From: Halomarina pelagica
GTDB lineage: Archaea > Halobacteriota > Halobacteria > Halobacteriales > Haloarculaceae
Length of the DNA: 64,000 bases
Reading direction: 5' to 3'
NCBI RefSeq assembly: GCF_024228315.1
Contig: NZ_CP100454.1
Location: forward strand, 558,001 to 622,000
In this document: positions 1 to 64,000 of the stretch, in pieces
Layout: the number at the start of each line of letters is the position of its first letter
How positions within the stretch are numbered: position 1 is the first letter of the stretch
Translations under genes and position numbers: made by a program
Notes under the pieces: generated by a model
Database searches by the model: none
Seen by the model: the letters and a program-made list of their open reading frames with translations, nothing else
What the model was told of the DNA's origin: nothing

Positions 1-14
1 ACACGGTCGCCCGG

Positions 15-44
15 CTGCGGCGGTGAGGCGCGCCGCACGCCGAC
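15..44. repeat. Direct repeat, left copy (flanks TA pair)
   Basis: A 24-nt core at 21-44 recurs at 858-881 with one mismatch; including the preceding ctgcg the match is about 30 nt with two mismatches. The two copies bracket the antitoxin/PIN toxin pair, about 840 nt apart. What generated it (recombination footprint, attachment-like site) cannot be told from sequence. Confidence 0.6.
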
Positions 45-100
45 GGTCCGCGCGACGTAACCATTACCACTCTCGGATACCTAAAGACGGGCATCGGAGC

Positions 101-364
101 ATGAGCGCCACAGTCGAGATTTCCGAGGAGAACGGCGAGTACACGGCCGTCGACTCCGAGACGGGAGCGACCGGCATCGGAAAGACGAGAGCGATGGCGT
201 TGGCTGCACTCGCCGTTCGCCTCGGGGCCGAAGAGAACCGGGGGAGCACCGACGAGCGGGCGGAACTCCGGGCGCTCGCAGAGCGGACGCGCCGACGGTT
301 CGAGAGGGAGGAGGTCAGCGAGGACGACGTCAAGGATGCGATTTCATGGGCACGCTCGGAGTAG
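101..364 (+). CDS. HicB-like antitoxin of a PIN toxin pair
   Basis: 87-residue acidic protein. The N-terminal 40 residues (EENGEYTAVDSETGATGIGK) resemble the partial RNase-H-like fold of HicB antitoxins; the C-terminal 40 are charged and helical, ending VSEDDVKDAISWARSE, as in the toxin-binding tails of antitoxins paired with PIN toxins. The start at 101 is chosen because homology-like sequence begins there; an in-frame start at 23 would add a basic, unlikely leader. Its 3' end overlaps the downstream PIN gene by 19 nt, which implies translational coupling. By family, the antitoxin would bind and inhibit the PIN ribonuclease and repress its own promoter. The exact antitoxin family is uncertain; the role rests mainly on the overlap. 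Confidence 0.75.
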   Translation: MSATVEISEENGEYTAVDSETGATGIGKTRAMALAALAVRLGAEENRGSTDERAELRALAERTRRRFEREEVSEDDVKDAISWARSE

Positions 365-753
365 TGCTCGATACGAACGTCCTCGTGTCCGCACTCGGGT
401 TCGGTGGACCGTCACTCGACGCACTTCTCCGGACGTTCGACGACGACGTTCGACTGCTCGTGTCCGACGAGACGATGGCCGAACTGGAACGGGTCATGAC
501 GTACGACCGGCTCCCGTTCACCGACGCCGATCGGATACAGTATCCGGCGATCCTCCGACGGGTAGCCGACGTCGTCGAACCGGACGAGACCGTCGAACTC
601 GTCCGTGATCCCGACGACGACAAGTTCTTGGAGGTCGCTCTCGCGGGGGACGCGGACTACGTCGTCTCCGGGGACCGAGATTTGCTCGATCTCGAATCGT
701 ACACGGGTATCGAGATCGTCACCCCCGACGAGTTCGTCGAACTCGCCGACTGA
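346..753 (+). CDS. PIN-domain ribonuclease toxin (COG1569-type)
   Basis: 135-residue PIN domain, the usual full length. The acidic metal-binding residues are present: Asp in VLDTNVLVSA near the N-terminus, Glu in SDETMAELERV, and Asp residues in DPDDDKFLEVA and VVSGDRDLL. PIN toxins are Mg-dependent RNases that cleave tRNA, rRNA or mRNA. The start codon lies inside the end of the antitoxin gene, so the pair is one operon with toxin second. All expected catalytic residues are intact, so the toxin is probably active. The target RNA is unknown. The pair is flanked by a near-perfect direct repeat. Confidence 0.88.
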   Translation: MGTLGVVLDTNVLVSALGFGGPSLDALLRTFDDDVRLLVSDETMAELERVMTYDRLPFTDADRIQYPAILRRVADVVEPDETVELVRDPDDDKFLEVALAGDADYVVSGDRDLLDLESYTGIEIVTPDEFVELAD

Positions 754-857
754 TGCTCGTTACGCTCCGACGGTGGCTTCACCGAGGAGCGCGGCTCCGT
801 CGACGGCAGACTGTTCAGCCGACAGAACGAGACGGCAACACGATTAATCAACTGCGT

Positions 858-881
858 CGGTGAGGCGCGCCGCGCGCCGAC
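858..881. repeat. Direct repeat, right copy (flanks TA pair)
   Basis: Matches 21-44 in 23 of 24 positions. It lies 105 nt after the toxin stop codon in non-coding sequence (754-992) in which no gene is seen. Confidence 0.6.
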
Positions 882-992
882 CCTCCGACCGGTGCACGCT
901 CGCTCCGATCCCACCGTCACCCCTACCGGGGCCCGACATACACGAAAGAACGTTATAATTTATCTCGGATGCCGTCGTCTGTTCGCGTGATC

Positions 993-1262
993 ATGACTGC
1001 GAACATCGAATCCCGGACTGACGAGAACGTATCGAACGCCGACGAGTGGGTCGACGTCCGCATGACGAACCCGGAGGAGGGCGAGTGGAACGTCGACGTG
1101 GTCGTCCTCGACGGTGCGGTCACGTACGTCGACCTTCGGATCCGACCGACGCTCCTCCGGCCGTTCGTCGCGTGCCTGCTGGAGGACGTCGGCACGGCGA
1201 CCGCGCGGGAGGTGATCGAGGGGTTGGCAGAGGAGTTCGCGCGCGACGAGACCGAGGAGTGA
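993..1262 (+). CDS. Small acidic hypothetical protein
   Basis: 89 residues beginning MTANIESRTDENVSNADEWV. It is strongly acidic, has no membrane segment or recognised motif, and predicts mixed beta/alpha structure. The start at 993 is preferred to the in-frame ATG at 969 because the first eight residues of the longer form are basic and unlike the rest. A TATA-like stretch (cgttataatttatc, around 950-964) lies 30-40 nt upstream, supporting an independent transcript. I do not recognise the family; it looks like a conserved haloarchaeal protein of unknown role. Confidence 0.6.
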   Translation: MTANIESRTDENVSNADEWVDVRMTNPEEGEWNVDVVVLDGAVTYVDLRIRPTLLRPFVACLLEDVGTATAREVIEGLAEEFARDETEE

Positions 1263-1338
1263 TCCCCCCGCAGTGCCCGAGAGACCGCGACCCGTCGGGA
1301 TCCGCAGTCGTTTTGCGCGGGTGGCTGTTCTACCCGGT

Positions 1339-1917
1339 ATGAACGACACCCACGTCGTCGCCATCTGCGGGAGTCTCCGCGACGCGAGTTTCACGCGCAT
1401 CGGGCTGGATCGCGCGCTGTCCGCCGCGGAGGAGTTCGGCGCGAGCACCGATCACATCGACCTCCGCGAACTCGACCTCCCCGTCTTCGACCCGGACGAC
1501 AGGGACGCGGGCGACGCGGACGAACTCCGGCGTCGGGTCGACGCCGCGGACAGCGTCCTCCTCGGCTCGCCGGTCTACCACGGCTCCTACAGCTCCGCGC
1601 TGAAGAACGCGCTCGACTACTGCGGCTTCGACGAGTTCGAGCACACGACCGTCGGCCTGCTCGCCGTCAGCGGCGGCGCGTTCCCGGTGACGACGCTCGA
1701 TCACCTCCGGTCGGTCTGCCGCGCGCTGAACGCGTGGGTCGTCCCCCACCAGGCCGCCATCCCCACCGCCCGCTCGCAGTTCGACGGGACCGCGTTCCTC
1801 GACGCCAACGTCGAGGAGCGAATCGAGACGCTGGGTCGTCGGGTCGTCGAGTACGCCCACATCGAACCCGACCCCCGGACCGTCGAGAGCATCGAGAACG
1901 TCGGCGGCGACGACTGA
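1339..1917 (+). CDS. NAD(P)H-dependent FMN reductase (flavodoxin-like fold)
   Basis: 192 residues, typical of the NADPH-dependent FMN reductase family (PF03358). The phosphate-binding loop is at the N-terminus (CGSLRDASFTRIGL) and the flavin-contacting GSPVYHGSYSSALKNALD is near residue 75. The family reduces free or bound FMN, quinones, azo compounds or chromate with NAD(P)H in the cytoplasm. The start at 1339 places the first beta strand (THVVAICGS) at the N-terminus; the longer in-frame form would add a basic leader. It appears monocistronic. The physiological acceptor cannot be inferred. Confidence 0.88.
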   Translation: MNDTHVVAICGSLRDASFTRIGLDRALSAAEEFGASTDHIDLRELDLPVFDPDDRDAGDADELRRRVDAADSVLLGSPVYHGSYSSALKNALDYCGFDEFEHTTVGLLAVSGGAFPVTTLDHLRSVCRALNAWVVPHQAAIPTARSQFDGTAFLDANVEERIETLGRRVVEYAHIEPDPRTVESIENVGGDD

Positions 1918-1983
1918 AGCCCGAGCGCCCGCACGTCGCTCGGATCCCGCAACCCTCATACCTCGTCCGTCTGACCTCCACTC

Positions 1984-2646
1984 GTGACGCAGTGGGTCGA
2001 ATCCACCGAGGGCGGACGCGAGCGAGGGCCGGTCGGCCTCCTCCGGGCGTGGGTCGCGGTACAGATCGCCCCCCGTCGCTTCTTCGAGCGCGGCGTCGTC
2101 CCCGGCGACCAGGCACCGGGGCTCGTCTTCGCCGTCGCCGTGGCGCTCTGTCACCTGGCCGTTCGCTTCGCCTTCGATCCCGGTCAGGTGCCGACGATCG
2201 CCGGGCGGCCGACTGCCTCGATCGTCTTCGTCCTCCTCGTCGCGGCGCTGATCGGCGCGCCGCTGGCGCTGCACCTCACCGCCGCCGTCCAGACGCTCCT
2301 GCTCGTCGCGCTCGTCCCGGAGCGCGCGGGGATCGGCCAGACCGTGCAGGTGATCGCGTACGCGACCGCCCCGTGCGCGCTCTCGGGCGCGCCGATCCCC
2401 GCGCTCCGCCTGCTCGCCGCCGTCTACGGCGTCGTCCTGCTCGTCGTCGGGATGGCAGTCGTCCACGACGTCTCCCTCCCGCGTTCGGCGCTCGTGACGG
2501 CGCTCCCGGCGCTGCTCGTCTTCGGCGTCGGCTACCAGGGCGTCGGGGCGGTCGAGGCGCTCACCGGACTCGACCTCCTCGGACCCCCGGAGGCCGTCGC
2601 GAACGCGACCGACGCCTCGGATACCACGAACGTCACGAGGGCGTGA
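1984..2646 (+). CDS. Yip1-family membrane protein
   Basis: 220 residues starting with GTG. A short soluble N-terminus with the pattern RAWVAVQIAPRRFFE, a hallmark of haloarchaeal Yip1-domain proteins, is followed by about five hydrophobic segments (roughly residues 48-63, 75-105, 120-135, 140-160, 165-185). There is no enzymatic motif. Prokaryotic Yip1 proteins are integral membrane proteins of unknown function. Spacing of 66 nt after the FMN reductase leaves cotranscription open. Family call is by overall architecture. Confidence 0.72.
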   Translation: MTQWVESTEGGRERGPVGLLRAWVAVQIAPRRFFERGVVPGDQAPGLVFAVAVALCHLAVRFAFDPGQVPTIAGRPTASIVFVLLVAALIGAPLALHLTAAVQTLLLVALVPERAGIGQTVQVIAYATAPCALSGAPIPALRLLAAVYGVVLLVVGMAVVHDVSLPRSALVTALPALLVFGVGYQGVGAVEALTGLDLLGPPEAVANATDASDTTNVTRA

Positions 2647-2743
2647 CGGCGGCGACGGAGGTGGGATCGTGTGGGTCGTGCTCACAGTCCGAGGAGCGGT
2701 CGATTCCGACAACCGTTTCAACCCCGACAGATAGCTTCGAGTA

Positions 2744-4918
2744 ATGGGTACCTGTATCATCTGCGGCACCTCCACCGACGGCCGCATCTGTGAGAGCCAC
2801 GAGGAGGACGTCGCCTTCGAGTTTCGCGGAGACCACCCCAACCAGCTGACGCCGGGCCGCTTCTACCGCGGCGAAGTCGACGGCTACGCCGACTTCGGCG
2901 TGTTCGTGAACCTGAGCGACAACGTCACCGGTCTCCTCCACCGGAGCGAACTGAACCGCCGCCTCGAGAGCCTCACGTGGGAGGTCGGCGACCCCGTCTA
3001 CGTGCAGGTCAAGAACGTCCGCGACAACGGTAACGTCGACCTCGGCTGGTCGATCCGACAGGCCGACCGCGAGTTCCGCGGCGCGCTCGTCGACGACCCG
3101 AGCGCGAGCCCCTCGACGTACCTCCCCGACGAGGAGGACGAGGAGGACGAGCGCGCGTCGACGCCGACGGTTCGGACGCCGGAGCCGACCGATGCGGACA
3201 CCGAACCGGAGTCCGAACCGGAACCCGAGGCGGGTTCCGGAGGCGCGCCCTCCGCAACCCCCGCGTCCGACGCCGAGACCGAGAGCGACTCCGAGGTCGA
3301 GCGCGCCGAGCCCGTCGAGAACGCGGAGGACGCCGACGCCGGGGCGACGGCGGCGTCCTCCGGCGGTGCGGTCGTCGCCGAACTGTCGCGCGTCGCCGTC
3401 GGCGACCTCGACGACCGCGTGGGCGACACCATCCGTCTCGAGGGGCGCATCGTGAGCGTGCGGCAGACGAGCGGCCCCACGGTGTTCGAACTCCGGGACG
3501 AATCCGGCACCGTCGACTGCGCGGCGTTCGAGGAGGCGGGCGTCCGGGCCTACCCGAGCGTCGAGCCCGGCGACCTCGTCCGTCTCGACGGCGAGGTGCG
3601 CCGCCGACGCGGCGAACTCCAGATCGAGACGGAGGCGCTGGTCGTCCTCGACGAGGGCGAGGCGGCGACCGTCACCGACCGGATGGACGACGCGCTCGAC
3701 GAGCGCGCCCGCCCGTCGGCCGTCGACCCGCTCGCGCCCGACGCGGCGGTCGAGGCCGCCCTCGGTCAGGTGCGCGAGGCGGCCACCGCCGTCCGCCGCG
3801 CGATCATCGAGGGCCGCCCGGTCGTCGTGCGACACGACGCGACCGTCGACGGCTACCTCGCCGGGGCGGCGATCGAACGCGCCGTCCTCCCGCTCGTCCG
3901 CGAGGAGTACGCCAACGCCGACGCGGCGTACCACTACTTCGACCGTCGGCCACTCGAGGGCGGCGTCTACGACATGGACGACGCGACGAAGGACACGACG
4001 ACGATGCTCTCGAACCGCGACCGTCACGACGAGAAGATCCCCCTGTTCGTCTTCGCCTCGGCCGGGGCCACGCGCGACTCGCTCGACGGCTTCGACCTGC
4101 TCTCTGTGTACGACGCGGAGCGCGTCGTCGTCGACGGCGGCGCGGCCGACCCCGAGGTGGCCGACGCCGTGGAGACGCTCGTCAACCCGGCGCACGCCGA
4201 CTCGGACGCCGACACGACCGCCACCGCGCTCGCGGTCGCCGTCGCCCAGCACGTCAACGAGAGCGTCGCCGACGACCTCCGACACCTCCCCGCGGCGAGC
4301 TTCTGGGAGGACGCGCCAGAGGCGTACGTCGACCTGGCGGGCGACGCGGGCTACCGCGCGGAGGACGTGGCGCACCTCCGCGAGGCCATCGCGCTCGAGG
4401 CCTACTACCAGTCCTACGAGGACAAGCGCGAACTCGTGATCGACCTGCTGTTCGCGGACGCCGAGTCGACGGAGTCGGCGGACGCGGGCGACGAACCGCG
4501 AGCGGGCGCTCGGCTGGTCGAGCAGATCAGCGAGCAGTTCCGCGAGAAACTCGACGCGGAGGTCGCCACGGCCGAGGCGAACCTCGAACGCCGCTCCGAG
4601 GGCGGCGTCGCCTTCGCCGTCCTCGACACGGACGCCTACACGCATCGCTTCGACTTCCCGTCCACCGACGTCCTGCTCGACGCCGTCCACCGGCGCAACC
4701 GCGACGGCTCGTTCGTCACGATCGGCGTCGGAACCGACGAACTGCACGTCCGGAGCACCTTCGACCTCGACGTTCGCGCGGTCGCCGAGTCGGCCGCCGA
4801 GGCCGTCGAGAACGCCGGGGTCGCCGCCCGCGGCGGTCGCAACCGGATCGAGTTCGTCGCCGGCGAACGCGACCGGGTCGTCGACGCCGTGGTCGACGCC
4901 ATCGCCGAGCAGGCGTAA
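2744..4918 (+). CDS. S1/OB-fold/DHH-like RecJ-related protein with degenerate catalytic motifs
   Basis: 724 residues. A small zinc-binding N-terminus (CIICGTSTDGRICESH) leads into an S1 RNA-binding domain (about 30-105), an acidic low-complexity linker (about 125-205), an OB-fold of the tRNA_anti type (about 210-305), a DHH-like phosphoesterase core (about 345-560) and a DHHA1-like C-terminus ending in a GGRN-containing segment. In active RecJ enzymes the core carries HxDxDG, a metal Asp in motif II and DHH. Here only HDATVDG is partly kept, motif II reads FASAGATRD, and the DHH position reads VVVDGG. It is therefore probably a nucleic-acid-binding, non-nucleolytic relative of archaeal RecJ/GAN, perhaps a structural partner in replication or RNA turnover. 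A family misassignment is less likely than loss of catalysis. Confidence 0.78.
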   Translation: MGTCIICGTSTDGRICESHEEDVAFEFRGDHPNQLTPGRFYRGEVDGYADFGVFVNLSDNVTGLLHRSELNRRLESLTWEVGDPVYVQVKNVRDNGNVDLGWSIRQADREFRGALVDDPSASPSTYLPDEEDEEDERASTPTVRTPEPTDADTEPESEPEPEAGSGGAPSATPASDAETESDSEVERAEPVENAEDADAGATAASSGGAVVAELSRVAVGDLDDRVGDTIRLEGRIVSVRQTSGPTVFELRDESGTVDCAAFEEAGVRAYPSVEPGDLVRLDGEVRRRRGELQIETEALVVLDEGEAATVTDRMDDALDERARPSAVDPLAPDAAVEAALGQVREAATAVRRAIIEGRPVVVRHDATVDGYLAGAAIERAVLPLVREEYANADAAYHYFDRRPLEGGVYDMDDATKDTTTMLSNRDRHDEKIPLFVFASAGATRDSLDGFDLLSVYDAERVVVDGGAADPEVADAVETLVNPAHADSDADTTATALAVAVAQHVNESVADDLRHLPAASFWEDAPEAYVDLAGDAGYRAEDVAHLREAIALEAYYQSYEDKRELVIDLLFADAESTESADAGDEPRAGARLVEQISEQFREKLDAEVATAEANLERRSEGGVAFAVLDTDAYTHRFDFPSTDVLLDAVHRRNRDGSFVTIGVGTDELHVRSTFDLDVRAVAESAAEAVENAGVAARGGRNRIEFVAGERDRVVDAVVDAIAEQA

Positions 4919-4982
4919 CGGCGAGGCTGACGAACGGGCACCCCGGACCCCGACCGACGCGATCGACTGACGCCGTAGCTCT

Positions 4983-5183
4983 TTGTCCGTCGTATCAGTC
5001 GATGTATCCATACGCTCGCGTTCGAACACCCTCCGGTATCTCGGTCTCGCGGCGTTCGTCGTCGGACTCGTCGGCTACGTCGCCCTCGGCTGGCGGTTCG
5101 ACTCGACTGCGAACCCGATCGCCCTCGGGTTCGCCCTCGTCGCCGTCGCGGTGGCGGTCGTCTCGACGCTCCGCCGGCGGTGA
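4983..5183 (+). CDS. Small two-TM membrane protein
   Basis: 66 residues with two hydrophobic helices (YLGLAAFVVGLVGYVALGW and IALGFALVAVAVAVVSTL) and a basic C-terminal tail (RRR), a common layout for small haloarchaeal membrane proteins. The only in-frame start is TTG at 4983, so the true start is uncertain and could be shorter. It sits in the 331-nt gap between the RecJ-like gene and elp3. No function can be assigned. Confidence 0.5.
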   Translation: MSVVSVDVSIRSRSNTLRYLGLAAFVVGLVGYVALGWRFDSTANPIALGFALVAVAVAVVSTLRRR

Positions 5184-5210
5184 GGTGGGGCCGACGCGGC
5201 CGCGGAACCG

Positions 5211-5225
5211 CACACTCTTATCGCT
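5211..5225 (+). promoter_or_regulatory. TATA-like element of elp3
   Basis: cactcttatcgc lies about 28-34 nt before the elp3 ATG, the distance expected when transcription starts at or just before the start codon (leaderless mRNA). Confidence 0.4.
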
Positions 5226-5249
5226 CGCCTCCCTCTCACCGCCCAACGA

Positions 5250-6905
5250 ATGAGCACCCAGCCGACCGAGACGGACGCGTTCGAGCGCACCTGCGAGGCG
5301 CTGATCGAGCGCATCCTCGACGGCGAGGTCGACCGGGACGGGCTGGAGCGGGCGAAGCTGGAGGCGTGTTCGGAGTTCTCCGCGCCGAAGGTGCCGAAGA
5401 ACTCGGAACTGCTCGACTTCGCCGGCGAGGACCGCCGGAGCGAACTCGAGCCCGTCCTGCGGCGCAAGCCGGTCCGCACCGCGTCGGGCGTCTCGCCGAT
5501 CGCCGTCATGACCAGCCCCCACACCTGCCCTCACGGGAAGTGTCTCTACTGCCCCGGTGGGCCGGCGAGCGAGTTCTCCTCCGCCCAGAGCTACACCGGC
5601 CACGAGCCGGCCGCAGCCCGCGGCGTGCAGAACGACTACGACCCCTACGGGCAGGTGACCCTCCGGCTCGAACAGCTCCGGGAGATCGGCCACCCCGTGG
5701 ACAAGGCCGAACTCATCCTGATGGGCGGGACGCTCACCGCGAGGAGCCACGACTACCAGGAGTGGTTCGTGAAGCGCGCGCTCCAGGCCATGAACGACTA
5801 CGACGTGACCAAGGAGCCGGAACCCGCCGAGGGCGAGAGCTTCGCACAGGACCCCGAAGACGCGGAGTTTCGCTACCTCGAGGACGTGATCGCCGAGAAC
5901 GAGACGGCGGACGTGCGCAACGTCGGCACCACCTTCGAGACGAAGCCCGACTGGTGCGACCCCGAGCAGGTGGACCGCATGCTCGCGCTCGGCGGGACGA
6001 AGGTCGAACTCGGCGTGCAGACGACCTACGAGCGGATCAACCGCGAGATGCACCGCGGCCACGGCATCCAGGCGTCGATCGACGCCAACCGCCGCCTGCG
6101 CGACGCGGGGTTCAAGGTCGGCTTCCACATGATGCCCGGCCAACCGGGGATGTCGCTCGACATGTGCCTGGAGGACTTCCGCGAACTGTTCGAGAACCCC
6201 GAGTGGCGGCCCGACTACCTGAAGATCTACCCGACGCTCGTCGTTCGCGGGACGCGCACCTACGACATGTGGCGGCGGGGCGACTACGACCCCCTCACGA
6301 ACGAGGCGGCCGCCGACCTGGTCGCCGAGATCAAGTCGATGATCCCGAAGTACACGCGCCTCCAGCGCGTCCAGCGGGACATCCCCGCCGACTTCATCGA
6401 CGCCGGGGTGTGGAAGTCGAACCTCCGGCAGCTCGCCAGGAAACGCATGGAGGAACACGGCTGGACCTGCGACTGCATCCGCTGTCGCGAGGTCGGCATG
6501 AACGACGAGACCCCCGAGTCGGTCGAACTCGACGCCCTCACCTACGAGGTCTGCGGCGGCACGGAGCACTTCGTCTCCTTCGAGGACCCCGACAACGACC
6601 TCCTGGTCGGGTTCTGTCGGCTCCGCTTCCCGAACGACCCCGTCCGCCGGGAACTGACCGACGCCGCGATCGTGCGCGAACTCCACGTCTACGGCAACGA
6701 GGTGGGGGTCGGTCTGGAGGACGAGACGGGCTCGGGCTTCCAGCACCAGGGCTACGGCCGGCGACTCCTCGCGGAGGCCGAGCGGCTGGCCGCCGACGCG
6801 GGCTACGGGAAGCTCTCGGTCATCTCGGGCATCGGCGTCCGCGAGTACTACCGCGAGAAGCTGGGGTACTTCCAGGACGGCCCGTACGTGAGCAAGCGGC
6901 TGTGA
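5250..6905 (+). CDS. elp3: tRNA U34 carboxymethyltransferase Elp3 (radical SAM + GNAT)
   Basis: 551 residues, full length for archaeal Elp3. The N-terminal radical-SAM domain carries the CxxxxxCxxC cluster motif in CPHGKCLYCPGG (about residues 92-103). The C-terminal GNAT acetyltransferase domain holds the acetyl-CoA loop HQGYGRRLLAEAERL (about 500). Elp3 installs the carboxymethyl group on wobble uridine 34 of tRNAs, using SAM and acetyl-CoA; in archaea it acts without other Elongator subunits. A conserved Cys-rich stretch (CDCIRCREVG, about 408-417) that is part of the Elp3 zinc site is present. All key motifs are intact and nothing is truncated. Confidence 0.97.
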   Translation: MSTQPTETDAFERTCEALIERILDGEVDRDGLERAKLEACSEFSAPKVPKNSELLDFAGEDRRSELEPVLRRKPVRTASGVSPIAVMTSPHTCPHGKCLYCPGGPASEFSSAQSYTGHEPAAARGVQNDYDPYGQVTLRLEQLREIGHPVDKAELILMGGTLTARSHDYQEWFVKRALQAMNDYDVTKEPEPAEGESFAQDPEDAEFRYLEDVIAENETADVRNVGTTFETKPDWCDPEQVDRMLALGGTKVELGVQTTYERINREMHRGHGIQASIDANRRLRDAGFKVGFHMMPGQPGMSLDMCLEDFRELFENPEWRPDYLKIYPTLVVRGTRTYDMWRRGDYDPLTNEAAADLVAEIKSMIPKYTRLQRVQRDIPADFIDAGVWKSNLRQLARKRMEEHGWTCDCIRCREVGMNDETPESVELDALTYEVCGGTEHFVSFEDPDNDLLVGFCRLRFPNDPVRRELTDAAIVRELHVYGNEVGVGLEDETGSGFQHQGYGRRLLAEAERLAADAGYGKLSVISGIGVREYYREKLGYFQDGPYVSKRL

Positions 6906-6968
6906 CTCGAGCGACAGCGGGCGGTCGCGAGCGCGCGTCCTAAATCCTCGGACGCCCTATCGAGGGGC

Positions 6969-7652
6969 GTGCAACGACTCTCCGCCGACACCGCCCTCCT
7001 CCACCTCGGGTGGCCCGCGCCGCTCGACGCGAACGGCTACCTCCACGACGACGGCGAGGTGACGCTGGTCGACACCGGACTCCGCTACCCTCGTCGATCG
7101 CTCCGCGAGGAACTCGCGGACGCCGGCTACTCACCCGCCGACGTGGATCGCGTCCTGCTCACCCACTACGACCTCGACCACACCGGCGGGCTCGACTACG
7201 CCGACCTCGACGCGCCGGTCTACCTCGGCCGCCTCGACGCCGACCTCGTCGCCGGGCGCTGGGACCCGCCGCTCGCCCACCCGAAGGGCTGGGTCCACCG
7301 CGTCGCCCGCGAGTTGTTCCCGCTCCCGGAGGGCGTCGACCTCCGGATCGTCGACGACGGCGACCGGATCGGCGGGTTCACCGCCCACCACACGCCGGGG
7401 CACAACCCCGGACACACGGCCTACGTCCACGAGGACGGCGTCGGCTTCGTCGGTGATCTGCTCTGGGAGACCGACGGCGAACTCGAACTCCCCTTCTGGG
7501 GCGACTCCTACGACCGACGGCGGATGCGCGAGAGCGTCCGCGACCTCGTCGCCCGCGCCGAGCCGTTCGACGCGATCTACATGGGTCACGGGATCCCCTT
7601 CACCAGCGGCGGCGCGTCCCGCCTCCGGGACTTCGCGGCCCGGCTCACCTGA
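6969..7652 (+). CDS. MBL-fold metallo-hydrolase
   Basis: 227 residues starting GTG. The metal motif near residue 60 reads THYDLDHTGG, that is HxDxDH rather than canonical HxHxDH; a second-site His lies in HTPGHNPGHTAY and a third in MGHGIPF, so the metal site is otherwise complete. The family hydrolyses thioesters, lactones, phosphodiesters or beta-lactams. A TATA-like cctaaatcc about 25-30 nt upstream supports its own leaderless transcript. The FAD oxidoreductase follows at 67 nt. Substrate is unknown. Confidence 0.82.
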   Translation: MQRLSADTALLHLGWPAPLDANGYLHDDGEVTLVDTGLRYPRRSLREELADAGYSPADVDRVLLTHYDLDHTGGLDYADLDAPVYLGRLDADLVAGRWDPPLAHPKGWVHRVARELFPLPEGVDLRIVDDGDRIGGFTAHHTPGHNPGHTAYVHEDGVGFVGDLLWETDGELELPFWGDSYDRRRMRESVRDLVARAEPFDAIYMGHGIPFTSGGASRLRDFAARLT

Positions 7653-7718
7653 ACCGTGAGGGACGATCTACGCGCCCGGCGGACCCACGTTTTTGATCGA
7701 TCCGTTCGTACCCCCCGC

Positions 7719-8744
7719 ATGGAGGTAGCCATCGTCGGCGCGGGCGCGGCCGGGGCGGGCGCGGCCTACGCCCTGCGCGAGGCGGACGCTCAGGTGACCG
7801 TCTTCGAGCGATCGAGCGACGTCTCCGGCCGGGCCGCGACCCGGCGGAGGAACGGCTGTCGGTACGACTACGGCGCGAACTACGTCAAGGACGACGACCC
7901 GCGGGTCTCGCGGCTCGTCACGGAGACGCTCGCCGCGCCGGATCTCGTGAACATAGTGACGCCCGTCTGGACGTTCGACGCGGCGGGGACTATCGAGGAG
8001 GGGCGCGACGACGACGACCACAAGTGGACCTACGAGGCGGGGATCGCACGACTGGGGAGGCGGCTGCTCGACCGGACCGACGCGACCGTCGAACTCGCGA
8101 CGCAGGTGGACGGTATCGAGAGCGACGGGGGCGGCTGGACGCTCGCGGACGCCGACGGCGGGGACCTCGGGACGTACGACGCCCTCCTGCTCACCCCGCC
8201 CGCGCCGCTGACGGCGGCCCTGCTCGACGCGACGGCGTGGGACGCCGGTCTGCTGGAGGAGGTGCGCGACGCCGTCGCCGCCGTGGACTACCGGAGCGTC
8301 TACTCGGTCGTCCTGCACTACGGGTTCGAACTCGACCGGCCGTGGTACGCGCTCGTGAACACCGACCGCGAGCACCCGGTCGGGTGGGTCTCCCGGGAGG
8401 AGGAGAAGCGCGGGCACGTCCCCGACGGCGGGAGCCTGCTGATCGCGCAGATGGCCCCCGACTGGTCGGCCGAGCGCCTCGGGGACGACCCCGACGCGGT
8501 GACGGCCGACGCGGCCCGCCTCGTCGCCGACCTGCTCGACGACGACCGGATCGCCGACCCGGACTGGACTGACGGTCGGGGCTGGCGCTACGCGCTGCCG
8601 AACGCGGGTGTCGAGGGCGACGCCCACCGGCGCTGCGAGGACCGCGGGCTCTACTTCGCGGGCGACTGGGTCGTCGGCGAGGGGCGCGTCCACCGGGCGC
8701 TGCGATGCGGCCTCGACGTCGGGGCGCGGATCGCGGCGCGCTGA
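7719..8744 (+). CDS. FAD-dependent amine oxidase / renalase-like oxidoreductase
   Basis: 341 residues. The N-terminus is a Rossmann FAD fingerprint (VAIVGAGAAGAGAAYALREA, then VTVFERSSDVSGRAATRR), and the C-terminal FAD motif GLYFAGDWVVGEGRVHRAL is near residue 310. The layout matches the small NAD(P)/FAD-dependent proteins related to renalase and FAD-dependent amine oxidases. The start at 7719 places the dinucleotide fold at residue 3, and TTTTTGA sits 24-30 nt before it as a TATA-like box. Substrate and acceptor are unknown. Confidence 0.83.
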   Translation: MEVAIVGAGAAGAGAAYALREADAQVTVFERSSDVSGRAATRRRNGCRYDYGANYVKDDDPRVSRLVTETLAAPDLVNIVTPVWTFDAAGTIEEGRDDDDHKWTYEAGIARLGRRLLDRTDATVELATQVDGIESDGGGWTLADADGGDLGTYDALLLTPPAPLTAALLDATAWDAGLLEEVRDAVAAVDYRSVYSVVLHYGFELDRPWYALVNTDREHPVGWVSREEEKRGHVPDGGSLLIAQMAPDWSAERLGDDPDAVTADAARLVADLLDDDRIADPDWTDGRGWRYALPNAGVEGDAHRRCEDRGLYFAGDWVVGEGRVHRALRCGLDVGARIAAR

Positions 8745-8760
8745 CCCGCGGCCCCCCCCA

Positions 8761-9396
8761 TCAGGCGAGGTGCTCGGCGAACCAGTCGGCGGCCGCGTCC
8801 GCCACCTCCTCCAGTTCCCCCGGCCCCTCGAAGAGGTGGCCCGCCCCCTCGACGACGTGGAGTTCCCGCTCGCCCGCGAGTTCGTCGTACGCTTCCCGGT
8901 TGAGGTCGAGCACCTGCGCGTCCGCGCCGCCCACGACGAACAGCGTCGGCGCGGCGATCCGGTCGAGGGCGTCGGCGGCGAGGTCCACCCGCCCGCCGCG
9001 CGAGACGACCGCCCCGACGTCCTCCCGGCGCGCCGCGGCGCGCAGCGCCGACGCCGCGCCCGTGCTCGACCCGAAGTAACCGTACCGGAGGTCGGCCGTT
9101 CCCTCGCGGCCGTCGAGCCACTCGGTCACGGCGACGAGCCGGTCGGTCAACAGCGGGACGTCGAACCGGTTCTCGTAGACCCGGTCCTCCTCCTCGGTGA
9201 GCAGGTCGAAGAGGAGCGTCCCGAGGCCGCGCTCGCGGAGCGTCTCCGCGACGAAGTTGTTGCGCGGGCTCTTGCGGCTGCTCCCGCTGCCGTGGGAGAA
9301 GACGACGAGTCCGGAGGCGTCCGGCGGGACGACGAGTTCCCCCTCCAGTTCGACGCCGTCGACGGGAATCGCGACGAGCGAATCGTTCCCGGTCAT
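8761..9396 (-). CDS. Alpha/beta hydrolase (dienelactone-hydrolase-like)
   Basis: 211 residues. The oxyanion region VVFSHGSGSS, nucleophile elbow GSSTG (in YFGSSTGAA, about residue 105), acid Asp in VVGGADAQVLDL and catalytic His in GAGHLFEGPGE form a full alpha/beta-hydrolase triad. Short length and the SGSSRKSPRNN segment after strand 3 resemble the dienelactone hydrolase/KAT-like group often annotated next to phosphoribosyltransferase domains. The start at 9396 is chosen over 9420 because the upstream residues are not conserved-looking. It converges with the FAD oxidoreductase. Confidence 0.82.
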   Translation of the reverse strand: MTGNDSLVAIPVDGVELEGELVVPPDASGLVVFSHGSGSSRKSPRNNFVAETLRERGLGTLLFDLLTEEEDRVYENRFDVPLLTDRLVAVTEWLDGREGTADLRYGYFGSSTGAASALRAAARREDVGAVVSRGGRVDLAADALDRIAAPTLFVVGGADAQVLDLNREAYDELAGERELHVVEGAGHLFEGPGELEEVADAAADWFAEHLA

Positions 9397-9443
9397 GGCG
9401 CGTGATCCTTGTCCCCACACGTCGGTAAGCGTTCGCCCGGCGG

Positions 9444-9524
9444 TGCGGGGCGGTGAGGGGCGAGGCGGGGCGGTACGAGGCGGCGGGAGGAGTCGGGAGA
9501 GGCAGGGGTTGGGAGAGGCAGGGA
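9444..9524 (+). repeat. G-rich tract with imperfect short tandem repeats
   Basis: The gap between two minus-strand genes carries three GGGG runs with 6-nt spacers plus a further GGG, and then gggagaggcaggg twice (about 9495-9507 and 9512-9524). It could form a G-quadruplex on the plus strand. No gene is visible here. Transcripts of the flanking genes would read the C-rich strand. Confidence 0.45.
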
Positions 9525-9546
9525 TCGACGGCGGCGCGTCGGGGCC

Positions 9547-10173
9547 TCAGGGCCGTCCGGCGAACTCGACGAACGCCCGCAGTCGCTCGCTCGCGTCCTC
9601 GGTGACCGACGCGCCGTGGTAGAGCAGGGCCGCGTCGAAGTCGTAGTCGAGGAGGCGCTCCAGGGACGCCTCCGCCCGGTGGAGGTCGTCGGTGTACACC
9701 GCGGGCGGGAGGAGGAAGTAGCCCGCCGGGAGGCCGCGCTGGTCCGACCCGCTCGCCGCGTCGCCCAGTACCGCCAGCGATCGCCCCTCGTCGACGAGCG
9801 CGTGGTGGTCGTCGCGGTGGCCGGGCGTGTGGACGGCGACGAAGTCGCCGACGCGGTCGCCGTCGCCGTAGCGGTGGTCCGGGTCGCGTTCCACGTCGGG
9901 GTCGCTCTGCTCCGGGAGGTAGGTCTCGACGGCGTAGCGGTCGGCCACCGCGTCGAACCCGCCGACGTGGTCGCCGTCGGCGTGGGTGACGACGAGCCGT
10001 CCGGGCGTCACGCCGGTCGCCTCAATCTCCGCGAACAGGGCGTCCGCCGTGTCGGGGAACCCGCAGTCGAAGAGGGTCGGGGTCTCGCCGTCGACGAGGA
10101 ACGCGCGGTAGCGCGCGCCGTTCCGCTCGGCGACGGTCAGGTCGTACACGTCGGGGAGGAGTTCCGTGGCCAT
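9547..10173 (-). CDS. MBL-fold metallo-hydrolase (glyoxalase II-like)
   Basis: 208 residues. The metal motif reads VVTHADGDHVGG (HxDxDH, the second position being Asp), followed by HTPGHRDDHHAL, the Asp of VLGDAASGSD, and LLYHGASV. The compact size and lack of extra domains fit the glyoxalase II/lactonase-type subgroup. Like the protein encoded at 6969-7652 it has Asp where the canonical motif has His, so both belong to the same unusual subclass. No operon partner is evident; the next gene on this strand is separated by a G-rich gap. Confidence 0.82.
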   Translation of the reverse strand: MATELLPDVYDLTVAERNGARYRAFLVDGETPTLFDCGFPDTADALFAEIEATGVTPGRLVVTHADGDHVGGFDAVADRYAVETYLPEQSDPDVERDPDHRYGDGDRVGDFVAVHTPGHRDDHHALVDEGRSLAVLGDAASGSDQRGLPAGYFLLPPAVYTDDLHRAEASLERLLDYDFDAALLYHGASVTEDASERLRAFVEFAGRP

Positions 10174-10275
10174 GGCCGTGGCTCGCCGTTCGCGCCGGGG
10201 ACGTTAAACCCTACGCGCCGCTCGTCGGTCCGCGTCGAAAGAATGGGGTATCGTGGTGTAGTTGCGCTCGCCGAG

Positions 10276-10470
10276 TTACAGCCGCTGGAGGTTCTTCGCG
10301 CGCGGGCCCTTGTCGGCCTGCACGATGTCGAACTCCACTTCCTGTCCCTCTTCGAGGTCCGGACCGCCAACATCTTCCATGTGGAAGAAAACGTCGTCGT
10401 CCGCGTCGTCGCTCTCGATGAAACCGTAGCCGCCCGTGTCGTTGAAGAAGGCGACCTTACCTTTAGCCAT
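10276..10470 (-). CDS. Cold-shock domain protein (CspA family)
   Basis: 64 residues, the normal size for a single cold-shock domain. RNP1 (GGYGFIE) and RNP2 (DVFFHM) single-stranded nucleic-acid-binding motifs are both present, along with the terminal KGPRAKNLQRL. It binds RNA or ssDNA and acts as an RNA chaperone. The start MAKGKVAFFND at 10470 is the standard family start; longer in-frame extension is spurious. It is divergent from rqcH, sharing a 141-nt intergenic region. Confidence 0.95.
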   Translation of the reverse strand: MAKGKVAFFNDTGGYGFIESDDADDDVFFHMEDVGGPDLEEGQEVEFDIVQADKGPRAKNLQRL

Positions 10471-10493
10471 TACCTGTGGTCGTCGTTCGTGCA

Positions 10494-10525
10494 CCCCCAT
10501 AACAGTTGCGAAGCGCTCGCGAGCG
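10494..10525. promoter_or_regulatory. csp/rqcH divergent promoter region with 12-nt palindrome
   Basis: cgctcgcgagcg at 10514-10525 is a perfect palindrome. The adjacent ataacag at about 10498 is TATA-like for the minus-strand csp gene (25-30 nt upstream of its start), and ttgcgaa occurs both at about 10505 and 10547. This could be an operator for the divergent pair. Confidence 0.3.
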
Positions 10526-10611
10526 TGACTGACGGTGTCACCCACTTGCGAACGGCGGTCGCCACCGCGGCAAACGACACGCCTTTTCGCCTCGCACGTT
10601 CACGACACCGT

Positions 10612-12807
10612 ATGGATCGAAAGCGGGAACTCACGAGCGTCGACTGCGCGGCCCTCGTCACGGAACTCGGGGCGTACGAGGGCGCGAAGGTCGACAAGGC
10701 CTACCTCTACGGGGAGGACCTCCTGCGGCTCAAGCTCCGGGACTACGACGAGGGGCGACTGGAGCTGCTCGTCGAGGTGGGCGACGTGAAGCGCGCTCAC
10801 CTCGTCGCCCCCGAGCGCGTCCCCGACGCGCCGGGGCGGCCCCCGAACTTCGCGATGATGCTGCGCAATCGCATCTCCGGCGCGGACTTCGCGGGCGTCG
10901 AGCAGTTCGGCTTCGACCGCATCCTCACGTTCCACTTCGAGCGCCCCGACGGTGACACCTACGTCGTCGCGGAGCTGTTCGGCGAGGGCAACATCGCCGT
11001 CCTCGACGAGAATCGCGAGGTGATGGGCTGCCTGGAGACCATCCGCCTGAAGTCGCGCACCGTCGCCCCCGGCGCGCTCTACGAATACCCCTCCGCCCGG
11101 CTCGATCCCTTCGCCCTCGACGAGGACGGGTTCGCGGCGCGGATGGAGGAGTCTGACACCGACGTGGTTCGGACGCTCGCCACCCTGCTCAACTTCGGCG
11201 GGCTCTGGGCCGAGGAGCTGTGCACCCGCGCGGGCGTCGCGAAGACGAAGGACATCGCGGACGCCACCGAGGAGGACTACGCGCGCCTGTTCGACGCCGC
11301 CGAGCGCCTGGAGACGACCCTCCGGACGGGCGCGTTCGACCCGCGGGTCTACTACGCCGACCCCGACGGTGGCGGTGACGGGAGCGGGGACGGCGCGGCC
11401 GATGCTGATGACGCGGGTGACGGGAGTGGGGAAAACGTGGAGCCGATCCGCGTGGACGCGACGCCGCTCCCCCTGGAGGAGCGCGAGGGCCAGCGCGCCG
11501 AGGTCTTCCCCAACTTCAACGCCGCCCTGGACGACTACTTCTACCACTACGAGGAGGAGGTCGGTGCGGGCGGCGGCGGGGCGAGCGGACGGCCCGACTT
11601 CGAGGAGGAGATCGCGAAGTACGAGCGCATCGTCACCCAGCAGGAGGGGGCGATCGAGGGGTTCGACGAGCAGGCCCAGGAGGAGCGCGAGAAGGCGGAG
11701 TTGCTCTACGCGCGCTACGACCTCGTCGACGAGGTGCTCTCCGCGATCCGGTCGGCCCGCGAGGAGGACGTGCCGTGGGACGACATCGCCGCCCGCTTCG
11801 AGGAGGGCCGGGAGCGCGGCATCGCCGCAGCCGAGGCCGTCGAGGACGTCGACGGGTCGAACGCCCGCGTCACGCTCGACCTCGACGGGACGCGCGTCAC
11901 GCTCGACGCGACGACGGGCGTCGAGAAGAACGCAGACCGGCTGTACCGGGAGGCGAAACGCGTCGAGGAGAAGAAGGAGGGCGCGCTCGAGGCCATCGAG
12001 GACACGCGGGAGCAACTCGCGGCCGTGAAGGAGCGACGCGACCGGTGGGAGGCCGAGGACGCGGACGAAGCGGGCGATCGGGGAGGCGAGGAGGGCGACG
12101 GCGAGGACGAGCCGGTCGACTGGCTCTCGCGAGCGTCGGTCCCCGTCCGTCGCAACGAGCAGTGGTACGAGCGTTTCCGGTGGTTCCGGACGAGCGACGG
12201 CTTCCTCGTGCTCGGCGGGCGCAACGCCGACCAGAACGAGGAACTCGTGAAGAAGTACACCGAGCGCGGCGACCTGTTCTTCCACACGCAGGCCCCCGGC
12301 GCGCCGGTGACGATCCTCAAGGCGACCGAACCGAGCGAGGCCGCCCGCGACGTCGACGTCCCCGAGCGGAGCCGCGAGGAGGCCGCCCAGTTCGCCGTCT
12401 CCTACTCCTCCGTCTGGAAGGACGGCCACTTCGCGGGCGACGTCTACATGGCCCACCCGGATCAGGTGTCGAAGACCCCCGAGAGCGGCGAGTACGTCGA
12501 GAAGGGGTCGTTCGTCGTCCGCGGCGACCGCACCTACTACGAGGACACGCCGGTCGGGGTGAGCGTGGGAATCGCCTGCGAACCGCAGACGCAGGTGATC
12601 GGCGGGCCGCCGAGCGCGATCGAACCGCGCGCCGCGACGAGCATCCGGGTCGAACCGGGACGCTACGCCCAGAACGACGCCGCGAAGCTCCTCTACCGGG
12701 AGTTCCGCGAGCGCTTCGCCGACACCTCCTTCGTCCGGAAGGTGGCCAGCCCCGACCTGATCCAGGAGTTCCTCCCGCCAGGCGGCAGTCGTATCGTCGA
12801 GGGGTGA
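10612..12807 (+). CDS. rqcH: Ribosome quality-control protein RqcH (NEMF/Rqc2 family)
   Basis: 731 residues. The NFACT-N domain (about 1-250, with FAMMLRNRISGA and LLRLKLRDYD), a helix-hairpin-helix and coiled-coil middle (about 320-480), and the NFACT-R domain (WYERFRWFRTSDGFLVLGGR, about 515-535, then DLFFHTQAPGAP) are in the family order. RqcH binds dissociated 50S subunits carrying peptidyl-tRNA and recruits tRNA-Ala to add C-terminal alanine tails, marking the stalled product. An acidic glycine-rich insert lies around residues 250-280. The ATG at 10612 matches the family N-terminus; a much longer in-frame extension is antisense to csp and an MBL gene and is rejected. TATA-like ccttttcg is 25-30 nt upstream. 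Confidence 0.95.
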   Translation: MDRKRELTSVDCAALVTELGAYEGAKVDKAYLYGEDLLRLKLRDYDEGRLELLVEVGDVKRAHLVAPERVPDAPGRPPNFAMMLRNRISGADFAGVEQFGFDRILTFHFERPDGDTYVVAELFGEGNIAVLDENREVMGCLETIRLKSRTVAPGALYEYPSARLDPFALDEDGFAARMEESDTDVVRTLATLLNFGGLWAEELCTRAGVAKTKDIADATEEDYARLFDAAERLETTLRTGAFDPRVYYADPDGGGDGSGDGAADADDAGDGSGENVEPIRVDATPLPLEEREGQRAEVFPNFNAALDDYFYHYEEEVGAGGGGASGRPDFEEEIAKYERIVTQQEGAIEGFDEQAQEEREKAELLYARYDLVDEVLSAIRSAREEDVPWDDIAARFEEGRERGIAAAEAVEDVDGSNARVTLDLDGTRVTLDATTGVEKNADRLYREAKRVEEKKEGALEAIEDTREQLAAVKERRDRWEAEDADEAGDRGGEEGDGEDEPVDWLSRASVPVRRNEQWYERFRWFRTSDGFLVLGGRNADQNEELVKKYTERGDLFFHTQAPGAPVTILKATEPSEAARDVDVPERSREEAAQFAVSYSSVWKDGHFAGDVYMAHPDQVSKTPESGEYVEKGSFVVRGDRTYYEDTPVGVSVGIACEPQTQVIGGPPSAIEPRAATSIRVEPGRYAQNDAAKLLYREFRERFADTSFVRKVASPDLIQEFLPPGGSRIVEG

Positions 12808-12873
12808 GCGGCTGCCGATAGCCGCCCGGGGACCGGACAACGGCCGAGAAGCTCCGCCCAACTATCAACACAG

Positions 12874-12880
12874 TTTATAT
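12874..12880 (+). promoter_or_regulatory. TATA box upstream of the DUF4013 gene
   Basis: tttatat at 12874-12880 predicts a start near 12903 and hence a leader of roughly 78 nt before the ATG at 12981. A Shine-Dalgarno-like ggtgat at 12971-12976, 4 nt before that ATG, fits a leadered transcript. Confidence 0.5.
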
Positions 12881-12980
12881 TCTCACACGCCAATGGGTAT
12901 CCGTTGATTATGACCGCGGAGTGACGGGTCTATCCCCTCGCTGGGGGTTCCACGTCCCGGGTCGTACAACGGTGATACCA

Positions 12981-13670
12981 ATGATAACAGAAGCACTCAC
13001 CTACCTGCGCCGGAGCGACAGCGCGGCCCGGACCGTCGTCATCGGGATACTCCTGTCGTTCCTGAGTTTCCTCGTCATCCCGGCGTTCCTCGTCATGGGG
13101 TACACCGTTCGGGTCATCCGGGCGGCGCTCACGGACGACGAACCGCCCGTGTTCGACGAGTGGGGGAACCTCTTCGTGGACGGCCTGAAGGCGTTCCTCA
13201 TCGGCGTCGGGTACTTCGTCATCCCCGTCGCGTTCGTCGTCCTGGCGGTCGGGGCCGACCTCGTCGTCGCCAACGTCAGCGGTCTCGCGGGCGGGATCCT
13301 CGGCGCGATCCTCGCGGTCGTCGGCATCGTCCTGGTGCTGGCGCTCTGGTACGTGTTCCCCGTCGGCCTGGCCCGCTTCGCGCGGACCGGCCGGATGGGT
13401 AGCGCGTTCCAGTTCGGCGAGATCCGGCCCGTCGCCCTGACGAGCACCTACGCGGTCGCGTGGCTGCTCGCGCTCGTCGTGAGCGCCGTCGCCGGCGCGG
13501 TGTCGAACTGGCTGTTCAGCCTCTCGCTGCTCGGCGTCGAGACGCTCCTCGCGCTCGGGCTGACGTTCTACGCCGGCGTCGTGGCCGCGTACCTCTACGG
13601 GCGCGGCGTGGGCGAGGCGACCCCCCTCGAACCCGCCCCCGAGGAGCCGAGCGGCCGACCCGCGGCCTGA
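12981..13670 (+). CDS. DUF4013 membrane protein
   Basis: 229 residues with about five hydrophobic segments. The N-terminus (ALTYLRRSDSAARTVVIGI) and the following GYTVRVIRAALTDDEPP are the signature of DUF4013, a haloarchaeal/methanogen integral membrane family of unknown function. The start at 12981 has an SD-like ggtgat directly before it; the upstream in-frame start at 12921 lacks support. A related membrane protein follows after 33 nt, so the two may be cotranscribed or derive from a duplication. Confidence 0.82.
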   Translation: MITEALTYLRRSDSAARTVVIGILLSFLSFLVIPAFLVMGYTVRVIRAALTDDEPPVFDEWGNLFVDGLKAFLIGVGYFVIPVAFVVLAVGADLVVANVSGLAGGILGAILAVVGIVLVLALWYVFPVGLARFARTGRMGSAFQFGEIRPVALTSTYAVAWLLALVVSAVAGAVSNWLFSLSLLGVETLLALGLTFYAGVVAAYLYGRGVGEATPLEPAPEEPSGRPAA

Positions 13671-13703
13671 AGGCTTTATCACCCCCCTCCGTCATTTTCA
13701 GTC

Positions 13704-14705
13704 GTGTTCCGCGACGCCCTGCTGTATCCGCTCTCCGGTCCCTCAGCCGCCGGTTCGTACCTCCTCGGCGGCGTCCTCCGACTCGTCTCGACGATCTCCG
13801 ACGTCGCCGTGCTCCTCGTCTCCGTCGCCCTCGCGACGGCGACGGTCGACGCACCCGCCGGATCGCCACCGCTCTCCCCCACGGTTCTCGTCGTCGCGCT
13901 CGCGTTCTTCCTCGGCCTCTCGCTCGTCGCGCGGGTGGCGTTTCGCGGCTACGCGGTCGCCGTCGCCCGCGAGGTGGCGGGCGCGCCGTCTCCCGTCGCC
14001 CCCTCGATCCGGGCGTTCGTCCGCCTCGGCGACGCGGCCCGCTCGGTCGGCGTGCTCCTCGCGTACCTGCTCCCGGCGCTCTCGCTCGGCGGCCTCGCCG
14101 CCCTCACGGTGACGATCGACGCGGGCGGCGACCTCGACGTCGTCGTCGAGACCGTCGGGGCGCTCGCGCTCCTCCTCGGGTTGCTCGCCGGCCTCCTCGC
14201 CGCGTACCTCGTCCCCGTGGCGATGGTCCGGTTCGCCCACGAGGGCGGGATCCGGGCGGCGTTCGACCTCTCTGCGGTCCGGGCGGCGGCCTTCACCGAG
14301 GACTACGTCGTCGGCTGGGCGATGGCCGCGGGCGTCGTCGTCGTGCTCGTCCCGCTGGCGCTGCTGCTCTACGCCCTCTTCCTCGTCGGCGTCGTCGTCC
14401 ACTTCCACCTGAACGTCACCGTCCGCTACCTCCTGGCGCGGTCGGCGAGCGCGGCGCTCGGCTACGAACCCGGGACGGCGACCGCGCCGTCGGGTTCGGC
14501 CCGTCAGCGGCGGAACGCGGGAGGATCGTCCGACGAGGAGTCCGCAGACGAGGTGCCGGCCGACGAGGTGTCGCTCGACGACACGGCCTCCGCCCGCGCG
14601 GCGGCCGAGGCCGACTGGCGCGGGACCCGGCCCGAACCGAGCGAACTCGACCCGGCGGTGTCCGAGGACGACCCCGCGGCCGAGGAGTTCCGCAGGCGAC
14701 GGTGA
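13704..14705 (+). CDS. DUF4013-like membrane protein
   Basis: 333 residues starting GTG. Two hydrophobic helices near residues 30-80, then a cytoplasmic loop with VARVAFRGYAVAVAREVA and further helices near 110-140, 145-175 and 205-235, followed by an acidic soluble tail of about 90 residues. The loop pattern parallels GYTVRVIRAALT of the preceding gene, so it looks like a diverged paralogue. TATA-like gctttatca at about 13673-13680 lies 24-31 nt upstream of the GTG, suggesting its own leaderless transcript. Function unknown. Confidence 0.7.
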   Translation: MFRDALLYPLSGPSAAGSYLLGGVLRLVSTISDVAVLLVSVALATATVDAPAGSPPLSPTVLVVALAFFLGLSLVARVAFRGYAVAVAREVAGAPSPVAPSIRAFVRLGDAARSVGVLLAYLLPALSLGGLAALTVTIDAGGDLDVVVETVGALALLLGLLAGLLAAYLVPVAMVRFAHEGGIRAAFDLSAVRAAAFTEDYVVGWAMAAGVVVVLVPLALLLYALFLVGVVVHFHLNVTVRYLLARSASAALGYEPGTATAPSGSARQRRNAGGSSDEESADEVPADEVSLDDTASARAAAEADWRGTRPEPSELDPAVSEDDPAAEEFRRRR

Positions 14706-14785
14706 CGGCAATCGCGCCCTTCGTCCCCTCTCCCGACCGGTGATCGGCGCGGCGAAAAACGGGAAGTTCGGTGGGGCGGTAGCCG

Positions 14786-15847
14786 TCAGAACTGGTCGAT
14801 GACCGGGATGCCGACGGTCCCGAAGTCGGTCATCGCGGAGAGCTTCTCGGAGACGTCCTCCAGGCCGACCGTCTCGCTGACGACGGCGCTCGGGTCGAGT
14901 TTGCCCGTGGCGACCATGCGGAAGATCTCGTCGTAGCGCGTCGGCGGCATGCCGAGCGAGCCGATGAACTCGATCTCCTGCATGACCATCGCGTCGGTCG
15001 GCAGGGACACCATCCCCTGTTCCTCCTCCGTCGTGAGACCGATCTGGAGGTGCTGGCCGCGGCGACCGAGGCTCAGCACGGAGTTCTGGCAGGTGGTGGC
15101 GATGCCGAGCGCGTCGACGGAGACGTTCGCGCCGCGGTCGGTGATGGCCTGTACCTCGCCGGGGACGTCCTCGACGTCGCCGGCGTTGACGGTCTCCGTC
15201 GCGCCGAGCGACGTCGCCTTCTCCAGCTTCTCGTCCATGAGGTCGACGGCGACGACGTTCGCGCCCAGCGCGTTCGCGATGTGGACTGCGGAGAGGCCGA
15301 CGCCGCCGCAGCCGTGGACCGCCACCCAGTCGCCCGCGCCCACGTCGGCGCGGTGGGCCAGCCCGTGGAACGCCGTCATGAACCGGCAGCCGAGGCCGGC
15401 CATGTCGACCGACGAGACGCCGTCGGGGAGGTGGACGAGGTTCTGGTCGGCGGCGGGGACGTGCAGTTCCTCCGCGAACGCCCCCTGGACCTGCTCGACG
15501 AACCCGAGGGGCATGACGTTCTCGCAGGTGTTCCCGTGGCCCGTGCGACACTCGATGCAGGTTCCGTCTCCGAGGTTGAACGGGATGGCGACGTGATCGC
15601 CCTCCTCGAAGCGCGTGACGTTCTCTCCGACCGCTATCACGCGGCCGGCCGGCTCGTGGCCGAGGATCTGTCCCTCCTGGGCCTGGATGCCGAGCCAGTC
15701 CCAGTCGCCCTGCCACCCGTGCCAGTCGGAGCGACAGATGCCGCAGGCCTCGGTCTCGACGACCGCCCCGTCCGGGGTGACCTGCGGGTCGTCTACCTCC
15801 TCGATCTCCAGCGGTTCGCCGTGCTCCTTGAGGACTGCTGCTCGCAT
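14786..15847 (-). CDS. Zinc-dependent alcohol dehydrogenase (MDR superfamily)
   Basis: 353 residues. Catalytic zinc residues are visible in ACGICRSDWHGW (Cys) and ILGHEPAGRV (His-Glu). The NAD(P)-binding GxGxxG is VHGCGGVGLSAVHIA near residue 175. The structural-zinc loop reads GDGTCIECRTGHGNTC: it retains three of the usual four cysteines, and the first is replaced by Asp, which may still serve as ligand. The family oxidises alcohols or polyols reversibly. The start at 15847 (MRAAVLKEHGEP) is the standard MDR N-terminus. It is divergent from pelA with 156 nt between them. Substrate is not predictable. Confidence 0.9.
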   Translation of the reverse strand: MRAAVLKEHGEPLEIEEVDDPQVTPDGAVVETEACGICRSDWHGWQGDWDWLGIQAQEGQILGHEPAGRVIAVGENVTRFEEGDHVAIPFNLGDGTCIECRTGHGNTCENVMPLGFVEQVQGAFAEELHVPAADQNLVHLPDGVSSVDMAGLGCRFMTAFHGLAHRADVGAGDWVAVHGCGGVGLSAVHIANALGANVVAVDLMDEKLEKATSLGATETVNAGDVEDVPGEVQAITDRGANVSVDALGIATTCQNSVLSLGRRGQHLQIGLTTEEEQGMVSLPTDAMVMQEIEFIGSLGMPPTRYDEIFRMVATGKLDPSAVVSETVGLEDVSEKLSAMTDFGTVGIPVIDQF

Positions 15848-16003
15848 AGCACCTGGTAATCGATAACGAGCGCCATAAGCGTATCCTCGAACGCCGTGAC
15901 TGTCTCCGCGCTGTGTGATAGAAGCGACCGCGCCGGTCGGCCGGACCGACGGTTCGCGCGCGGGATAGCAGGGCACTTACCGGGGGACCGCCCAGTACCC
16001 GCC

Positions 16004-17071
16004 ATGCGAATCGCCGACCGTCAGCGCGTCGAGGGGGGACGAGAGCGGATAACGGTCGTCCCGGAGACGCTCGACGACCTCTGGCACCTCAGCTACGTGC
16101 TCGAACCGGGCGACCTCGTCGGCGGCGACACGACCCGTCGGGTGCGCCGGGACGACGAGACCCTCCGCGACACGGGCGGCGAGCGCGAGCACATGTACGT
16201 CACCCTCGCGGTCGAGGAGACGGAGTTCGCGCGCTTCGCGAACCGCCTGCGCGTCTCCGGCGTCATCGAGGACTGCTCGCGGGAGGACCAGCTCGGCTTC
16301 CACCACACCCTCAACGTCGAGCAGAACGAGGAACTCGAGATCACGAAGCGCTGGAAGCCGGATCAGCTCGACCGCCTGAAGGAGGCCGAGGAGGCGACGG
16401 ACAACCCCGACGTCGCCATCGCGACCGTCGAGGAGGGCGCGGCGCACGTCCACACCGTCGCGCAGTACGGCGCGGAGGAGCGCACCTCGCTCTCGGGCGC
16501 GACCGGCAAGGGCGAGTACGCCCAGTCGCGCACGCAGCTGTTCGCCGAACTGACCGAGGTGCTCCGGCGGATGGACGCCGACGCGATCATCCTCGCCGGG
16601 CCGGGGTTCACGAAGCAGGACGCCTACAAGTACGTCGAGGAGAACGCCCCCGAGGTCGCAGAGCGGGTGACGATGGTCGACACGAGCGCCGTCGGCGACC
16701 GCGGCGTCCACGAGGTGCTGAAGCGCGGCGCGGTCGAGGACGTGCAGGCCGAGACGCGCATCGCGCGCGAGGCGGAACTCATCGACCGGCTGATGGCGGA
16801 GATCGCGGGCGGCGCGAAGGCGGCCTACGGCGTCGAGAGCGTCGCCGAGGCCGCCGAGTACGGCGCGGTCGAGACGCTGCTCGTGGTGGACGAGCGCCTC
16901 CGCGAGGAGCGCGGCGGCGAGGGTGAGTGGGAGGTCGACGCGAACGACCTGCTGGAGACGGTCGACCGGAAGGGCGGCGACGTGGTCGTCTTCTCCTCCG
17001 AGTTCGCGCCGGGCGAACAGCTGTCGAACCTCGGCGGGATCGCCGCGATCCTGCGGTACCGGCTGGAATGA
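16004..17071 (+). CDS. pelA: mRNA surveillance protein Pelota
   Basis: 355 residues with the three eRF1-like domains: N-terminal Sm-like domain (about 1-130, including [14 protein letters not shown]), central domain (about 135-260) and C-terminal L7Ae-like domain (about 265-355). The central domain lacks the GGQ of eRF1, as expected. Archaeal Pelota binds the empty A site of stalled ribosomes with aEF1A/ABCE1 and promotes subunit splitting. The start [12 protein letters not shown] at 16004 is the family start. It lies 3 kb from rqcH, which acts next in ribosome rescue, but the two are not in one operon. Confidence 0.95.
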
Positions 17072-17496
17072 CGTCATCCCCGGCGTAAACGCGGGGTGTT
17101 CCTCGCAGGACAGCGGGCCGTTCACCACGCCCTCGAAGGTGACGTCCGCTCCCCGCGTAGAGCGCACCGGGTTCGTACGCGGTGCGCGAGCCGCTCGCGC
17201 GGCGTCGCGGGTTCGGCGTCCTCGGAAACGCGTCGCGTTTCCGATGGGCTGTCCCACGACGACGGAGTCGTTCGTGGGGGCACGGAAGACGCAACGCGTC
17301 CTGTGAACGTCACGAGAGACGTGGTCTCTCCTTGCACTGCGGTCGATACCGACTCAACCTCCGAGGTCTGGACCCCCGACAGACACGGGCCGTGCCATCG
17401 GCCTGCCTGCCCGTCGTGTGGGACGAGACGGCTCCGTCGTCTCGTCATCACGAAAGACGCGTTAGTGGTAGACGTACCGTCTATAATCGACAGTTC

Positions 17497-17602
17497 GAAA
17501 GCCCCCGGGCGGTCGGCGGCTGCGACTCGCTGCGGTCCTCGCCTCACTCCGTTCGGCTGTGGTCCTTACGTCGTCTCGCTCGCCGACCGCCCGGCCCCTT
17601 TC
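17497..17602. repeat. Long inverted repeat (22-nt arms, 62-nt loop)
   Basis: Arms 17497-17518 and 17581-17602 are complementary at 19 of 22 positions; the inner 12 nt (gggcggtcggcg against cgccgaccgccc) are perfect and the three mismatches form a symmetric ccc/ccc internal loop. The loop holds a partial direct repeat (ctgcggtcct/ctgtggtcct). A transcript would form a very stable stem-loop on either strand. Confidence 0.75.
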
Positions 17603-17883
17603 AGTCCCACCCCGCCGAGATGGGCCGAGGGTCATCCGCAACCGTCGTGTCTTTCACCATCGCGCCTTTCGACCGATCACGGTGGACAGGCTCGATCGCG
17701 GTAGGTTCGCGTTTTTGACGACCGTGTGGCCGCATCGGTGGACAGTTTCCGGTCGAAGGTGTGGTATCGACCATCCCGAAAGGAGGAACGCCAAACCATC
17801 TCCAGTTTTCCGCGTTGATCGCACCGCGCGGTCGCCGTCAGCGGCAGTAATACCGACGATCGTGACGGAGGGTCGGATTCACG

Positions 17884-17925
17884 CCCGGCCCGAAGGCCGG
17901 GACTCTCCCCTCGAATCAGAGAGTC
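17884..17925 (-). terminator. Tandem hairpins directly after the USP stop codon
   Basis: gactctc/gagagtc (17901-17907 with 17919-17925) and cccggcc-cgaa-ggccggg (17884-17901) form two consecutive 7-bp hairpins beginning 5 nt beyond the minus-strand USP stop. No T-tract follows, so this may be a processing site or the subterminal palindromes of a decayed element rather than a classical terminator. Confidence 0.4.
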
Positions 17926-17929
17926 CGCC

Positions 17930-18472
17930 TCACCCGACCGTCGCTCGTCCCGTCCCCCGCCGGTCGTCCTCCCGCAGCACCGTCACCAGCCCGTCGAACC
18001 CCCGGGCGATCGTCTCGACGACGCTCCCGGCGACGAGCGAGCGCAGCCCCGACCGCTCGGGTTCGGCGAGGAAGAGGTGGCCGCAGTCGTGCTCGCGCGC
18101 CGCGTCGAGGACGCGGGACGCCTCGCGACCGACGGCTCCCACCGCGACGTAGTCGATGCCGAGCGGGGCGAGCGCCTCCCGGCCGACGCGGCGCGCGAGC
18201 CGTCGCGCCCCCGCCTCGGCCTCCCCGAGCGTGTACCCCGGCAGACCGGCACCGAGTCGCGCCTCACGGCGCTCTGCGAACTCGCGCGACGACGTGACGC
18301 TGAGGACGACGAGTCGCCCCCCGGTGCCGGCGACGTACCGCCCCGCCTCGCGGACGAGCCGACGGTCCGCCTCGGTTCCGGCGACGCGAACGAGCACGCT
18401 CCGCGGCTCGTCGTCGAACGGGTGTCGGGAGGAAACGGGCGAGACGGCGGCTCTCGACGCTTGTTTCGTCAT
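17930..18472 (-). CDS. Universal stress protein family
   Basis: 180 residues with one Usp domain after a 25-residue polar N-terminus. The beta1 strand SVLVRVAGTEADRRLV, the central DYVAVGAVGREASRVL and the C-terminal AEPERSGLRSLVAGSVVETI match the UspA fold; the nucleotide loop (G-rich before AGSV) is degenerate compared with the ATP-binding consensus, so ATP binding is doubtful. USPs are cytoplasmic stress regulators. The start at 18472 is favoured as the first Met of the conserved region; longer in-frame sequence runs antisense into the MBL gene. Divergent orientation is absent; the next minus-strand gene lies upstream at 140 nt. Confidence 0.82.
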   Translation of the reverse strand: MTKQASRAAVSPVSSRHPFDDEPRSVLVRVAGTEADRRLVREAGRYVAGTGGRLVVLSVTSSREFAERREARLGAGLPGYTLGEAEAGARRLARRVGREALAPLGIDYVAVGAVGREASRVLDAAREHDCGHLFLAEPERSGLRSLVAGSVVETIARGFDGLVTVLREDDRRGTGRATVG

Positions 18473-18612
18473 ACCGTCAGTGCGTTCGGATCCGGTATGA
18501 AGCCGATCCGAACGCGGAGTGTAAGTGAAGCGCGAGTCCCCGGCGAAACCGAACGCGGACGGTACGAGCCCCGTACGAACACTTTCACTCCGCGTTGTCG
18601 GCCCGAGCGCCC

Positions 18613-19359
18613 TCACTCCACCGTCACGGTGAGGCCGTCGCGCGCGAAGCGCACGTCGCCGGCGTAGTGCTCGCGGAGGGATTCGAGCATGGCCTCGTGG
18701 CGACCCGCCGTGTGCGGGTAGAGGTGGGTCAGGAAGACCTGCCCGTAGCGGTGGCCGGCGAGCGCCGCGCCGAGCTGCGAGGGCGTGGGGTGGTTGTCGA
18801 CGTCCACCTCGTCGGGGAACGAGCAGTCGTGGGCGAGCACGTCCGAGCCGTCGGCGAAGGCGGCCAGGTCCTCGCTCGCCTCCGAGTCGCCGCTGAAGGT
18901 GAACGTCGCCCCGTCGGCCTCGAATCGGTAGGCGAGACACGGCATCGAGTGGACCGTCTCGGCGGCCGCGACCTGGTACCCCGCGGCCTCGAACTCGCCC
19001 GGTTCGACCTCCCGAATGACGAGGTCCAGACGACCCTGCATGTACTCGTGAACGTCGAACAACCCCTGGACGAGGTCGGCGGTGCCGGGCGGGCCGATCA
19101 GTTCGAGGTCCGTCGCGCCCGCGAGCCACCGCGCCTTGAACAGCGGCATGAGGTCACTGACGTGGTCGAGGTGGTGGTGCGTGAGGAGGACCGTCCGGAC
19201 GCCCTCGTAGCCCGCGTCGGTCCCCGCGAGGGCGGAGAGGACGCCGCTCCCGCAGTCGACGAGCAGCGGGTCCGTCCCCTCGGATTCGAGCAGGAGACCC
19301 GTCTGCGCGCGGTCGCCGGTTGGCATGGCGCTGCCGGTGCCGAGGAACGTGACGTGCAT
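18613..19359 (-). CDS. RNase Z-like MBL-fold hydrolase
   Basis: 248 residues. N-terminal HVTFLGTGSAMPTGDRAQTG is typical of the RNase Z/ElaC-like branch, and the metal site is canonical: HHHLDHVSD (HxHxDH), Asp of FSGDSE, His of LTHLYPHTAG. It lacks the flexible exosite arm of true tRNA-3'-processing RNase Z, so phosphodiesterase or unknown hydrolase activity is more likely than tRNA maturation. The start at 19359 gives the standard family N-terminus. It is divergent from the Lhr helicase with 127 nt between starts. Confidence 0.85.
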   Translation of the reverse strand: MHVTFLGTGSAMPTGDRAQTGLLLESEGTDPLLVDCGSGVLSALAGTDAGYEGVRTVLLTHHHLDHVSDLMPLFKARWLAGATDLELIGPPGTADLVQGLFDVHEYMQGRLDLVIREVEPGEFEAAGYQVAAAETVHSMPCLAYRFEADGATFTFSGDSEASEDLAAFADGSDVLAHDCSFPDEVDVDNHPTPSQLGAALAGHRYGQVFLTHLYPHTAGRHEAMLESLREHYAGDVRFARDGLTVTVE

Positions 19360-19486
19360 GTCGAGGGGGTCGACGCGGAGGCCTAAATGTCCGCGGGCGT
19401 CGCTCGCAGGGAGAACGACGATCGGATTCACTTTCACCGCGGTAACCCAACCCACTTCTTCGCTCGAACCCTACCCGGACGCAACG

Positions 19487-22240
19487 ATGGGCCAGGGGAC
19501 GTCCGGAGGGGGCCGCGCGCTCCTCTCGTCGTACGACTTCGACTTCGCGCCGGAGGCGGTGTCGATCGACGACGCGGACGTGCTCGACCTGCTCGAACCC
19601 GCCGTCGCGCGGTGGTGGGTCCGGGAGTTCGGCGCGTCCGTCCCCGAGAACGGCGGGTTCTTCACGCCCCCGCAGAAGGAGGCGATCCCCCTCATCCACG
19701 ACCGGACGAACGCGCTCATCTGCGCGCCGACCGGCTCCGGCAAGACGCTCGCCAGCTTCTGTGCCATCATCAACGAACTCTACCGCCGGGACCGCCAGTC
19801 GGGGCTCGAAAACTCCGTCTACTGCCTCTACGTCTCGCCGCTCAAGTCCCTCGCCAACGACATCCACCGCAACCTGGAGGTCCCCCTGTCGGGGATCGCG
19901 GACCTCGCGGACGACGAGATCGAGATCCGCCACGCGATCCGCCACGGCGACACGGACGACGCGGCGCGCCGGCGGATGCTGACGGAGACGCCCCACGTCC
20001 TCAACACGACGCCGGAGACGCTCGCCATCCTGCTCAACTCACCGAAGTTCGCCGAGAAGCTGCGGACGGTCGAGTACGTCGTCGTCGACGAGATCCACAG
20101 CGTGGCGGAGAACAAGCGCGGGACCCACCTCGCGGTGTCGCTCGAACGCCTCGAGTCGCGCTGCGACCGCTCGCCGACCCGCATCGGTTGTTCGGCCACC
20201 GTCGAACCGCTCTCGACGATGGCCGAGTTCCTCGTCGGGCGCGACGATGACGGCGACGCTCGCGAGTACGAGATCGTCGACACGCGCTTCGTCCGCGAGT
20301 TCGACCTCCGGCTCACCTGCCCGACCGACGACCTCGTCAACGCGTCCCCCGAGGTCGTGACCGACCGCTTCTACGATCAGCTTCACGAACTAATCCGAGC
20401 GCACACGAACACGCTCGTGTTCACCAACACGCGCTCGGGGGCCGAGCGCGTCCTGCACAACCTGCGGGAGCGCTACGACGGCTACGCCGAGGAGAACTCC
20501 GGCTGTCACCACGGCTCGCTCTCGGCGGACCGACGGCGGCGCGTCGAGCGGCGGCTGAAGGCGGGCGAACTCGACGTCGTCACGACCTCCACGAGCCTCG
20601 AACTCGGCATCGACATGCCCCACGTCGACCTCGTGGTGCAGGTCGGCTCGCCGAAGTCCGTCGCGGCGCTCCTCCAGCGCGTCGGCCGGGCGGGCCACCG
20701 CCTCGGCGAGACGGTGACGGGCCGGGTGGTCGCGCTCGACCGGGACGAACTCGTCGAGTGCGCGGTCATGCTGAAGCGGGCGGAGGAGGGGTTCGTCGAC
20801 CGGGTGTTCGTCCCCGAGAACGCCCACGACGTGGCCGCCCAGCACGTCTACGGGATGGCGATCGACGCCGTCCGTCCGGAGGCGGAGGCGAAGCGGATTC
20901 TCAAACGTGCCTACCCCTACCGGAACTACTCCGACGCCGACTGGGAGACGCTGCTGCGCTACCTGACGGCCGACTACGAGGGGCTCGAGGACCGCAACGT
21001 CTACCCGAAGGTGTGGCGCGACGAGAACGACCCGCCCGACGGCGAGTACCACTACCCCGACTTCCCCGTCGGCGAGCCGCTACTCGGCAAGCGCGGCCGA
21101 CTCGCCCGCGTCATCTACATGACGAACGTCGGCACCATCCCCGACTCGTTCTCCTGCGACGTGCTCACCCGGGGGGAGCGCGAGTGGGTGGGGCAGCTCG
21201 ACGAGGCGTACCTCGACACGCTGGAGCCGGGCGACGTGTTCGTCCTCGGCGGCTCGCACTTCGAGTACCGCTACCGACGAGGGTCGAAGGTGTACGTCGA
21301 TCCGACGGGCGCTCGGCCGACCGTCCCCTCGTGGTTCTCCGAGCGACTCCCCCTCTCCTACGACCTCGGGTGCGAGGTGCTCACCTTCCAGCGGGAGTTG
21401 CTGGATCGGCTCGAATCGGGCGGCCCGCCGGCCGTCCGGTCGTGGCTCCGCGGGTTCCCGATCGACGAGAACGCCGTCCGCGCGACGACGCGCACGTACG
21501 ACCAGCAGGTGCGCTACGCCGGGGCGGAGAGCGTGAGCACGCACGACCGCCTGGCGATCGAGGTGGAACTCGACCGCGCCGAGTACCGCCGGCGCTACTA
21601 CGTCCACTCGAACTACGGCCGGCGGTTCAACGACGGCCTCTCGCGGCTGCTCGCCCACCGCTGCGCACGGGCCGCCAACGCGAACGTCACCGTCGCCGTC
21701 GCCGACCACGGCTTCACCCTCTCCATGCCGCTCAACCGGAAGGTCGACCTCGTCGGCGTTCTCGAGGACGTCGACCCGGGGGACGTCCGCCCGGATCTCC
21801 GCGCCGCGCTCTCCGGGACCGACCTCCTCAAGCGCTACTTCCGGATCAACGCGACGCGCTCGCTGATGATCCTGAAGCGCTACAAGGGCTATGAGAAGTC
21901 CGCGAGTCAACAGCAGGTGTCGAGCGAGATGCTGCTCGGCTTCGCGGACGACCTGGAGGACTTCGCCGTGATCGAGGAGACCTACCGCGAGATCCTGGAG
22001 GACAAACTCCACGTCGAGGCCATCGAGGACGTACTCTCGGCCGTCCGACGCGGGGACCTCGTCATCGAGAGCCGACGGGTGGACTCACCCTCGCCCCGCG
22101 CATTCGGTCTCGCGACGCTCGCCGCGAGCGACGTGGTCCTCGCCGAGGACGAGAGCGCCGTCCTCCGGGAGTTCCACCGGCGCGTCCTGCGGGAGATCGG
22201 CGACGGGACGGCCGCCGGCGCGCTCGGGGAGACCGACTGA
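19487..22240 (+). CDS. lhr: Lhr-type ATP-dependent DNA helicase
   Basis: 917 residues, the size of Lhr-core. Motif Q region FTPPQKEAIP, Walker A APTGSGKT (about 79-86), DEIH box VVDEIHS (about 199-205), motif III GCSATVEPLS, motif V TTSTSLELGIDM and motif VI QRVGRAGHR are all intact. The C-terminal half carries the winged-helix and Lhr-specific domains. Lhr proteins are SF2 3'-5' helicases that unwind forked DNA and RNA:DNA hybrids in repair. The ATG at 19487 is chosen; earlier in-frame sequence is antisense to the divergent gene. Monocistronic by spacing. Confidence 0.93.
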   Translation: MGQGTSGGGRALLSSYDFDFAPEAVSIDDADVLDLLEPAVARWWVREFGASVPENGGFFTPPQKEAIPLIHDRTNALICAPTGSGKTLASFCAIINELYRRDRQSGLENSVYCLYVSPLKSLANDIHRNLEVPLSGIADLADDEIEIRHAIRHGDTDDAARRRMLTETPHVLNTTPETLAILLNSPKFAEKLRTVEYVVVDEIHSVAENKRGTHLAVSLERLESRCDRSPTRIGCSATVEPLSTMAEFLVGRDDDGDAREYEIVDTRFVREFDLRLTCPTDDLVNASPEVVTDRFYDQLHELIRAHTNTLVFTNTRSGAERVLHNLRERYDGYAEENSGCHHGSLSADRRRRVERRLKAGELDVVTTSTSLELGIDMPHVDLVVQVGSPKSVAALLQRVGRAGHRLGETVTGRVVALDRDELVECAVMLKRAEEGFVDRVFVPENAHDVAAQHVYGMAIDAVRPEAEAKRILKRAYPYRNYSDADWETLLRYLTADYEGLEDRNVYPKVWRDENDPPDGEYHYPDFPVGEPLLGKRGRLARVIYMTNVGTIPDSFSCDVLTRGEREWVGQLDEAYLDTLEPGDVFVLGGSHFEYRYRRGSKVYVDPTGARPTVPSWFSERLPLSYDLGCEVLTFQRELLDRLESGGPPAVRSWLRGFPIDENAVRATTRTYDQQVRYAGAESVSTHDRLAIEVELDRAEYRRRYYVHSNYGRRFNDGLSRLLAHRCARAANANVTVAVADHGFTLSMPLNRKVDLVGVLEDVDPGDVRPDLRAALSGTDLLKRYFRINATRSLMILKRYKGYEKSASQQQVSSEMLLGFADDLEDFAVIEETYREILEDKLHVEAIEDVLSAVRRGDLVIESRRVDSPSPRAFGLATLAASDVVLAEDESAVLREFHRRVLREIGDGTAAGALGETD

Positions 22241-22283
22241 CGAGCGGGGGGACGGTCCCGCTCGCCCGCGTCAGCAGGAGAAC

Positions 22284-22607
22284 TTACCGCTCGTTTCGAT
22301 CCCCGGCGGTTCGTTTGACCGGGACGACGAACACCTGGACGATGTCGCCCTCGTCGATGTCGAGGGCCTCGCGCTCGGCGTCCGGGATGCTGAGCCGACC
22401 GCCGCTCTGGACGCGCGTCTTGAACAGCGCCATCTCGGTCCCCACCGACATCACGTCGGAGTACCAGTTGGTCGGCGAGGTCGCTTTCGTCGACAGCATC
22501 TGCTCGAACAGCCGCGTCTGCTGTTCGGTGAACTCCTCGCCGGCCTTCTGCATCTGCCTGGCGAAGAACGCCGGCGACCACGGTAGCTCGTCCTGTTCGT
22601 CCGTCAT
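22284..22607 (-). CDS. AbrB/SpoVT-domain protein with helical N-terminus
   Basis: 107 residues. The N-terminal 60 residues (WSPAFFARQMQKAGEEFTEQ) are amphipathic helices of phasin-like look, and the C-terminal 45 form an AbrB/SpoVT DNA-binding hairpin (VQSGGRLSIPDAEREALDID). The same architecture occurs in haloarchaeal proteins linked to polyhydroxyalkanoate granules, where an AbrB-domain regulator (PhaR of Haloferax mediterranei) is known. No PHA synthase is visible in this window, so a granule role is only a suggestion. It converges with lhr (43-nt gap). Confidence 0.8.
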   Translation of the reverse strand: MTDEQDELPWSPAFFARQMQKAGEEFTEQQTRLFEQMLSTKATSPTNWYSDVMSVGTEMALFKTRVQSGGRLSIPDAEREALDIDEGDIVQVFVVPVKRTAGDRNER

Positions 22608-22748
22608 CTCGACTCGTCCTTGACCCCTCGGGGAGAAGGCCCTTGCCCCACACCTCGATACAGACCGGGGTAGAACGTACCGGCGAGTCGTACCGTCGGG
22701 CGGTCGAGCGGCGGGCTCCCGGCGAGCGGGGCGGGACGGCGCGGTCGA

Positions 22749-23951
22749 TCAGTCGGCGGGGTCGGACAGTCGCGCGCCGGCGAGCGCAAGCACCGCGCCC
22801 GCGCCGGCGAGCGCGGCGACGCCGGGACCGAACCCGCCGGTCAGGTCCCGGAGCGCGCCGACCAGCACCGGTCCGAGGAACCCGCCAACCTCGCCGACGG
22901 CGAACACCAGGCCGACGGCGGTGGCGGTCAGCCGCGGCCCGATGCCCTCCATCTCCGTCGGGAGCGCGCGGATCAGCGGTGCGACGCCGCCGACGCCCAG
23001 GCCGCACGCCGCGACGCCGAGCGCGGCGATCACGACGCGCTCGTCCGCCGCGAGCAGGCCGCCGACGCCGACGGCGGCGAGCGCGCCGCAGCCGACGATC
23101 GGGGCGCGACGGCGACCCAGGGCGTCCGAGAGCGGCGGCACGGTCAGCGTTCCGGCCACGCGGGCGACGACGAACCACGATGCGATCGCCGCCGCGAGCC
23201 CCGGACCGATCCCCCGCGACTCGAGGACGGCCGGGAGCCACCCCTGGAGTCCGTGCACGACGAAGAGGTACACCGCGCCGACGACGACCAGCAGTCGGAG
23301 TTCGCGGTGACCGAACACCCGCCCGAGGTCCCGCCGGACAGACGCCGGGGGCGCGTCGTCGCCGTACCGGGGCGCGGAGAACGTCCACGAGACGAGCGCC
23401 CAGCAGAGCGCGAACGCGAGGACCCCGACGCCGCTCGCGACGAACAGCGGTCGCCACCCGCCGAGCGCCGGCCCCAGCACGGGCCGACCGAGCCCGTAGG
23501 CGGCGGCGGTCCCGACGTACGAGCCGAGCAGGTACACCGTCGAGAGCGTTCCCACTCGATCCGCGGGGAACAGCTCCGAGACGAGCTTCGGCAGGCCGAA
23601 GGTGATCGCGGTCGCGCCCACGCCAAGCAGTACGGTGAGCGCGAGCATCGACGGGAACCCCTGCGCGAACCCCCGGAGGGTCTGTGCGAGACCGAACAGG
23701 ACCGTTCCGCCCCCGATGGCGCGCCACGGGCCGATCCGGTCGACGACGAGGCCGCTCGCGAGCGAGAGGGGGACGTACGTGAGGGGGATCGCCCCCACGA
23801 GCAACCCCGCTTCGGTGCTCGACAGCCCCAGCGCGCCGCTCACCGGGGTGAGGAACGCGGGCAACGAGAACCAGACGAACGTGAGACAGCAGTACCCGAG
23901 CCCCCCCAGCGCGACCATCAGGTACGACCGGACGGGGACGCCCTCGCGCAT
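22749..23951 (-). CDS. MFS transporter
   Basis: 400 residues with twelve hydrophobic segments. The motif A-like loop between TM2 and TM3 reads GLVVDRIGPWRAIGGG, and the related loop in the second half is PPLSDALGRRRAPIVG. It is a single-polypeptide proton- or ion-coupled transporter in the cytoplasmic membrane. The start at 23951 (MREGVPVRSYLMVALGG) places TM1 at residue 8; the longer form is a basic, non-membrane leader. No neighbour suggests a substrate. Confidence 0.88.
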   Translation of the reverse strand: MREGVPVRSYLMVALGGLGYCCLTFVWFSLPAFLTPVSGALGLSSTEAGLLVGAIPLTYVPLSLASGLVVDRIGPWRAIGGGTVLFGLAQTLRGFAQGFPSMLALTVLLGVGATAITFGLPKLVSELFPADRVGTLSTVYLLGSYVGTAAAYGLGRPVLGPALGGWRPLFVASGVGVLAFALCWALVSWTFSAPRYGDDAPPASVRRDLGRVFGHRELRLLVVVGAVYLFVVHGLQGWLPAVLESRGIGPGLAAAIASWFVVARVAGTLTVPPLSDALGRRRAPIVGCGALAAVGVGGLLAADERVVIAALGVAACGLGVGGVAPLIRALPTEMEGIGPRLTATAVGLVFAVGEVGGFLGPVLVGALRDLTGGFGPGVAALAGAGAVLALAGARLSDPAD

Positions 23952-24090
23952 ACTCGGTACGGCGTCCGAGGCGTCTCGGTCCTTTCGATTCGCTCGGGCG
24001 GGACGAGTCGTGCGATCACGATCGCCTCGTGCCCGGTCGGGCGTCACCCACCACACCCGGCGTGCGAATCCGGTCCGCCGAGCGCGTGAT

Positions 24091-24139
24091 ACGGTCTGCC
24101 GGACCGTCGTGGCGCGACTCGCCACCCCGGCGTGGCGAG
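24091..24139 (-). terminator. Two short inverted repeats after the tautomerase remnant
   Basis: ctcgccac/gtggcgag (24118-24125 with 24132-24139) and acggtc/gaccgt (24091-24107) are perfect short stems lying just downstream, on the minus strand, of the truncated tautomerase reading frame. No T-run is seen; a terminator role is tentative. Confidence 0.3.
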
Positions 24140-24162
24140 ATGCTCGACGGGCGTACGCGTTC

Positions 24163-24330
24163 TCAGGCCTCCTCCGGCGACCAGTCGCCGCCCACGCGGT
24201 TCACGCCCATCGTCTCCTCGCCGGCGTGCTCGGTGGAGACCACCTTCACGTTCGCGTCCGGGATCGAGAAGCGCTCGCCCGCCAGTTGCACGACCGCCAG
24301 CGCGAACGCGCGGCGCTGCTCGGCGGGCCC
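24163..24330 (-). pseudogene. Truncated tautomerase-family gene (C-terminal remnant)
   Basis: In one minus-strand frame 55 codons read like the C-terminal half of a haloarchaeal 4-oxalocrotonate tautomerase-like protein: AEQRRAFALAVVQLAGERFS, then IPDANVKVVSTEHAGEETMG and VNRVGGDWSPEEA, ending in TGA at 24163. The frame is closed upstream by TAG at 24331-24333, and the N-terminal half that would carry the catalytic Pro2 is absent; the sequence up to the neighbouring gene end at 24424 does not resemble it in any frame. This is therefore a decayed or truncated gene. It is too short to be noticed as a normal ORF. Confidence 0.65.
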
Positions 24331-24423
24331 CTACACCGTCGCCCGGTTGGGCGGCGACGGTCCCCTCGCGGCCGGGAAGCGGGACGCGGACGCGGACGAT
24401 CCCCGGCGGGCGATCGAAGTCGA

Positions 24424-24939
24424 TCACACGAGGGTGTCGGGCCGGGTGCTGAAGTAGGTGAACACCAGCCCGAGCCCGAAGCCGTACACCCAGTGGGCGA
24501 CGAGCGTGAGGCCGGCGTAGAGGTAGAGCGCGGTCCCCGTCTGCCCGCCGTAGAACGCGAGGACGAACCCCGTCCACAGCACCGTCCCGAACGAGACCCC
24601 GCGCCGGGCCATCGTCGCCCCGGGGAGGTACTGTTCGACCGAGGCGAACAGCAGCGGCCACGCGGTCATCCCGCCGGCGAGGAAGATGAGGTAGCCCACG
24701 GCCTGCAACAGCCCCGGATCGAGGACCGCCTGGAGGTTGATCAGACGTGCGAGGTCGGCGAACGACGCCGTGTCGAACGCCCCGAGCCCCTGTGCGACGA
24801 GCAGGACGACGGTCATCAGCGCCGTGCCGACGAACCCGCCGGCGGCCCCGATGACGCCGTCGACGATCGCACCCATCAGCTCGTCGGCGGGCGTCCCCGT
24901 CTCGGTGAGCGTCGTCTTCTCGCCGTCGTCGAGCGCCAT
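24424..24939 (-). CDS. Membrane protein (DUF6789-like)
   Basis: 171 residues with about four hydrophobic helices (GAAGGFVGTALMTVVLLVAQ; AVGYLIFLAGGMTAWPLLFA; VSFGTVLWTGFVLAFYGG; the last reaching VYGFGLGLVFTYF). The small polar N-terminus, four-helix layout and terminal His-Trp-x-Tyr-Gly-x-Gly (HWVYGFGLG) are as seen in haloarchaeal DUF6789-type membrane proteins often near terminal oxidases. There is no oxidase here. The start at 24939 follows from the first Met of a sensible soluble N-terminus. Function unknown. Confidence 0.65.
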   Translation of the reverse strand: MALDDGEKTTLTETGTPADELMGAIVDGVIGAAGGFVGTALMTVVLLVAQGLGAFDTASFADLARLINLQAVLDPGLLQAVGYLIFLAGGMTAWPLLFASVEQYLPGATMARRGVSFGTVLWTGFVLAFYGGQTGTALYLYAGLTLVAHWVYGFGLGLVFTYFSTRPDTLV

Positions 24940-24988
24940 GGTAGCACGTACGACCCGGAGCGACAAAAGTCCGCGGCGCGGAGCCCCC

Positions 24989-27754
24989 TCACCGGCGCGC
25001 CCACGCCAGCATGTCGGCGTAGAAGGGGTCGCTCTCGAGCGCCGCGGCGTCGCCGACGAGGCAGAGCGCCCGCTTCGCCCGCGTGAGCGCGACGTTCACC
25101 CGGCGGTGGTCCTCGAAGATCGGCCCGTCGAGGCTCCCGGTGGCGACGAACGAGACGACGACGACCTCCTTGGACGACCCCTGGAACCGGTCGACGGTGT
25201 CGACGGCGACGCCCTCCGGCACGCGCCTCCCGATCTCGGCCACCTGCGCCCGAAAGGGGGCGATGACGCCCACGTCCCCCCGTTCGACGCCCGCCGCCAG
25301 GTAGGCCTCGACCACCTCCCGCACGCGGTCGGCCTCCGCGGGGTTCGTGTTCCCGTCCGCGCGCCCGCCCGGATCGACGAACGTCACGGCGTCGCGACGT
25401 TCGGTCGGGAGGGCGTCCGCGTCGACGCCGTCGAGGTCGTCGAGGCGTCGGCCCGCGACCTCGGGCGTCGCCGGCCTGAGCCTCCCGTCGTAGAACGCGG
25501 TCGAGGAGAAGTACTGGATGCGCTGGTTCATGCGGTACTGTCGGTCGAGCAGCACCGAGGCGTCGGGGTAGCGCTCGACGAGGCGCTCGAACAGCGATCG
25601 ACTCAGCGCGTTCTCGCTGCGCACCACCGGCGGTAGCTGCTGGTGGTCGCCGACGAGGACAAACCGGTCCGCGAGGTTCACCGCCGCGAGCGTCGCGGGC
25701 TCGGTGAGCTGTCCCGCCTCGTCGATCACGGCCGCGTCGAACGAACACTCCCGGAGGATCCGGGAGCCACAGGAGGCGGTGGTGGCGGCGACGACCGGCG
25801 CGGAGCGCAGTTCGCGTACCCGCTCGCCGGGGTCGCCGCGCGGGTCGAGCCGGTAGTCGAGGGCGTCCTCGCTGATCCCCGTCTCGGTGCCGATCCGGAC
25901 GAAGTCGTCGAAGCCCTGCTCGCGCAGGGCGGAGAGCGCGTTGTCGACCGCGCGGTTCGTAAACGCCGACAGCAGGACGCGCTCGCCGCGCTCGACCAGC
26001 GCCCGGACCGTCCGCGCGAGCGTGTAGGTCTTCCCCGTCCCCGGCGGCCCCTGGATCAGCGCGCAGTCCTCGGCGGTGACCGCGAGCCTGACCGCCCGGT
26101 CCTGGGCGTCGTTGTTGTCGATGAACGTCCCGTCCGTCTCCGAGAACCGGGGCGCGCGCCGCCCGAACAGCACGTCCTTGCGTTCGGTCGACCCCTTCAG
26201 GACGGCGTCGTGCAGCGCGGTGAGCATCCGGTCGACGGAGAGTTCGGAGGGGTAGACGTCGAGGCGGCGAAGCTCCACCGGTTCGTCGGTCGTGACGACG
26301 ACCTCCGGCGAGAGCCGCTCGACGCGCGCGAGTTCGGCCGTCCCCCGGGTGGGGTGGCCGTCGCTCGCGAGCACCACGTCGCCCTCGCGGATCTTGGAGA
26401 CGGCGTCCGTCCCCGCCGCGCGAAGCTCCCAGCGGCCGTCGTCGCGCCGCCGGCTCCCGAGCGGTTCGAGGTCGACGAGCGCCCGGTCGTCGTCGGCGCG
26501 CTCGGCCGCCGTCTGCTCCCACAACTTCGCGTACTCGCGGTGGACCTCCCGCCGCTCCTCCTCGATGGCCCGGTAGAGGCGGTCGAAGTACTCCCGCTCC
26601 TCCTCGGGGACGGCGCGGCCGACGCTCCCCGCCTTCGACTCCTGGTCGAGCCGCCCGGAGACGACCATGCAGGTGTCCCGCTCGAAGCAGTACTCGCACT
26701 TCGCGTCGGCCTCGTAGCCCGTCGGTACGTCCCCCCGCGCCTCCATCGCGGCGATGGCGTTGCGCTGGCGGAGGACGTAGTTCACGAGGCCCGAGCCGAT
26801 GGAGAAGTCCTTCGCGGGCGTCAGGTCGCCGGTCTCCTCGTTGCGGTCGAGCGCGCTGTTCTTCGTGTAGAGGAGGGTGCCGGTGTCGGGCAGCGCGCTC
26901 CCGCCGTCGGACGCGGTCGCGGTTCCCGCCGCGCGGTCCCGCTCGGCCAGCAGGAGGGCGTAGCAGGCCGCCTGCACCTTGTCCTGGAAGCGCGGTTCCT
27001 TCCGGAGGTTCTTCCCGGTCTTCAGCTCGACGGGAACGCCGCGGCGGATCGCGTCGGCGCGGCCCTTGATGCCCACCCGCTCGCCGACGAGCGTCTGCTC
27101 GGAGCGCCACTCGCTCCGCTCGGGACCGAAGGCCCGGTTCGAGTCGTCGCCGGACGGGTCGTCGAGCGAGGCCCCGTCGTCTCCGCCGTCACCCGTGAGC
27201 CGCCCCTGGCTGAGCCACCCCTCGATGGCGCGGGCGTTGCGGCGCACGTCGTCGGCCACCTCCTCGCGGTCGCGTCCGAGCAGCCCGAGTTCGAGGCCCG
27301 CGTCGGCCACGTGGTCGTCGATGGCCGCCTCCAGGTCCCGCCCGCGGAGCAGGTCGCCGAACACCTCGTGGACGAGCGTCCCCATCACCACGGGGTAGTT
27401 GAGCGGGACCCCCGAGAGCTTGTTCAGGTAGTACATCCGCGGGCACTGCACCCACGAGCGGACGTCGGTCACGTCGACCAGGAAATCCGGCTCGACGACG
27501 ACGAGCGACCCCTTCGACGTTCCGTAGGTCGTCTCGCCGTTCCACTCGCGCTCCTCGGGATCGGTCACTAGTAGCTCCATCCCCGGCTCGAGCACCTCTG
27601 CGGTCTCGGCCCACTTGCCCCACAGCGTCACCGTCGCGGGCGCGGCGGCCCCTCCGTCGGGGCGGAGGCGCACCTCGGCCAGTTCGCGCTCGCCGTAGCG
27701 CGTCTCGACGGTTCGCGGGTCGTTCACCTCGACGACGGGACCACGGAGCGTCAC
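24989..27754 (-). CDS. Dna2-like helicase-nuclease (SF1 helicase with RecB-type nuclease)
   Basis: 921 residues from the GTG at 27754. Order of domains: N-terminal OB-like strand region (about 1-75); RecB/PD-(D/E)xK-type nuclease with first cluster Cys in SWVQCPRMYYLNKLS (about 103), active site GRADAIRRGVPVELKTGKN and remaining cluster cysteines in CEYCFERDTC (about 355), together the four Cys of an Fe-S nuclease; then an SF1 helicase with Walker A QGPPGTGKTYT (about 568), DEAGQL, GDHQQLPP, RQYRMN, DRFQGSSKEVVVVS and NVALTRAKRAL. Dna2 enzymes resect DNA ends and trim flaps. GTG at 27754 is chosen because further upstream sequence (to 27991) overlaps the divergent MaoC gene. Confidence 0.9.
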   Translation of the reverse strand: MTLRGPVVEVNDPRTVETRYGERELAEVRLRPDGGAAAPATVTLWGKWAETAEVLEPGMELLVTDPEEREWNGETTYGTSKGSLVVVEPDFLVDVTDVRSWVQCPRMYYLNKLSGVPLNYPVVMGTLVHEVFGDLLRGRDLEAAIDDHVADAGLELGLLGRDREEVADDVRRNARAIEGWLSQGRLTGDGGDDGASLDDPSGDDSNRAFGPERSEWRSEQTLVGERVGIKGRADAIRRGVPVELKTGKNLRKEPRFQDKVQAACYALLLAERDRAAGTATASDGGSALPDTGTLLYTKNSALDRNEETGDLTPAKDFSIGSGLVNYVLRQRNAIAAMEARGDVPTGYEADAKCEYCFERDTCMVVSGRLDQESKAGSVGRAVPEEEREYFDRLYRAIEEERREVHREYAKLWEQTAAERADDDRALVDLEPLGSRRRDDGRWELRAAGTDAVSKIREGDVVLASDGHPTRGTAELARVERLSPEVVVTTDEPVELRRLDVYPSELSVDRMLTALHDAVLKGSTERKDVLFGRRAPRFSETDGTFIDNNDAQDRAVRLAVTAEDCALIQGPPGTGKTYTLARTVRALVERGERVLLSAFTNRAVDNALSALREQGFDDFVRIGTETGISEDALDYRLDPRGDPGERVRELRSAPVVAATTASCGSRILRECSFDAAVIDEAGQLTEPATLAAVNLADRFVLVGDHQQLPPVVRSENALSRSLFERLVERYPDASVLLDRQYRMNQRIQYFSSTAFYDGRLRPATPEVAGRRLDDLDGVDADALPTERRDAVTFVDPGGRADGNTNPAEADRVREVVEAYLAAGVERGDVGVIAPFRAQVAEIGRRVPEGVAVDTVDRFQGSSKEVVVVSFVATGSLDGPIFEDHRRVNVALTRAKRALCLVGDAAALESDPFYADMLAWARR

Positions 27755-27953
27755 GACCGGAACCGATACCTCCGGGAGAAAGAGGTTGTCGGTCGGGTAC
27801 CTTCCCCGGCGACTCGACGGACGCGGGTCCGGGATTCGACCGAGCCGTCGACCGACGCCCTCCCGGCCGGGCGACCCGATCACCGAGGGCGCTCCGGTGG
27901 GACCGGGGTTCTCCGGGGAGGCATTTTTACGTGACGGCGGTGGAGTGACGGGT

Positions 27954-28340
27954 ATGAGCGACACGGACGTCTCCCCGGGCGACACGTACACCTACTCCCG
28001 GACGTTCACGCGCGACGACGTCGAGCGGTTCACCGAGATCTCGAACGACCAGGGCGAACACCACCTCGAAACGGACGAGCGGGGGCGGGTCGTCGTCCAC
28101 GGCCTCCTGACGGCGACGCTCCCGACGAAGCTCGGCGGCGACCTCGACTACCTCGCCCGCGACATGGTCTTCGAGTTCCGAAAGCCCGTCTACACGGACG
28201 AGGAGATCAGCTGCGAACTGACGGTCCTCGACGTGGCGGATCGCGACGGCGGGATCGACCTCTCGGCGGAGGCCATCTGCACCAACGAGGACGACGAGGT
28301 GGTCATGACCGGCGAGTTCGAGGGCGTCATCTTCGAGTGA
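27954..28340 (+). CDS. MaoC-family (R)-hydratase/dehydratase
   Basis: 128 residues, one hot-dog domain. The hydratase-2 catalytic region is recognisable in FTEISNDQGEHHLETDERGR, with the catalytic Asp and His, followed by VVVHGLLTATLPTKLG. Such proteins hydrate trans-2-enoyl-CoA to (R)-3-hydroxyacyl-CoA or the reverse, e.g. PhaJ supplying PHA synthesis. It is divergent from the Dna2-like gene with about 200 nt between starts. The substrate chain length is not evident. The (S)-specific enoyl-CoA hydratase at 29100-29876 is a separate family. Confidence 0.82.
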   Translation: MSDTDVSPGDTYTYSRTFTRDDVERFTEISNDQGEHHLETDERGRVVVHGLLTATLPTKLGGDLDYLARDMVFEFRKPVYTDEEISCELTVLDVADRDGGIDLSAEAICTNEDDEVVMTGEFEGVIFE

Positions 28341-28439
28341 GGTCGCTCCGCCCGCTCGGCGACGAGACGGCCGAGGTTCTCGCGGGGAGGGCCAGCGCGG
28401 CGAAAAAGCGTGGGTCGGTCGGACGGTCGGTCGACGCCG

Positions 28440-28931
28440 TTACTGCGTCTGCTCGTCGAACTGCTGGCCGATCTGCGAGAGCGTGTCGAGGGCCTTCTGC
28501 TCCTCACGCATGTTCTGTTCGAGTTTGTCGGCCGCGTCGTCCATCCCGAGGTCGGCGGCCAGCGGCGTGAGGTTGCCGTAGGTGGCGATCTCGTAGTGCT
28601 CGGTCTTCTGCCCGGCGGCGATGTCGAACCGTTCGAGGACCGTCTCGTCGGAGTTCTGCTCTACGAACTCCTGGTGCTCCTGGATCATCGCGTCGACGAC
28701 CCGATCCTGTTTCGTCTCGGGCGACGCGTCCATGCTCTGGAAGACCTCCTCCAGGCGATCGACGTGGCCCTGAGTCTCCTCTCGGTGTTCTGAGAACGCC
28801 TGCTTTACCGTCTCGTCGGAGACCTCGTTCTCCATCTGCTGGAGCGCGTCGACGAGTTGTTGCTCGGTGTAGTAGGCTTTCTGGAGACCCTCCTCGAACA
28901 GCTGCTTGAGTGCGTCGGAATCAGCGGACAT
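28440..28931 (-). CDS. DUF892 (YciE/YciF-type) ferritin-like protein
   Basis: 163 residues, all alpha. The N-terminal QLFEEGLQKAYYTEQQLVDA and later HYEIATYGNLTPLAADLG are typical of DUF892; helix-pair Glu and His residues (HREETQGHVDRLEEVF; EQKTEHYE-like segment TEHYEIATYG) could coordinate a di-iron centre. The family is linked to stress and stationary-phase responses; function unproven. Only 1-2 hydrophobic residues per turn in each helix, so it is soluble and cytoplasmic. It is monocistronic. Confidence 0.88.
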   Translation of the reverse strand: MSADSDALKQLFEEGLQKAYYTEQQLVDALQQMENEVSDETVKQAFSEHREETQGHVDRLEEVFQSMDASPETKQDRVVDAMIQEHQEFVEQNSDETVLERFDIAAGQKTEHYEIATYGNLTPLAADLGMDDAADKLEQNMREEQKALDTLSQIGQQFDEQTQ

Positions 28932-29099
28932 GATGCGACCTGCTCTTGGACCACGACCTCGATGAGCGGCCGCGTTGCAGGTGAGAGGCGTTTAAAACCC
29001 GGTCAGATAACCGCCCCCGGAGAGGCACTGTCTGGCGTCGCCGACGGTCTGACGGAGGCTGCGGGCGGACGTGGGGCTATCGCGGCGGACGGTCGCCGA

Positions 29100-29876
29100 T
29101 CACTCGAAATCCGGATCGCGCTTCTCGACGAACGCCTCCATCCCCTCGCGCTGGTCGTGCGTGCCGAACAGCCCGCTCCAGAGGCGGCGCTCGTAGGTGA
29201 GCCCCGAGGAGAGGGTGGACTCGTGGACGTAGTTGAGCGCCTCCTTCGCCGCCTGCAGGGCGAAGGCGGGCTTCGCGGCGAGTTCTGCGGCCATGTCCGC
29301 GACGTGGTCGTCGAGGTCGCTCCCGACGACCACCTCGTCGACCAGCCCCATCTGCTGGGCGTCCTGCGCGTCCACGCGCTCGGCGAAGAAGACGAGACGG
29401 CGGGCCATGGAGTCGCCGACCAGCCGCGAGAGGCGCTGGGTGCCGCCCCAGCCGGGGACGATGCCGAGGTCGACCTCGGTCTGTCCGATGACGGCGTTCT
29501 CGCTCGCCACCCGGAGGTCGGAGGCGAGCGCGAGTTCGCACCCGCCGCCGAAGGCGTAGCCGTTCACGGCGGCGATGACCGGCGCGGGGAACCCCTCGAT
29601 CGCGTCGGTGGCCCGGTGGCCCAACTCGGCGTACGTCTGCGCCTCGGCCACCGACAGCTGCGACATGTACTCGATGTCCGCCCCGGCGACGAACGCCTTC
29701 TCGCCCGCGCCGGTGAGGACGAGCGCCCGGACGTCCTCCTCGCGCAGGCCCTCGATGGCGTCGAGCAGCGCGCGAAGCACCTCGGTGTCGAGGGCGTTCA
29801 GCCGATCTGGACGGTTGACGGTGAGCGTCGCGACCGCGCCGTCGCGGTCGAGCAGGACCGGTTCTGTCTCGGACAT
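29100..29876 (-). CDS. Enoyl-CoA hydratase/isomerase
   Basis: 258 residues, standard crotonase length. Oxyanion-hole motifs AFVAGADIEYMSQL and VNGYAFGGGCELALASDLRV are present, and the catalytic glutamates are in VDLGIVPGWGGTQRL (the EVDLGI and downstream Gly-rich segment). Family reaction: trans-2-enoyl-CoA to (S)-3-hydroxyacyl-CoA in fatty-acid beta-oxidation. The start at 29876 is the canonical MSETEPVLLDRDG; a far longer in-frame ORF continues upstream but is antisense to other genes. No beta-oxidation operon around it, although a thiolase and an AMP-forming acyl-CoA synthetase occur elsewhere in the window. Confidence 0.92.
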   Translation of the reverse strand: MSETEPVLLDRDGAVATLTVNRPDRLNALDTEVLRALLDAIEGLREEDVRALVLTGAGEKAFVAGADIEYMSQLSVAEAQTYAELGHRATDAIEGFPAPVIAAVNGYAFGGGCELALASDLRVASENAVIGQTEVDLGIVPGWGGTQRLSRLVGDSMARRLVFFAERVDAQDAQQMGLVDEVVVGSDLDDHVADMAAELAAKPAFALQAAKEALNYVHESTLSSGLTYERRLWSGLFGTHDQREGMEAFVEKRDPDFE

Positions 29877-29990
29877 GTGCGAGGTGATGGCGAGCGGCGG
29901 CATAATTCTGCCCCCCGACGGGGAGGTGCCGGCGGGAACGGACCGATGCGGACGAACGCTGGCCGACACCGGCGGACGTGAGCGGAGCGT

Positions 29991-30020
29991 GGGCCGACGC
30001 GGGCCGACGCGGGCCGACAC
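29991..30020 (+). repeat. Tandem 10-bp repeat, three units
   Basis: gggccgacgc occurs twice exactly (29991-30010) and a third time with one substitution (30011-30020), ending about 30 nt before the next start codon at 30051. Confidence 0.7.
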
Positions 30021-30030
30021 GTTCATGCGA

Positions 30031-30038
30031 GGAGGTGA
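30031..30038 (+). promoter_or_regulatory. Strong Shine-Dalgarno sequence
   Basis: ggaggtga is fully complementary to the haloarchaeal 16S rRNA 3' end. It ends 12 nt before the ATG at 30051, slightly farther than optimal, so a leadered transcript is likely for this gene, unlike many neighbours. Confidence 0.5.
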
Positions 30039-30050
30039 CGAAGGCCCCGT

Positions 30051-30599
30051 ATGCGCGTGCGGGACTGGCAGGACATCCTGCGTGAGGTCGTCGACGCGAA
30101 GGCCGATCCGGCGGAGTGGCGAGCCGTGGCGGGCGACCGCCGTCGCGGGATCGGCGAGGACATGTTCCTCGCTCACCCGGGGGTGGGCGTCTTCCAGCTC
30201 AAGACCTACGCGAAGAACCCGTTCGAGGTCCGGGGCGTCGGGACCGAGGTCGCCCGACGCGTCGACGACGACATCGACCCGTTCTTCCCGACCGACGGAA
30301 CGGGCCGGTTCGGCATCCGATCGCCCCCGGGCGACGAGGACGAGGCCGAAGCCGCCGCGAAGCGCCTGGCGACCGTCGTCGAGACACACGCCGACGCGCC
30401 GACGACTCCCGACGCGTTCTTCGAGGACGTGATGGACGCCGTCGACAGCCCCGCCTACGGGCCGATGACCTACGAGGGGTTCAGACGCGGCCGTCCGGAC
30501 GACCTCGACGCGCTCGCGGACGAGTTCGAGGAGGCCGAACGACTCCTCGAAGCCGAGTTCGACGACCTCGTGGGCGAGGTGGACCGGGGGTTCCAGTAG
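30051..30599 (+). CDS. Conserved haloarchaeal hypothetical protein
   Basis: 182 residues. Mixed alpha/beta soluble protein with a central beta-rich stretch (GIGEDMFLAHPGVGVFQLKT, then YAKNPFEVRGVGTEVARRVD) and a long acidic, leucine-rich C-terminal helix (EADFEEAERLLEAEFDDLV-like region, about 155-180). It has no membrane segment and no catalytic motif that I recognise. The preceding Shine-Dalgarno and tandem repeats are described separately. Function unknown. Confidence 0.7.
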   Translation: MRVRDWQDILREVVDAKADPAEWRAVAGDRRRGIGEDMFLAHPGVGVFQLKTYAKNPFEVRGVGTEVARRVDDDIDPFFPTDGTGRFGIRSPPGDEDEAEAAAKRLATVVETHADAPTTPDAFFEDVMDAVDSPAYGPMTYEGFRRGRPDDLDALADEFEEAERLLEAEFDDLVGEVDRGFQ

Positions 30600-30629
30600 G
30601 GTTAGGTCGCGTCGGACACACGACCCCGT

Positions 30630-31085
30630 ATGGACGCCGAGACGACCGTCCGGGAGTACTACGGGGCGCTCCGCGACGGCGACCCGCTCGCACCCTTCTT
30701 TCTCGACGCCCCCTCCGTGGTGAAGTTCGGCCTCTCGGAGCGACTGTCGGGCCACGACGAGGTCGCGGCGGGCCTGCGCGAGCAGACGCGGACGACGACC
30801 GACTGGACGGTCGGGAGTTCGAACCTCCTCGCGGAGGCGCGCGGCGACGCCGGGTGGTTCTCCGACGACGTGTTCCTGGCGTGGACGGACGTCGAACGAG
30901 GGATCAGATACGAGTTCGACACGCGGTGGAGCGGTACGCTCGTTCGGGTAGACGAGGGTCCCTGGAACGGAGACGGGCGTGAGACCGGAAGCGAGAACGG
31001 GGAGGGACCGGGACGCGGCAGGGGGGACGGGAGCGCCTGGCGCTTCGCGGGAATGCACGTCAGCACCGTCCAGGAGGGGATCTGA
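30630..31085 (+). CDS. NTF2-like (SnoaL/DUF4440-type) protein
   Basis: 151 residues. N-terminal AETTVREYYGALRDGDPLAP and the later VFLAWTDVERGIRYEFDTRW fit the cone-shaped NTF2-like fold of SnoaL and DUF4440 proteins. A glycine- and charge-rich loop inserted around residues 112-130 breaks the final sheet, an oddity for such a small fold. NTF2-like proteins can be enzymes or ligand-binding modules; none of their diagnostic catalytic residues can be assigned. Its TGA overlaps the following ATG (ATGA), so the two are probably translated together. Confidence 0.68.
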   Translation: MDAETTVREYYGALRDGDPLAPFFLDAPSVVKFGLSERLSGHDEVAAGLREQTRTTTDWTVGSSNLLAEARGDAGWFSDDVFLAWTDVERGIRYEFDTRWSGTLVRVDEGPWNGDGRETGSENGEGPGRGRGDGSAWRFAGMHVSTVQEGI

Positions 31086-31306
31086 TGGTCGGGCCGATTC
31101 CGGACGAGGATCGCGAGTCGCTCGTGCGACGCCTGAAGGCGTTCTTCGCGCTACTCATCGGCGCGTCCGCCGGTCTCATCACCTCGCAGGGGAGCGCGAC
31201 GCCGCTCGAAGTCGTCCTGATCGCGCTCCTCGGTACCGCCTTCGGCGCGCTCGTCGTCTGGATCGTCTTTCCCGGAACCGGAGAAGTCGAGCGAGCGCGG
31301 CGCTGA
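31085..31306 (+). CDS. Small two-TM membrane protein
   Basis: 73 residues: polar N-terminus, helix at about 20-38 (FFALLIGASAGLITSQG), second helix at about 42-64 (LEVVLIALLGTAFGALVVWIV), charged tail. Overlaps the NTF2-like gene by one base of the TGATG junction, so translation is coupled. No family recognised. A membrane anchor or partner for the NTF2-like protein is possible. Confidence 0.7.
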   Translation: MVGPIPDEDRESLVRRLKAFFALLIGASAGLITSQGSATPLEVVLIALLGTAFGALVVWIVFPGTGEVERARR

Positions 31307-31841
31307 CGCGGCCGGTGAGGGACGCGTCGCGTTTCGTGAGGTGTGGTCGACCCCTCCACTGCACCGCGTCGACGGTGTGGCGCCTCTGACAGCGTCCGCC
31401 CGACGAGTCGGTTCGCTCGCCGCCCGGGTCGTGGCCGGGACCGGCGGTCGTGTCGCGCGAACCGCGTTCCTCGTCGGACTGCTCCTGCTTCGATCGGGAC
31501 GGTCCGCCCGTCGCGGCGGCGGTGGGGGTGCACCGTGGGGGGTGGTGGGGATGCCGCCGGACGTCGGGGTGCGGTCGATCGCACCGCGGTCGACCGTCCC
31601 GCCCTCGGCCCGGACGCCCCGGTCGCCCCGGAGCGCCCTCGGGAGAGGTCACCTGATACCAGGACTATGCTTCCGTTCACGGTTTTCCCTGCTAGCGGAG
31701 GTTCTTTTTGAGGGGGTACCCTCCTCTTCGACCGCACCGAAGGGCGGTGCCTCCCGCGCGACCGTCCCGATTCGAACGGTTTCGTCCGCTCGCGGCACGG
31801 GCACGGTACATCTTAGTGTGCGTGCGCCCCATCTGTGGACG
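31307..31841. other. 535-base gene-free stretch upstream of the thiolase
   Basis: No convincing ORF: the open frame that runs into the thiolase is arginine/serine-rich and lacks domain-like sequence before residue M of the true start. TATA-like tacatctta at about 31807-31815 precedes the thiolase ATG by about 27-35 nt. A short palindrome gggtaccc lies at about 31713. Otherwise nothing is seen. Confidence 0.6.
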
Positions 31842-33008
31842 ATGACACGAGCAAGCGTCGTCGGCGCCGGAATGACCACGTTCGGCGTCCACGACTCGAC
31901 CCTCGCGGAGCTGTTCGCCGCCGCGGCGCTCGACGCGTACGACGACGCGGGCGTCACCCCCGACGAGGTAGACGCGTTCTACTTCGGGAACGCGATGGGC
32001 GGACAGACCGAGAACGACACGCACCTCGCGCCGAAGCTCGCCTCCGAGGTGGGCATCGCGGGCGTCCCAGCCCAGCGCTTCGAGGACGCCTGCGCCACGT
32101 CGGCCAACGCGTTCAAGAACGCCGTCCAGACCGTCGAGGCGGGGATCCACGACACCGTCCTCGTCGGCGGCGTCGAGCGGTGCACCCCCGAGACGGGACT
32201 CGGAACCGGCGAGATGACGCGCATCTTCACCAGCGCCTCTCATCGACAATACGAGCAGCCGACGGGTCTCACGTTCCCCGGCGTCTTCGCCCTGCTGACG
32301 AAGCGCCACATGCACGAGTACGGTACCACCGAGGAGCAACTCGCGCACGTCGCGGTGAAGAACCACGCCAACGGGACGCGCAACCCGCGCGCGCACTTCG
32401 GCAAGGAGATCACCGTCGATGAGGTACTCGAGTCGCCCCTGATCGCTGACCCCTTCCGACTCATGGACTGCTGTCCGTTCTCCGACGGCGCGAGCGCCGT
32501 GATCGTCACGAGCGACGACCGCGCGGACTCCTACGACGCCCCGGTGGACGTGGCGGGCGTCGGCCACGCGACGGACGTCGTCCCGCTGTCGGCGAAGCCC
32601 GTCCCGCACGCGACGCGGGCGGCCCGCGACGCGGCCGCGCAGGCCTACGAGCAGGCCGGCGCGGGGGCCGACGAGATGGCCTTCGCCGAGGTTCACGACT
32701 GCTTCACCGGCGCGGAGGTGATGGCGAGCGAGGCCATCGGTTTCTTCGAGGACGGCGAGGGCGGTCCCGCCGCCGAGGAGGGACGGACCGCCCTCGACGG
32801 CGACCGGCCGATCAACCCCTCCGGCGGCCTGAAGGCGAAGGGCCACCCCATCGGCGCGACCGGGACCGGCCAGATCGTCGAACTGACCGAACAGCTCCGG
32901 GGCGACGCCGGGGAACGCCAGGTGGACGGCGCGGAGCGCGCCGTGGCGCACAACCTCGGCGGCGACGCCGGTACGACCGTCGTGACGGTCATGGAGGTGC
33001 GCCGATGA
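31842..33008 (+). CDS. SCP2-type thiolase family protein
   Basis: 388 residues. Nucleophilic Cys in FEDACATSANAFKNAV (about residue 86) and His in AKGHPIGATGTGQ (about residue 334) are conserved, while the second catalytic Cys of biosynthetic thiolases is replaced: the segment reads HNLGGDAGTTV, as in SCP2-type thiolases. With the downstream DUF35 gene overlapping by 4 nt it forms the thiolase/DUF35 pair common in archaea, in which the DUF35 protein assists acyl-CoA channelling. Neither a 3-hydroxy-3-methylglutaryl-CoA synthase nor further beta-oxidation enzymes are adjacent, so the chain length and direction are unknown. Acts in the cytoplasm. Confidence 0.9.
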   Translation: MTRASVVGAGMTTFGVHDSTLAELFAAAALDAYDDAGVTPDEVDAFYFGNAMGGQTENDTHLAPKLASEVGIAGVPAQRFEDACATSANAFKNAVQTVEAGIHDTVLVGGVERCTPETGLGTGEMTRIFTSASHRQYEQPTGLTFPGVFALLTKRHMHEYGTTEEQLAHVAVKNHANGTRNPRAHFGKEITVDEVLESPLIADPFRLMDCCPFSDGASAVIVTSDDRADSYDAPVDVAGVGHATDVVPLSAKPVPHATRAARDAAAQAYEQAGAGADEMAFAEVHDCFTGAEVMASEAIGFFEDGEGGPAAEEGRTALDGDRPINPSGGLKAKGHPIGATGTGQIVELTEQLRGDAGERQVDGAERAVAHNLGGDAGTTVVTVMEVRR

Positions 33009-33364
33009 GCCTCGCGTACGACGAGTGGGCGGCCGCGCTGCGCGAGGGCGACCTCCTCGGCGTCGAGTGCGCCGACTGCGGGGCGACCTACGGCACGCCG
33101 TTCTCCGTCTGTAACGAGTGCGGCGGGCGGGACCTGGAGGCCGTCGACCTCCCCGAGGAGGGGGAGGTCTACTCCGAGACGACGATCACCGTCCCGCCCG
33201 TCGGCTTCGAGGGGCCCTACCGCGTCGGGATCGTCCAGGTCGGCCCGGCGCGCGTGACGGCGCGCGTCGAGGGCGAGGCGGGCATCGGCGACCGCGTCGT
33301 GTTCGACGGCGCGATGGAGGCCGACGACGGCCACCCCGCGCCGGTCTTCCGCGCGGAGGAGTGA
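33005..33364 (+). CDS. DUF35 Zn-ribbon/OB-fold protein (thiolase partner)
   Basis: 119 residues. Four cysteines at the N-terminus (CADCGATYGTPFSVCNECGG) make a zinc ribbon, followed by an OB-fold (EGEVYSETTITVPPVGFEGP to ARVTARVEG). Overlaps the thiolase stop by 4 nt (ATGA), the usual arrangement. DUF35 proteins bind thiolases and help couple acyl-CoA between active sites; this one is complete. Confidence 0.9.
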   Translation: MSLAYDEWAAALREGDLLGVECADCGATYGTPFSVCNECGGRDLEAVDLPEEGEVYSETTITVPPVGFEGPYRVGIVQVGPARVTARVEGEAGIGDRVVFDGAMEADDGHPAPVFRAEE

Positions 33365-33370
33365 AGCGCT

Positions 33371-34306
33371 TCAGAACAGCCCGCCGAACACCTTCGGCGC
33401 GGTCTTCCGGAGGATGTTCACCCCGATGACGAACAGCATCCCGACGACCGCGCGGTTGAACCACGTCTCGTCGACGCCGATTTGGCGCAGGTAGGTGCCG
33501 AGAAAGAGGCCGACGAGCGTGACGACCGAGATCGCACAGCCGAGCCACAGCAGCGGCGGCGTCAGCAGGCCGACGGCGATCGACTGCACGATCTTCACCG
33601 TGAACACGAAGGTGAACACCATCGACATCCCCCCGATGTAGCGGTCGCGGTCGCGCTCGAACGTGTGGAGGTAGGCGGGCAGGAGCGGTCCGAGGTTCGC
33701 CGCGCCGAGGAGAAACCCTTCCACCAATCCGACGCCGCCGAGCGCGACGGGGTGGTGGGCCTCCTCGACCACGACGAAGTTCCGGAGCACCTGGTAGGCC
33801 ACGTAGGCGAGTATCAGGAGCGCGATGAGCAGCGGGACGAGCGGTCCCGTCCGGAACTCGGCGAGGAACGTGACGCCGACGACGGTGCCGGCGACCGCGA
33901 GGCCGATCAGCGGCCACTCGCGGCGCACGTAGTCGAGGCCGGTGTTCGTCTCGCCCACCTGGAAGACGTTGATCATCCACGGCGGGATGGCGAGGACGAC
34001 GACGGCCACGACGGGGTCCACGTCGATGACGGAGGCGAGCACCGGCGTCGCGATGAGTGCGTAGCCGAAGCCGATGGCACCCTTGACCGCCCCCGCGACG
34101 ATCGCGACGAGGAAGACGAGCGCGAGCGTCCCGGTCGTCACGTCCGCCGACAGCGTCGACGTGATCCGGTCCGCGCCGGGGTAGAGGACGACCGTCCCCG
34201 CGATGACGGCCGCCGTCGCGAGCGTCATCAGGACCTCGCGGTAGTGCAGCGAGCGCAGGTTCTCGAGGAACGATGCGGGATCGACGGTAGCGGAGTGGTT
34301 AGCCAT
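33371..34306 (-). CDS. TauE/SafE-family sulfite/organosulfonate exporter
   Basis: 311 residues with about eight hydrophobic segments in two repeated halves. The second segment GAVKGAIGFGYALIATPVLA and the matching one VEGFLLGAANLGPLLPAYL are the internal repeats of the TauE/SafE family (PF01925). Members export small anions such as sulfite or sulfoacetate; the substrate is not determined here. Its promoter would lie in 34307-34367 and the left copy of the 31-nt repeat sits 62 nt upstream of its start, so the repeat insertion may have altered its control. Confidence 0.86.
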   Translation of the reverse strand: MANHSATVDPASFLENLRSLHYREVLMTLATAAVIAGTVVLYPGADRITSTLSADVTTGTLALVFLVAIVAGAVKGAIGFGYALIATPVLASVIDVDPVVAVVVLAIPPWMINVFQVGETNTGLDYVRREWPLIGLAVAGTVVGVTFLAEFRTGPLVPLLIALLILAYVAYQVLRNFVVVEEAHHPVALGGVGLVEGFLLGAANLGPLLPAYLHTFERDRDRYIGGMSMVFTFVFTVKIVQSIAVGLLTPPLLWLGCAISVVTLVGLFLGTYLRQIGVDETWFNRAVVGMLFVIGVNILRKTAPKVFGGLF

Positions 34307-34367
34307 TGGTCTCGAAGAGAGCTGAGTACCGCCGCTAGATGGCTCTCGTAGATATACCCGTCAACAT

Positions 34368-34398
34368 CGGTAACGATGGCCGAGAGCTGTGACGCGGC
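34368..34398. repeat. 31-nt perfect direct repeat, left copy (flanks regulator-P450 cassette)
   Basis: Identical to 36698-36728; similarity continues rightward for about 12 further positions with scattered, mostly third-codon-position differences. The plus strand reads ATGGCCGAGAGCTGTGACGC within both copies (MAESCDAAS-A/G-DA). It lies 31 nt beyond the stop of the bat-type regulator. Confidence 0.9.
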
Positions 34399-34429
34399 TT
34401 CGGCCGACGCTGATTCGCCGCCGTGGCGT

Positions 34430-35089
34430 TCACCGTACGACGCGGGAGAGTATCGCCGACTCCGCCTTCCGGAGGTGGTTCGAGGCCGTACTCGCGGCGC
34501 ACCCGAGTTCGGCGGCCACGTCCGCAAGCGACGCGTGCCGCGGGACGGCGTAGTAACCCAGTTCGACCGCCGTCTCGACCGCCTCGTACTGCCGATCGGT
34601 CAACGGACCGGCGATCCTGGCGTGTCGCCGGTCGTACTCGCCGACCTCCTCGATCGTGACCTCGATCTCGCCGGGGATGTTCTCCACGAGCGTCCCGAGA
34701 TCGCCCTCCTGCCCGATGACGGTAAGCCGCATCGCGGCCTGCTCGTCGTAGACGATGGGGGGGACGACGACCAACTCCAGATCGCCGAACGCGCGTCGGA
34801 ACGAGACGTCCTCCTCGCGTGTCTCCTGACAGGCGAAGACGTACAGCGATTCGTCGTCGATTAGACCGATCCGGTGCCACCGGACCGATTCGACGCGCTC
34901 GATCGCCTCCCGGTACCGCTCGACGTCGGTCACCTCGACGTAGAACAGTTCGTACTCGATCGGTTCGCCCGGCTGCAGGTTCCAAGTCAACAGTTCCTCG
35001 TACCGGACGACGTCCTCGTAGCGGATGAACCGCTGCATCGGGTGCAACATCCAGTCGGGTTGGCGCAGGTAGAGGTCGCAGTACTTCAC
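34430..35089 (-). CDS. Bat-type HTH_10 transcriptional regulator
   Basis: 219 residues starting GTG (VKYCDLYLRQPDWMLHPMQRF). The N-terminal 150 residues form the beta-rich ligand-binding-like domain of haloarchaeal regulators related to bacterio-opsin activator; the C-terminal 60 are HTH_10 (LTDRQYEAVETAVELGYYAV, then SLADVAAELGCAASTASNHL). A further in-frame start at 35113 (TTG) is less likely. It is divergent from the P450 gene with 122 nt shared, so regulation of P450 by this protein is the simplest idea. Its 3' end borders the left direct repeat. Confidence 0.9.
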   Translation of the reverse strand: MKYCDLYLRQPDWMLHPMQRFIRYEDVVRYEELLTWNLQPGEPIEYELFYVEVTDVERYREAIERVESVRWHRIGLIDDESLYVFACQETREEDVSFRRAFGDLELVVVPPIVYDEQAAMRLTVIGQEGDLGTLVENIPGEIEVTIEEVGEYDRRHARIAGPLTDRQYEAVETAVELGYYAVPRHASLADVAAELGCAASTASNHLRKAESAILSRVVR

Positions 35090-35139
35090 GGTCGAATCCC
35101 CGGCACGCAACAACGTACCGACGTGTCCGATCAGACGAA

Positions 35140-35163
35140 GCTAGCGAACATAAAGGCGCTAGC
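35140..35163. promoter_or_regulatory. Inverted repeat around TATA-like element in regulator/P450 gap
   Basis: gctagc occurs at 35140-35145 and 35158-35163, an inverted pair enclosing cataaag (about 35150-35156). This is a plausible operator-promoter unit for the P450 (ATG at 35212) and/or the divergent regulator, with the regulator as the natural ligand. Confidence 0.4.
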
Positions 35164-35211
35164 CACGCCGACTGAATTCGTTTCTCGACTCGGTACGTAC
35201 CCCCGAGTGTC

Positions 35212-36597
35212 ATGACCGCTACGACCGAGGAGGCGTCCGCCACGGACGACTCGACGGAGGAGGCGGAGCTACCGCCGGGACCGGACGGCTGGCCGCTGCT
35301 GGGCAACACCCTGCAACTCGCCAGGGATCCGGTCGGGTTCTTCGATCGGATGGCGTCCTACGGCGACGTCGTCCGGTACGAGGTCGGCGGGCTACCGTTC
35401 ACGATGGTGTTACATCCGGCGTACGTCGAGCGGTTGCTGGTGACCGACTCGGACTCGGTCCGGAAGTTCCGGTTCGAGGAGTTCGGCGGCAACGAGTTCG
35501 CTCCCGACGGTGTGCTGTTCACCGAGGGCGAGCAGTGGCGCGCCCAGCGGACCGTGCTTCAGAACGCGTTCACGCTCGACCGGATCGAACGCTACGGGGG
35601 GACGATGGTCGACGTGGCCGCCGACCACGCCGCACGGTGGGGGGACGGGGAGGAACTCGCGGTCAACCGGCAGTTCTCCGACCTCACGGTGGACGTCCTC
35701 GCCCGGACGCTGTTCGATCTCGACGTCGACGGCCGGGGCGAGGCGATCACGTCGGTCGCCCGGGCGATCAACGAGCGGGGGGATCCGCGGACGCTCTCTA
35801 ACTTCTTCCTCCCGTCGTGGGTGCCGACGCCGAGCCAGCGCCGCTACGACCGCGCCATGGCCGCGTTCGAGGACATCGTCGACGAACTGATCGAGGAACG
35901 CCGGCGCGTCGGCGACCTCGAGGAGCGCGACGACCTGCTCTCGCTGCTGCTCGCCGCGGAGGAGCCGGACGGCTACCGCCACTCCGAGGGGGAACTGCGG
36001 GATCAACTGCTAACGTTCCTGTTCGCGGGCCACGAGACCACCTCGCTCACGCTCGCGTACACGACCCTCCTGTTGACGCGTCACCCCGACGTCCTCGAAC
36101 GCCTCCACGAGGAGTGGGACGAGGTCCTCGGCGACGACGATCCCTCGCCGACCGACGTCCCCGATCTGAACCTCACGGATCGCGTCCTCACGGAGTCACT
36201 GCGGCTGTACCCGCCGGCGTTCGCCGTCTTCCGCACCGCCGTCGAGGACATCGAGATCGGGGGGTACCTGATCCCCGAGGGAACGAACGTCACGCTCCCC
36301 CAGATCCGACTGCACCGGGACCCACGGTTCTACGACGACCCGGCGGCGTTCCGCCCGAATCGGTGGACCGGGGGCGTCGAGGCGGAACTGCCGGACTACG
36401 CGTACTTCCCGTTCGGCGGCGGACCCCGCCACTGCATCGGGATGCGGTTCGCCACGATGGAGTTGAAGCTCGTTCTCCCGACGCTGCTCCGGCGCGTCGA
36501 ATTCGAATTGCTGTCCGACCCCGATCCCGAACTGTCGCCCGGCGCGACGCTCCGACCCGCCGACGACGTACGGATGCGGGTCCGAGTCCGCGAGTAG
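35212..36597 (+). CDS. Cytochrome P450
   Basis: 461 residues, full length. I-helix oxygen-activation motif FAGHETTSL (about 270), K-helix ExxR in LTESLRLYPP (about 330), and heme loop FPFGGGPRHCIGMRF with the axial Cys (about 410) are intact. There is no N-terminal membrane anchor; the first 20 residues are acidic and followed by LPPGPDGWPLLGN, so the enzyme is soluble. It resembles CYP102/CYP4-like archaeal P450s by the PPGP and AGHETT patterns. Redox partners are not encoded nearby. Substrate unknown. It is flanked by a perfect direct repeat and paired with a divergent regulator, consistent with acquisition as a unit. Confidence 0.95.
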   Translation: MTATTEEASATDDSTEEAELPPGPDGWPLLGNTLQLARDPVGFFDRMASYGDVVRYEVGGLPFTMVLHPAYVERLLVTDSDSVRKFRFEEFGGNEFAPDGVLFTEGEQWRAQRTVLQNAFTLDRIERYGGTMVDVAADHAARWGDGEELAVNRQFSDLTVDVLARTLFDLDVDGRGEAITSVARAINERGDPRTLSNFFLPSWVPTPSQRRYDRAMAAFEDIVDELIEERRRVGDLEERDDLLSLLLAAEEPDGYRHSEGELRDQLLTFLFAGHETTSLTLAYTTLLLTRHPDVLERLHEEWDEVLGDDDPSPTDVPDLNLTDRVLTESLRLYPPAFAVFRTAVEDIEIGGYLIPEGTNVTLPQIRLHRDPRFYDDPAAFRPNRWTGGVEAELPDYAYFPFGGGPRHCIGMRFATMELKLVLPTLLRRVEFELLSDPDPELSPGATLRPADDVRMRVRVRE

Positions 36598-36697
36598 AAC
36601 GGTCGTCGCGCGACGATCCGCTGCCGGTTCCGCCCCGAGTGCCGGGATACGCGCGACGGTCGACGCGAGAACCCCGGTGGAGGGATCCGTCGACAAG

Positions 36698-36728
36698 CGG
36701 TAACGATGGCCGAGAGCTGTGACGCGGC
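36698..36728. repeat. 31-nt perfect direct repeat, right copy
   Basis: Second copy of 34368-34398, 2.33 kb to the right. It ends 1 nt before the stop codon (minus strand) of the zincin-like gene, and the extended similarity overlaps that gene's last codons. Confidence 0.9.
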
Positions 36729-36729
36729 G

Positions 36730-37683
36730 TCAGGCGACGCGGGTGAGCCACCGCGTCGGGTTACGCAGTTCGTCGTCGGTCGGGAGGTTCTCGGGGCGCT
36801 CCCAGACGAGGTTCGCGGTTCGGAGATCGCGGGCGTCGACGACGGCCTCGAAGAAGTCCTTGCCGCGCTCGTACTGGCGGCGCTTGCGCCCCAGGCCGAG
36901 CAGTCGGCGGATCAGCTGGGCGATCGGCCCCCCGCCGCGACGGCGGGCGTCGAGCTTCCGCCGGAGGTCCTCGTACTCCTCGTCGAAGGTCCGGTCCATC
37001 AGGAGTTCGGCGTACCCCTCCACGGCGGTCATCGTGGTGTCGATGGCGAGGAAGTCGTCGCGGTTGAAGCGCGCGGCCGAGAGGTCCCGGAGCGTCGTCT
37101 CGATGAGGTCCTCAAGGTGGTCGGTGAGCCACGGCGCGGCCCCGAACTCGGCGGCGTGGGAGACCTCGTGGAAGGCGATCCACCGGCGGAAGCGGTCCTC
37201 GTCGGCGTCGAGCTGGCGGGAGACGCGCCGGATGTTCGGGTGGACGAAGTACAGCGAGTGGTCGTTCGCCGCCCCCGGGGAGAGCAGCCGCGGGTCGTAC
37301 TGCCCGAGGACGTTGTTCGCGAGGAAGCCGACGGCGAAGGCCATCGATCCCGTGTTGAGCGACCGCGCGATCCCGGGCATGAGCCCCACCTCGGGTTCGA
37401 GCAGGTCGAGGATGCGCTCGAAGGTGACGACGTTCGCGTCGATCCAGTGGTGGCGGTTCTGGATCTCGACCGTCTCCGGGAGGTCGAAGTCGACGCCCGC
37501 GACCGACCTGATTTGATCGCGCGCCGCCCGGACGTCCGCGGCGTACGCCCGCTCGTCGGCGGGCGTGAGATCGAGCGTCCCCGGCGCGGTGACCGCCTTC
37601 GCGGCGTCGCCGACCGCGACCCAGTCGACGGGCCCCTCACCGGATGCGTCCGTCACCGCCCGGACCGCGCGATAGAAATTCAT
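36730..37683 (-). CDS. Zincin-like metalloprotease-family protein (F420-associated, DUF2342-like)
   Basis: 317 residues. The metal-binding helix HEVSHAAEF (about residue 172) keeps HExxH, and a downstream Glu in AVEGYAELLMDRTF is the probable third ligand, giving a zincin site. Homologues are known as coenzyme F420 biosynthesis-associated or DUF2342 zinc-dependent proteins; proteolysis has not been shown for them. The protein is soluble with no signal peptide. The end of the gene is inside the extended similarity of the right direct repeat, so its last codons may have been altered by the recombination. Confidence 0.85.
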   Translation of the reverse strand: MNFYRAVRAVTDASGEGPVDWVAVGDAAKAVTAPGTLDLTPADERAYAADVRAARDQIRSVAGVDFDLPETVEIQNRHHWIDANVVTFERILDLLEPEVGLMPGIARSLNTGSMAFAVGFLANNVLGQYDPRLLSPGAANDHSLYFVHPNIRRVSRQLDADEDRFRRWIAFHEVSHAAEFGAAPWLTDHLEDLIETTLRDLSAARFNRDDFLAIDTTMTAVEGYAELLMDRTFDEEYEDLRRKLDARRRGGGPIAQLIRRLLGLGRKRRQYERGKDFFEAVVDARDLRTANLVWERPENLPTDDELRNPTRWLTRVA

Positions 37684-37719
37684 ACCGGGGAGAGGCGGGT
37701 ACGGGCAAAAGGCCTTCCG

Positions 37720-38184
37720 CTACTCCGATTCCTCGATCGGGGTCTCGGACGGTCCCTCCACGTCGACCCGGTAGTCCTCGTACGCCTCGCCCTCCTCGTC
37801 GCCGCCGCGGAGCTTCACGACCGCCGCCGTCCCGATCAGGAAGGCGAGGCCGACGACGGCCGCCACGGCGCGCTTGCGATTCGACCGGTCCGCCTCCGTC
37901 TCGAACGTGTCGGGGTCGAACTCGGCCGGTTCGCCGCCGGCCTCGTCGTCGGCCTCCCCCTCGTCATCCTCTCCGCCCCGCCCGCGAAGCTTCCTGACGG
38001 CGAGGAGCCCGCCGACGGCCGTCAGGAGCGCGACGACGAGGCCGACGACCGCGAGGAGCTTTCCGCGTCCGCCGCCGCTCTCGCCCTCGCGCTCCTCCCG
38101 CTCGCCGCCCTCGTACTGCCGCGAGAAGGGGGCGTTGAACCTCGAACCGCTCAGGTCGACCTTGAACACGGTGATGTCGGGCAT
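37720..38184 (-). CDS. Two-TM hypothetical membrane protein with acidic linker
   Basis: 154 residues. N-terminal soluble part (MPDITVFKVDLSGSRFN), first hydrophobic helix about 43-63 (LLAVVGLVVALLTAVGGLLA), acidic glycine-rich linker about 70-105, second helix about 108-125 (AVAAVVGLAFLIGTAAVV) and an acidic C-terminus. No family recognised. The second helix and short basic clusters beside each helix are in topogenic order. It is separated by 36 nt from the end of the zincin gene. Confidence 0.7.
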   Translation of the reverse strand: MPDITVFKVDLSGSRFNAPFSRQYEGGEREEREGESGGGRGKLLAVVGLVVALLTAVGGLLAVRKLRGRGGEDDEGEADDEAGGEPAEFDPDTFETEADRSNRKRAVAAVVGLAFLIGTAAVVKLRGGDEEGEAYEDYRVDVEGPSETPIEESE

Positions 38185-38298
38185 GGGTTCACAATCGGGA
38201 CGCGGGGATTTAGCGTTTGGCAGGCGGTGGGGATCGGGCGTCGTCGCCGCCCCCGACCATCGAGACGTTGATGCGTCCGGCAGTAGACGGTAACGCGC

Positions 38299-39360
38299 AT
38301 GGACGGACCGCAGCGCGAGTTCCTCGACGACCTCCTCTCGACGCACAGCCCCGCGGGGTTCGAGTCGCCCGCGCTCCGCGCGTGGGTGGACTACGTCTCC
38401 GAGTTCGCCGACGACGTGAGCGTCGACGCCTACGGGAACGCCGTCGCCACCTGCGAGGGCGGTAGCGAGAGCGACCGATCGATCGCCTTCGGCGGCCACG
38501 CCGACGAGATCGGTCTGATGATACGGGACATCGACGACGACGGCTTCCTCGCGCTGACGCGCGTCGGCGGGGCCGACAGGACCGTCGTGCGCGGCCAGCA
38601 CGTCGTCGTTCACGCCGACGAGCCGATCCCGGGCGTCGTGGGGGGGACGGCGATCCACCTGCGCGACCGCGACGACGACGCGGTCCCCGAGATCCGCGAG
38701 AGCTACGTCGACATCGGCGTCGGCTCGCGGGAGGAAGCGGAGGAACTCGTCGAGGTGGGCGATCCGATCACGATCGTCGGGCGCGTCGAGGCGTTGCAGG
38801 GGACGCGCCTCGCGGCGCGCGGGATGGACAACCGCGTCGGGATCTGGGCGGCGGCCGAGGGGTTGCGCCGGGCCGCGGCGCGCGACGCCGAGGTCACCGT
38901 CCACGCCGTCGCCACGGTGCAGGAGGAACTCGGCGCGAACGGCGCGCGCATGGTCGGCTTCGACCTCGCGCCGGACGCGTTCGTCGCGGTGGACGTCACC
39001 CACGCGACCGACGCGCCGAAGACGCCCTCGGAGAGAGTGTCGACCGTGAAGCTCGGCGAGGGACCGGTCGTCGTCCGCGGCAGCGCGAACCACCCGGGGC
39101 TCGTGGCGGGCGTCCGCTCGGTCGCGGCGGCGGAGGGGATCGACGTGCAGCTGGAGGCGGCGGGGAGTGCCACCGGCACGGACGCCGACGCCGTCTTCGT
39201 CTCGCGCGGCGGGATCCCCTCGGCGAACGTCGGGCTGCCCAACCGCTACATGCACACGCCCGTCGAGGTGATCGACACCGACGACCTCGACGCGCTCGCG
39301 GAACTGCTCGGCGCGGTCGGCGCGAGCGCGGCGGGGTTCGACCTGACGGCCGGGCTCTGA
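38299..39360 (+). CDS. M42-family metallo-aminopeptidase
   Basis: 353 residues. Metal ligands: His in FGGHADEIGLMI (about 67), bridging Asp in RGMDNRVGIWA, catalytic Glu pair in TVQEELGANGA, Asp in VDVTHATDAP and His in NRYMHTPVEVI. This is the full di-zinc set of M42 (tetrahedral aminopeptidase/endoglucanase M) enzymes, dodecameric cytoplasmic peptidases that trim peptides from proteasome digestion. Nothing truncated. It is divergent from the small membrane protein upstream. Confidence 0.93.
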   Translation: MDGPQREFLDDLLSTHSPAGFESPALRAWVDYVSEFADDVSVDAYGNAVATCEGGSESDRSIAFGGHADEIGLMIRDIDDDGFLALTRVGGADRTVVRGQHVVVHADEPIPGVVGGTAIHLRDRDDDAVPEIRESYVDIGVGSREEAEELVEVGDPITIVGRVEALQGTRLAARGMDNRVGIWAAAEGLRRAAARDAEVTVHAVATVQEELGANGARMVGFDLAPDAFVAVDVTHATDAPKTPSERVSTVKLGEGPVVVRGSANHPGLVAGVRSVAAAEGIDVQLEAAGSATGTDADAVFVSRGGIPSANVGLPNRYMHTPVEVIDTDDLDALAELLGAVGASAAGFDLTAGL

Positions 39361-39439
39361 CCGGCATCGTGCTCCCCAAAACGACCCTACACTGGTAGGT
39401 GCAAGCGTTTTCGAACCTGTACAGAGACGTACCGGTTAC

Positions 39440-40591
39440 ATGGCAGACAATCACAAACGCGAAACCGACGTCGGGCGTTCCGCTGCGGCGTCGCTCACCC
39501 GCCGCGGGTTCGTCGCCGCGGGGACGGCGGCGGGCGCGGGCCTCCTCGCGGGGTGTACGGGCGGGGGGGACGGATCGGGGAACGGACAGCCGTCGGGTGG
39601 TAACGATTCCTCGGGGGACGGCGGTGGCGACGGTGGCGGCGGTGGGGGCGGGGGGTCGTTCTCGGCGGAAGTGACGGTCACCCACTGGCCGATCCTGCTG
39701 TACGCGCCGCCGTACCAGATGGCGATGGAGAACGGGTACTTCGAGGAGGAGGGACTCGAGATCACGAGCGTCGTCGGCTCCAGCGGCGGGGGGACGACCG
39801 TCAGAAACGTCGTCACCGGCGGTCTCCCGTTCGGCGAGGTGGCGACGCCGGCCGCGGTCAAGGCGTACTACGCCGGCGCGCCGCTGAAGATCGTCGCGGG
39901 GACGACGAACACGCCGGGGACGATCAACTGGGTCGCACCGAAGGGGTCCGACGTGACGTCGATCGCCGACCTGAAGGGGAAGACCGTCGGGTTCACCAGC
40001 GCGGGATCGGTCACGCAGAACACCTCGGCGCTCGCGGTGAAGTACGCCGAGGGGATCGACCCCGACGAGGTCGAGTTCAAGGCGATGGGGGGTGTCAGCG
40101 AGGGGTTGACGGCCGTGAGCGAAGGTTCGATCGCGGCGGCCGCGAACCTCGATCCGATCTTCTCCAAGCAACAGCAGGAGGACAGCTGGCAGGTCGTCTT
40201 CTGGGCGAAGGACTACATCTCGACGTTCCAGCAGACCTGCGTCATCGCGGGACCGGACATCATGGAGGAACGTCCCGACGCGATCCGGGGGTTCCTCAGG
40301 GCGCGAGCGCGCGGCGTCGAGTTCATCAGGGAGAACCCGAAGGAGGCGGCCGAGATCTTCGCCTCCTACAACGACGGCTACGACGTATCGGTGATGCGGA
40401 AGTCGTTCGAGAACGTCGAGCCGGAGAACTACTACACGACCAACGAGTTCAGCGTCGAGGGGTTACAGCGCATCGAGGAGGGCATGCGGAACATCGGCCT
40501 CATCGACCGGGAAGTCGAGTGGACGAAGATCGCAACCCAGGAGTTCCTGCCCGAGGAGAAACGCGTCGACCTCTCGAAGGCCGAAGGATGA
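39440..40591 (+). CDS. ABC transporter substrate-binding lipoprotein (NitT/TauT/SsuA-like)
   Basis: 383 residues. Tat-type signal with twin Arg (LTRRGFVAAGTAAG) and lipobox AGC (GLLAGCTGG), a glycine/serine-rich linker (about 37-75), then the NMT1/THI5-like binding fold (VTHWPILLYAPPYQMAMENG, EEGLEITSVVGSSGGGT). Membrane-anchored binding proteins of this family deliver nitrate, taurine, sulfonates, or pyrimidine/hydantoin-like compounds. It is the first gene of a four-gene operon; the ATPase start overlaps its stop (ATGA). The operon converges with hyuAB and an amidohydrolase, suggesting a hydantoin- or ureide-type ligand. Confidence 0.92.
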   Translation: MADNHKRETDVGRSAAASLTRRGFVAAGTAAGAGLLAGCTGGGDGSGNGQPSGGNDSSGDGGGDGGGGGGGGSFSAEVTVTHWPILLYAPPYQMAMENGYFEEEGLEITSVVGSSGGGTTVRNVVTGGLPFGEVATPAAVKAYYAGAPLKIVAGTTNTPGTINWVAPKGSDVTSIADLKGKTVGFTSAGSVTQNTSALAVKYAEGIDPDEVEFKAMGGVSEGLTAVSEGSIAAAANLDPIFSKQQQEDSWQVVFWAKDYISTFQQTCVIAGPDIMEERPDAIRGFLRARARGVEFIRENPKEAAEIFASYNDGYDVSVMRKSFENVEPENYYTTNEFSVEGLQRIEEGMRNIGLIDREVEWTKIATQEFLPEEKRVDLSKAEG

Positions 40592-41388
40592 CGCTCGAAG
40601 TCGACGCCGTGACGAAGACCTACGGACTGGGAGACGAACGGACGAGCACCATCACCGCGCTCGACGGCATCGATCTCACGGTCGCCGAGGGGGAGTTCGT
40701 CTCGATCATCGGGCCGACCGGTTGCGGCAAGAGCACGCTGTTCGAGATCATCGGCGGCCTCGTCGAACCGACCGACGGCGAGGTCCGACTCCAGGGCGAT
40801 CCGATCGCCGGTCCCGACCCGCGGATCGGGATGGTGTTTCAGGACCACAGCACGTTCCCGTGGCTCTCCGTGCGAGAGAACGTCGAGTTCGGACTCCGGA
40901 TGAACGGCGTCGCGAAGTCCGAGTACCGAGCGCGCGCCGAGGAGATGCTCGACCTCGTGGGCCTGTCCGGGTTCGAGGACGCCCGCCCCGGCGAACTCTC
41001 CGGCGGAATGAACCAGCGCGTCGCCATCGCCCGGACCCTGGTGATGGGACCGGAACTCATCCTCATGGACGAACCGTTCGGCGCGCTCGACGAACAGACC
41101 CGCCTCATCCTCGGCGGGGAGTTGCTTCGCATCTGGCGCGAGACCGGCGCGACCATCCTCTTCGTCACGCACAACATCAACGAGGCCGTCCAGCTCTCGG
41201 ACCGGATCGCGGTGATGAGCGCTCGCCCCGGCCGGTTCAAGACGGTCGTCGAAAACGCCCTCCCGCGGCCCCGGGACGACGACGCGATGGGAACGGAGGC
41301 GTTCAACGAGATCGTCCGGAAACTCTGGGGTGAGCTGAAGGAGGAGAGCCGACGCGGGATGGAACAGACGGCTCGCGTCGAGGGGTGA
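40588..41388 (+). CDS. ABC transporter ATP-binding protein (NitT/TauT/SsuB-like)
   Basis: 266 residues. Walker A GPTGCGKST, Q-loop FQDHST, signature LSGGMNQR, Walker B LILMDEPFGALD and switch His in FVTHNINEA are complete. The start at 40588 overlaps the binding-protein stop by 4 nt. Powers import through the two permeases encoded downstream. Nucleotide-binding subunit at the inner membrane face. Confidence 0.96.
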   Translation: MTLEVDAVTKTYGLGDERTSTITALDGIDLTVAEGEFVSIIGPTGCGKSTLFEIIGGLVEPTDGEVRLQGDPIAGPDPRIGMVFQDHSTFPWLSVRENVEFGLRMNGVAKSEYRARAEEMLDLVGLSGFEDARPGELSGGMNQRVAIARTLVMGPELILMDEPFGALDEQTRLILGGELLRIWRETGATILFVTHNINEAVQLSDRIAVMSARPGRFKTVVENALPRPRDDDAMGTEAFNEIVRKLWGELKEESRRGMEQTARVEG

Positions 41389-41392
41389 GTAG

Positions 41393-42190
41393 ATGAGCAC
41401 CGTATCCACGCGCCTCCCTGTCGTCGGGGGACTGACGCGCGGTCAGCGCGTCAGGGTGGCGCAGACGCTCCTCGTCGGCTCGCTCCTCGCGACCGTCGAG
41501 TTCGCGCCTCGCCTCGGGCTGATCGGCCCGACGACGCTCATCCCCCTCTCGGAGATGGTCGGCGAACTCGTTCGACTGCTCGTCTCGGGCGAGTTGACCC
41601 CGCACATCGTCCAGACGTTCTCGGCGGTGTTCGGCGCGTTCGCGCTCGCGGCCGTCACCGGCCTCCCGGCCGGCGTGGTCCTCTGGCGCGTCGATCGCCT
41701 CAAGCGGGTGCTCGATCCCTACCTGCTGATCTATTACGCGGTCCCGTTCTTCGCGTTCTATCCCCTGCTCATCTCCGTGATGGGACTCGGCATCCTCCCG
41801 ATTCTCACCATCGCCTGGGGGTTCAGCGTCGTCATCATGGTGACGAACACGGCCTCTGGACTGGCCGAGATCCCGGAGGTGTACGTGCAGGCGGGCCGCG
41901 ACATGAACCTCACCGACTGGCAACTGCTCAGATACGTCTACCTGCCGGCGTCGGTGCCGTACGTGTTCACCGGGCTGAAGCTCGGGTTCATCTACGCGCT
42001 GATCGGGACGATCGCGAGCGAGTTTATCCTCGCCGAGAGCGGACTCGGGTGGCTCATCTCCTACGACTACAACAACTTCGACGTTCGGGGGATGTACGCC
42101 GCGATGCTGCTGGTCGTCCTGCTCGCGCTGGCCGTGAACGCGACGCTGACCGCCGTCGAGCGCCGCCTCTACCGGAGGGTTCGGCGATGA
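41393..42190 (+). CDS. ABC transporter permease 1 (BPD_transp_1)
   Basis: 265 residues with about six hydrophobic helices. The EAA-like cytoplasmic loop is QAGRDMNLTDWQLLRYVYLP (about 165-184), which contacts the ATPase. Four-nt gap after the ATPase stop, 4-nt overlap with the second permease (ATGA), so cotranslated. Together the two permeases make a heterodimeric channel, rather than the homodimer usual for SsuC/TauC. Confidence 0.92.
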   Translation: MSTVSTRLPVVGGLTRGQRVRVAQTLLVGSLLATVEFAPRLGLIGPTTLIPLSEMVGELVRLLVSGELTPHIVQTFSAVFGAFALAAVTGLPAGVVLWRVDRLKRVLDPYLLIYYAVPFFAFYPLLISVMGLGILPILTIAWGFSVVIMVTNTASGLAEIPEVYVQAGRDMNLTDWQLLRYVYLPASVPYVFTGLKLGFIYALIGTIASEFILAESGLGWLISYDYNNFDVRGMYAAMLLVVLLALAVNATLTAVERRLYRRVRR

Positions 42191-42981
42191 GCGTCGGGTT
42201 CGATCCCCGGCGACTTCCGCTCGACGGCGTGACCGTCGGGCGGCTCGCGGTCCCGATCGCCCTCCTGCTGCTCTGGCAGGTGCTGGCGATGACGACGAGC
42301 GGGTTCGCGCTGGCGACGCCCGCCGAGTCCGTCGCGGCGCTCCTCGATGGGTTGCGCCGCGGCTGGCTCCTCGACGGCTTCCGCCGGACGATGGCCGAAC
42401 TGCTCGCGGCGTACGCCCTCGCGGTCGTCACGGGCGTCTGGGTCGGCGTCGCCCTCGGGCTCGACGACTTCTGGGCGGACGTGTTCGAGCCGCTCCTGCT
42501 CGGCACCTACTCCATCCCGAAGGTGACGCTGTTTCCCGTCTTCCTGTTCGTCTTTCAGCTCGGCATGGACTCGAAGATCGCCTTCGGCTGGTTCCACGGC
42601 GTCTTTCCGATCGCCATCCTCACGCTGAGCGCGATGGCGACCGTCCGCGACGAGCACCTGAAGGTCGCGCGTTCGCTCGGCCTCTCGCGCTGGCAGACGT
42701 TCCGCGAGGTGATCGTCCCCTCGATCCTCCCCGGCCTGGTCATCGGTCTCCGGCTGGGGTTCAACCTCACCTTCCTCGGGGTGATCCTCGGCGAGATGTT
42801 CGCCGCGCGCGCGGGGCTGGGCTACGAACTCGTCGAGTACATCGTCGGACTGCAGGTCGATCGCATGCTCGCGATCATCCTCGTGCTCGTGCTCGTCGCC
42901 ACCGCCGTCAACCTCGGCTTCTTCGCGCTAGAGGGACGGCTCGCCGACGGTGGCGGGGAACGCGCCGACGTCCGGCTCTGA
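42187..42981 (+). CDS. ABC transporter permease 2 (BPD_transp_1)
   Basis: 264 residues with about six hydrophobic helices; the EAA-like loop is KVARSLGLSRWQTFREVIVP. It overlaps the first permease by 4 nt. It is the last gene of the importer operon; its stop lies 26 nt from the converging end of the amidohydrolase gene, leaving no room for another gene. Confidence 0.92.
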   Translation: MSVGFDPRRLPLDGVTVGRLAVPIALLLLWQVLAMTTSGFALATPAESVAALLDGLRRGWLLDGFRRTMAELLAAYALAVVTGVWVGVALGLDDFWADVFEPLLLGTYSIPKVTLFPVFLFVFQLGMDSKIAFGWFHGVFPIAILTLSAMATVRDEHLKVARSLGLSRWQTFREVIVPSILPGLVIGLRLGFNLTFLGVILGEMFAARAGLGYELVEYIVGLQVDRMLAIILVLVLVATAVNLGFFALEGRLADGGGERADVRL

Positions 42982-43007
42982 CCGGTTCTCCCCTCTCGCT
43001 CCCGCTC

Positions 43008-43655
43008 TCACTCTCGACCGAGTGTCTCCAGTTCCGCCAGCACCTCGTCGGTCGTCACCACGTCGCCGTACTTCGCGGCGATGTCGAACAGGTTCGCGCG
43101 GTGTGGTCCCTCCGCCCGGTCGCCGACCGCGTCGCGCGGAACGATCGTCCGGTAGCCGTGCTGGAGGCTGTCGACGGCGGTCGCCCGGACGCAGCCGCTG
43201 GTCGTGACGCCCGCGACGACCAGCGTGTCGACCCCGTCGGTCGTCAGCTCCGTCGAGAGGTCGGTGCCGAAGAAGGCGCTCGCGTACTTCTTCAGGATCA
43301 CGCGCTCGCCCTCCCGCGGCGCGATGCGCTCGTCCACGCGGACCGCGTCGGTGCCGAGTCGGAGTTCGCGCAGCGCGGGGACCTTCTCGACGAACACCCC
43401 CGCGTCGCCGTAGGACTCCTCGTAGGCGACCGTCGTGAAGTATCGCGGCAGGTCGCGCTCGCGGAACGCCGCGAGGAGGCGACGGGTCGACTCGACCACC
43501 GAGTCGACGTTCGATCCGAGGTTCGTCTCGGGGTCCGTGAACGCCTCGATGAGGTCGACGACGACGAGCGCGGGGCGGTCGCCGAAGCCCACGTCGCGGC
43601 CGAACGCCCGGCGGTCGTAGACGGCCCGGGTCTCTGCGTCCGGTGCGTCCTCCAT
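43008..43655 (-). CDS. Isochorismatase-like amidohydrolase (N-carbamoylsarcosine amidase-like)
   Basis: 215 residues. Catalytic triad Asp in LVVVDLIEAFTD (about 33), Lys in RVILKKYASAFFGT (about 121), Cys in VTTSGCVRATAVD (about 156) with the cis-peptide preceding it. Family members hydrolyse isochorismate, nicotinamide, ureido or N-carbamoyl groups. The 4-nt gap after hyuB places it in the hydantoinase operon, and the N-carbamoylsarcosine amidase subgroup is the best match to that context. It would release CO2 and ammonia from an N-carbamoyl amino acid. Confidence 0.85.
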   Translation of the reverse strand: MEDAPDAETRAVYDRRAFGRDVGFGDRPALVVVDLIEAFTDPETNLGSNVDSVVESTRRLLAAFRERDLPRYFTTVAYEESYGDAGVFVEKVPALRELRLGTDAVRVDERIAPREGERVILKKYASAFFGTDLSTELTTDGVDTLVVAGVTTSGCVRATAVDSLQHGYRTIVPRDAVGDRAEGPHRANLFDIAAKYGDVVTTDEVLAELETLGRE

Positions 43656-43659
43656 CGTC

Positions 43660-45513
43660 TCACTCGCGGCGGGCGTCGAACGCCCGTCGCTCCTCCGCGA
43701 TCTGTTCGGCCAGCGTCTCCTCGTCGGGAAGCGGACCGAAGTCGAACTGCGGGAGTTCCTCGCGCTCGCCGCGCAGGCGGGCGCGGAGGGACTCGGTCTC
43801 GTCGGCGACCGGGCGGCCGTCCTCCACCACGACGCCGTACTCCTCGCGGGCGGCGTCCGCGCTGATCAGCCCGCGTTCGACCTCCCGGGCGACGAGGTCG
43901 GGATCGCGCCCGAGCGGGTCGCCGAGGCCGCCGCCGCCCGCCGTCTCGAAGACGAGCCTGTCGCCCGCCCGCACGGCGACGTTCTCCACCTTGGAGGGGA
44001 GTTCCTCCTCGGTCCCGTCGGTGCGGAGCAGGCGCTTTCGCGACGGCTGGGCGTGGCTCCCCCCGTCGACGCCGTAGGGGTAGGTGACCGCGCGGTCGTC
44101 CTGGAACGTGATCGCGCCGTCCTCCTCGAAGGTGTACACCTTCCTGACGCCGTGGCCCCCGCGGAACTCGCCGGCCCCGCCGGTGTCCGCGCGGGCGCTG
44201 TACTCCTCGACGGTGAGGGGGTAGTACGCCTCCTGGTACTCGACGGGGACGGTCTTGAACAGCGGCCACCAGGAGTGGCCGTCGAGGCCGTCCCCGCCGG
44301 GGCGGGCCGGGATGCCCCCGTAGAGGATCTCGAGCAGCTGGAAGTCGTTGCCATCCGAGTCGGTCCCCGCGTAGACGAGGTTCGGGCTGGTGCCGTAGCT
44401 CCCCGCGACGGAGAACTGCTCGCCGAGCGCGTCGGAGAACACCGCCTGGAGGATGTCGAAGTGCCGCGCCATGAGCGTGAGGCGGTTACCGAGCGCCGCC
44501 GGGAACTCCGGCTTCAGCACCGTGCCCTCGGGGATCTCCACGTTGATCCGGTCGTAGAACCCGTCGTTGAACGTCAACTGCGGGTCGAACGCCATGATGA
44601 GAAACACCCCGACGAACATCTTGAACATGTTCTCGTTTAGGAGGAAGTTCACCGTCCCCGGCACCTGCTCGTCCGTGCCGGTCCAGTCGACGAACAGTTC
44701 GTCGCCCTCCCGGTACAGCTCCATGTGGAGCTTGATCGGGCCGTGACCCCGTCCGTCGTCGTCCGCGTAGTCCTCGAAGACGAACGTCTCGCCCTCCGGG
44801 AGCAGGTCGCGGATGAGTCGGGTGACGCCCTCGCGCGTGCGATCGAGGATGGCGTCGCAGGCCTCCAGGTAGGTGTCCCTCCCGAAGCGCGCACAGAGTT
44901 CCTGGATGCGCGCCTCGGCGGTCGCGGTGCCCGCCGCGAGCGCCTTGATGTCCGCCTCTGCGTGGGCGGGCAGGCGAGTGTTGTGCTTGAACGTCTCCAG
45001 CACCCCCTCGTCGAAGACGCCCTCCCTGTAGAGCTTCGTCGGCGGGAGGCGGACGCCCTCCTCGAAGATCGTCGAGGCGTCGATCGGGATGCTCCCCGGC
45101 GTCTTCCCGCCGACGTCCATCAGGTTCCCCCACTGGCTCGAGAACCCGACGAGGTCCCCCTCGTAGAAGATCGGCCGCAGGAGCAGCACGTCCGGCGTGT
45201 GCGAGATCGCCCCCTCGCACATGTAGGGGTCGTTCGTGGCGATCACGTCGCCGTCGTTCAGGTCGTCCCAGCCGAACGGCGCGTTGGCGATGATGTCCTC
45301 GATGGCGCTGCCGAACTGCCCCATGATCATGCGGCCTTTCCGGTCGGCCATCATCGGGAACTGGTCCGACTGCTCGCGGATCACCGGCGAGATGGCCGTC
45401 GTCTCGACGACGCGGTCCATCTCGTAGCGGGTGTTCGCGAGCGTACTCTCGACGATGTCGAGCGTGGTCTGGTCGACGTCGTGCTCCCCGACGAAGTCCG
45501 GTTCGGTACTCAT
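43660..45513 (-). CDS. hyuB: Hydantoinase/oxoprolinase beta subunit (HyuB)
   Basis: 617 residues, full length for HyuB. Characteristic segments: DVLLLRPIFYEGDLVGFSSQ, DIIANAPFGWDDLNDGDVIA-like region near the N-terminus (AIEDIIANAPFGWDDLNDGD), the metal-site GHxxG-like HTPDV, and the C-terminal TGGAGEFRGGHGVRKVYTF. Together with HyuA it makes the ATP-dependent ring-opening enzyme acting on hydantoins or 5-oxoproline. It overlaps hyuA by 4 nt and is followed 4 nt later by the amidohydrolase. Acetone carboxylase and caprolactamase share this pair architecture, so the substrate is open. Confidence 0.92.
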   Translation of the reverse strand: MSTEPDFVGEHDVDQTTLDIVESTLANTRYEMDRVVETTAISPVIREQSDQFPMMADRKGRMIMGQFGSAIEDIIANAPFGWDDLNDGDVIATNDPYMCEGAISHTPDVLLLRPIFYEGDLVGFSSQWGNLMDVGGKTPGSIPIDASTIFEEGVRLPPTKLYREGVFDEGVLETFKHNTRLPAHAEADIKALAAGTATAEARIQELCARFGRDTYLEACDAILDRTREGVTRLIRDLLPEGETFVFEDYADDDGRGHGPIKLHMELYREGDELFVDWTGTDEQVPGTVNFLLNENMFKMFVGVFLIMAFDPQLTFNDGFYDRINVEIPEGTVLKPEFPAALGNRLTLMARHFDILQAVFSDALGEQFSVAGSYGTSPNLVYAGTDSDGNDFQLLEILYGGIPARPGGDGLDGHSWWPLFKTVPVEYQEAYYPLTVEEYSARADTGGAGEFRGGHGVRKVYTFEEDGAITFQDDRAVTYPYGVDGGSHAQPSRKRLLRTDGTEEELPSKVENVAVRAGDRLVFETAGGGGLGDPLGRDPDLVAREVERGLISADAAREEYGVVVEDGRPVADETESLRARLRGEREELPQFDFGPLPDEETLAEQIAEERRAFDARRE

Positions 45514-47573
45514 CGTTCCTCACCTCGGGTGATCTCCAGCGATTCGAAGCGATCCACCGTCGCGACGTGGTCCGGCTGTAGCACCACCGTCGAGTCGTCC
45601 TCGACGACGATCGCCGGGCCGTCGATCACGTTCCCCGGCGCGAGCGCCCCCCGGTCGTAGACCGGCGCGTCGTGGTACTCGTCATCGAAGTACACCTCGT
45701 GGGCGTCGGTCCGCGCCCCCGAGGGGTCCTCGCCGCCGACCTCGCGGGCCTCGAGGTCCACCCCCTCGATCGTGCCGCGGCCGATGACCCGGAGGGTGGC
45801 GATCTCGAGCGGCGCGTCGAGCGAGAAGTCGAACTGCCGCTCGTGGCGCGCCTCGAACGCCGCCTTCAGCCCCTCGATCCCCGAGCCGTTCACGAGGTCG
45901 TCGGTGTCGACGGGGATGGACATCTGGATGTCCTGGCGGAAGTACCGGCAGTCGGCGAAGTAGTCGAAGCGGTGGTCCTCCTCCTCGACGCCCTCCGAGC
46001 GGAGCCAGTCGGCGGCCTCGGTCTCGAGGGTTTCGAGCGCGTCACGCAGGTCCCGACCGTCCACGTCGCGTTCGGTCCTGAGGTACGTCTCCGAGAACTC
46101 GTTCTGGATGTCGCTCGTGAGGAAGCCGAACGCGGACATGACCCCCGGGGCGGGCGGGACGATCAGCGGGTAGGAACCGATGAGGTCCGCGAGCGCGTTG
46201 GCGTGCATCGGTCCCGCGCCGCCGAAGGCGACGAGGCCGAACTCGCGGGGGTCGTACCCGCGCTCGACGCTCACCACGCGCAGCGCGCCGTACATGTTCT
46301 CGTTGACGAGGTCGAGGATCGCCTGCGCGGCCTCCTCGACGGTCGAGCCGCGCTCCTCGGCGACGCCCTCGATAGCAGTCCGGGCCGCCTCGCGGTCGAG
46401 TTCGAGGTCGCCGCCCAGTTTCACCGACGGCGGGATGCGCCCGAGGACGACGTTCGCGTCCGTGACGGTCGGATCGGTGCCGCCACGCCCGTAGCAGGCC
46501 GGGCCGGGGTCCGCCCCGGCGCTGTCGGGGCCGACGACGAGCGAGCCGTTGATCTGGACGCGGGCGATCGAGCCGCCGCCCGCCCCGACCGTGTTGACGT
46601 CGACGGCCCGCGACTTGAACTCGCGGTAGCCGACCTTGGTCTGGCGCGTCGTCGAGGGCTGACCGTCCTCGACGAGGCTCACGTCGGTGGAGGTGCCGCC
46701 CATGTCGAGGGTGAGGACGTTCGGGACGCCCTTGCGCTCCGCGATCGTCGCGGCCCCGACGACGCCACCGCTCGGCCCGGAGAGCGCGAGTTCCACGGGG
46801 CGGCGCTTGGCCGCGTCGGTGGACATGATCCCGCCGTCGGAGCGGACCACGTTCAGCGCGGCGGAAGATCCGGACTCCCTGAGTTCCGCGTCGAGGTCGT
46901 CGAGGTAGCGGATCACCTGCGGGCGGGCGTAGTCGTTGATCACCGTCGTGAGGGTGCGCTCGTACTCGCCGTACTCCGTGACGATCTCCGAGGAGATCGA
47001 GACGGGGAGGTCGGGGTGCTCGGCCTCGATCACGTCCCGCACCTCGCGCTCCTGTGCGGGGTCGAGATAGGAGTTGAGCAGGGCGACGGTGAGCGCCTCG
47101 ACGCCGGAATCGACGAGGTCGGCCGCGGCCGCACACACCTCGTCGGGGTCGACCGGTTTCGCGACCTCGCCGTCGGGCGCGCTCACCCGGGCGTCTATGC
47201 CGCGCGTGTCGACGAGGTCGGCGAGCGGTTCCGGCTTCTCCATCGCCATCCAGCCGTAGAGCGGACCGGGCGTCCAGGCGCGCGCGAGGTGGAGGATCTG
47301 TTCGTGGCCCCGCGTCGTGAGCAGGCCGACGCGCGCGCCGGTCTCCTCGAGCAGCATGTTCGTGACGACGGTCGTCCCGTGGAAGAGGAGGCCGAGTTCG
47401 TCCATGCGGGCGTCCGCCTTCCCCATCGCCGCCTCGACGCCGCTGAGAACCCCCCTCGAGGGGTTCTCGGGCGTCGAGAGCACCTTGTCGATGGTGAGCG
47501 CCCGCGTGTCCTCGTCGAAGACGAGCACGTCGGTGAAGGTGCCGCCTACGTCGACACCGAGATTGTAAGTCAT
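45510..47573 (-). CDS. hyuA: Hydantoinase/oxoprolinase alpha subunit (HyuA)
   Basis: 687 residues, full length. ATP-binding signature GVDVGGTFTDVLVFDEDT at the N-terminus, the HGTTVVTNMLLEETGARVGL segment, DMGGTSTDVSLVEDGQ (about 292) and GAGGGSIARV follow the ASKHA-fold order of HyuA/oxoprolinase. It uses ATP to activate the imide ring that HyuB opens. First gene of a three-gene operon (hyuA, hyuB, amidohydrolase) convergent with the importer operon. A TATA-like gtttataaac and an inverted repeat lie upstream. Confidence 0.93.
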   Translation of the reverse strand: MTYNLGVDVGGTFTDVLVFDEDTRALTIDKVLSTPENPSRGVLSGVEAAMGKADARMDELGLLFHGTTVVTNMLLEETGARVGLLTTRGHEQILHLARAWTPGPLYGWMAMEKPEPLADLVDTRGIDARVSAPDGEVAKPVDPDEVCAAAADLVDSGVEALTVALLNSYLDPAQEREVRDVIEAEHPDLPVSISSEIVTEYGEYERTLTTVINDYARPQVIRYLDDLDAELRESGSSAALNVVRSDGGIMSTDAAKRRPVELALSGPSGGVVGAATIAERKGVPNVLTLDMGGTSTDVSLVEDGQPSTTRQTKVGYREFKSRAVDVNTVGAGGGSIARVQINGSLVVGPDSAGADPGPACYGRGGTDPTVTDANVVLGRIPPSVKLGGDLELDREAARTAIEGVAEERGSTVEEAAQAILDLVNENMYGALRVVSVERGYDPREFGLVAFGGAGPMHANALADLIGSYPLIVPPAPGVMSAFGFLTSDIQNEFSETYLRTERDVDGRDLRDALETLETEAADWLRSEGVEEEDHRFDYFADCRYFRQDIQMSIPVDTDDLVNGSGIEGLKAAFEARHERQFDFSLDAPLEIATLRVIGRGTIEGVDLEAREVGGEDPSGARTDAHEVYFDDEYHDAPVYDRGALAPGNVIDGPAIVVEDDSTVVLQPDHVATVDRFESLEITRGEER

Positions 47574-47611
47574 TATCTCACTCTCGGATGGACCTCCGTT
47601 CGCCTCGCGCT

Positions 47612-47625
47612 AAGGGTTCACCCTT
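47612..47625 (-). promoter_or_regulatory. 14-nt inverted repeat, candidate operator of the hyu operon
   Basis: aagggt-tc-accctt is a perfect 6-bp inverted repeat with a 2-nt centre. It sits about 39-52 nt upstream of hyuA and about 13-35 nt downstream of the TATA-like palindrome, i.e. around the predicted start of transcription, a position suited to a repressor. Confidence 0.45.
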
Positions 47626-47637
47626 CGCAGGTTGGCT

Positions 47638-47647
47638 GTTTATAAAC
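47638..47647 (-). promoter_or_regulatory. TATA-like palindrome of the hyu promoter
   Basis: gtttataaac is perfectly palindromic and 65-75 nt before the hyuA start. It can serve the minus-strand operon; no plus-strand gene lies close downstream for it. Confidence 0.5.
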
Positions 47648-47966
47648 CGACGGCGGCACCGACCGCCGGATCGCGTACGGCGGGGCATCCGTCACGACGC
47701 CGGGTCATCGAACGGCGCGGAAGTGTCGAACGAATGACTGCACTCGGTGGCCGTATTCTCGATCCGGGACTATCTGGCAGGAACTTTATACGACGAGTCG
47801 CCACACCTCCCGGAAGTAGATCGTAGCCGTCGGCCGCCCGTCAGAAACCGTCCCGCCACGACCACCGATATTTTAAATATTTCTGATTTGAATGAAACAA
47901 TATATTCCCTCGTTGAACGTCTCTAATCACAGAATAACAATCGTGCTGGGGTTTCATCCGTCATCC
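47648..47966. other. Gene-free region with AT-rich promoter island
   Basis: About 320 bases of non-coding sequence. A TATA-like ctttatacg is at about 47781-47789, and 47868-47915 is exceptionally AT-rich for this genome (ttttaaatat, aatatatt), giving the likely promoter of the deacetylase gene. No ORF in this stretch looks genuine. Confidence 0.55.
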
Positions 47967-49037
47967 GTGACCGAAAACGAAGTTGAACCGACGAGTGTGG
48001 ACGACGACATACGCCCGAGCTGGGGCGGGTGGTCGCCCCGACGGGCGTTCGCGTGGACGCTCGTCGCGGGACTCCTGGTCGCCACGCTGGCCGGATTCGC
48101 TATCGGCGGGCGGACGCCGGAGGCGGCGGGACTGTTCGGGGCGGAGGGTGGCGACGACGGCGCGCCGGTCGAACGGGACGGCTCGACCGGCCACGCGGCG
48201 GCGACCTGGAACGAGTACGACGCCGTCGTCGTGTTCCGGAACGACGACATACAGCCGTACTACCGACGGGAGACGATGCGCGCCGTCGACGAGATCTTCG
48301 TCGAGGAGGACGTTCCCGTCACGCTGGGTGTGATTCCGACGACGGCCGACGGGGAGCCGATCACCCGGAGCCCGCTCTGTTCGTACCTCCGCGAGAACGA
48401 GCGCGCACACCCGGAACTCTTCGAGGTCGCGCTCCACGGGTACACGCACGAACGCCGGACGGGGTTCCACGGCGGCAGCGAGTTCGGGGGGCTCGACCCG
48501 GCCCGGCAGCGCGACCTCGTCGCGCGCGGGACCGAGACGCTGACCGACTGCGTCGGCGAGCGACCGACGACGTTCGTCCCGCCGATGGACACCTACGACG
48601 AGGGGACCGTCGAGGCGCTGGCGGCGGCGAACTACGCCGTCGTCTCCGGCGGCGGCTGGTTCGCCGCGGAGTACTACGGCGAGACGGACGCGTTCGAGCG
48701 CGGCGGTCTGCTCCACGTCCCGAACGACGGCGGGTTCGTCGCCGACTGGACGGCGAACGAGTTCCACGACGCCGCGACCCTCGAACGGCGATTCGACCGC
48801 GCGGTCGAGGACGGGGTGTACGTCCAGATGCTCCACTACCAGGACTTCACCACGCCCGAGCGCCGCGAGCGGCTCCGCGCGTTCATCCGGTACGTGAAGG
48901 ACTCGGGCGACGTCCGGTTCATGACGCTCGGCGAACTCGGCGAGCGCGTCGAGAACGGGACGCTCCGCCGCACCGACGGGGGGTGGGAGGTGTACGAGCG
49001 CGAGGGGGCGGCCGGGCCGTCAGCGCGCTCGTCGTGA
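47967..49037 (+). CDS. Membrane-anchored DUF2334-type polysaccharide deacetylase
   Basis: 356 residues from GTG 47967. A short cytoplasmic N-terminus is followed by an Arg-rich stop and one helix (about 25-45, FAWTLVAGLLVATLAGFAIG), then an extracytoplasmic catalytic domain. Metal ligands: the NDD in VVVFRNDDIQPYY and His pair in VALHGYTHERRTG; further conserved FVPPMDTYDE. DUF2334 is a distant carbohydrate-esterase/polysaccharide deacetylase family. An in-frame ATG at 47892 would extend it through AT-rich promoter-like sequence, hence GTG is preferred. It lies head-to-tail with the convergent GT2 gene (22-nt gap), and is likely part of an exopolysaccharide locus. Confidence 0.82.
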   Translation: MTENEVEPTSVDDDIRPSWGGWSPRRAFAWTLVAGLLVATLAGFAIGGRTPEAAGLFGAEGGDDGAPVERDGSTGHAAATWNEYDAVVVFRNDDIQPYYRRETMRAVDEIFVEEDVPVTLGVIPTTADGEPITRSPLCSYLRENERAHPELFEVALHGYTHERRTGFHGGSEFGGLDPARQRDLVARGTETLTDCVGERPTTFVPPMDTYDEGTVEALAAANYAVVSGGGWFAAEYYGETDAFERGGLLHVPNDGGFVADWTANEFHDAATLERRFDRAVEDGVYVQMLHYQDFTTPERRERLRAFIRYVKDSGDVRFMTLGELGERVENGTLRRTDGGWEVYEREGAAGPSARSS

Positions 49038-49059
49038 CGGTCGGTAGATCGACTGCCGA

Positions 49060-50802
49060 TCAGTGCCGCGATCCGCCCCCCGAAGCGTCGCCGTCGGGGG
49101 ACGCGCGATCCGCCGTCGCCTCCTGCGCCCAGCGGCTGACGCTCGCCCACCGGCGGTCCGCGTTCCGGAGGACGTCGAGGACGCTCATCGCGATGACGCC
49201 CGCCTGGAACAGCGGGTACACGGTGACCAGCGGGACGAAGTACGGTACGAGCCTGACGCTCTCTCCCGTCAGACGGAGCGCGAGCACCGACAGCAGGCAG
49301 CCGAGGAACAGGAAGTACGCCAGCATCCCCGCGACCGCGGCGGCGTGGCCGCTGGCGAGGCTGACGCCGACCGCCGCGAGCACCGCGACGCTCACGAACG
49401 GGACCAGCAGCAGCGTGAGGAGGTAGAACGGGAAGACGAGTCGGTGGAGGTAGCGCGTCCCGTCGCCGAAGAACACGTCGCGGTGTTTGAGGAGGACCTC
49501 GACGTTTCCGCGGTTCCAGCGGAGTCGCTGGCGGTAGAGATCCCTCCATGAGTAGGGTGCTTCGGTCCATACCGTCCCTGGGGTCTGTCTGACGTCCCAC
49601 CCCGCCTTCAACACCTTGACCGTGACGTCGAAGTCCTCGGTGAGCGTGTCGCCGTCGTACCCCCCGGCGTCCGCGAGGGCCTCGCGGCGGAACGCGCCGA
49701 GACAGCCGGGGACCACCGGAACCGCGCCGAAGACGTCGAAGGCCCGCCGGAACGTGTTGATACCGAGGACGTACTCCAGCGTCTGGAGGCGGGTGACGCC
49801 GTCGCGTCGATTGCGCACCCTCACGTCGCTCGCGAGCCCCCCTGTCTCGGGGGCGGCCTGGAACGTCCCGACGACGTTCGACAACGCGTCCGGTTCGACG
49901 AAACTGTCGGCGTCGACGATGACGACGACGTCGCCGGTCGTCCGTTCGAGCCCGTCGTTCAGCGCCTCGTGTTTCCCGCCGTTCGGCTTGCTGTGGACGG
50001 TCACGCCGGGACCGGCGCGGCGCACGGCCTCCTCGTACGTCCCGTCGGTGCTCCCGTCGTCGACGACGAGCACCTCGCGGCGCTCCTCGGGGTAGTCGGA
50101 GGCGAGGACGTGGTCGATACAGCGCCCGACGTACCCCTCCTCGTTGTACGCGGGAACGATGACGCTCACCGTCGGGTACGGTTCGACGGGGGGCGGGGCC
50201 TCGTCCGTCCCGTTCCGCTGGTAGATCGCCAGCGGAACGACGAACCAGACGTAGAGGAAGAACACCGCGAACGCCGCGAAGAACACGGCCCCCGTCGGTG
50301 ACCCCGTCCGAACGAACCCCCACGCCACGCAGCCGGTCGCGCCGAGGCCGACGACCAGCGTCCAGGCGGGGAGCCGGTAGCGCGACCGACCGACCGATCC
50401 GCGCCGACTCGAGAGCGCCGTGGTCACCAGAATCGAGATCGAGACGCCGAGCACCCCCGTCCAGACGGCCGTGTCGTAGGCCAGTTGTCCGATACGGTAG
50501 AGGGCCAACGAGAGCGCCGAGACGACGCCGACCGAGAGCAAGAGCCAGACCGGCGTCGTACACCGTCGGCCGAACAGGCGGTCGAACGCGGCGACCCAAC
50601 GCCGCGAGGCGAGCAACACGGACCCGACCGCGGCGACGACGACGCCACAACCCAGCAAGAGCCACGACGGGAGGAGGTACCCGCCGACGACCAACGACCC
50701 GACGCCGAGCGCGACGCCCGTCAGGACTCCGGAGAGGCGTCCACCGGGAACTGCGGTCGTAACCGCCGAGAGCGTCCCCCCCGTTTCTCCGCTACCCGCC
50801 AT
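49060..50802 (-). CDS. Processive glycosyltransferase family 2 (PgaC/cellulose-synthase-like)
   Basis: 580 residues. Several N-terminal hydrophobic helices (about 25-185), then a GT2 catalytic domain with SVIVPAYNEEGYVGRCIDHV, VDDGSTDG, the metal-binding DADSF, TEDFDVTVK and the processivity motif QRLRWNRGN, then C-terminal helices (about 430-530). These motifs define membrane-bound polymer synthases such as poly-N-acetylglucosamine or hyaluronan synthases. The neighbouring deacetylase makes a deacetylated polymer of amino sugars the best guess. The start at 50802 is the ATG giving the shortest leader before the first helix. Confidence 0.9.
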   Translation of the reverse strand: MAGSGETGGTLSAVTTAVPGGRLSGVLTGVALGVGSLVVGGYLLPSWLLLGCGVVVAAVGSVLLASRRWVAAFDRLFGRRCTTPVWLLLSVGVVSALSLALYRIGQLAYDTAVWTGVLGVSISILVTTALSSRRGSVGRSRYRLPAWTLVVGLGATGCVAWGFVRTGSPTGAVFFAAFAVFFLYVWFVVPLAIYQRNGTDEAPPPVEPYPTVSVIVPAYNEEGYVGRCIDHVLASDYPEERREVLVVDDGSTDGTYEEAVRRAGPGVTVHSKPNGGKHEALNDGLERTTGDVVVIVDADSFVEPDALSNVVGTFQAAPETGGLASDVRVRNRRDGVTRLQTLEYVLGINTFRRAFDVFGAVPVVPGCLGAFRREALADAGGYDGDTLTEDFDVTVKVLKAGWDVRQTPGTVWTEAPYSWRDLYRQRLRWNRGNVEVLLKHRDVFFGDGTRYLHRLVFPFYLLTLLLVPFVSVAVLAAVGVSLASGHAAAVAGMLAYFLFLGCLLSVLALRLTGESVRLVPYFVPLVTVYPLFQAGVIAMSVLDVLRNADRRWASVSRWAQEATADRASPDGDASGGGSRH

Positions 50803-51053
50803 TCGCACCCGCCTCGCGGCTCGCTAGCTCCAGAGATTCACGCATCATTCCACGTTCGAACGCGTCGGTACCACCCGCCTTTGTTATTCGAATACTGACT
50901 GCTCGATAATCGCACATATTTCCGCGAACGCCGGTCGTGCAGCGATCTAACGCGCCGTTATTTCCGCGTAACGGCCCGTTTTCGGCCGTTCCGTCGTTCG
51001 CGGCGGGGGTATCACGGACATAACAATCCCGCAGAGCGTGGTACCGTCTCCGC
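50803..51053. promoter_or_regulatory. Divergent AT-rich promoter region of GT2 and GH26
   Basis: 251 nt between divergent starts, AT-rich for the genome. aacggcc/ggccgtt (50970-50976 with 50984-50990) and cgtta/taacg (50956-50960 with 50969-50973) form overlapping hairpins. acataacaat at about 51018-51027 is TATA-like and 26-35 nt before the GH26 GTG. Confidence 0.45.
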
Positions 51054-52253
51054 GTGAACAGACGGACACTCCTCGGACTCGGCGGCGGCGCGCTCGGCAC
51101 CGTGCTGGGCGGCACTCGGCTCTACGCCGCGATGAACGATCGTACAACGGATGCACGGAGCGACGGTTCGGGCGCGGCTTCGTCGACGCCGCCGTCCGAC
51201 ACGCCGTCGGAGAACTCCGGGGAGGACGCGCCCGACGCCCACCGGTTCGAAACCCGCGACGGGAACGTCCTCCTCGGCGTCTCCCCGGAGACGGTTGCCT
51301 CCGTCCCGCTGTCGGCGCTCGAACGGTGGCAGGGGCGGCGCAACGCCGCGATCGGCGCGTTCGTCGACGTCGGTGTCCCCGACGAACGGCGGCGGGACGT
51401 CGTCGACGGCCTGTTGACCCCGATCTGGGAGCGCGGGAGCGTCCCTCACGTCGTCTGGCAGCCGTACGTCGGGGCGCACGAGGCGACGCCGCCGACGATC
51501 GCCCGGGACATCGCCGCGGGTCGCCACGACCGGACGTTCGAACGGTGGGCGGACGCGCTCGACCGCTGGCTCCGACCGGACGGCGCGCCCGACCGCAGGC
51601 TCTATCTCAACTTCGCGCCGGAGATGAACGGCGACTGGGTGCCCTGGGACGCCTCGGACGGCGAGACGACGCCGTCCGACTACGTCGAGATGTGGCGCAG
51701 GGTCCGCGACGTCGTGGAGGGAACGGGAGTCGGCGACGACCACGTCCAGTGGGTCTGGGCCGTGAACCACGTCGGGCGCACGGCCCACCCCATCGAGGCG
51801 TTCTACCCGGGCGACGACTACGCCGACTGGTGCGGGGTCCACGGCTACAACTGGGCGCGCTGGGGCGGGTGGAAGTCGCCCGCGGAACTCTACGACGACG
51901 CCCTCGACGCCGTCGCCTCGTTCACCGACAACCCGACGGTCCTCTCGGAGTACGGCTGTTCGTCCGCGGTCGACGGTGGCCACGACCCCGCGAGGAAGGG
52001 CGAGTGGATCCGCGAGGCGTTCGACTACGTCGAGAAGCGGGACGTCCGGATGGCGCTCTGGTTCAACTACGACAAGGAGACCGACTGGGCGGTGTTCGGT
52101 GGGTCGCGAGGGACGGAGGTGTTCGACCACGACGGGGAGACGTACAACGCCTACGAGGAGTACCGGAGGGCGGTCAACCGCGAGGGGGTCCTGCCGGCGT
52201 ACGCCGGCCACCCGCGGCGACTGACCGACGAGGAGTTCCGGGGGGAGTTCTGA
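51054..52253 (+). CDS. Tat-exported GH26-like glycoside hydrolase
   Basis: 399 residues starting GTG. Signal peptide with twin Arg (NRRTLLGLGGGALGTVLG) fits Tat export; a Ser/Thr/acidic linker follows (about 30-65). The (beta/alpha)8 catalytic domain shows the acid/base Glu in FAPEMNGDW (about 190) and the nucleophile Glu in TVLSEYGCS (about 300), with WVWAVNHVG and GDDYADWCGVHGYNW as clan-A landmarks of GH26 beta-mannanase-like enzymes. It could trim or degrade the polymer made by the divergent GT2. Actual linkage specificity is not determined. Confidence 0.83.
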   Translation: MNRRTLLGLGGGALGTVLGGTRLYAAMNDRTTDARSDGSGAASSTPPSDTPSENSGEDAPDAHRFETRDGNVLLGVSPETVASVPLSALERWQGRRNAAIGAFVDVGVPDERRRDVVDGLLTPIWERGSVPHVVWQPYVGAHEATPPTIARDIAAGRHDRTFERWADALDRWLRPDGAPDRRLYLNFAPEMNGDWVPWDASDGETTPSDYVEMWRRVRDVVEGTGVGDDHVQWVWAVNHVGRTAHPIEAFYPGDDYADWCGVHGYNWARWGGWKSPAELYDDALDAVASFTDNPTVLSEYGCSSAVDGGHDPARKGEWIREAFDYVEKRDVRMALWFNYDKETDWAVFGGSRGTEVFDHDGETYNAYEEYRRAVNREGVLPAYAGHPRRLTDEEFRGEF

Positions 52254-52303
52254 GGTCGGGCGGCGAGGGCGCTCTCGTTCGCGGCCCCTGCCCACCTACC
52301 GGG

Positions 52304-52930
52304 CTACCACCGCGTCCGGCCGTCGCTCTCGTCGAGGAGTTGCGTGAGGAGGGTCGCCTCGGCCTTCCGAAGGTGTTCGAGGAACGTCGGTCGGCTGATG
52401 CCGAGGTCGGCGGCGAGTTCCTCGCTCGTGACCTCCCGGGGCCACCGGAAGTAGCCCGCCTCCAGCGCCGTCTCGATCACCTCGCGCTGGCGGGTCGTGA
52501 GCGACGAGGTCGCGCCGCCGAACTCCGTCAGCTGGCCGAGCGTGACCAGCCCGATCGAGCGGAACTCCTCGATGATCGCCTTCAGGTCCTCGCGGTTGAA
52601 GACGAGGACGTGGTAGACGCGCTGGCGCGGACCGATGCGGTTCACCCGACGGAGGACGCCGTGGTTCTTCGAGACGGCGGCGTACGCGCCACAGGAGTGC
52701 TTGGTGACCAGCAGCGCCTCGTCGTCGAGTCGGTCGAGGTGGTGGACGGCGTCGGCCGCCGCGAGGCGGTCGTACCACGAGTCGGCGCGCTCGCCCGCGT
52801 GCAGGACGAACGTGACGTTGTGGTCGTGCAGCTCCTCGATCTCGATGTCGAGCGGCGCGTCCACCTCGCGCGCGAGGTCGGTGAGGACGCACTCCTTCTC
52901 CTGCTGTAGGTGTAGTTCGGCCTGATACAC
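52304..52930 (-). CDS. Bat-type HTH_10 transcriptional regulator
   Basis: 208 residues starting GTG. N-terminal alpha/beta sensor-like domain (about 1-145) and C-terminal HTH_10 (LTTRQREVIETALEAGYFRW, SEELAADLGISRPTFLEHLR). It lies 108 nt downstream of the DRE-TIM enzyme on the same strand and converges with the GH26 gene, so it could regulate either the CoA-transferase pair or the polysaccharide locus. Two cysteines (HSCGAYAAVS and VLTD leader Cys) are present but no cofactor site is evident. Confidence 0.9.
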   Translation of the reverse strand: MYQAELHLQQEKECVLTDLAREVDAPLDIEIEELHDHNVTFVLHAGERADSWYDRLAAADAVHHLDRLDDEALLVTKHSCGAYAAVSKNHGVLRRVNRIGPRQRVYHVLVFNREDLKAIIEEFRSIGLVTLGQLTEFGGATSSLTTRQREVIETALEAGYFRWPREVTSEELAADLGISRPTFLEHLRKAEATLLTQLLDESDGRTRW

Positions 52931-53038
52931 TGCCGTCCCCCTCGTTGAGAGGGATAGGGAAGTCCGTCAGTATAAGCGTACTGTCGTCCGTGCCTCCCCG
53001 ACCTCGGCACGCGACGTGTCGATATCGACGCACCGCGC

Positions 53039-54127
53039 TCAGGCGAACTCGCGTCGCGCCAACTCGAGCGCCTCCCGGGTGTCGAGCGGTCCCTCGGCGG
53101 CGAGTCGGTCGAGGTAGGCGGCGACCGTCCCGTCGTCCGTCGGCGCGCCGGCCCGCTCGAGTAGCTGGCGCGCGCCCGACCGCCCCGTCCCGCCGCCGAA
53201 GACGAGACGGCGCTCGCCGCCGAAGTCGCCGGGGTCGAACGGCTCGAACGCGCGCGGCTCGCGCAGCATCGCGGCGGTGTGGATGCCGGACTCGTGCTCG
53301 GTCACCTCGGAGCCGAGGATCGCCTTCCGAGGCGGGACCGACTCGCCGAGCGCGTCCAGCACCTCGCGACAGGCGGGGACGAGTTCCGCGGCGGCGACGC
53401 CGAAGGACTTCCCGTACTCGACGACGCCCGCGACGACGACCTCCTCCAGCGCGGGGTTGCCCGCGCGCTCGCCCAGCGAGGCGACCGACACGTCGGCCTT
53501 GCCGACGCCGGCCTCGTGGGCCGCGAGCGCGTTCGCCGTCGCGCAGCCGAGGTCGTCGTGGAGGTGGACGCCCGCGCGCGAGAGGTCCACGCGCTCGGCG
53601 AGCGCGTCGAGGTCGCCCCGGAGCGAGGCGGGCGTCCGCGCGCCGACCGTGTCCGCGAGGGTGATCATCGGCACGTCGGCGTAGCGGTCGAACGCGTCGA
53701 GCAGGTGCTCGCGCTCCGTGCGGAAGGCGTCGACGAGCGTGAGGTGCGGGGTCGCGCCGCCGTCGCGCACCCGGTCGAGCGCGGCGTCGAACTTCTCCAG
53801 CATCGACTCGCGGGAGGTCCCGAGGGCGTACTCGAGCTGGAGGTCGGAGACGGGACCGAACACCTCGATCACGTCGGCCTCGGCGTCGAGTGCGGCGTCC
53901 ACGTCGCCCGGCACGGCCCGCGCCAGGGCGACGACGTCCGCCTCGCACTCGGCGGCGAGACGTTCGATCACCCGCACGTCCTTCTCGCCGGTGACCGGGA
54001 AGCCGGCCTGGATCGCGTCCACGCCCAGGCGGTCGAGCGCGCGGCCGGCCCGTACCTTCGCCCCCTCGCCGTAGTCCCGACCCGGCATCTGGTCGCCCTC
54101 GCGGAGGGTGACGTCGGCGAGGTACAT
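53039..54127 (-). CDS. Homocitrate/2-isopropylmalate synthase-family DRE-TIM enzyme
   Basis: 362 residues. The N-terminal catalytic site VTLREGDQMPGRDY (first metal Asp and Arg) and HLHDDLGCATANALAAHEAG (metal His) with SLGERAGNPALEEVV are the DRE-TIM aldol-condensing signature; GSEVTEHESGIHTAAMLR continues it. The C-terminal LeuA regulatory domain is missing, so this is the short form without amino-acid feedback. It condenses acetyl-CoA with a 2-oxoacid in relatives; the oxoacid is unknown. Start overlaps the CoA-transferase stop (TGATG), so the two are translated together, pointing to a common CoA-ester pathway. HMG-CoA lyase was considered but the motif REGDQ, not RDGLQ, argues against it. 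Confidence 0.85.
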   Translation of the reverse strand: MYLADVTLREGDQMPGRDYGEGAKVRAGRALDRLGVDAIQAGFPVTGEKDVRVIERLAAECEADVVALARAVPGDVDAALDAEADVIEVFGPVSDLQLEYALGTSRESMLEKFDAALDRVRDGGATPHLTLVDAFRTEREHLLDAFDRYADVPMITLADTVGARTPASLRGDLDALAERVDLSRAGVHLHDDLGCATANALAAHEAGVGKADVSVASLGERAGNPALEEVVVAGVVEYGKSFGVAAAELVPACREVLDALGESVPPRKAILGSEVTEHESGIHTAAMLREPRAFEPFDPGDFGGERRLVFGGGTGRSGARQLLERAGAPTDDGTVAAYLDRLAAEGPLDTREALELARREFA

Positions 54128-55344
54128 CAGACGATCCCCCGCTCTCTGAGGTCCGCGTAGGTCGCCTCGTCGAGGCCCAGTTCCTCCAGGAAGACCGCCT
54201 CGTTGTGCTCGCCGTGGCCCGCCCCGAGGTGCGCCACCGCGCCCGGCGTCCGCGAGAACTTCGGGATCGTCGCGGCGGTCCTCAGGGGGCCGACGTCCGG
54301 GTCGTCGACCTCGACGATGTCCTCGCGGGCGGCGTACTGCTCGTCCTCGAAGACGTCGGCGATGTCGTAGACGGGGCCGACGATGGCGTCGGCGGCCTCC
54401 ATGCGCTCTATGGCCTCCGCCGTGGTGCGCTCGCGCGTCCACGACTCGATGATCGCGTCGAGCGCCTCGACGTTCTCGACGCGCCGGTCGTTGGTGGCGA
54501 AGCGCTCGTCCTCGACGATGTCCGGGCGGTCGATGGCCTCGGCGACGCGCTCGAAGATCCGCTGGTTCGACGCGGAGAGCGTCATGTGGCCGTCCTCCGT
54601 CTCGTAGACGTTGCGCGGGGCGGTGTTCGGGTGGCGGTTCCCCGTCCGCTCTGCGACGAGGCCCTGCCTGTCGTAGGCCTCGACGTCGCCGACGAACAGC
54701 CGGAAGAGCGGCTCGTAGAGGCTCACGTCCACCACCTGCCCCTCGCCGCTGCCGCCGCGGCCGACCTCCCGCTCGAACAGCGCGAACATCGTCGCCTGGA
54801 CGGCGAAGGTGGCCGCCGTGAGGTCGGCCAGCGAGATCGGCGGGAGCAGCGGCTCGCGGTCGGGGAACCCGTTGGCGTGGGCGAACCCGGAGATTCCCTC
54901 CGCGACCGTCCCAAACCCCGGTTTCTCGGCGCGGGGGCCGGTCTGACCGTAGCCCGACAGCCGGACGATCACCAGCCCGGGGTTGCGCTCGTGGAGCGTC
55001 CCGGGGGCGAGGTCCCACTTCTCGATGGTGCCCGGCCGGAAGTTCTCGAAGAAGACGTCGGCGTCGGCGATCAGGTCGAGCAGGAGTTCGCGGCCCTCCT
55101 CGCTGCTCAGATCGAGCGTGACGCAGCGCTTGTTGCGACCGATGGACTTCCACCAGAGCGAGACGCCGTCCTCGAACGGGGGCCACTCGCGCAGCGGGTC
55201 GCGGTACTCGGGGTGTTCGACGAACACCACGTCCGCGCCGAAGTCCGCGAGCTGCGTCGTCGCGAACCCGCCGCTTATCATCCCTGAACAGTCGACGATT
55301 CGGAGCCCGTCGAGCGGACCCGCTCGTGTGCGTGCCTCGACCAT
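54127..55344 (-). CDS. CaiB/BaiF-family CoA-transferase
   Basis: 405 residues, full class-III length. N-terminal Rossmann portion LRIVDCSGMISGGFATTQLADFG is split to match the family: IVDCSGMISGG, LADFGADVVFVEHP; RNKRCVTLDLSSEEGRELL and GFGTVAEGISGFA also fit. The segment aligned to the catalytic Asp (normally VDVSxxD) reads VDVSLYEPLF, with Glu at the nucleophile position, an unusual change. Class III transferases swap CoA between acyl-CoA and a carboxylate via a mixed anhydride. It is the first of a two-gene operon with the DRE-TIM enzyme. Confidence 0.88.
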   Translation of the reverse strand: MVEARTRAGPLDGLRIVDCSGMISGGFATTQLADFGADVVFVEHPEYRDPLREWPPFEDGVSLWWKSIGRNKRCVTLDLSSEEGRELLLDLIADADVFFENFRPGTIEKWDLAPGTLHERNPGLVIVRLSGYGQTGPRAEKPGFGTVAEGISGFAHANGFPDREPLLPPISLADLTAATFAVQATMFALFEREVGRGGSGEGQVVDVSLYEPLFRLFVGDVEAYDRQGLVAERTGNRHPNTAPRNVYETEDGHMTLSASNQRIFERVAEAIDRPDIVEDERFATNDRRVENVEALDAIIESWTRERTTAEAIERMEAADAIVGPVYDIADVFEDEQYAAREDIVEVDDPDVGPLRTAATIPKFSRTPGAVAHLGAGHGEHNEAVFLEELGLDEATYADLRERGIV

Positions 55345-55467
55345 GGTGAGTCACCCGTCCGACCCGGACGGGGCGTGCTAACAGCCGCCGAGCGGTCGAA
55401 AGTACCTTGCTCCGTCGCTCGTAGGCCGTTTAAGTCGCTCGATCGGCCCGCCGCCGCGTGCCGGTGG

Positions 55468-55475
55468 TATTAATA
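55468..55475 (+). promoter_or_regulatory. TATA box of the lsm-rpl37e operon
   Basis: tattaata at 55468-55475 is 24-31 nt before the lsm ATG, the classical leaderless spacing. Confidence 0.6.
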
Positions 55476-55498
55476 GCCCCGCGCGTGCGGTTCAGGGC

Positions 55499-55684
55499 AT
55501 GACCGGACGACCCCTCGACGTGCTCGAAGAGTCCCTCGGAAGCGACGTCACCGTCCACCTGAAGGGCGGCGAGGTCTTCAGCGGCGAACTCGCGGGCTAC
55601 GACCAGCACATGAACCTCGTGATCGAGGAGGAGGAAGACATAACCATTATACGCGGCGATAACGTCGTCTCGATCACTCCATGA
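55499..55684 (+). CDS. lsm: Archaeal LSM (Sm-like) RNA-binding protein
   Basis: 61 residues, the shortened haloarchaeal LSM. Sm1 ([20 protein letters not shown]) and Sm2 ([12 protein letters not shown]) motifs are both present. LSM proteins form heptameric rings binding U-rich RNA and affecting sRNA and mRNA metabolism. The overlap with rpl37e (4 nt, ATGA) and the order lsm-rpl37e are widely conserved in Archaea. Confidence 0.96.
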
Positions 55685-55854
55685 CTGGCGCAGGAACCCC
55701 CTCCCAAGGGAAGAAGAACAAGACGACGCACGTGAAGTGCCGTCGCTGTGGGAAGAAGTCCTACCACGTGAAGAAGAAGGTCTGCTCGTCGTGCGGCTTC
55801 GGCAAGTCCGCCAAGCGCCGCGAGTACGCCTGGCAGTCGAAGGCCGGCGAGTAA
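55681..55854 (+). CDS. rpl37e: 50S ribosomal protein L37e
   Basis: 57 residues, normal for L37e. Two CxxC pairs ([10 protein letters not shown] and VCSSCGFGK) form the zinc finger; the rest is basic ([19 protein letters not shown]). A 50S subunit protein contacting 23S rRNA. The ATG overlaps the LSM stop codon, so the two are translationally coupled. It is easily missed because of its length. Confidence 0.95.
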
Positions 55855-56083
55855 TCGATCCGTTCTACGACTCGAGGTCCCTCGCGTAGCGGTCGCACCG
55901 GCACGTGTTCGCCGAGTCCGCCCCGTCCGCCCCGACGCCGATGGACACGTCACGCCCCGCGAACGCCGACTCGGGGGAGACGGGACCGTCGCCCCGGACG
56001 ACGCGCGATCGCCATCCCCTGTTAATGCACAGTTGTGTATATTTTCTGCTCGAGGGACCCGTCCGAACACCAAGACGGTGGAG

Positions 56084-56090
56084 TTTTTAT
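56084..56090 (+). promoter_or_regulatory. TATA box of purF
   Basis: tttttat, flanked by ggag and cctcc, lies 24-30 nt before the purF ATG. A second TATA-like tatatttt near 56038 and the nearly palindromic atgcaca-gt-tgtgtat around 56024-56039 lie further upstream in a 259-nt gap that otherwise has no gene. Confidence 0.5.
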
Positions 56091-56113
56091 CCTCCGCCGT
56101 CCGACCAACGCTC

Positions 56114-57610
56114 ATGACCGCAGGGTGGACGGAGGGGCCGACGGAGAAGTGCGGCGTCGTCGGCGTCTCCCTCGCCGACCGCGACGCCGCCCGACCGCTC
56201 TACTACGCGCTCTACGCGCTCCAGCACCGCGGCCAGGAGTCGGCGGGGATCGTCACCCACGACGGCTTTCAGCAGTACGACCACGTCGGGATGGGCCTCG
56301 TCGGCGACGCCTTCTCGGAGGGCGACCTCGACGGCCTCCGCGGGCGGGTGGGCATCGGCCACGTGCGCTACCCGACGGCGGGGAGCGTCGACAGCTCCTG
56401 CGCCCAGCCGTTCTCCGTCTCGTTCAAGAGCGGGTCGCTCGGCCTCTCGCACAACGGCAACCTCGTCAACGCCGAGGAGGTCCGCGACGACCTCGAGGGG
56501 CTGGGCCACGCGTTCACGAGCGACGGCGACACGGAGGTGATCGCCCACGACCTCGCGCGGAACCTGCTCGACGGCGACCTCATCCGGGCCGTCCGGCGCA
56601 CCATGGACCGCGTCCACGGCTCGTACGCGCTGACCATCATGCACGACGACACCGTCGTCGGCCTGCGCGACCCGGAGGGGAACCGCCCGCTCTGCCTCGG
56701 GAGGCTGGAGGACGGCTACGTGCTGGCCTCCGAGTCGGCCGCCATCGACGTGCTCGACGGGGAACTGATCCGCGACGTGCGCCCCGGCGAACTCGTCGTC
56801 CTCGAACCGGACGGCTCGGGCTACGAGACCTACCGGCTCGTCGAGCGCGAGCGCACGGCCCACTGCTTCTTCGAGCACGTCTACTTCGCCCGGCCGGACT
56901 CCGTCATCGACGGGAAACTCGTCTACGAGGTGCGCCGCGAACTCGGCCGCCTGCTCTGGGAGGAGTCCGGCATCGAGACCGACGTGGTGATGCCCGTCCC
57001 GGACTCCGGGCGGGCGTTCGCCTCGGGATACGCGGAGGCCGCGAGCGAGGCGCGAGGCGACGCGGACGACGCCGACGGGGACGGAGCGGGCATCGAGTTC
57101 GCGGAGGGGCTGATGAAGAACCGCTACGTCGGCCGGACGTTCATCATGCCGACGCAGGACGCCCGCGAGCGCGCCGTCAAGCTCAAGCTGAACCCCATCC
57201 GCTCGACCGTCGAGGGGCGGACGGTGACGCTCGTCGACGACAGCATCGTCCGCGGGACCACCTCCGATCAGCTGGTCCAACTCCTCTACGAGGCGGGCGC
57301 GGAGGAGGTCCACATGCGCATCGGCGCGCCGCCCATCGTCGCGCCCTGCTACATGGGCATCAACATGGCCACCCGGGAGGAACTCATCGCCTCCGAGCGG
57401 ACCGTCGAGGAGATCCGCGAGCGCATCGACGCCGACAGCCTCGCGTACCTCTCGATCGACGCCGTCGCGGAGGCGCTCTCCCGCTCGCGCGCCGACCTCT
57501 GTCTCGGCTGCGTCACCGGCGAGTACCCCTACGACATCGAGGGCGAGGCGACCGACCGCGACGTGAACCGGCCCGTGATCGGCGGCGAGGCCACCGGCGC
57601 GGGCGACTGA
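56114..57610 (+). CDS. purF: Amidophosphoribosyltransferase PurF
   Basis: 498 residues. After a 12-residue leader, the glutaminase starts at Cys13 (EKCGVVGVSLADRD), so propeptide removal is required to expose the nucleophile. HNGNLVNAEEVRDDL and the PRPP loop VTLVDDSIVRGTTSD (about 375-390) are intact. It catalyses the committed step of purine synthesis, PRPP plus glutamine to 5-phosphoribosylamine. The start at 56114 is the standard haloarchaeal start; longer in-frame sequence includes the TATA region. The C-terminal four-cysteine pattern ends with LCLGCVTGEYPYD, as in other PurF. Confidence 0.97.
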   Translation: MTAGWTEGPTEKCGVVGVSLADRDAARPLYYALYALQHRGQESAGIVTHDGFQQYDHVGMGLVGDAFSEGDLDGLRGRVGIGHVRYPTAGSVDSSCAQPFSVSFKSGSLGLSHNGNLVNAEEVRDDLEGLGHAFTSDGDTEVIAHDLARNLLDGDLIRAVRRTMDRVHGSYALTIMHDDTVVGLRDPEGNRPLCLGRLEDGYVLASESAAIDVLDGELIRDVRPGELVVLEPDGSGYETYRLVERERTAHCFFEHVYFARPDSVIDGKLVYEVRRELGRLLWEESGIETDVVMPVPDSGRAFASGYAEAASEARGDADDADGDGAGIEFAEGLMKNRYVGRTFIMPTQDARERAVKLKLNPIRSTVEGRTVTLVDDSIVRGTTSDQLVQLLYEAGAEEVHMRIGAPPIVAPCYMGINMATREELIASERTVEEIRERIDADSLAYLSIDAVAEALSRSRADLCLGCVTGEYPYDIEGEATDRDVNRPVIGGEATGAGD

Positions 57611-58858
57611 CTACGCCCCGCCGTCCCTGCCGTCGTCCGCACGCCGGAACCGTACTGCCCACTCGCCGTCGCCCTCGCCGTACTCGACGGCGTACTCGCC
57701 CTCCGGGATCTCCTCGCCGTCGAGGACGGCCATCGTCCGCTCGCCGAGGCGCGCCACGACCGCCCGGTCGCCGAGTCCGTCGGCCCCCTCCCGGTCGCCC
57801 AGTTCCCCCGATCGGACCGCTTCGAGCGCGCCCCGGTAGTCCGCGAGTCCGGCCCCGTCGCGCGGCTGGTCCGGGACGTCGCGCGCGCTCGCCTCGAAGG
57901 CGCGCATCACGGTGACGGGCGGCGTCTCTCGCAGCGAGAGGAGCTTCGCCACCATCCCCGCCACCTCCGGCGCGGCGAACGACGTGCCCGAGGCCTTCAC
58001 CCACCGACCGGGGAGGTCGGTCCCGAGCGTCGTCCCCGTCGCCTGCGCGAGGCGGTTGTCCTTCCCGATGGCCGTGACGTCCGGGTTGTCGCCCTCCGGG
58101 TTGTACGAGGAGAACTCGGCCATCCGGCCCTCGACGGTGCAGGCCCCCACGCTGAACGCGCGGTCGGCGGTCGCGGGACTCCCCGACCGCGCCCCCGAGT
58201 TGCCCGCGGCGACCACGTCGCGCACCCCCTTCTCGACGAGCGCGTCGTGAACGCGATCCAGGTTCGGCGAGCGCTTCCGGCCGCCCCAGGACATGTTCAC
58301 CACGTCGTAGCGGTCGACGTTCGCGTGGAGCCACTCGTAGGCCCGGAGGACGACGTTCGTCGCCGTCTGGCCCTCCTCGCCGAAGATGCGAAGCGAGACG
58401 AGGTCGGCCTCGGGCGCGAGACGGGTCACCTGCCCCGCGACGGCCGTCCCGTGGCCGACCGCGTCGCCCGACCCGTCGCCGGTCACGTCGACCCGGCTGA
58501 TCGACACGTCGTCGAAGACCGGATGGCTCGGGTCGATTCCGGTGTCCATCACGACCACGGTGACGCCCGCGCCGGTCCCCTCGCCGACCGGAACGCGGTG
58601 CAACCGGCGCACGTCCTCGATGGTCGCCACGTCGTCGGGATCCTCGCTCACGAACGCCGGTTCGTAGAGCGGTTCGACCGTCATCGGCTCCTCGACGCCG
58701 ACGACTCGCTCGTCGTCGAGCAGGTCGGCGTCGTCCGGAACGTCGACGTACGCCGCCGCTTCGACCCCGTCGCCGAAGGAGTACGTTTCGAGCACGGTGC
58801 AGTCCTGCCGGTAGAGGAACTCCGGCCGGTTCGAGAGGTATACGAGTACGTTCGTCAT
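57611..58858 (-). CDS. Subtilisin-like serine protease (S8), no signal peptide
   Basis: 415 residues. The full triad: Asp in VVVMDTGIDPSHP (about 115), His in VGHGTAVAGQVT (about 150), Ser in ASGTSFAAPEVAG (about 315). Unlike halolysins there is no Tat signal; the first 95 residues (YLSNRPEFLYRQDCTVLETY) form a compact acidic region that may act as intramolecular propeptide, and the C-terminal 70 residues are beta-rich. It is therefore probably an intracellular or propeptide-controlled protease. Start at 58858 is the first ATG of the conserved part; longer sequence runs through the tRNA gap. It converges with purF. Confidence 0.92.
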   Translation of the reverse strand: MTNVLVYLSNRPEFLYRQDCTVLETYSFGDGVEAAAYVDVPDDADLLDDERVVGVEEPMTVEPLYEPAFVSEDPDDVATIEDVRRLHRVPVGEGTGAGVTVVVMDTGIDPSHPVFDDVSISRVDVTGDGSGDAVGHGTAVAGQVTRLAPEADLVSLRIFGEEGQTATNVVLRAYEWLHANVDRYDVVNMSWGGRKRSPNLDRVHDALVEKGVRDVVAAGNSGARSGSPATADRAFSVGACTVEGRMAEFSSYNPEGDNPDVTAIGKDNRLAQATGTTLGTDLPGRWVKASGTSFAAPEVAGMVAKLLSLRETPPVTVMRAFEASARDVPDQPRDGAGLADYRGALEAVRSGELGDREGADGLGDRAVVARLGERTMAVLDGEEIPEGEYAVEYGEGDGEWAVRFRRADDGRDGGA

Positions 58859-58959
58859 TGGAGGCTCCGCGCGGTCACCCCGACGTGTCGGACGGTGACA
58901 CACACCAGCGTTCGTTAGTGTCCCCCACGTAAAATAGACGCGGCCGACGTTCCGTAGGA

Positions 58960-59042
58960 CGGTGGGGATGGGATTCGAACCCATGAGGCCATAGGCCACC
59001 TGTTTTCAAGACAGGCGCGTTAGTCCACTCCGCCACCCCACC
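58960..59042 (-). tRNA. tRNA-Ser(UGA)
   Basis: The minus-strand sequence folds with acceptor stem GGTGGGG/CCCCACC (59042-59036 with 58967-58961), anticodon loop CTTGAAA giving anticodon TGA, a long variable arm (ggcctatggcc) diagnostic of class II tRNA, and the T arm with GGTTCGAATCC. Discriminator base is G. 83 nt. CCA is not encoded. Reads UCA codons (and near-cognates). Confidence 0.97.
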
Positions 59043-59082
59043 TCGGTGAACGGTTCGACGGCCCGGTCTTAAGACTTGTCGG

Positions 59083-59838
59083 TTATCTCGTCAGTCGGAG
59101 ACCGTCCTCGGCGACGACGCGCAACCCGAGATCGTCGAGCGTCGCGGCGGTCCGCTCGGGGACGATCCGTCCCGCGCGCCGGCGGGCGCGCAGGAGCGTC
59201 AGCGCGTCGGCGAGATCCTCGCCGGTCTCGATCACCGGGAGCATCGGGAGGTAGTCCACCTCGTGGCCGGCGTCGAGCGCGCGGTCGGTGAGCGTCTCGA
59301 TCGCCGGCGGCGCGTACGCGTCGGCGTAGTCGACGGTTCCGCCGAACCCGGCGTAGTAGACGCGACCGCGACTCGACGGGCCGAGGACGACCTCGCTCCG
59401 GCGGAGCTTCATCGCCGCGTTGTCGACGTGCGACCGGGTGAGGAAGGCGGCGCTCGGCTCGACGACGGCGACGGTGACCACGCCCTCGCGGTCGAGCAGG
59501 TGCGTCGCCGTGTTCCCCGCCCGCCCCGCGAACGTCTCCCCGACCTGCACCTCGAAGCGCGCCTCGTCGGGACGCTTCAGCGCGCCGCGGACGACGGCGC
59601 GAAGTTCCGCCTCCGCGTCGGCGTCTGCCTCGCTCGCGAACTCCTCCGGGAGCGCGTCGTCGGGCCGGTAGTTGACGAGCAACTCCCCGCCGCTCGACTC
59701 CACCGCCCGGGCGACGTCCCGGAGCATCGCGGCGTAGAGGTCCGCGACCTCCTCGGCGGTCAGCGGCGACGTCTCGACGAGCGACGGCAGCACGAGGCCC
59801 GGACGCGGCGGATCACAGAGGACGGCGACCGTGGTCAT
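59083..59838 (-). CDS. DUF2064-family protein
   Basis: 251 residues. The N-terminus MTTVAVLCDPPRPGLVLPSL and the later VVLGPSSRGRVYYAGFGG are the conserved regions of DUF2064 (COG3222), a nucleotide-diphospho-sugar transferase-like fold often tied to secondary sugar or cofactor metabolism. Here the canonical substrate-binding Asp-x-Asp region is weak (VNYRPDDALPEE). It lies immediately beyond the tRNA-Ser gene on the same strand (41 nt), separate from the protease. Function unproven. Confidence 0.75.
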   Translation of the reverse strand: MTTVAVLCDPPRPGLVLPSLVETSPLTAEEVADLYAAMLRDVARAVESSGGELLVNYRPDDALPEEFASEADADAEAELRAVVRGALKRPDEARFEVQVGETFAGRAGNTATHLLDREGVVTVAVVEPSAAFLTRSHVDNAAMKLRRSEVVLGPSSRGRVYYAGFGGTVDYADAYAPPAIETLTDRALDAGHEVDYLPMLPVIETGEDLADALTLLRARRRAGRIVPERTAATLDDLGLRVVAEDGLRLTR

Positions 59839-59891
59839 GCCTAGGAGGGGGGACCGGATGGCTTTATGCCCGCGGATCCGAACCGATCGGT

Positions 59892-60098
59892 ATGAACTGG
59901 TCACGTCCGATCGGTGCGCTCGCGGTCCTCGTCGTCGTCGGTTCGGCGCTCGGCGCGCTCCTGTCGCTCCGGGACCTCCTCGCGAGCGAGTACGCCGCCG
60001 CGGCCGCGACCGTCCTCGTCCTCGTCGCGGTCGCCGTCGTCCTGACGAGCGCGCTCGGTGCGCGGGCGGCCCGACTGCTCCGGAACCCCTACTGGTAA
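59892..60098 (+). CDS. Small two-TM membrane protein
   Basis: 68 residues: helix about 5-25 (PIGALAVLVVVGSALGALLS), helix about 35-55 (AAAAATVLVLVAVAVVLTSA), basic end (ARAARLLRNPYW). Short protein of unknown family. It is divergent from the DUF2064 gene, sharing a 53-nt gap. Confidence 0.65.
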   Translation: MNWSRPIGALAVLVVVGSALGALLSLRDLLASEYAAAAATVLVLVAVAVVLTSALGARAARLLRNPYW

Positions 60099-60226
60099 TC
60101 GGCGACCCGACGGCGGCTGTGCGGATCGACTCGCCTCGACTCGCCTCAAATCGAATCGTTCCCGGAACGTGAGGACCGACTCGCGGTGTTATGCCACTAC
60201 CCGTCCAATCCGCGAGTGGTGGTATC

Positions 60227-60682
60227 ATGTACGACACGATACTCGTCCCGACCGACGGGAGCAGGGGCGCGCAGACGGCGGTCGAGGAGGCGCTCGATCT
60301 GGCGGAGACGTTCGACGCGACGGTCCACGTCCTCTACGTCGTCGAACTCGTCTACACGTACGACTTCGACCCGGGCCGCCTGCTCGAACAGCTAGAGCGC
60401 GAGGGGGAACGCGCGACGCGGGAGATCGCGGCCGCAGGTGAGGCCCGCGGCATCGACGTGGTCACCGCGGTCGAGCGCGGGACGCCCCACCGAACCATCG
60501 TCGAGTACGCCACCGAGCACGACGCGGACCTCATCGTGATGGGGACGCACGGTCGACGCGGCGTCCGCCGCGCGCTGCTCGGCAGCGTCACGGAGCGCGT
60601 GCTGCGGCTTGCCGACGTGTCCGTGCTCGTCACGCACCGCGCGCGGGAGGGCGACGAGGCCGACGCGGCCGACGCGGCCTGA
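60227..60682 (+). CDS. Universal stress protein UspA family
   Basis: 151 residues, one Usp domain. The beta1 strand TILVPTDGSRGAQTAVEEAL and the nucleotide-binding GTHGRRGVRRALLGSVTERV are intact, the latter fitting G-2x-G-9x-GS/T for ATP binding, unlike the other USP in this window. The start at 60227 (MYDTILVPTDGS) is the standard one. Cytoplasmic stress protein; expression pattern not deducible. Confidence 0.92.
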   Translation: MYDTILVPTDGSRGAQTAVEEALDLAETFDATVHVLYVVELVYTYDFDPGRLLEQLEREGERATREIAAAGEARGIDVVTAVERGTPHRTIVEYATEHDADLIVMGTHGRRGVRRALLGSVTERVLRLADVSVLVTHRAREGDEADAADAA

Positions 60683-60704
60683 TCGGCCGGACTAAACGGA
60701 CCGA

Positions 60705-62426
60705 TCAGGTCGCATCGGTTCCGCCCTCGCGCTCGCGGAGCTTCCGCCGCTGGATCTTCCCGGTCGTCGTCTGCGGGAGTTCGTCGACGAACTCGATCTC
60801 GCGGGGGTACTCGTACTTCGCGAGGCGGTCGCGCACGAGGTCCCGCAGCTCCGCCCGGAGGTCGTCGCCGGGGGTCGCGCCGGTCGCCGGCTGGACGAAC
60901 GCCTTGATCACCTCGCCGCGCGTCTCGTTCGGGACGCCGACGACGGCGACCTGTCCGACCGCGTCGTGGTCGAGCAGCGCGCTCTCTACCTCCCCCGGGC
61001 CGACGCGGTACCCGGCGGTGATGATGACGTCGTCGTCTCGCGCCTTGAACCAGACGTAGCCCTCCTCGTCGCGGGAGCCAAGGTCGCCGGTCAGGTGCCA
61101 CTCGCCCGCCCGGGCGGCGGCGGTCTTCTCCGGCAGGTTCCAGTACTCCCGGAACACCACCGGATCGCCCTCCCGCCGGACGGCGATCTCGCCGACCTCC
61201 CCGGTCGGGACCTCCTCGCCCGTCTCGGGATCGACGATCCCCACGTCGTGGCCGGGGACGGGCTTCCCCATGCTCCCGGGGCGGGCCTCGAACCAGCCGC
61301 GGCAGTTGCAGACGAGCAGGTTCGCCTCGGTCTGTCCGTAGAGTTCGTTCACCACCACGCCGTCCGCTCCCCCGCCCCCGCCGAGTTCCGCGTCGGCCCA
61401 ATCGAGGATCTCGGGGGTGAGCGGCTCGCCGCCTGAGCAGACCGCGCGCAGCGAGAGGTCGTAGCGGTCGGCCGGGTCGTCCACGTCCATCATCATCCGG
61501 ATGGCCGTCGGCGGGACGAACGCCCCCGTCACGTCGAACTCCTCCAGGATCGAGAACGCCTCCTCGGGGTCGAACTTCCCCATCGGGGAGCCGACGACCG
61601 CCTGGCCGTAGTGCCACGCCGGGAAGACGAGGTCGCCGAGCGCGCCGATCCACGCCCAGTCTGCTGGCGTCCAGTACGTCCCCGCGAGGTCGCGCTCGAA
61701 GTACATCGCGAACGCGGGGCAGTGACCGACCCAGACGCCGTGGCCGTGGAGGACGCCCTTCGGCGGGCCGGTCGAACCGCTCGTGTACAGCACGACGGCC
61801 GGCGTGTCGGCGTCCGTCTCCGCGAGGGCGAAGTCGTCGGGCTGACCGGCGCGGACGGCGTCGAACGCGAGCGTTCCGTCGGTCGCGGTCGCTGCGTCCG
61901 CCCCGCCAGCGGCGTCGGTCCCGCCCCCGCCCTCGCTCTCCTCGCCGCCCGCGGCCTCGACGACGTGCTCCAGCGCGCCGCAGTCGGCCGCCGCGGCGAG
62001 CACCGCGTCGGTCCGGTCGGGGTCGGCGACGACCGCCGTCGCGCCGCTATCGCCGAGTCGGTAGCGCAGGGCGTCCTCGCCGAACAGGACGGAGAGCGGG
62101 AGCGACACCGCCCCGATCTTCCAGCAGGCGAGGTGCGTGAGGACGTTCTCCGGGCGCTGGGAGAGGACGACCGCGACGCGGTCGCCCCGCTCGACGCCGA
62201 GGTCGGCGAGCCCGTGGGCCAACTGGTTCGACAGCCGATCGAGGTCGTCGAAGGTGAACGTCTCGCGGCGGCCGTCGGGGTAGCGCTGGTGGAGCGCGGG
62301 GGCGTCGGCGTCGTCGTGCTTTCTGAGCAGGTCGTGCGCGAGGTTGTAGTCGTCCGGGATGTCCCAGGCGAACGACTCCCGCGCCGCTTCGTACGTGTCG
62401 TAGTCGAGTGATACGTGCCAGGTCAT
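60705..62426 (-). CDS. Acyl-CoA synthetase (AMP-forming)
   Basis: 573 residues, full ANL length. Motif VVLYTSGSTGPPKGVLHGHG (P-loop, about 215), the adenylation core ELYGQTEANLL (about 350) and the C-terminal hinge and catalytic region HLTGDLGSRDEEGYVWFKAR, plus TTTGKIQRRKLRE with the catalytic Lys, are intact. It activates a carboxylic acid to acyl-CoA in two steps via acyl-AMP. The N-terminal WDIPDDYNLAHDLLRKHDDA matches the medium-chain/acetyl-CoA-synthetase-like haloarchaeal group. It lies 67 nt downstream of the hypothetical gene, on the same strand as the SSS symporter, suggesting that the pair supports organic-acid use. Confidence 0.92.
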   Translation of the reverse strand: MTWHVSLDYDTYEAARESFAWDIPDDYNLAHDLLRKHDDADAPALHQRYPDGRRETFTFDDLDRLSNQLAHGLADLGVERGDRVAVVLSQRPENVLTHLACWKIGAVSLPLSVLFGEDALRYRLGDSGATAVVADPDRTDAVLAAAADCGALEHVVEAAGGEESEGGGGTDAAGGADAATATDGTLAFDAVRAGQPDDFALAETDADTPAVVLYTSGSTGPPKGVLHGHGVWVGHCPAFAMYFERDLAGTYWTPADWAWIGALGDLVFPAWHYGQAVVGSPMGKFDPEEAFSILEEFDVTGAFVPPTAIRMMMDVDDPADRYDLSLRAVCSGGEPLTPEILDWADAELGGGGGADGVVVNELYGQTEANLLVCNCRGWFEARPGSMGKPVPGHDVGIVDPETGEEVPTGEVGEIAVRREGDPVVFREYWNLPEKTAAARAGEWHLTGDLGSRDEEGYVWFKARDDDVIITAGYRVGPGEVESALLDHDAVGQVAVVGVPNETRGEVIKAFVQPATGATPGDDLRAELRDLVRDRLAKYEYPREIEFVDELPQTTTGKIQRRKLREREGGTDAT

Positions 62427-62492
62427 ACGTGTGCGTTGTCGGAGCGTGGAATCTACGGTCGGTCGTGTCGAGTGGTCGAGTCGCGGCCCGCC

Positions 62493-62975
62493 TCAGACGA
62501 AGGCGAACCGGGGCGTCTCTACCTCGCACTCGACGTGTGATAGAGGTTCGCACGAGCCGAGCCGGTCGAGGAGGTCGGTCTGTTCGTCGCCGTCCGCGGT
62601 GTTCGCGAGCGTCCACGACTCCCGCCCATCCGCGCCCACCCACTCCAGGGTGAGGCGGGCGCGACGGGTCCGCGTGCCGGATCGGAGGCGGAGCGCCCGG
62701 AGGTCGGACAGCGGGACCGCGACGTTGCGGTCGGAGAGCGCGAGCGCCTCCCCGGGCGACGCGTCGTCGAGCAGCCGACGGGTGCGCTCGCCCATGTCCG
62801 CCCGGAGGAGCATCGAGCGGAACGACTCGCCCGCGAAACACAGGAGGAGTCGTTCGTCGGTCACCAGCACCTCCCAGAACTCGAAGGAGGTGGGGCGCTG
62901 GCGGAACCACTGCGTGAAGCGACCGAGGCGGCGTTCTCCGGGTTCGGGGTCGGGGGGGCTCGTCGTCATCGTCAT
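62493..62975 (-). CDS. Conserved hypothetical protein coupled to SSS symporter
   Basis: 160 residues, starting ATGACGATGACG at 62975, four nt inside the symporter gene's end (ATGA overlap). Soluble, mixed alpha/beta; conserved-looking segment RRLGRFTQWFRQRPTSFEFWEVLVTDERLL and a tail with CEPLSHVECEVETPRF. It has no membrane helix or catalytic motif that I know. Tight coupling to the symporter suggests a cytoplasmic partner or regulator. In bacterial acetate transporters a small membrane DUF4212 protein is the usual neighbour; this one is not of that type. Confidence 0.7.
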   Translation of the reverse strand: MTMTTSPPDPEPGERRLGRFTQWFRQRPTSFEFWEVLVTDERLLLCFAGESFRSMLLRADMGERTRRLLDDASPGEALALSDRNVAVPLSDLRALRLRSGTRTRRARLTLEWVGADGRESWTLANTADGDEQTDLLDRLGSCEPLSHVECEVETPRFAFV

Positions 62976-64000
62976 CGCTCCATGAGCGCGGCGATGTCGG
63001 CCGGCACGCGGCTTCCGCGCTGCGTCGCCAGCGAGCCGACGACGAACAGGATCGTGGCGAGGAGCAGCGCCACCACGCCGACCGGGAGGCCGACGAACAG
63101 CGCTCCGTAGAAGGTCCGGACCGCCTCCGCCAGTCCGCCCAGGCCGATCTGGTCCGCGATCCGCGGGACGGCGCTGAACAGCAGGTTCACGCCCATGCCG
63201 CCGACGGCGGCGAGGATCGCGCCCCACCGCGTCGCGCCCTTCCAGTTCATCCCGAGCGCCGCGATGGGGAAGATGGCGGCGGCGAAGAAGCCCCAGCCGA
63301 TCGTCCCGAGGATGCCGACGAGTTCGCTCGAGTAGAACACCACCAGGGTGGACGTGATGGTGAGGAAGACGAGCGCCGCCTGCGTGACGCGCAGTTCGAC
63401 GCGGTCGCTCTCGATGGTCGAACCGAACGCGCGCGGGAGGTCCCGCGAGATGGCCGCCGCGCCGATGTTGAGGAAGGAGTCGCTCGTCGACATGATCGCC
63501 GCGAGCAGCGCCGCGAGGATGAGCCCCGCGACGACGCCGGGGGTGTACTCCAGCACGAACAGCGGGCCGACGATCGAGGCGCTCGCGGGTTCGGCGACGT
63601 TCCCCGCCTCGACCATCGAGCGCATCGACAGGCCCGTCGAGAACGCGAGCAGGCTCGAGACGGCGTAGGAGACGGCCGCGATCGGCGCGCCCCATCGGAG
63701 GATCTTCAGGTTGCGGCTCATGTAGAACTTCGTGATGAGGTGGGGCTGGCCCGCCGACCCGACCGAGAAGAGGATCCACCAGCCGAGCGCGGTGAAGACG
63801 ATGGCCGAGGTCGACGCCTCCGGCGCGCCGAGCGCGCCGAACGGGGAGACGAGCGACGGATCGGCGCTGGCGAGGTTGCGCGAGATGGTCTCCATCCCGC
63901 CGCCGAAGGAGACGGCGAAGAAGAACACGAGCACCGCGCCGACGATCATCGTGATCGCCTGGACGAAGTCCGTCCAGACGCCCGCGATCATCCCGCCGAG
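62972..64000 (-). CDS. Sodium:solute symporter (SSS family), 5'-truncated by window edge
   Basis: C-terminal 342 residues present; the gene continues beyond 64000. At least nine hydrophobic helices are visible (e.g. TMIVGAVLVFFFAVSFGGGM; VVAGLILAALLAAIMSTSDS). The AIMSTSDSFLNIG segment corresponds to the conserved TM8/TM9 helix region with Ser residues that help bind sodium in SSS transporters. It imports an organic substrate with sodium. Its stop overlaps the hypothetical downstream gene. With the acyl-CoA synthetase it may form an acid-uptake and activation unit such as for acetate or proline-like substrates. Confidence 0.88.
   Translation of the reverse strand, partial: LGGMIAGVWTDFVQAITMIVGAVLVFFFAVSFGGGMETISRNLASADPSLVSPFGALGAPEASTSAIVFTALGWWILFSVGSAGQPHLITKFYMSRNLKILRWGAPIAAVSYAVSSLLAFSTGLSMRSMVEAGNVAEPASASIVGPLFVLEYTPGVVAGLILAALLAAIMSTSDSFLNIGAAAISRDLPRAFGSTIESDRVELRVTQAALVFLTITSTLVVFYSSELVGILGTIGWGFFAAAIFPIAALGMNWKGATRWGAILAAVGGMGVNLLFSAVPRIADQIGLGGLAEAVRTFYGALFVGLPVGVVALLLATILFVVGSLATQRGSRVPADIAALMER

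Follow-up and report, generated by a model that had tools for sequence, protein, structure and literature searches.

A foreign regulator-P450 gene pair inserted between two copies of a target spacer segment in Halomarina pelagica

Haloarchaea acquire genes horizontally at a high rate. In the Halomarina pelagica genome we have analysed a window of 64,000 nt (the whole stretch of DNA examined, to which coordinates refer unless stated otherwise), in which a unit of 2.3 kb carrying a regulator gene and a cytochrome P450 gene lies between two copies of a long direct repeat. The question raised by this locus is where the unit and the repeat have come from, and how the unit became joined to the chromosome.

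The repeat CGGTAACGATGGCCGAGAGCTGTGACGCGGC is an exact 31-nt direct repeat found at 34368–34398 and 36698–36728, with the copies 2330 nt apart. Similarity extends beyond this perfect part, with 40 of 43 nt identical (to 34410 at the left copy) and an 84% match over 61 nt (weak similarity at the left copy reaching 34428), in agreement with the first-pass annotation, which had reported 31 perfect nt within about 43 nt of similarity. This length exceeds chance, because in 842 kb of this genome the isolated exact direct repeats that reach 24 nt and are spaced 300–8000 nt apart number only four, and random pairs of 200-nt windows share words of at most 14 nt. When the repeat was searched for elsewhere, as had been proposed, this genome gave only the two copies, IMG/VR gave none, and no plasmid matched the flanks, and a dispersed element was therefore rejected.

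The left neighbour of the repeat is a TauE/SafE exporter gene (33371–34306, minus strand) and the right neighbour is a gene for a zincin-like peptidase (TIGR03883, DUF2342_F420; 36730–37683, minus strand). The earlier statement that the repeat overlaps the last codons of the zincin gene holds for the extended similarity, which runs to 36740 and covers the 3' end of this gene, and not for the perfect 31 nt, which stop just before the stop codon at 36730–36732 (minus strand). Since the spacer has been duplicated, the upstream region of TauE is kept intact by the left copy and the zincin 3' end by the right copy, so that the insertion was probably neutral for both genes.

The inserted unit itself (34399–36697, 2299 nt) contains, as initially described, exactly two genes, and both are complete: a Bat-type regulator (34430–35113, minus strand) with HVO_0513_N and HTH_10 domains and, in divergent arrangement, a full-length cytochrome P450 (35212–36597, plus strand) with the heme-ligand motif FGGGPRHCIG and AGHETT. 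Because the regulator terminus coincides with that of its relatives and the P450 is full length, the insert consists of entire genes and little else (31 nt past the regulator stop and 100 nt past the P450 stop). Relatives of the regulator align from about residue 9, and its true start may be a GTG near 35089. Neither a transposase nor a recombinase gene is present in the insert, the regulator and the P450 being its sole genes, and terminal inverted repeats were not recognised; among the 25 longest inverted-repeat pairs, none joins the insert ends. The divergent P450 is probably under the control of the regulator acquired with it. For comparison, deletion of CYP174A1 of Halobacterium salinarum alters pigment synthesis and bop expression (PMC6212597); both proteins are haloarchaeal P450s, and the likeness may be taken as a functional analogy only.

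The polarity of the event can be read from related genomes. An empty locus with one repeat copy, as predicted in the first-pass annotation, is present in the congeners G004 and G005. In G004, the flanks of this locus align at 93–94% on each side, with an overlap of 53 nt at one spot, which carries the single repeat copy; a DNA search of relatives matched the left junction region in G004 at 94% over 111 nt and matched the region also in G005, where (at about 82% identity) one copy with changes stands between zincin and TauE. In G001 and G006, too, these two genes adjoin and the unit is missing. We also looked for the opposite situation, in which all relatives keep the unit and no empty site exists, and G004 and G005 proved to be empty. 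The unit is not simply located elsewhere in G004, because the best P450 relative there is just 40% identical. With single-copy empty sites and adjacency in the relatives, an insertion in the Halomarina pelagica lineage is the simplest polarity, and the single-copy sites bear out the entry of a 2.3-kb unit at this site, which was inserted in the lineage of this genome. Most simply, on the assumption of a late insertion without loss, the unit was acquired once, after the split from the closest sequenced congener. The insertion is known from one genome, and it may also have preceded the split from G004 and then been cleanly lost there.

Two readings that dispense with this insertion can be weighed at this point. 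If the unit were ancestral and had been lost in relatives via recombination between the repeats, exactly the single-copy state of G004 would result, but several losses (in G001, G004, G005 and G006) would be required and the closest copies of the unit are those of other families, so that we consider this history very improbable. An assembly artefact at a 31-mer is hardly credible: k-mers of 31 nt are widely used and the reported contamination of this genome is 4.55%, but the assembly has 7 contigs, with the insert in the interior of one of 3.5 Mb, and both junctions run into diverged spacer-like sequence, which an artefact would not produce.

The next point is the origin of the repeat. It lies upstream of TauE, within the spacer that separates the zincin stop from the TauE start. 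A 26-position pattern constructed from the repeat and G001 matched the same spacer with 0 mismatches in G004 and G001 and with three in G005, whereas the remaining spacer is hard to align among congeners, so that the core is apparently constrained and perhaps belongs to the TauE promoter region. Judging from these sequence comparisons, the core is a genus-specific spacer element, which occurs in this genome only at this place (two copies) and in congeners in the same spacer. A family-wide promoter element was also considered and rejected, because the close matches to the pattern found in G113 and G117 sit at unrelated gene starts. The spacer of G004, near 4807–4859 of L051, also contains an imperfect palindrome, CGTCACAGC...GCTGTTGACG, which is partly kept in G001 and is possibly an operator of TauE.

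We have examined 20 other loci carrying the regulator-P450 pair, at a few of which (e.g., G372 and G423) the compared span is imperfect owing to a neighbouring second pair. The core is absent at all 20, and none of them has flanking exact repeats longer than 16 nt, words up to that length being the chance level when 2.5-kb flanks are compared. The repeat is thus not a part of the cassette; since its core is found in the spacer of congeners and is absent at these 20 loci, it derives from the target, and its second copy was formed at the time of the insertion. The recombination at a short homologous site that the first-pass annotation proposed is possible and is not favoured here, because no other locus with the unit matches the site, and for the same reason the simplest view is that the target supplied the second copy during insertion. 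The suggestion that the repeat derives from a coding 5' end (MAESCDAAS) had to be abandoned: the segment lies between genes in G004, G005 has CTG in place of the supposed ATG and 3 additional nt further along, and a search for a protein starting with MAESCDAAS in 146 genomes of the family gave no convincing relative.

The gene pair itself is ordinary and common. Divergent pairs of an HTH_10 (Bat-type) regulator and a P450 are found in many haloarchaeal genera with the same gene order, the same domains and full-length proteins; this copy differs from the other haloarchaeal pairs in its long flanking direct repeats, which are found only here. In DNA identity, the unit is closest to G212 and G240, which belong to other families (77%), followed by G096 (73%) and G095 (71%) from a different genus within the same family. 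In the trees of both proteins, the unit falls in the same strongly supported clade of seven members drawn from three families, and distant copies in the congeners G006 and G007 fall elsewhere; on the basis of these trees, the pair has been transferred horizontally as a unit and is horizontally mobile among haloarchaea. The P450 is nearest to that of G240 and the regulator to that of G212; a mosaic unit is not claimed, support inside the clade being low.

To place this insertion among other changes in the lineage, we compared this genome with G004 and surveyed every indel of 400 bp or more (42 in all); the matching part of G004 is collinear over about 320 kb (427–739 kb of contig 1), the alignment being sparse beyond. 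The longest word shared by the junctions was 31 nt at the regulator-P450 insert and at most 12 nt at the other indels, no more than random window pairs share. Eight indels are clean, the other genome retaining 30 nt or less, and among these a long overlap (53 nt of alignment) is found only here; one other overlaps by 8 nt. Only one of the 42 indels has a junction repeat that exceeds background, which links the repeat to this event and argues against a general junction-repeat mechanism in this lineage; such a mechanism was therefore rejected.

Several other features were also seen. A second clean insertion lies 3 kb from the first (39360–43028) and consists of an ABC transporter cluster (NMT1/SsuA-like binding protein, ATPase and permeases), which has about 9 nt in its place in G004 and is missing from G005. 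A third (47643–52304, 4.66 kb, with 4 nt left in G004) has open reading frames that look like polysaccharide deacetylase, glycosyltransferase and glycoside hydrolase, making three insertions in 18 kb, and about 0.5 kb near 22278–22746 stands against about 21.9 kb in G004. Elsewhere, an isolated perfect 28-nt direct repeat at G000:C1:140915 and 142864 (L180:915 and 2864) brackets phosphatase-like and RidA-like genes in a plastic region of lower GC that has no counterpart in G004 (this may be a similar event), and a permease gene is bracketed by the copies of another isolated direct repeat, of about 75 nt and with few mismatches, at G000:C1:360701 and 363635 (L191:701 and 3635), which resembles an insertion-sequence end.

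How could such an insertion duplicate its target? We favour, at somewhat better than even confidence, a single horizontal acquisition captured at a staggered, filled-in break with a target duplication of 31–44 nt. A double-strand break with long staggered ends would have occurred in the zincin-TauE spacer; the ends would have been filled in, so that 31–44 nt of spacer were copied and one copy was placed on each side; and a foreign fragment carrying the regulator-P450 pair would have been captured, closing the break and leaving each neighbour with its own side of the spacer. Insertion, empty site, target-derived repeat and foreign unit are seen in the genomes compared, and the chemistry of breaking and filling is what we infer from them. 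The right copy is identical to the single copy of G004 and the left copy differs from it at 4 of 44 nt; divergence from G004 at four-fold sites is about 0.13–0.25 (Jukes–Cantor), giving about 0.1 on this branch, so that the four changes are consistent with a 44-nt duplication decaying since an insertion soon after the split.

The distribution of these changes brings in another possibility. All four differences of the left copy lie outside the 31-nt core and cluster at the ends, and on each inner side weak similarity runs on beyond 44 nt (20 of 30 nt at one of them; anchored extension p of about 0.007 and about 0.03), a pattern for which a crossover in a segment of partial match is a somewhat better fit. 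In a Campbell-type integration, a circle with the pair and a diverged spacer copy, derived from an unsampled relative already bearing the insertion, would have recombined once within the 31 identical nt. Such single-crossover integrations resemble this locus in having direct repeats, an identical core and differing flanks, and the inner flanks here do retain some likeness to the outer ones; however, a core-bearing donor was found neither among the other pair loci nor among plasmids or in IMG/VR. Because a donor with the genus-specific core must itself stem from an insertion here, the first insertion would be left unexplained and a target duplication is needed at least once. We therefore regard this integration as possible and rather doubtful.

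The locus is also similar to target-site duplications of insertion sequences and transposons, in which a duplicated target surrounds the insert and a single copy is found at the empty site. Target duplications of most such elements are a few to about ten or so bp; in contrast, the duplication here is 31–44 nt, with no transposase and no recognised terminal inverted repeats, and so long a target duplication without a mobile-element gene is unusual. Integration in trans by a transposase or a site-specific recombinase that recognises the spacer palindrome would accord with the clean insertion between genes and with the palindrome at the empty site of G004; it is unlikely in view of the insert devoid of a recombinase gene and of recognised inverted repeats at its ends, the other pair loci lacking long flanking repeats, and the single case among the 42 indels. 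Still less likely, in our estimation, is a more specific form, in which the unit would be an enzyme-less mobile cassette moved by a host or viral recombinase recognising the palindrome upstream of TauE; if this were true, gene pairs could land between host genes with neither neighbour broken.

Capture at a filled-in break, the reading preferred here, has a partial counterpart in human cells, in which small tandem duplications arise by fill-in at broken ends (PMC8355091); the two are alike in the short duplication at the break, and they differ in that the study deals with human cells, the capture of foreign DNA of kilobase length in archaea not being its subject. In Haloferax volcanii, end joining proceeds by microhomology and not by Ku (PMC7776575). 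Neither this report nor the former one demonstrates the present outcome in archaea, and our literature search on long target duplications in archaea found no archaeal case of it. The joining step of gene transfer is rarely visible, and at this locus the sequences of both junctions and of the empty site are available; the insertion gives a concrete case for the question of whether foreign DNA may be captured at staggered breaks in archaea.
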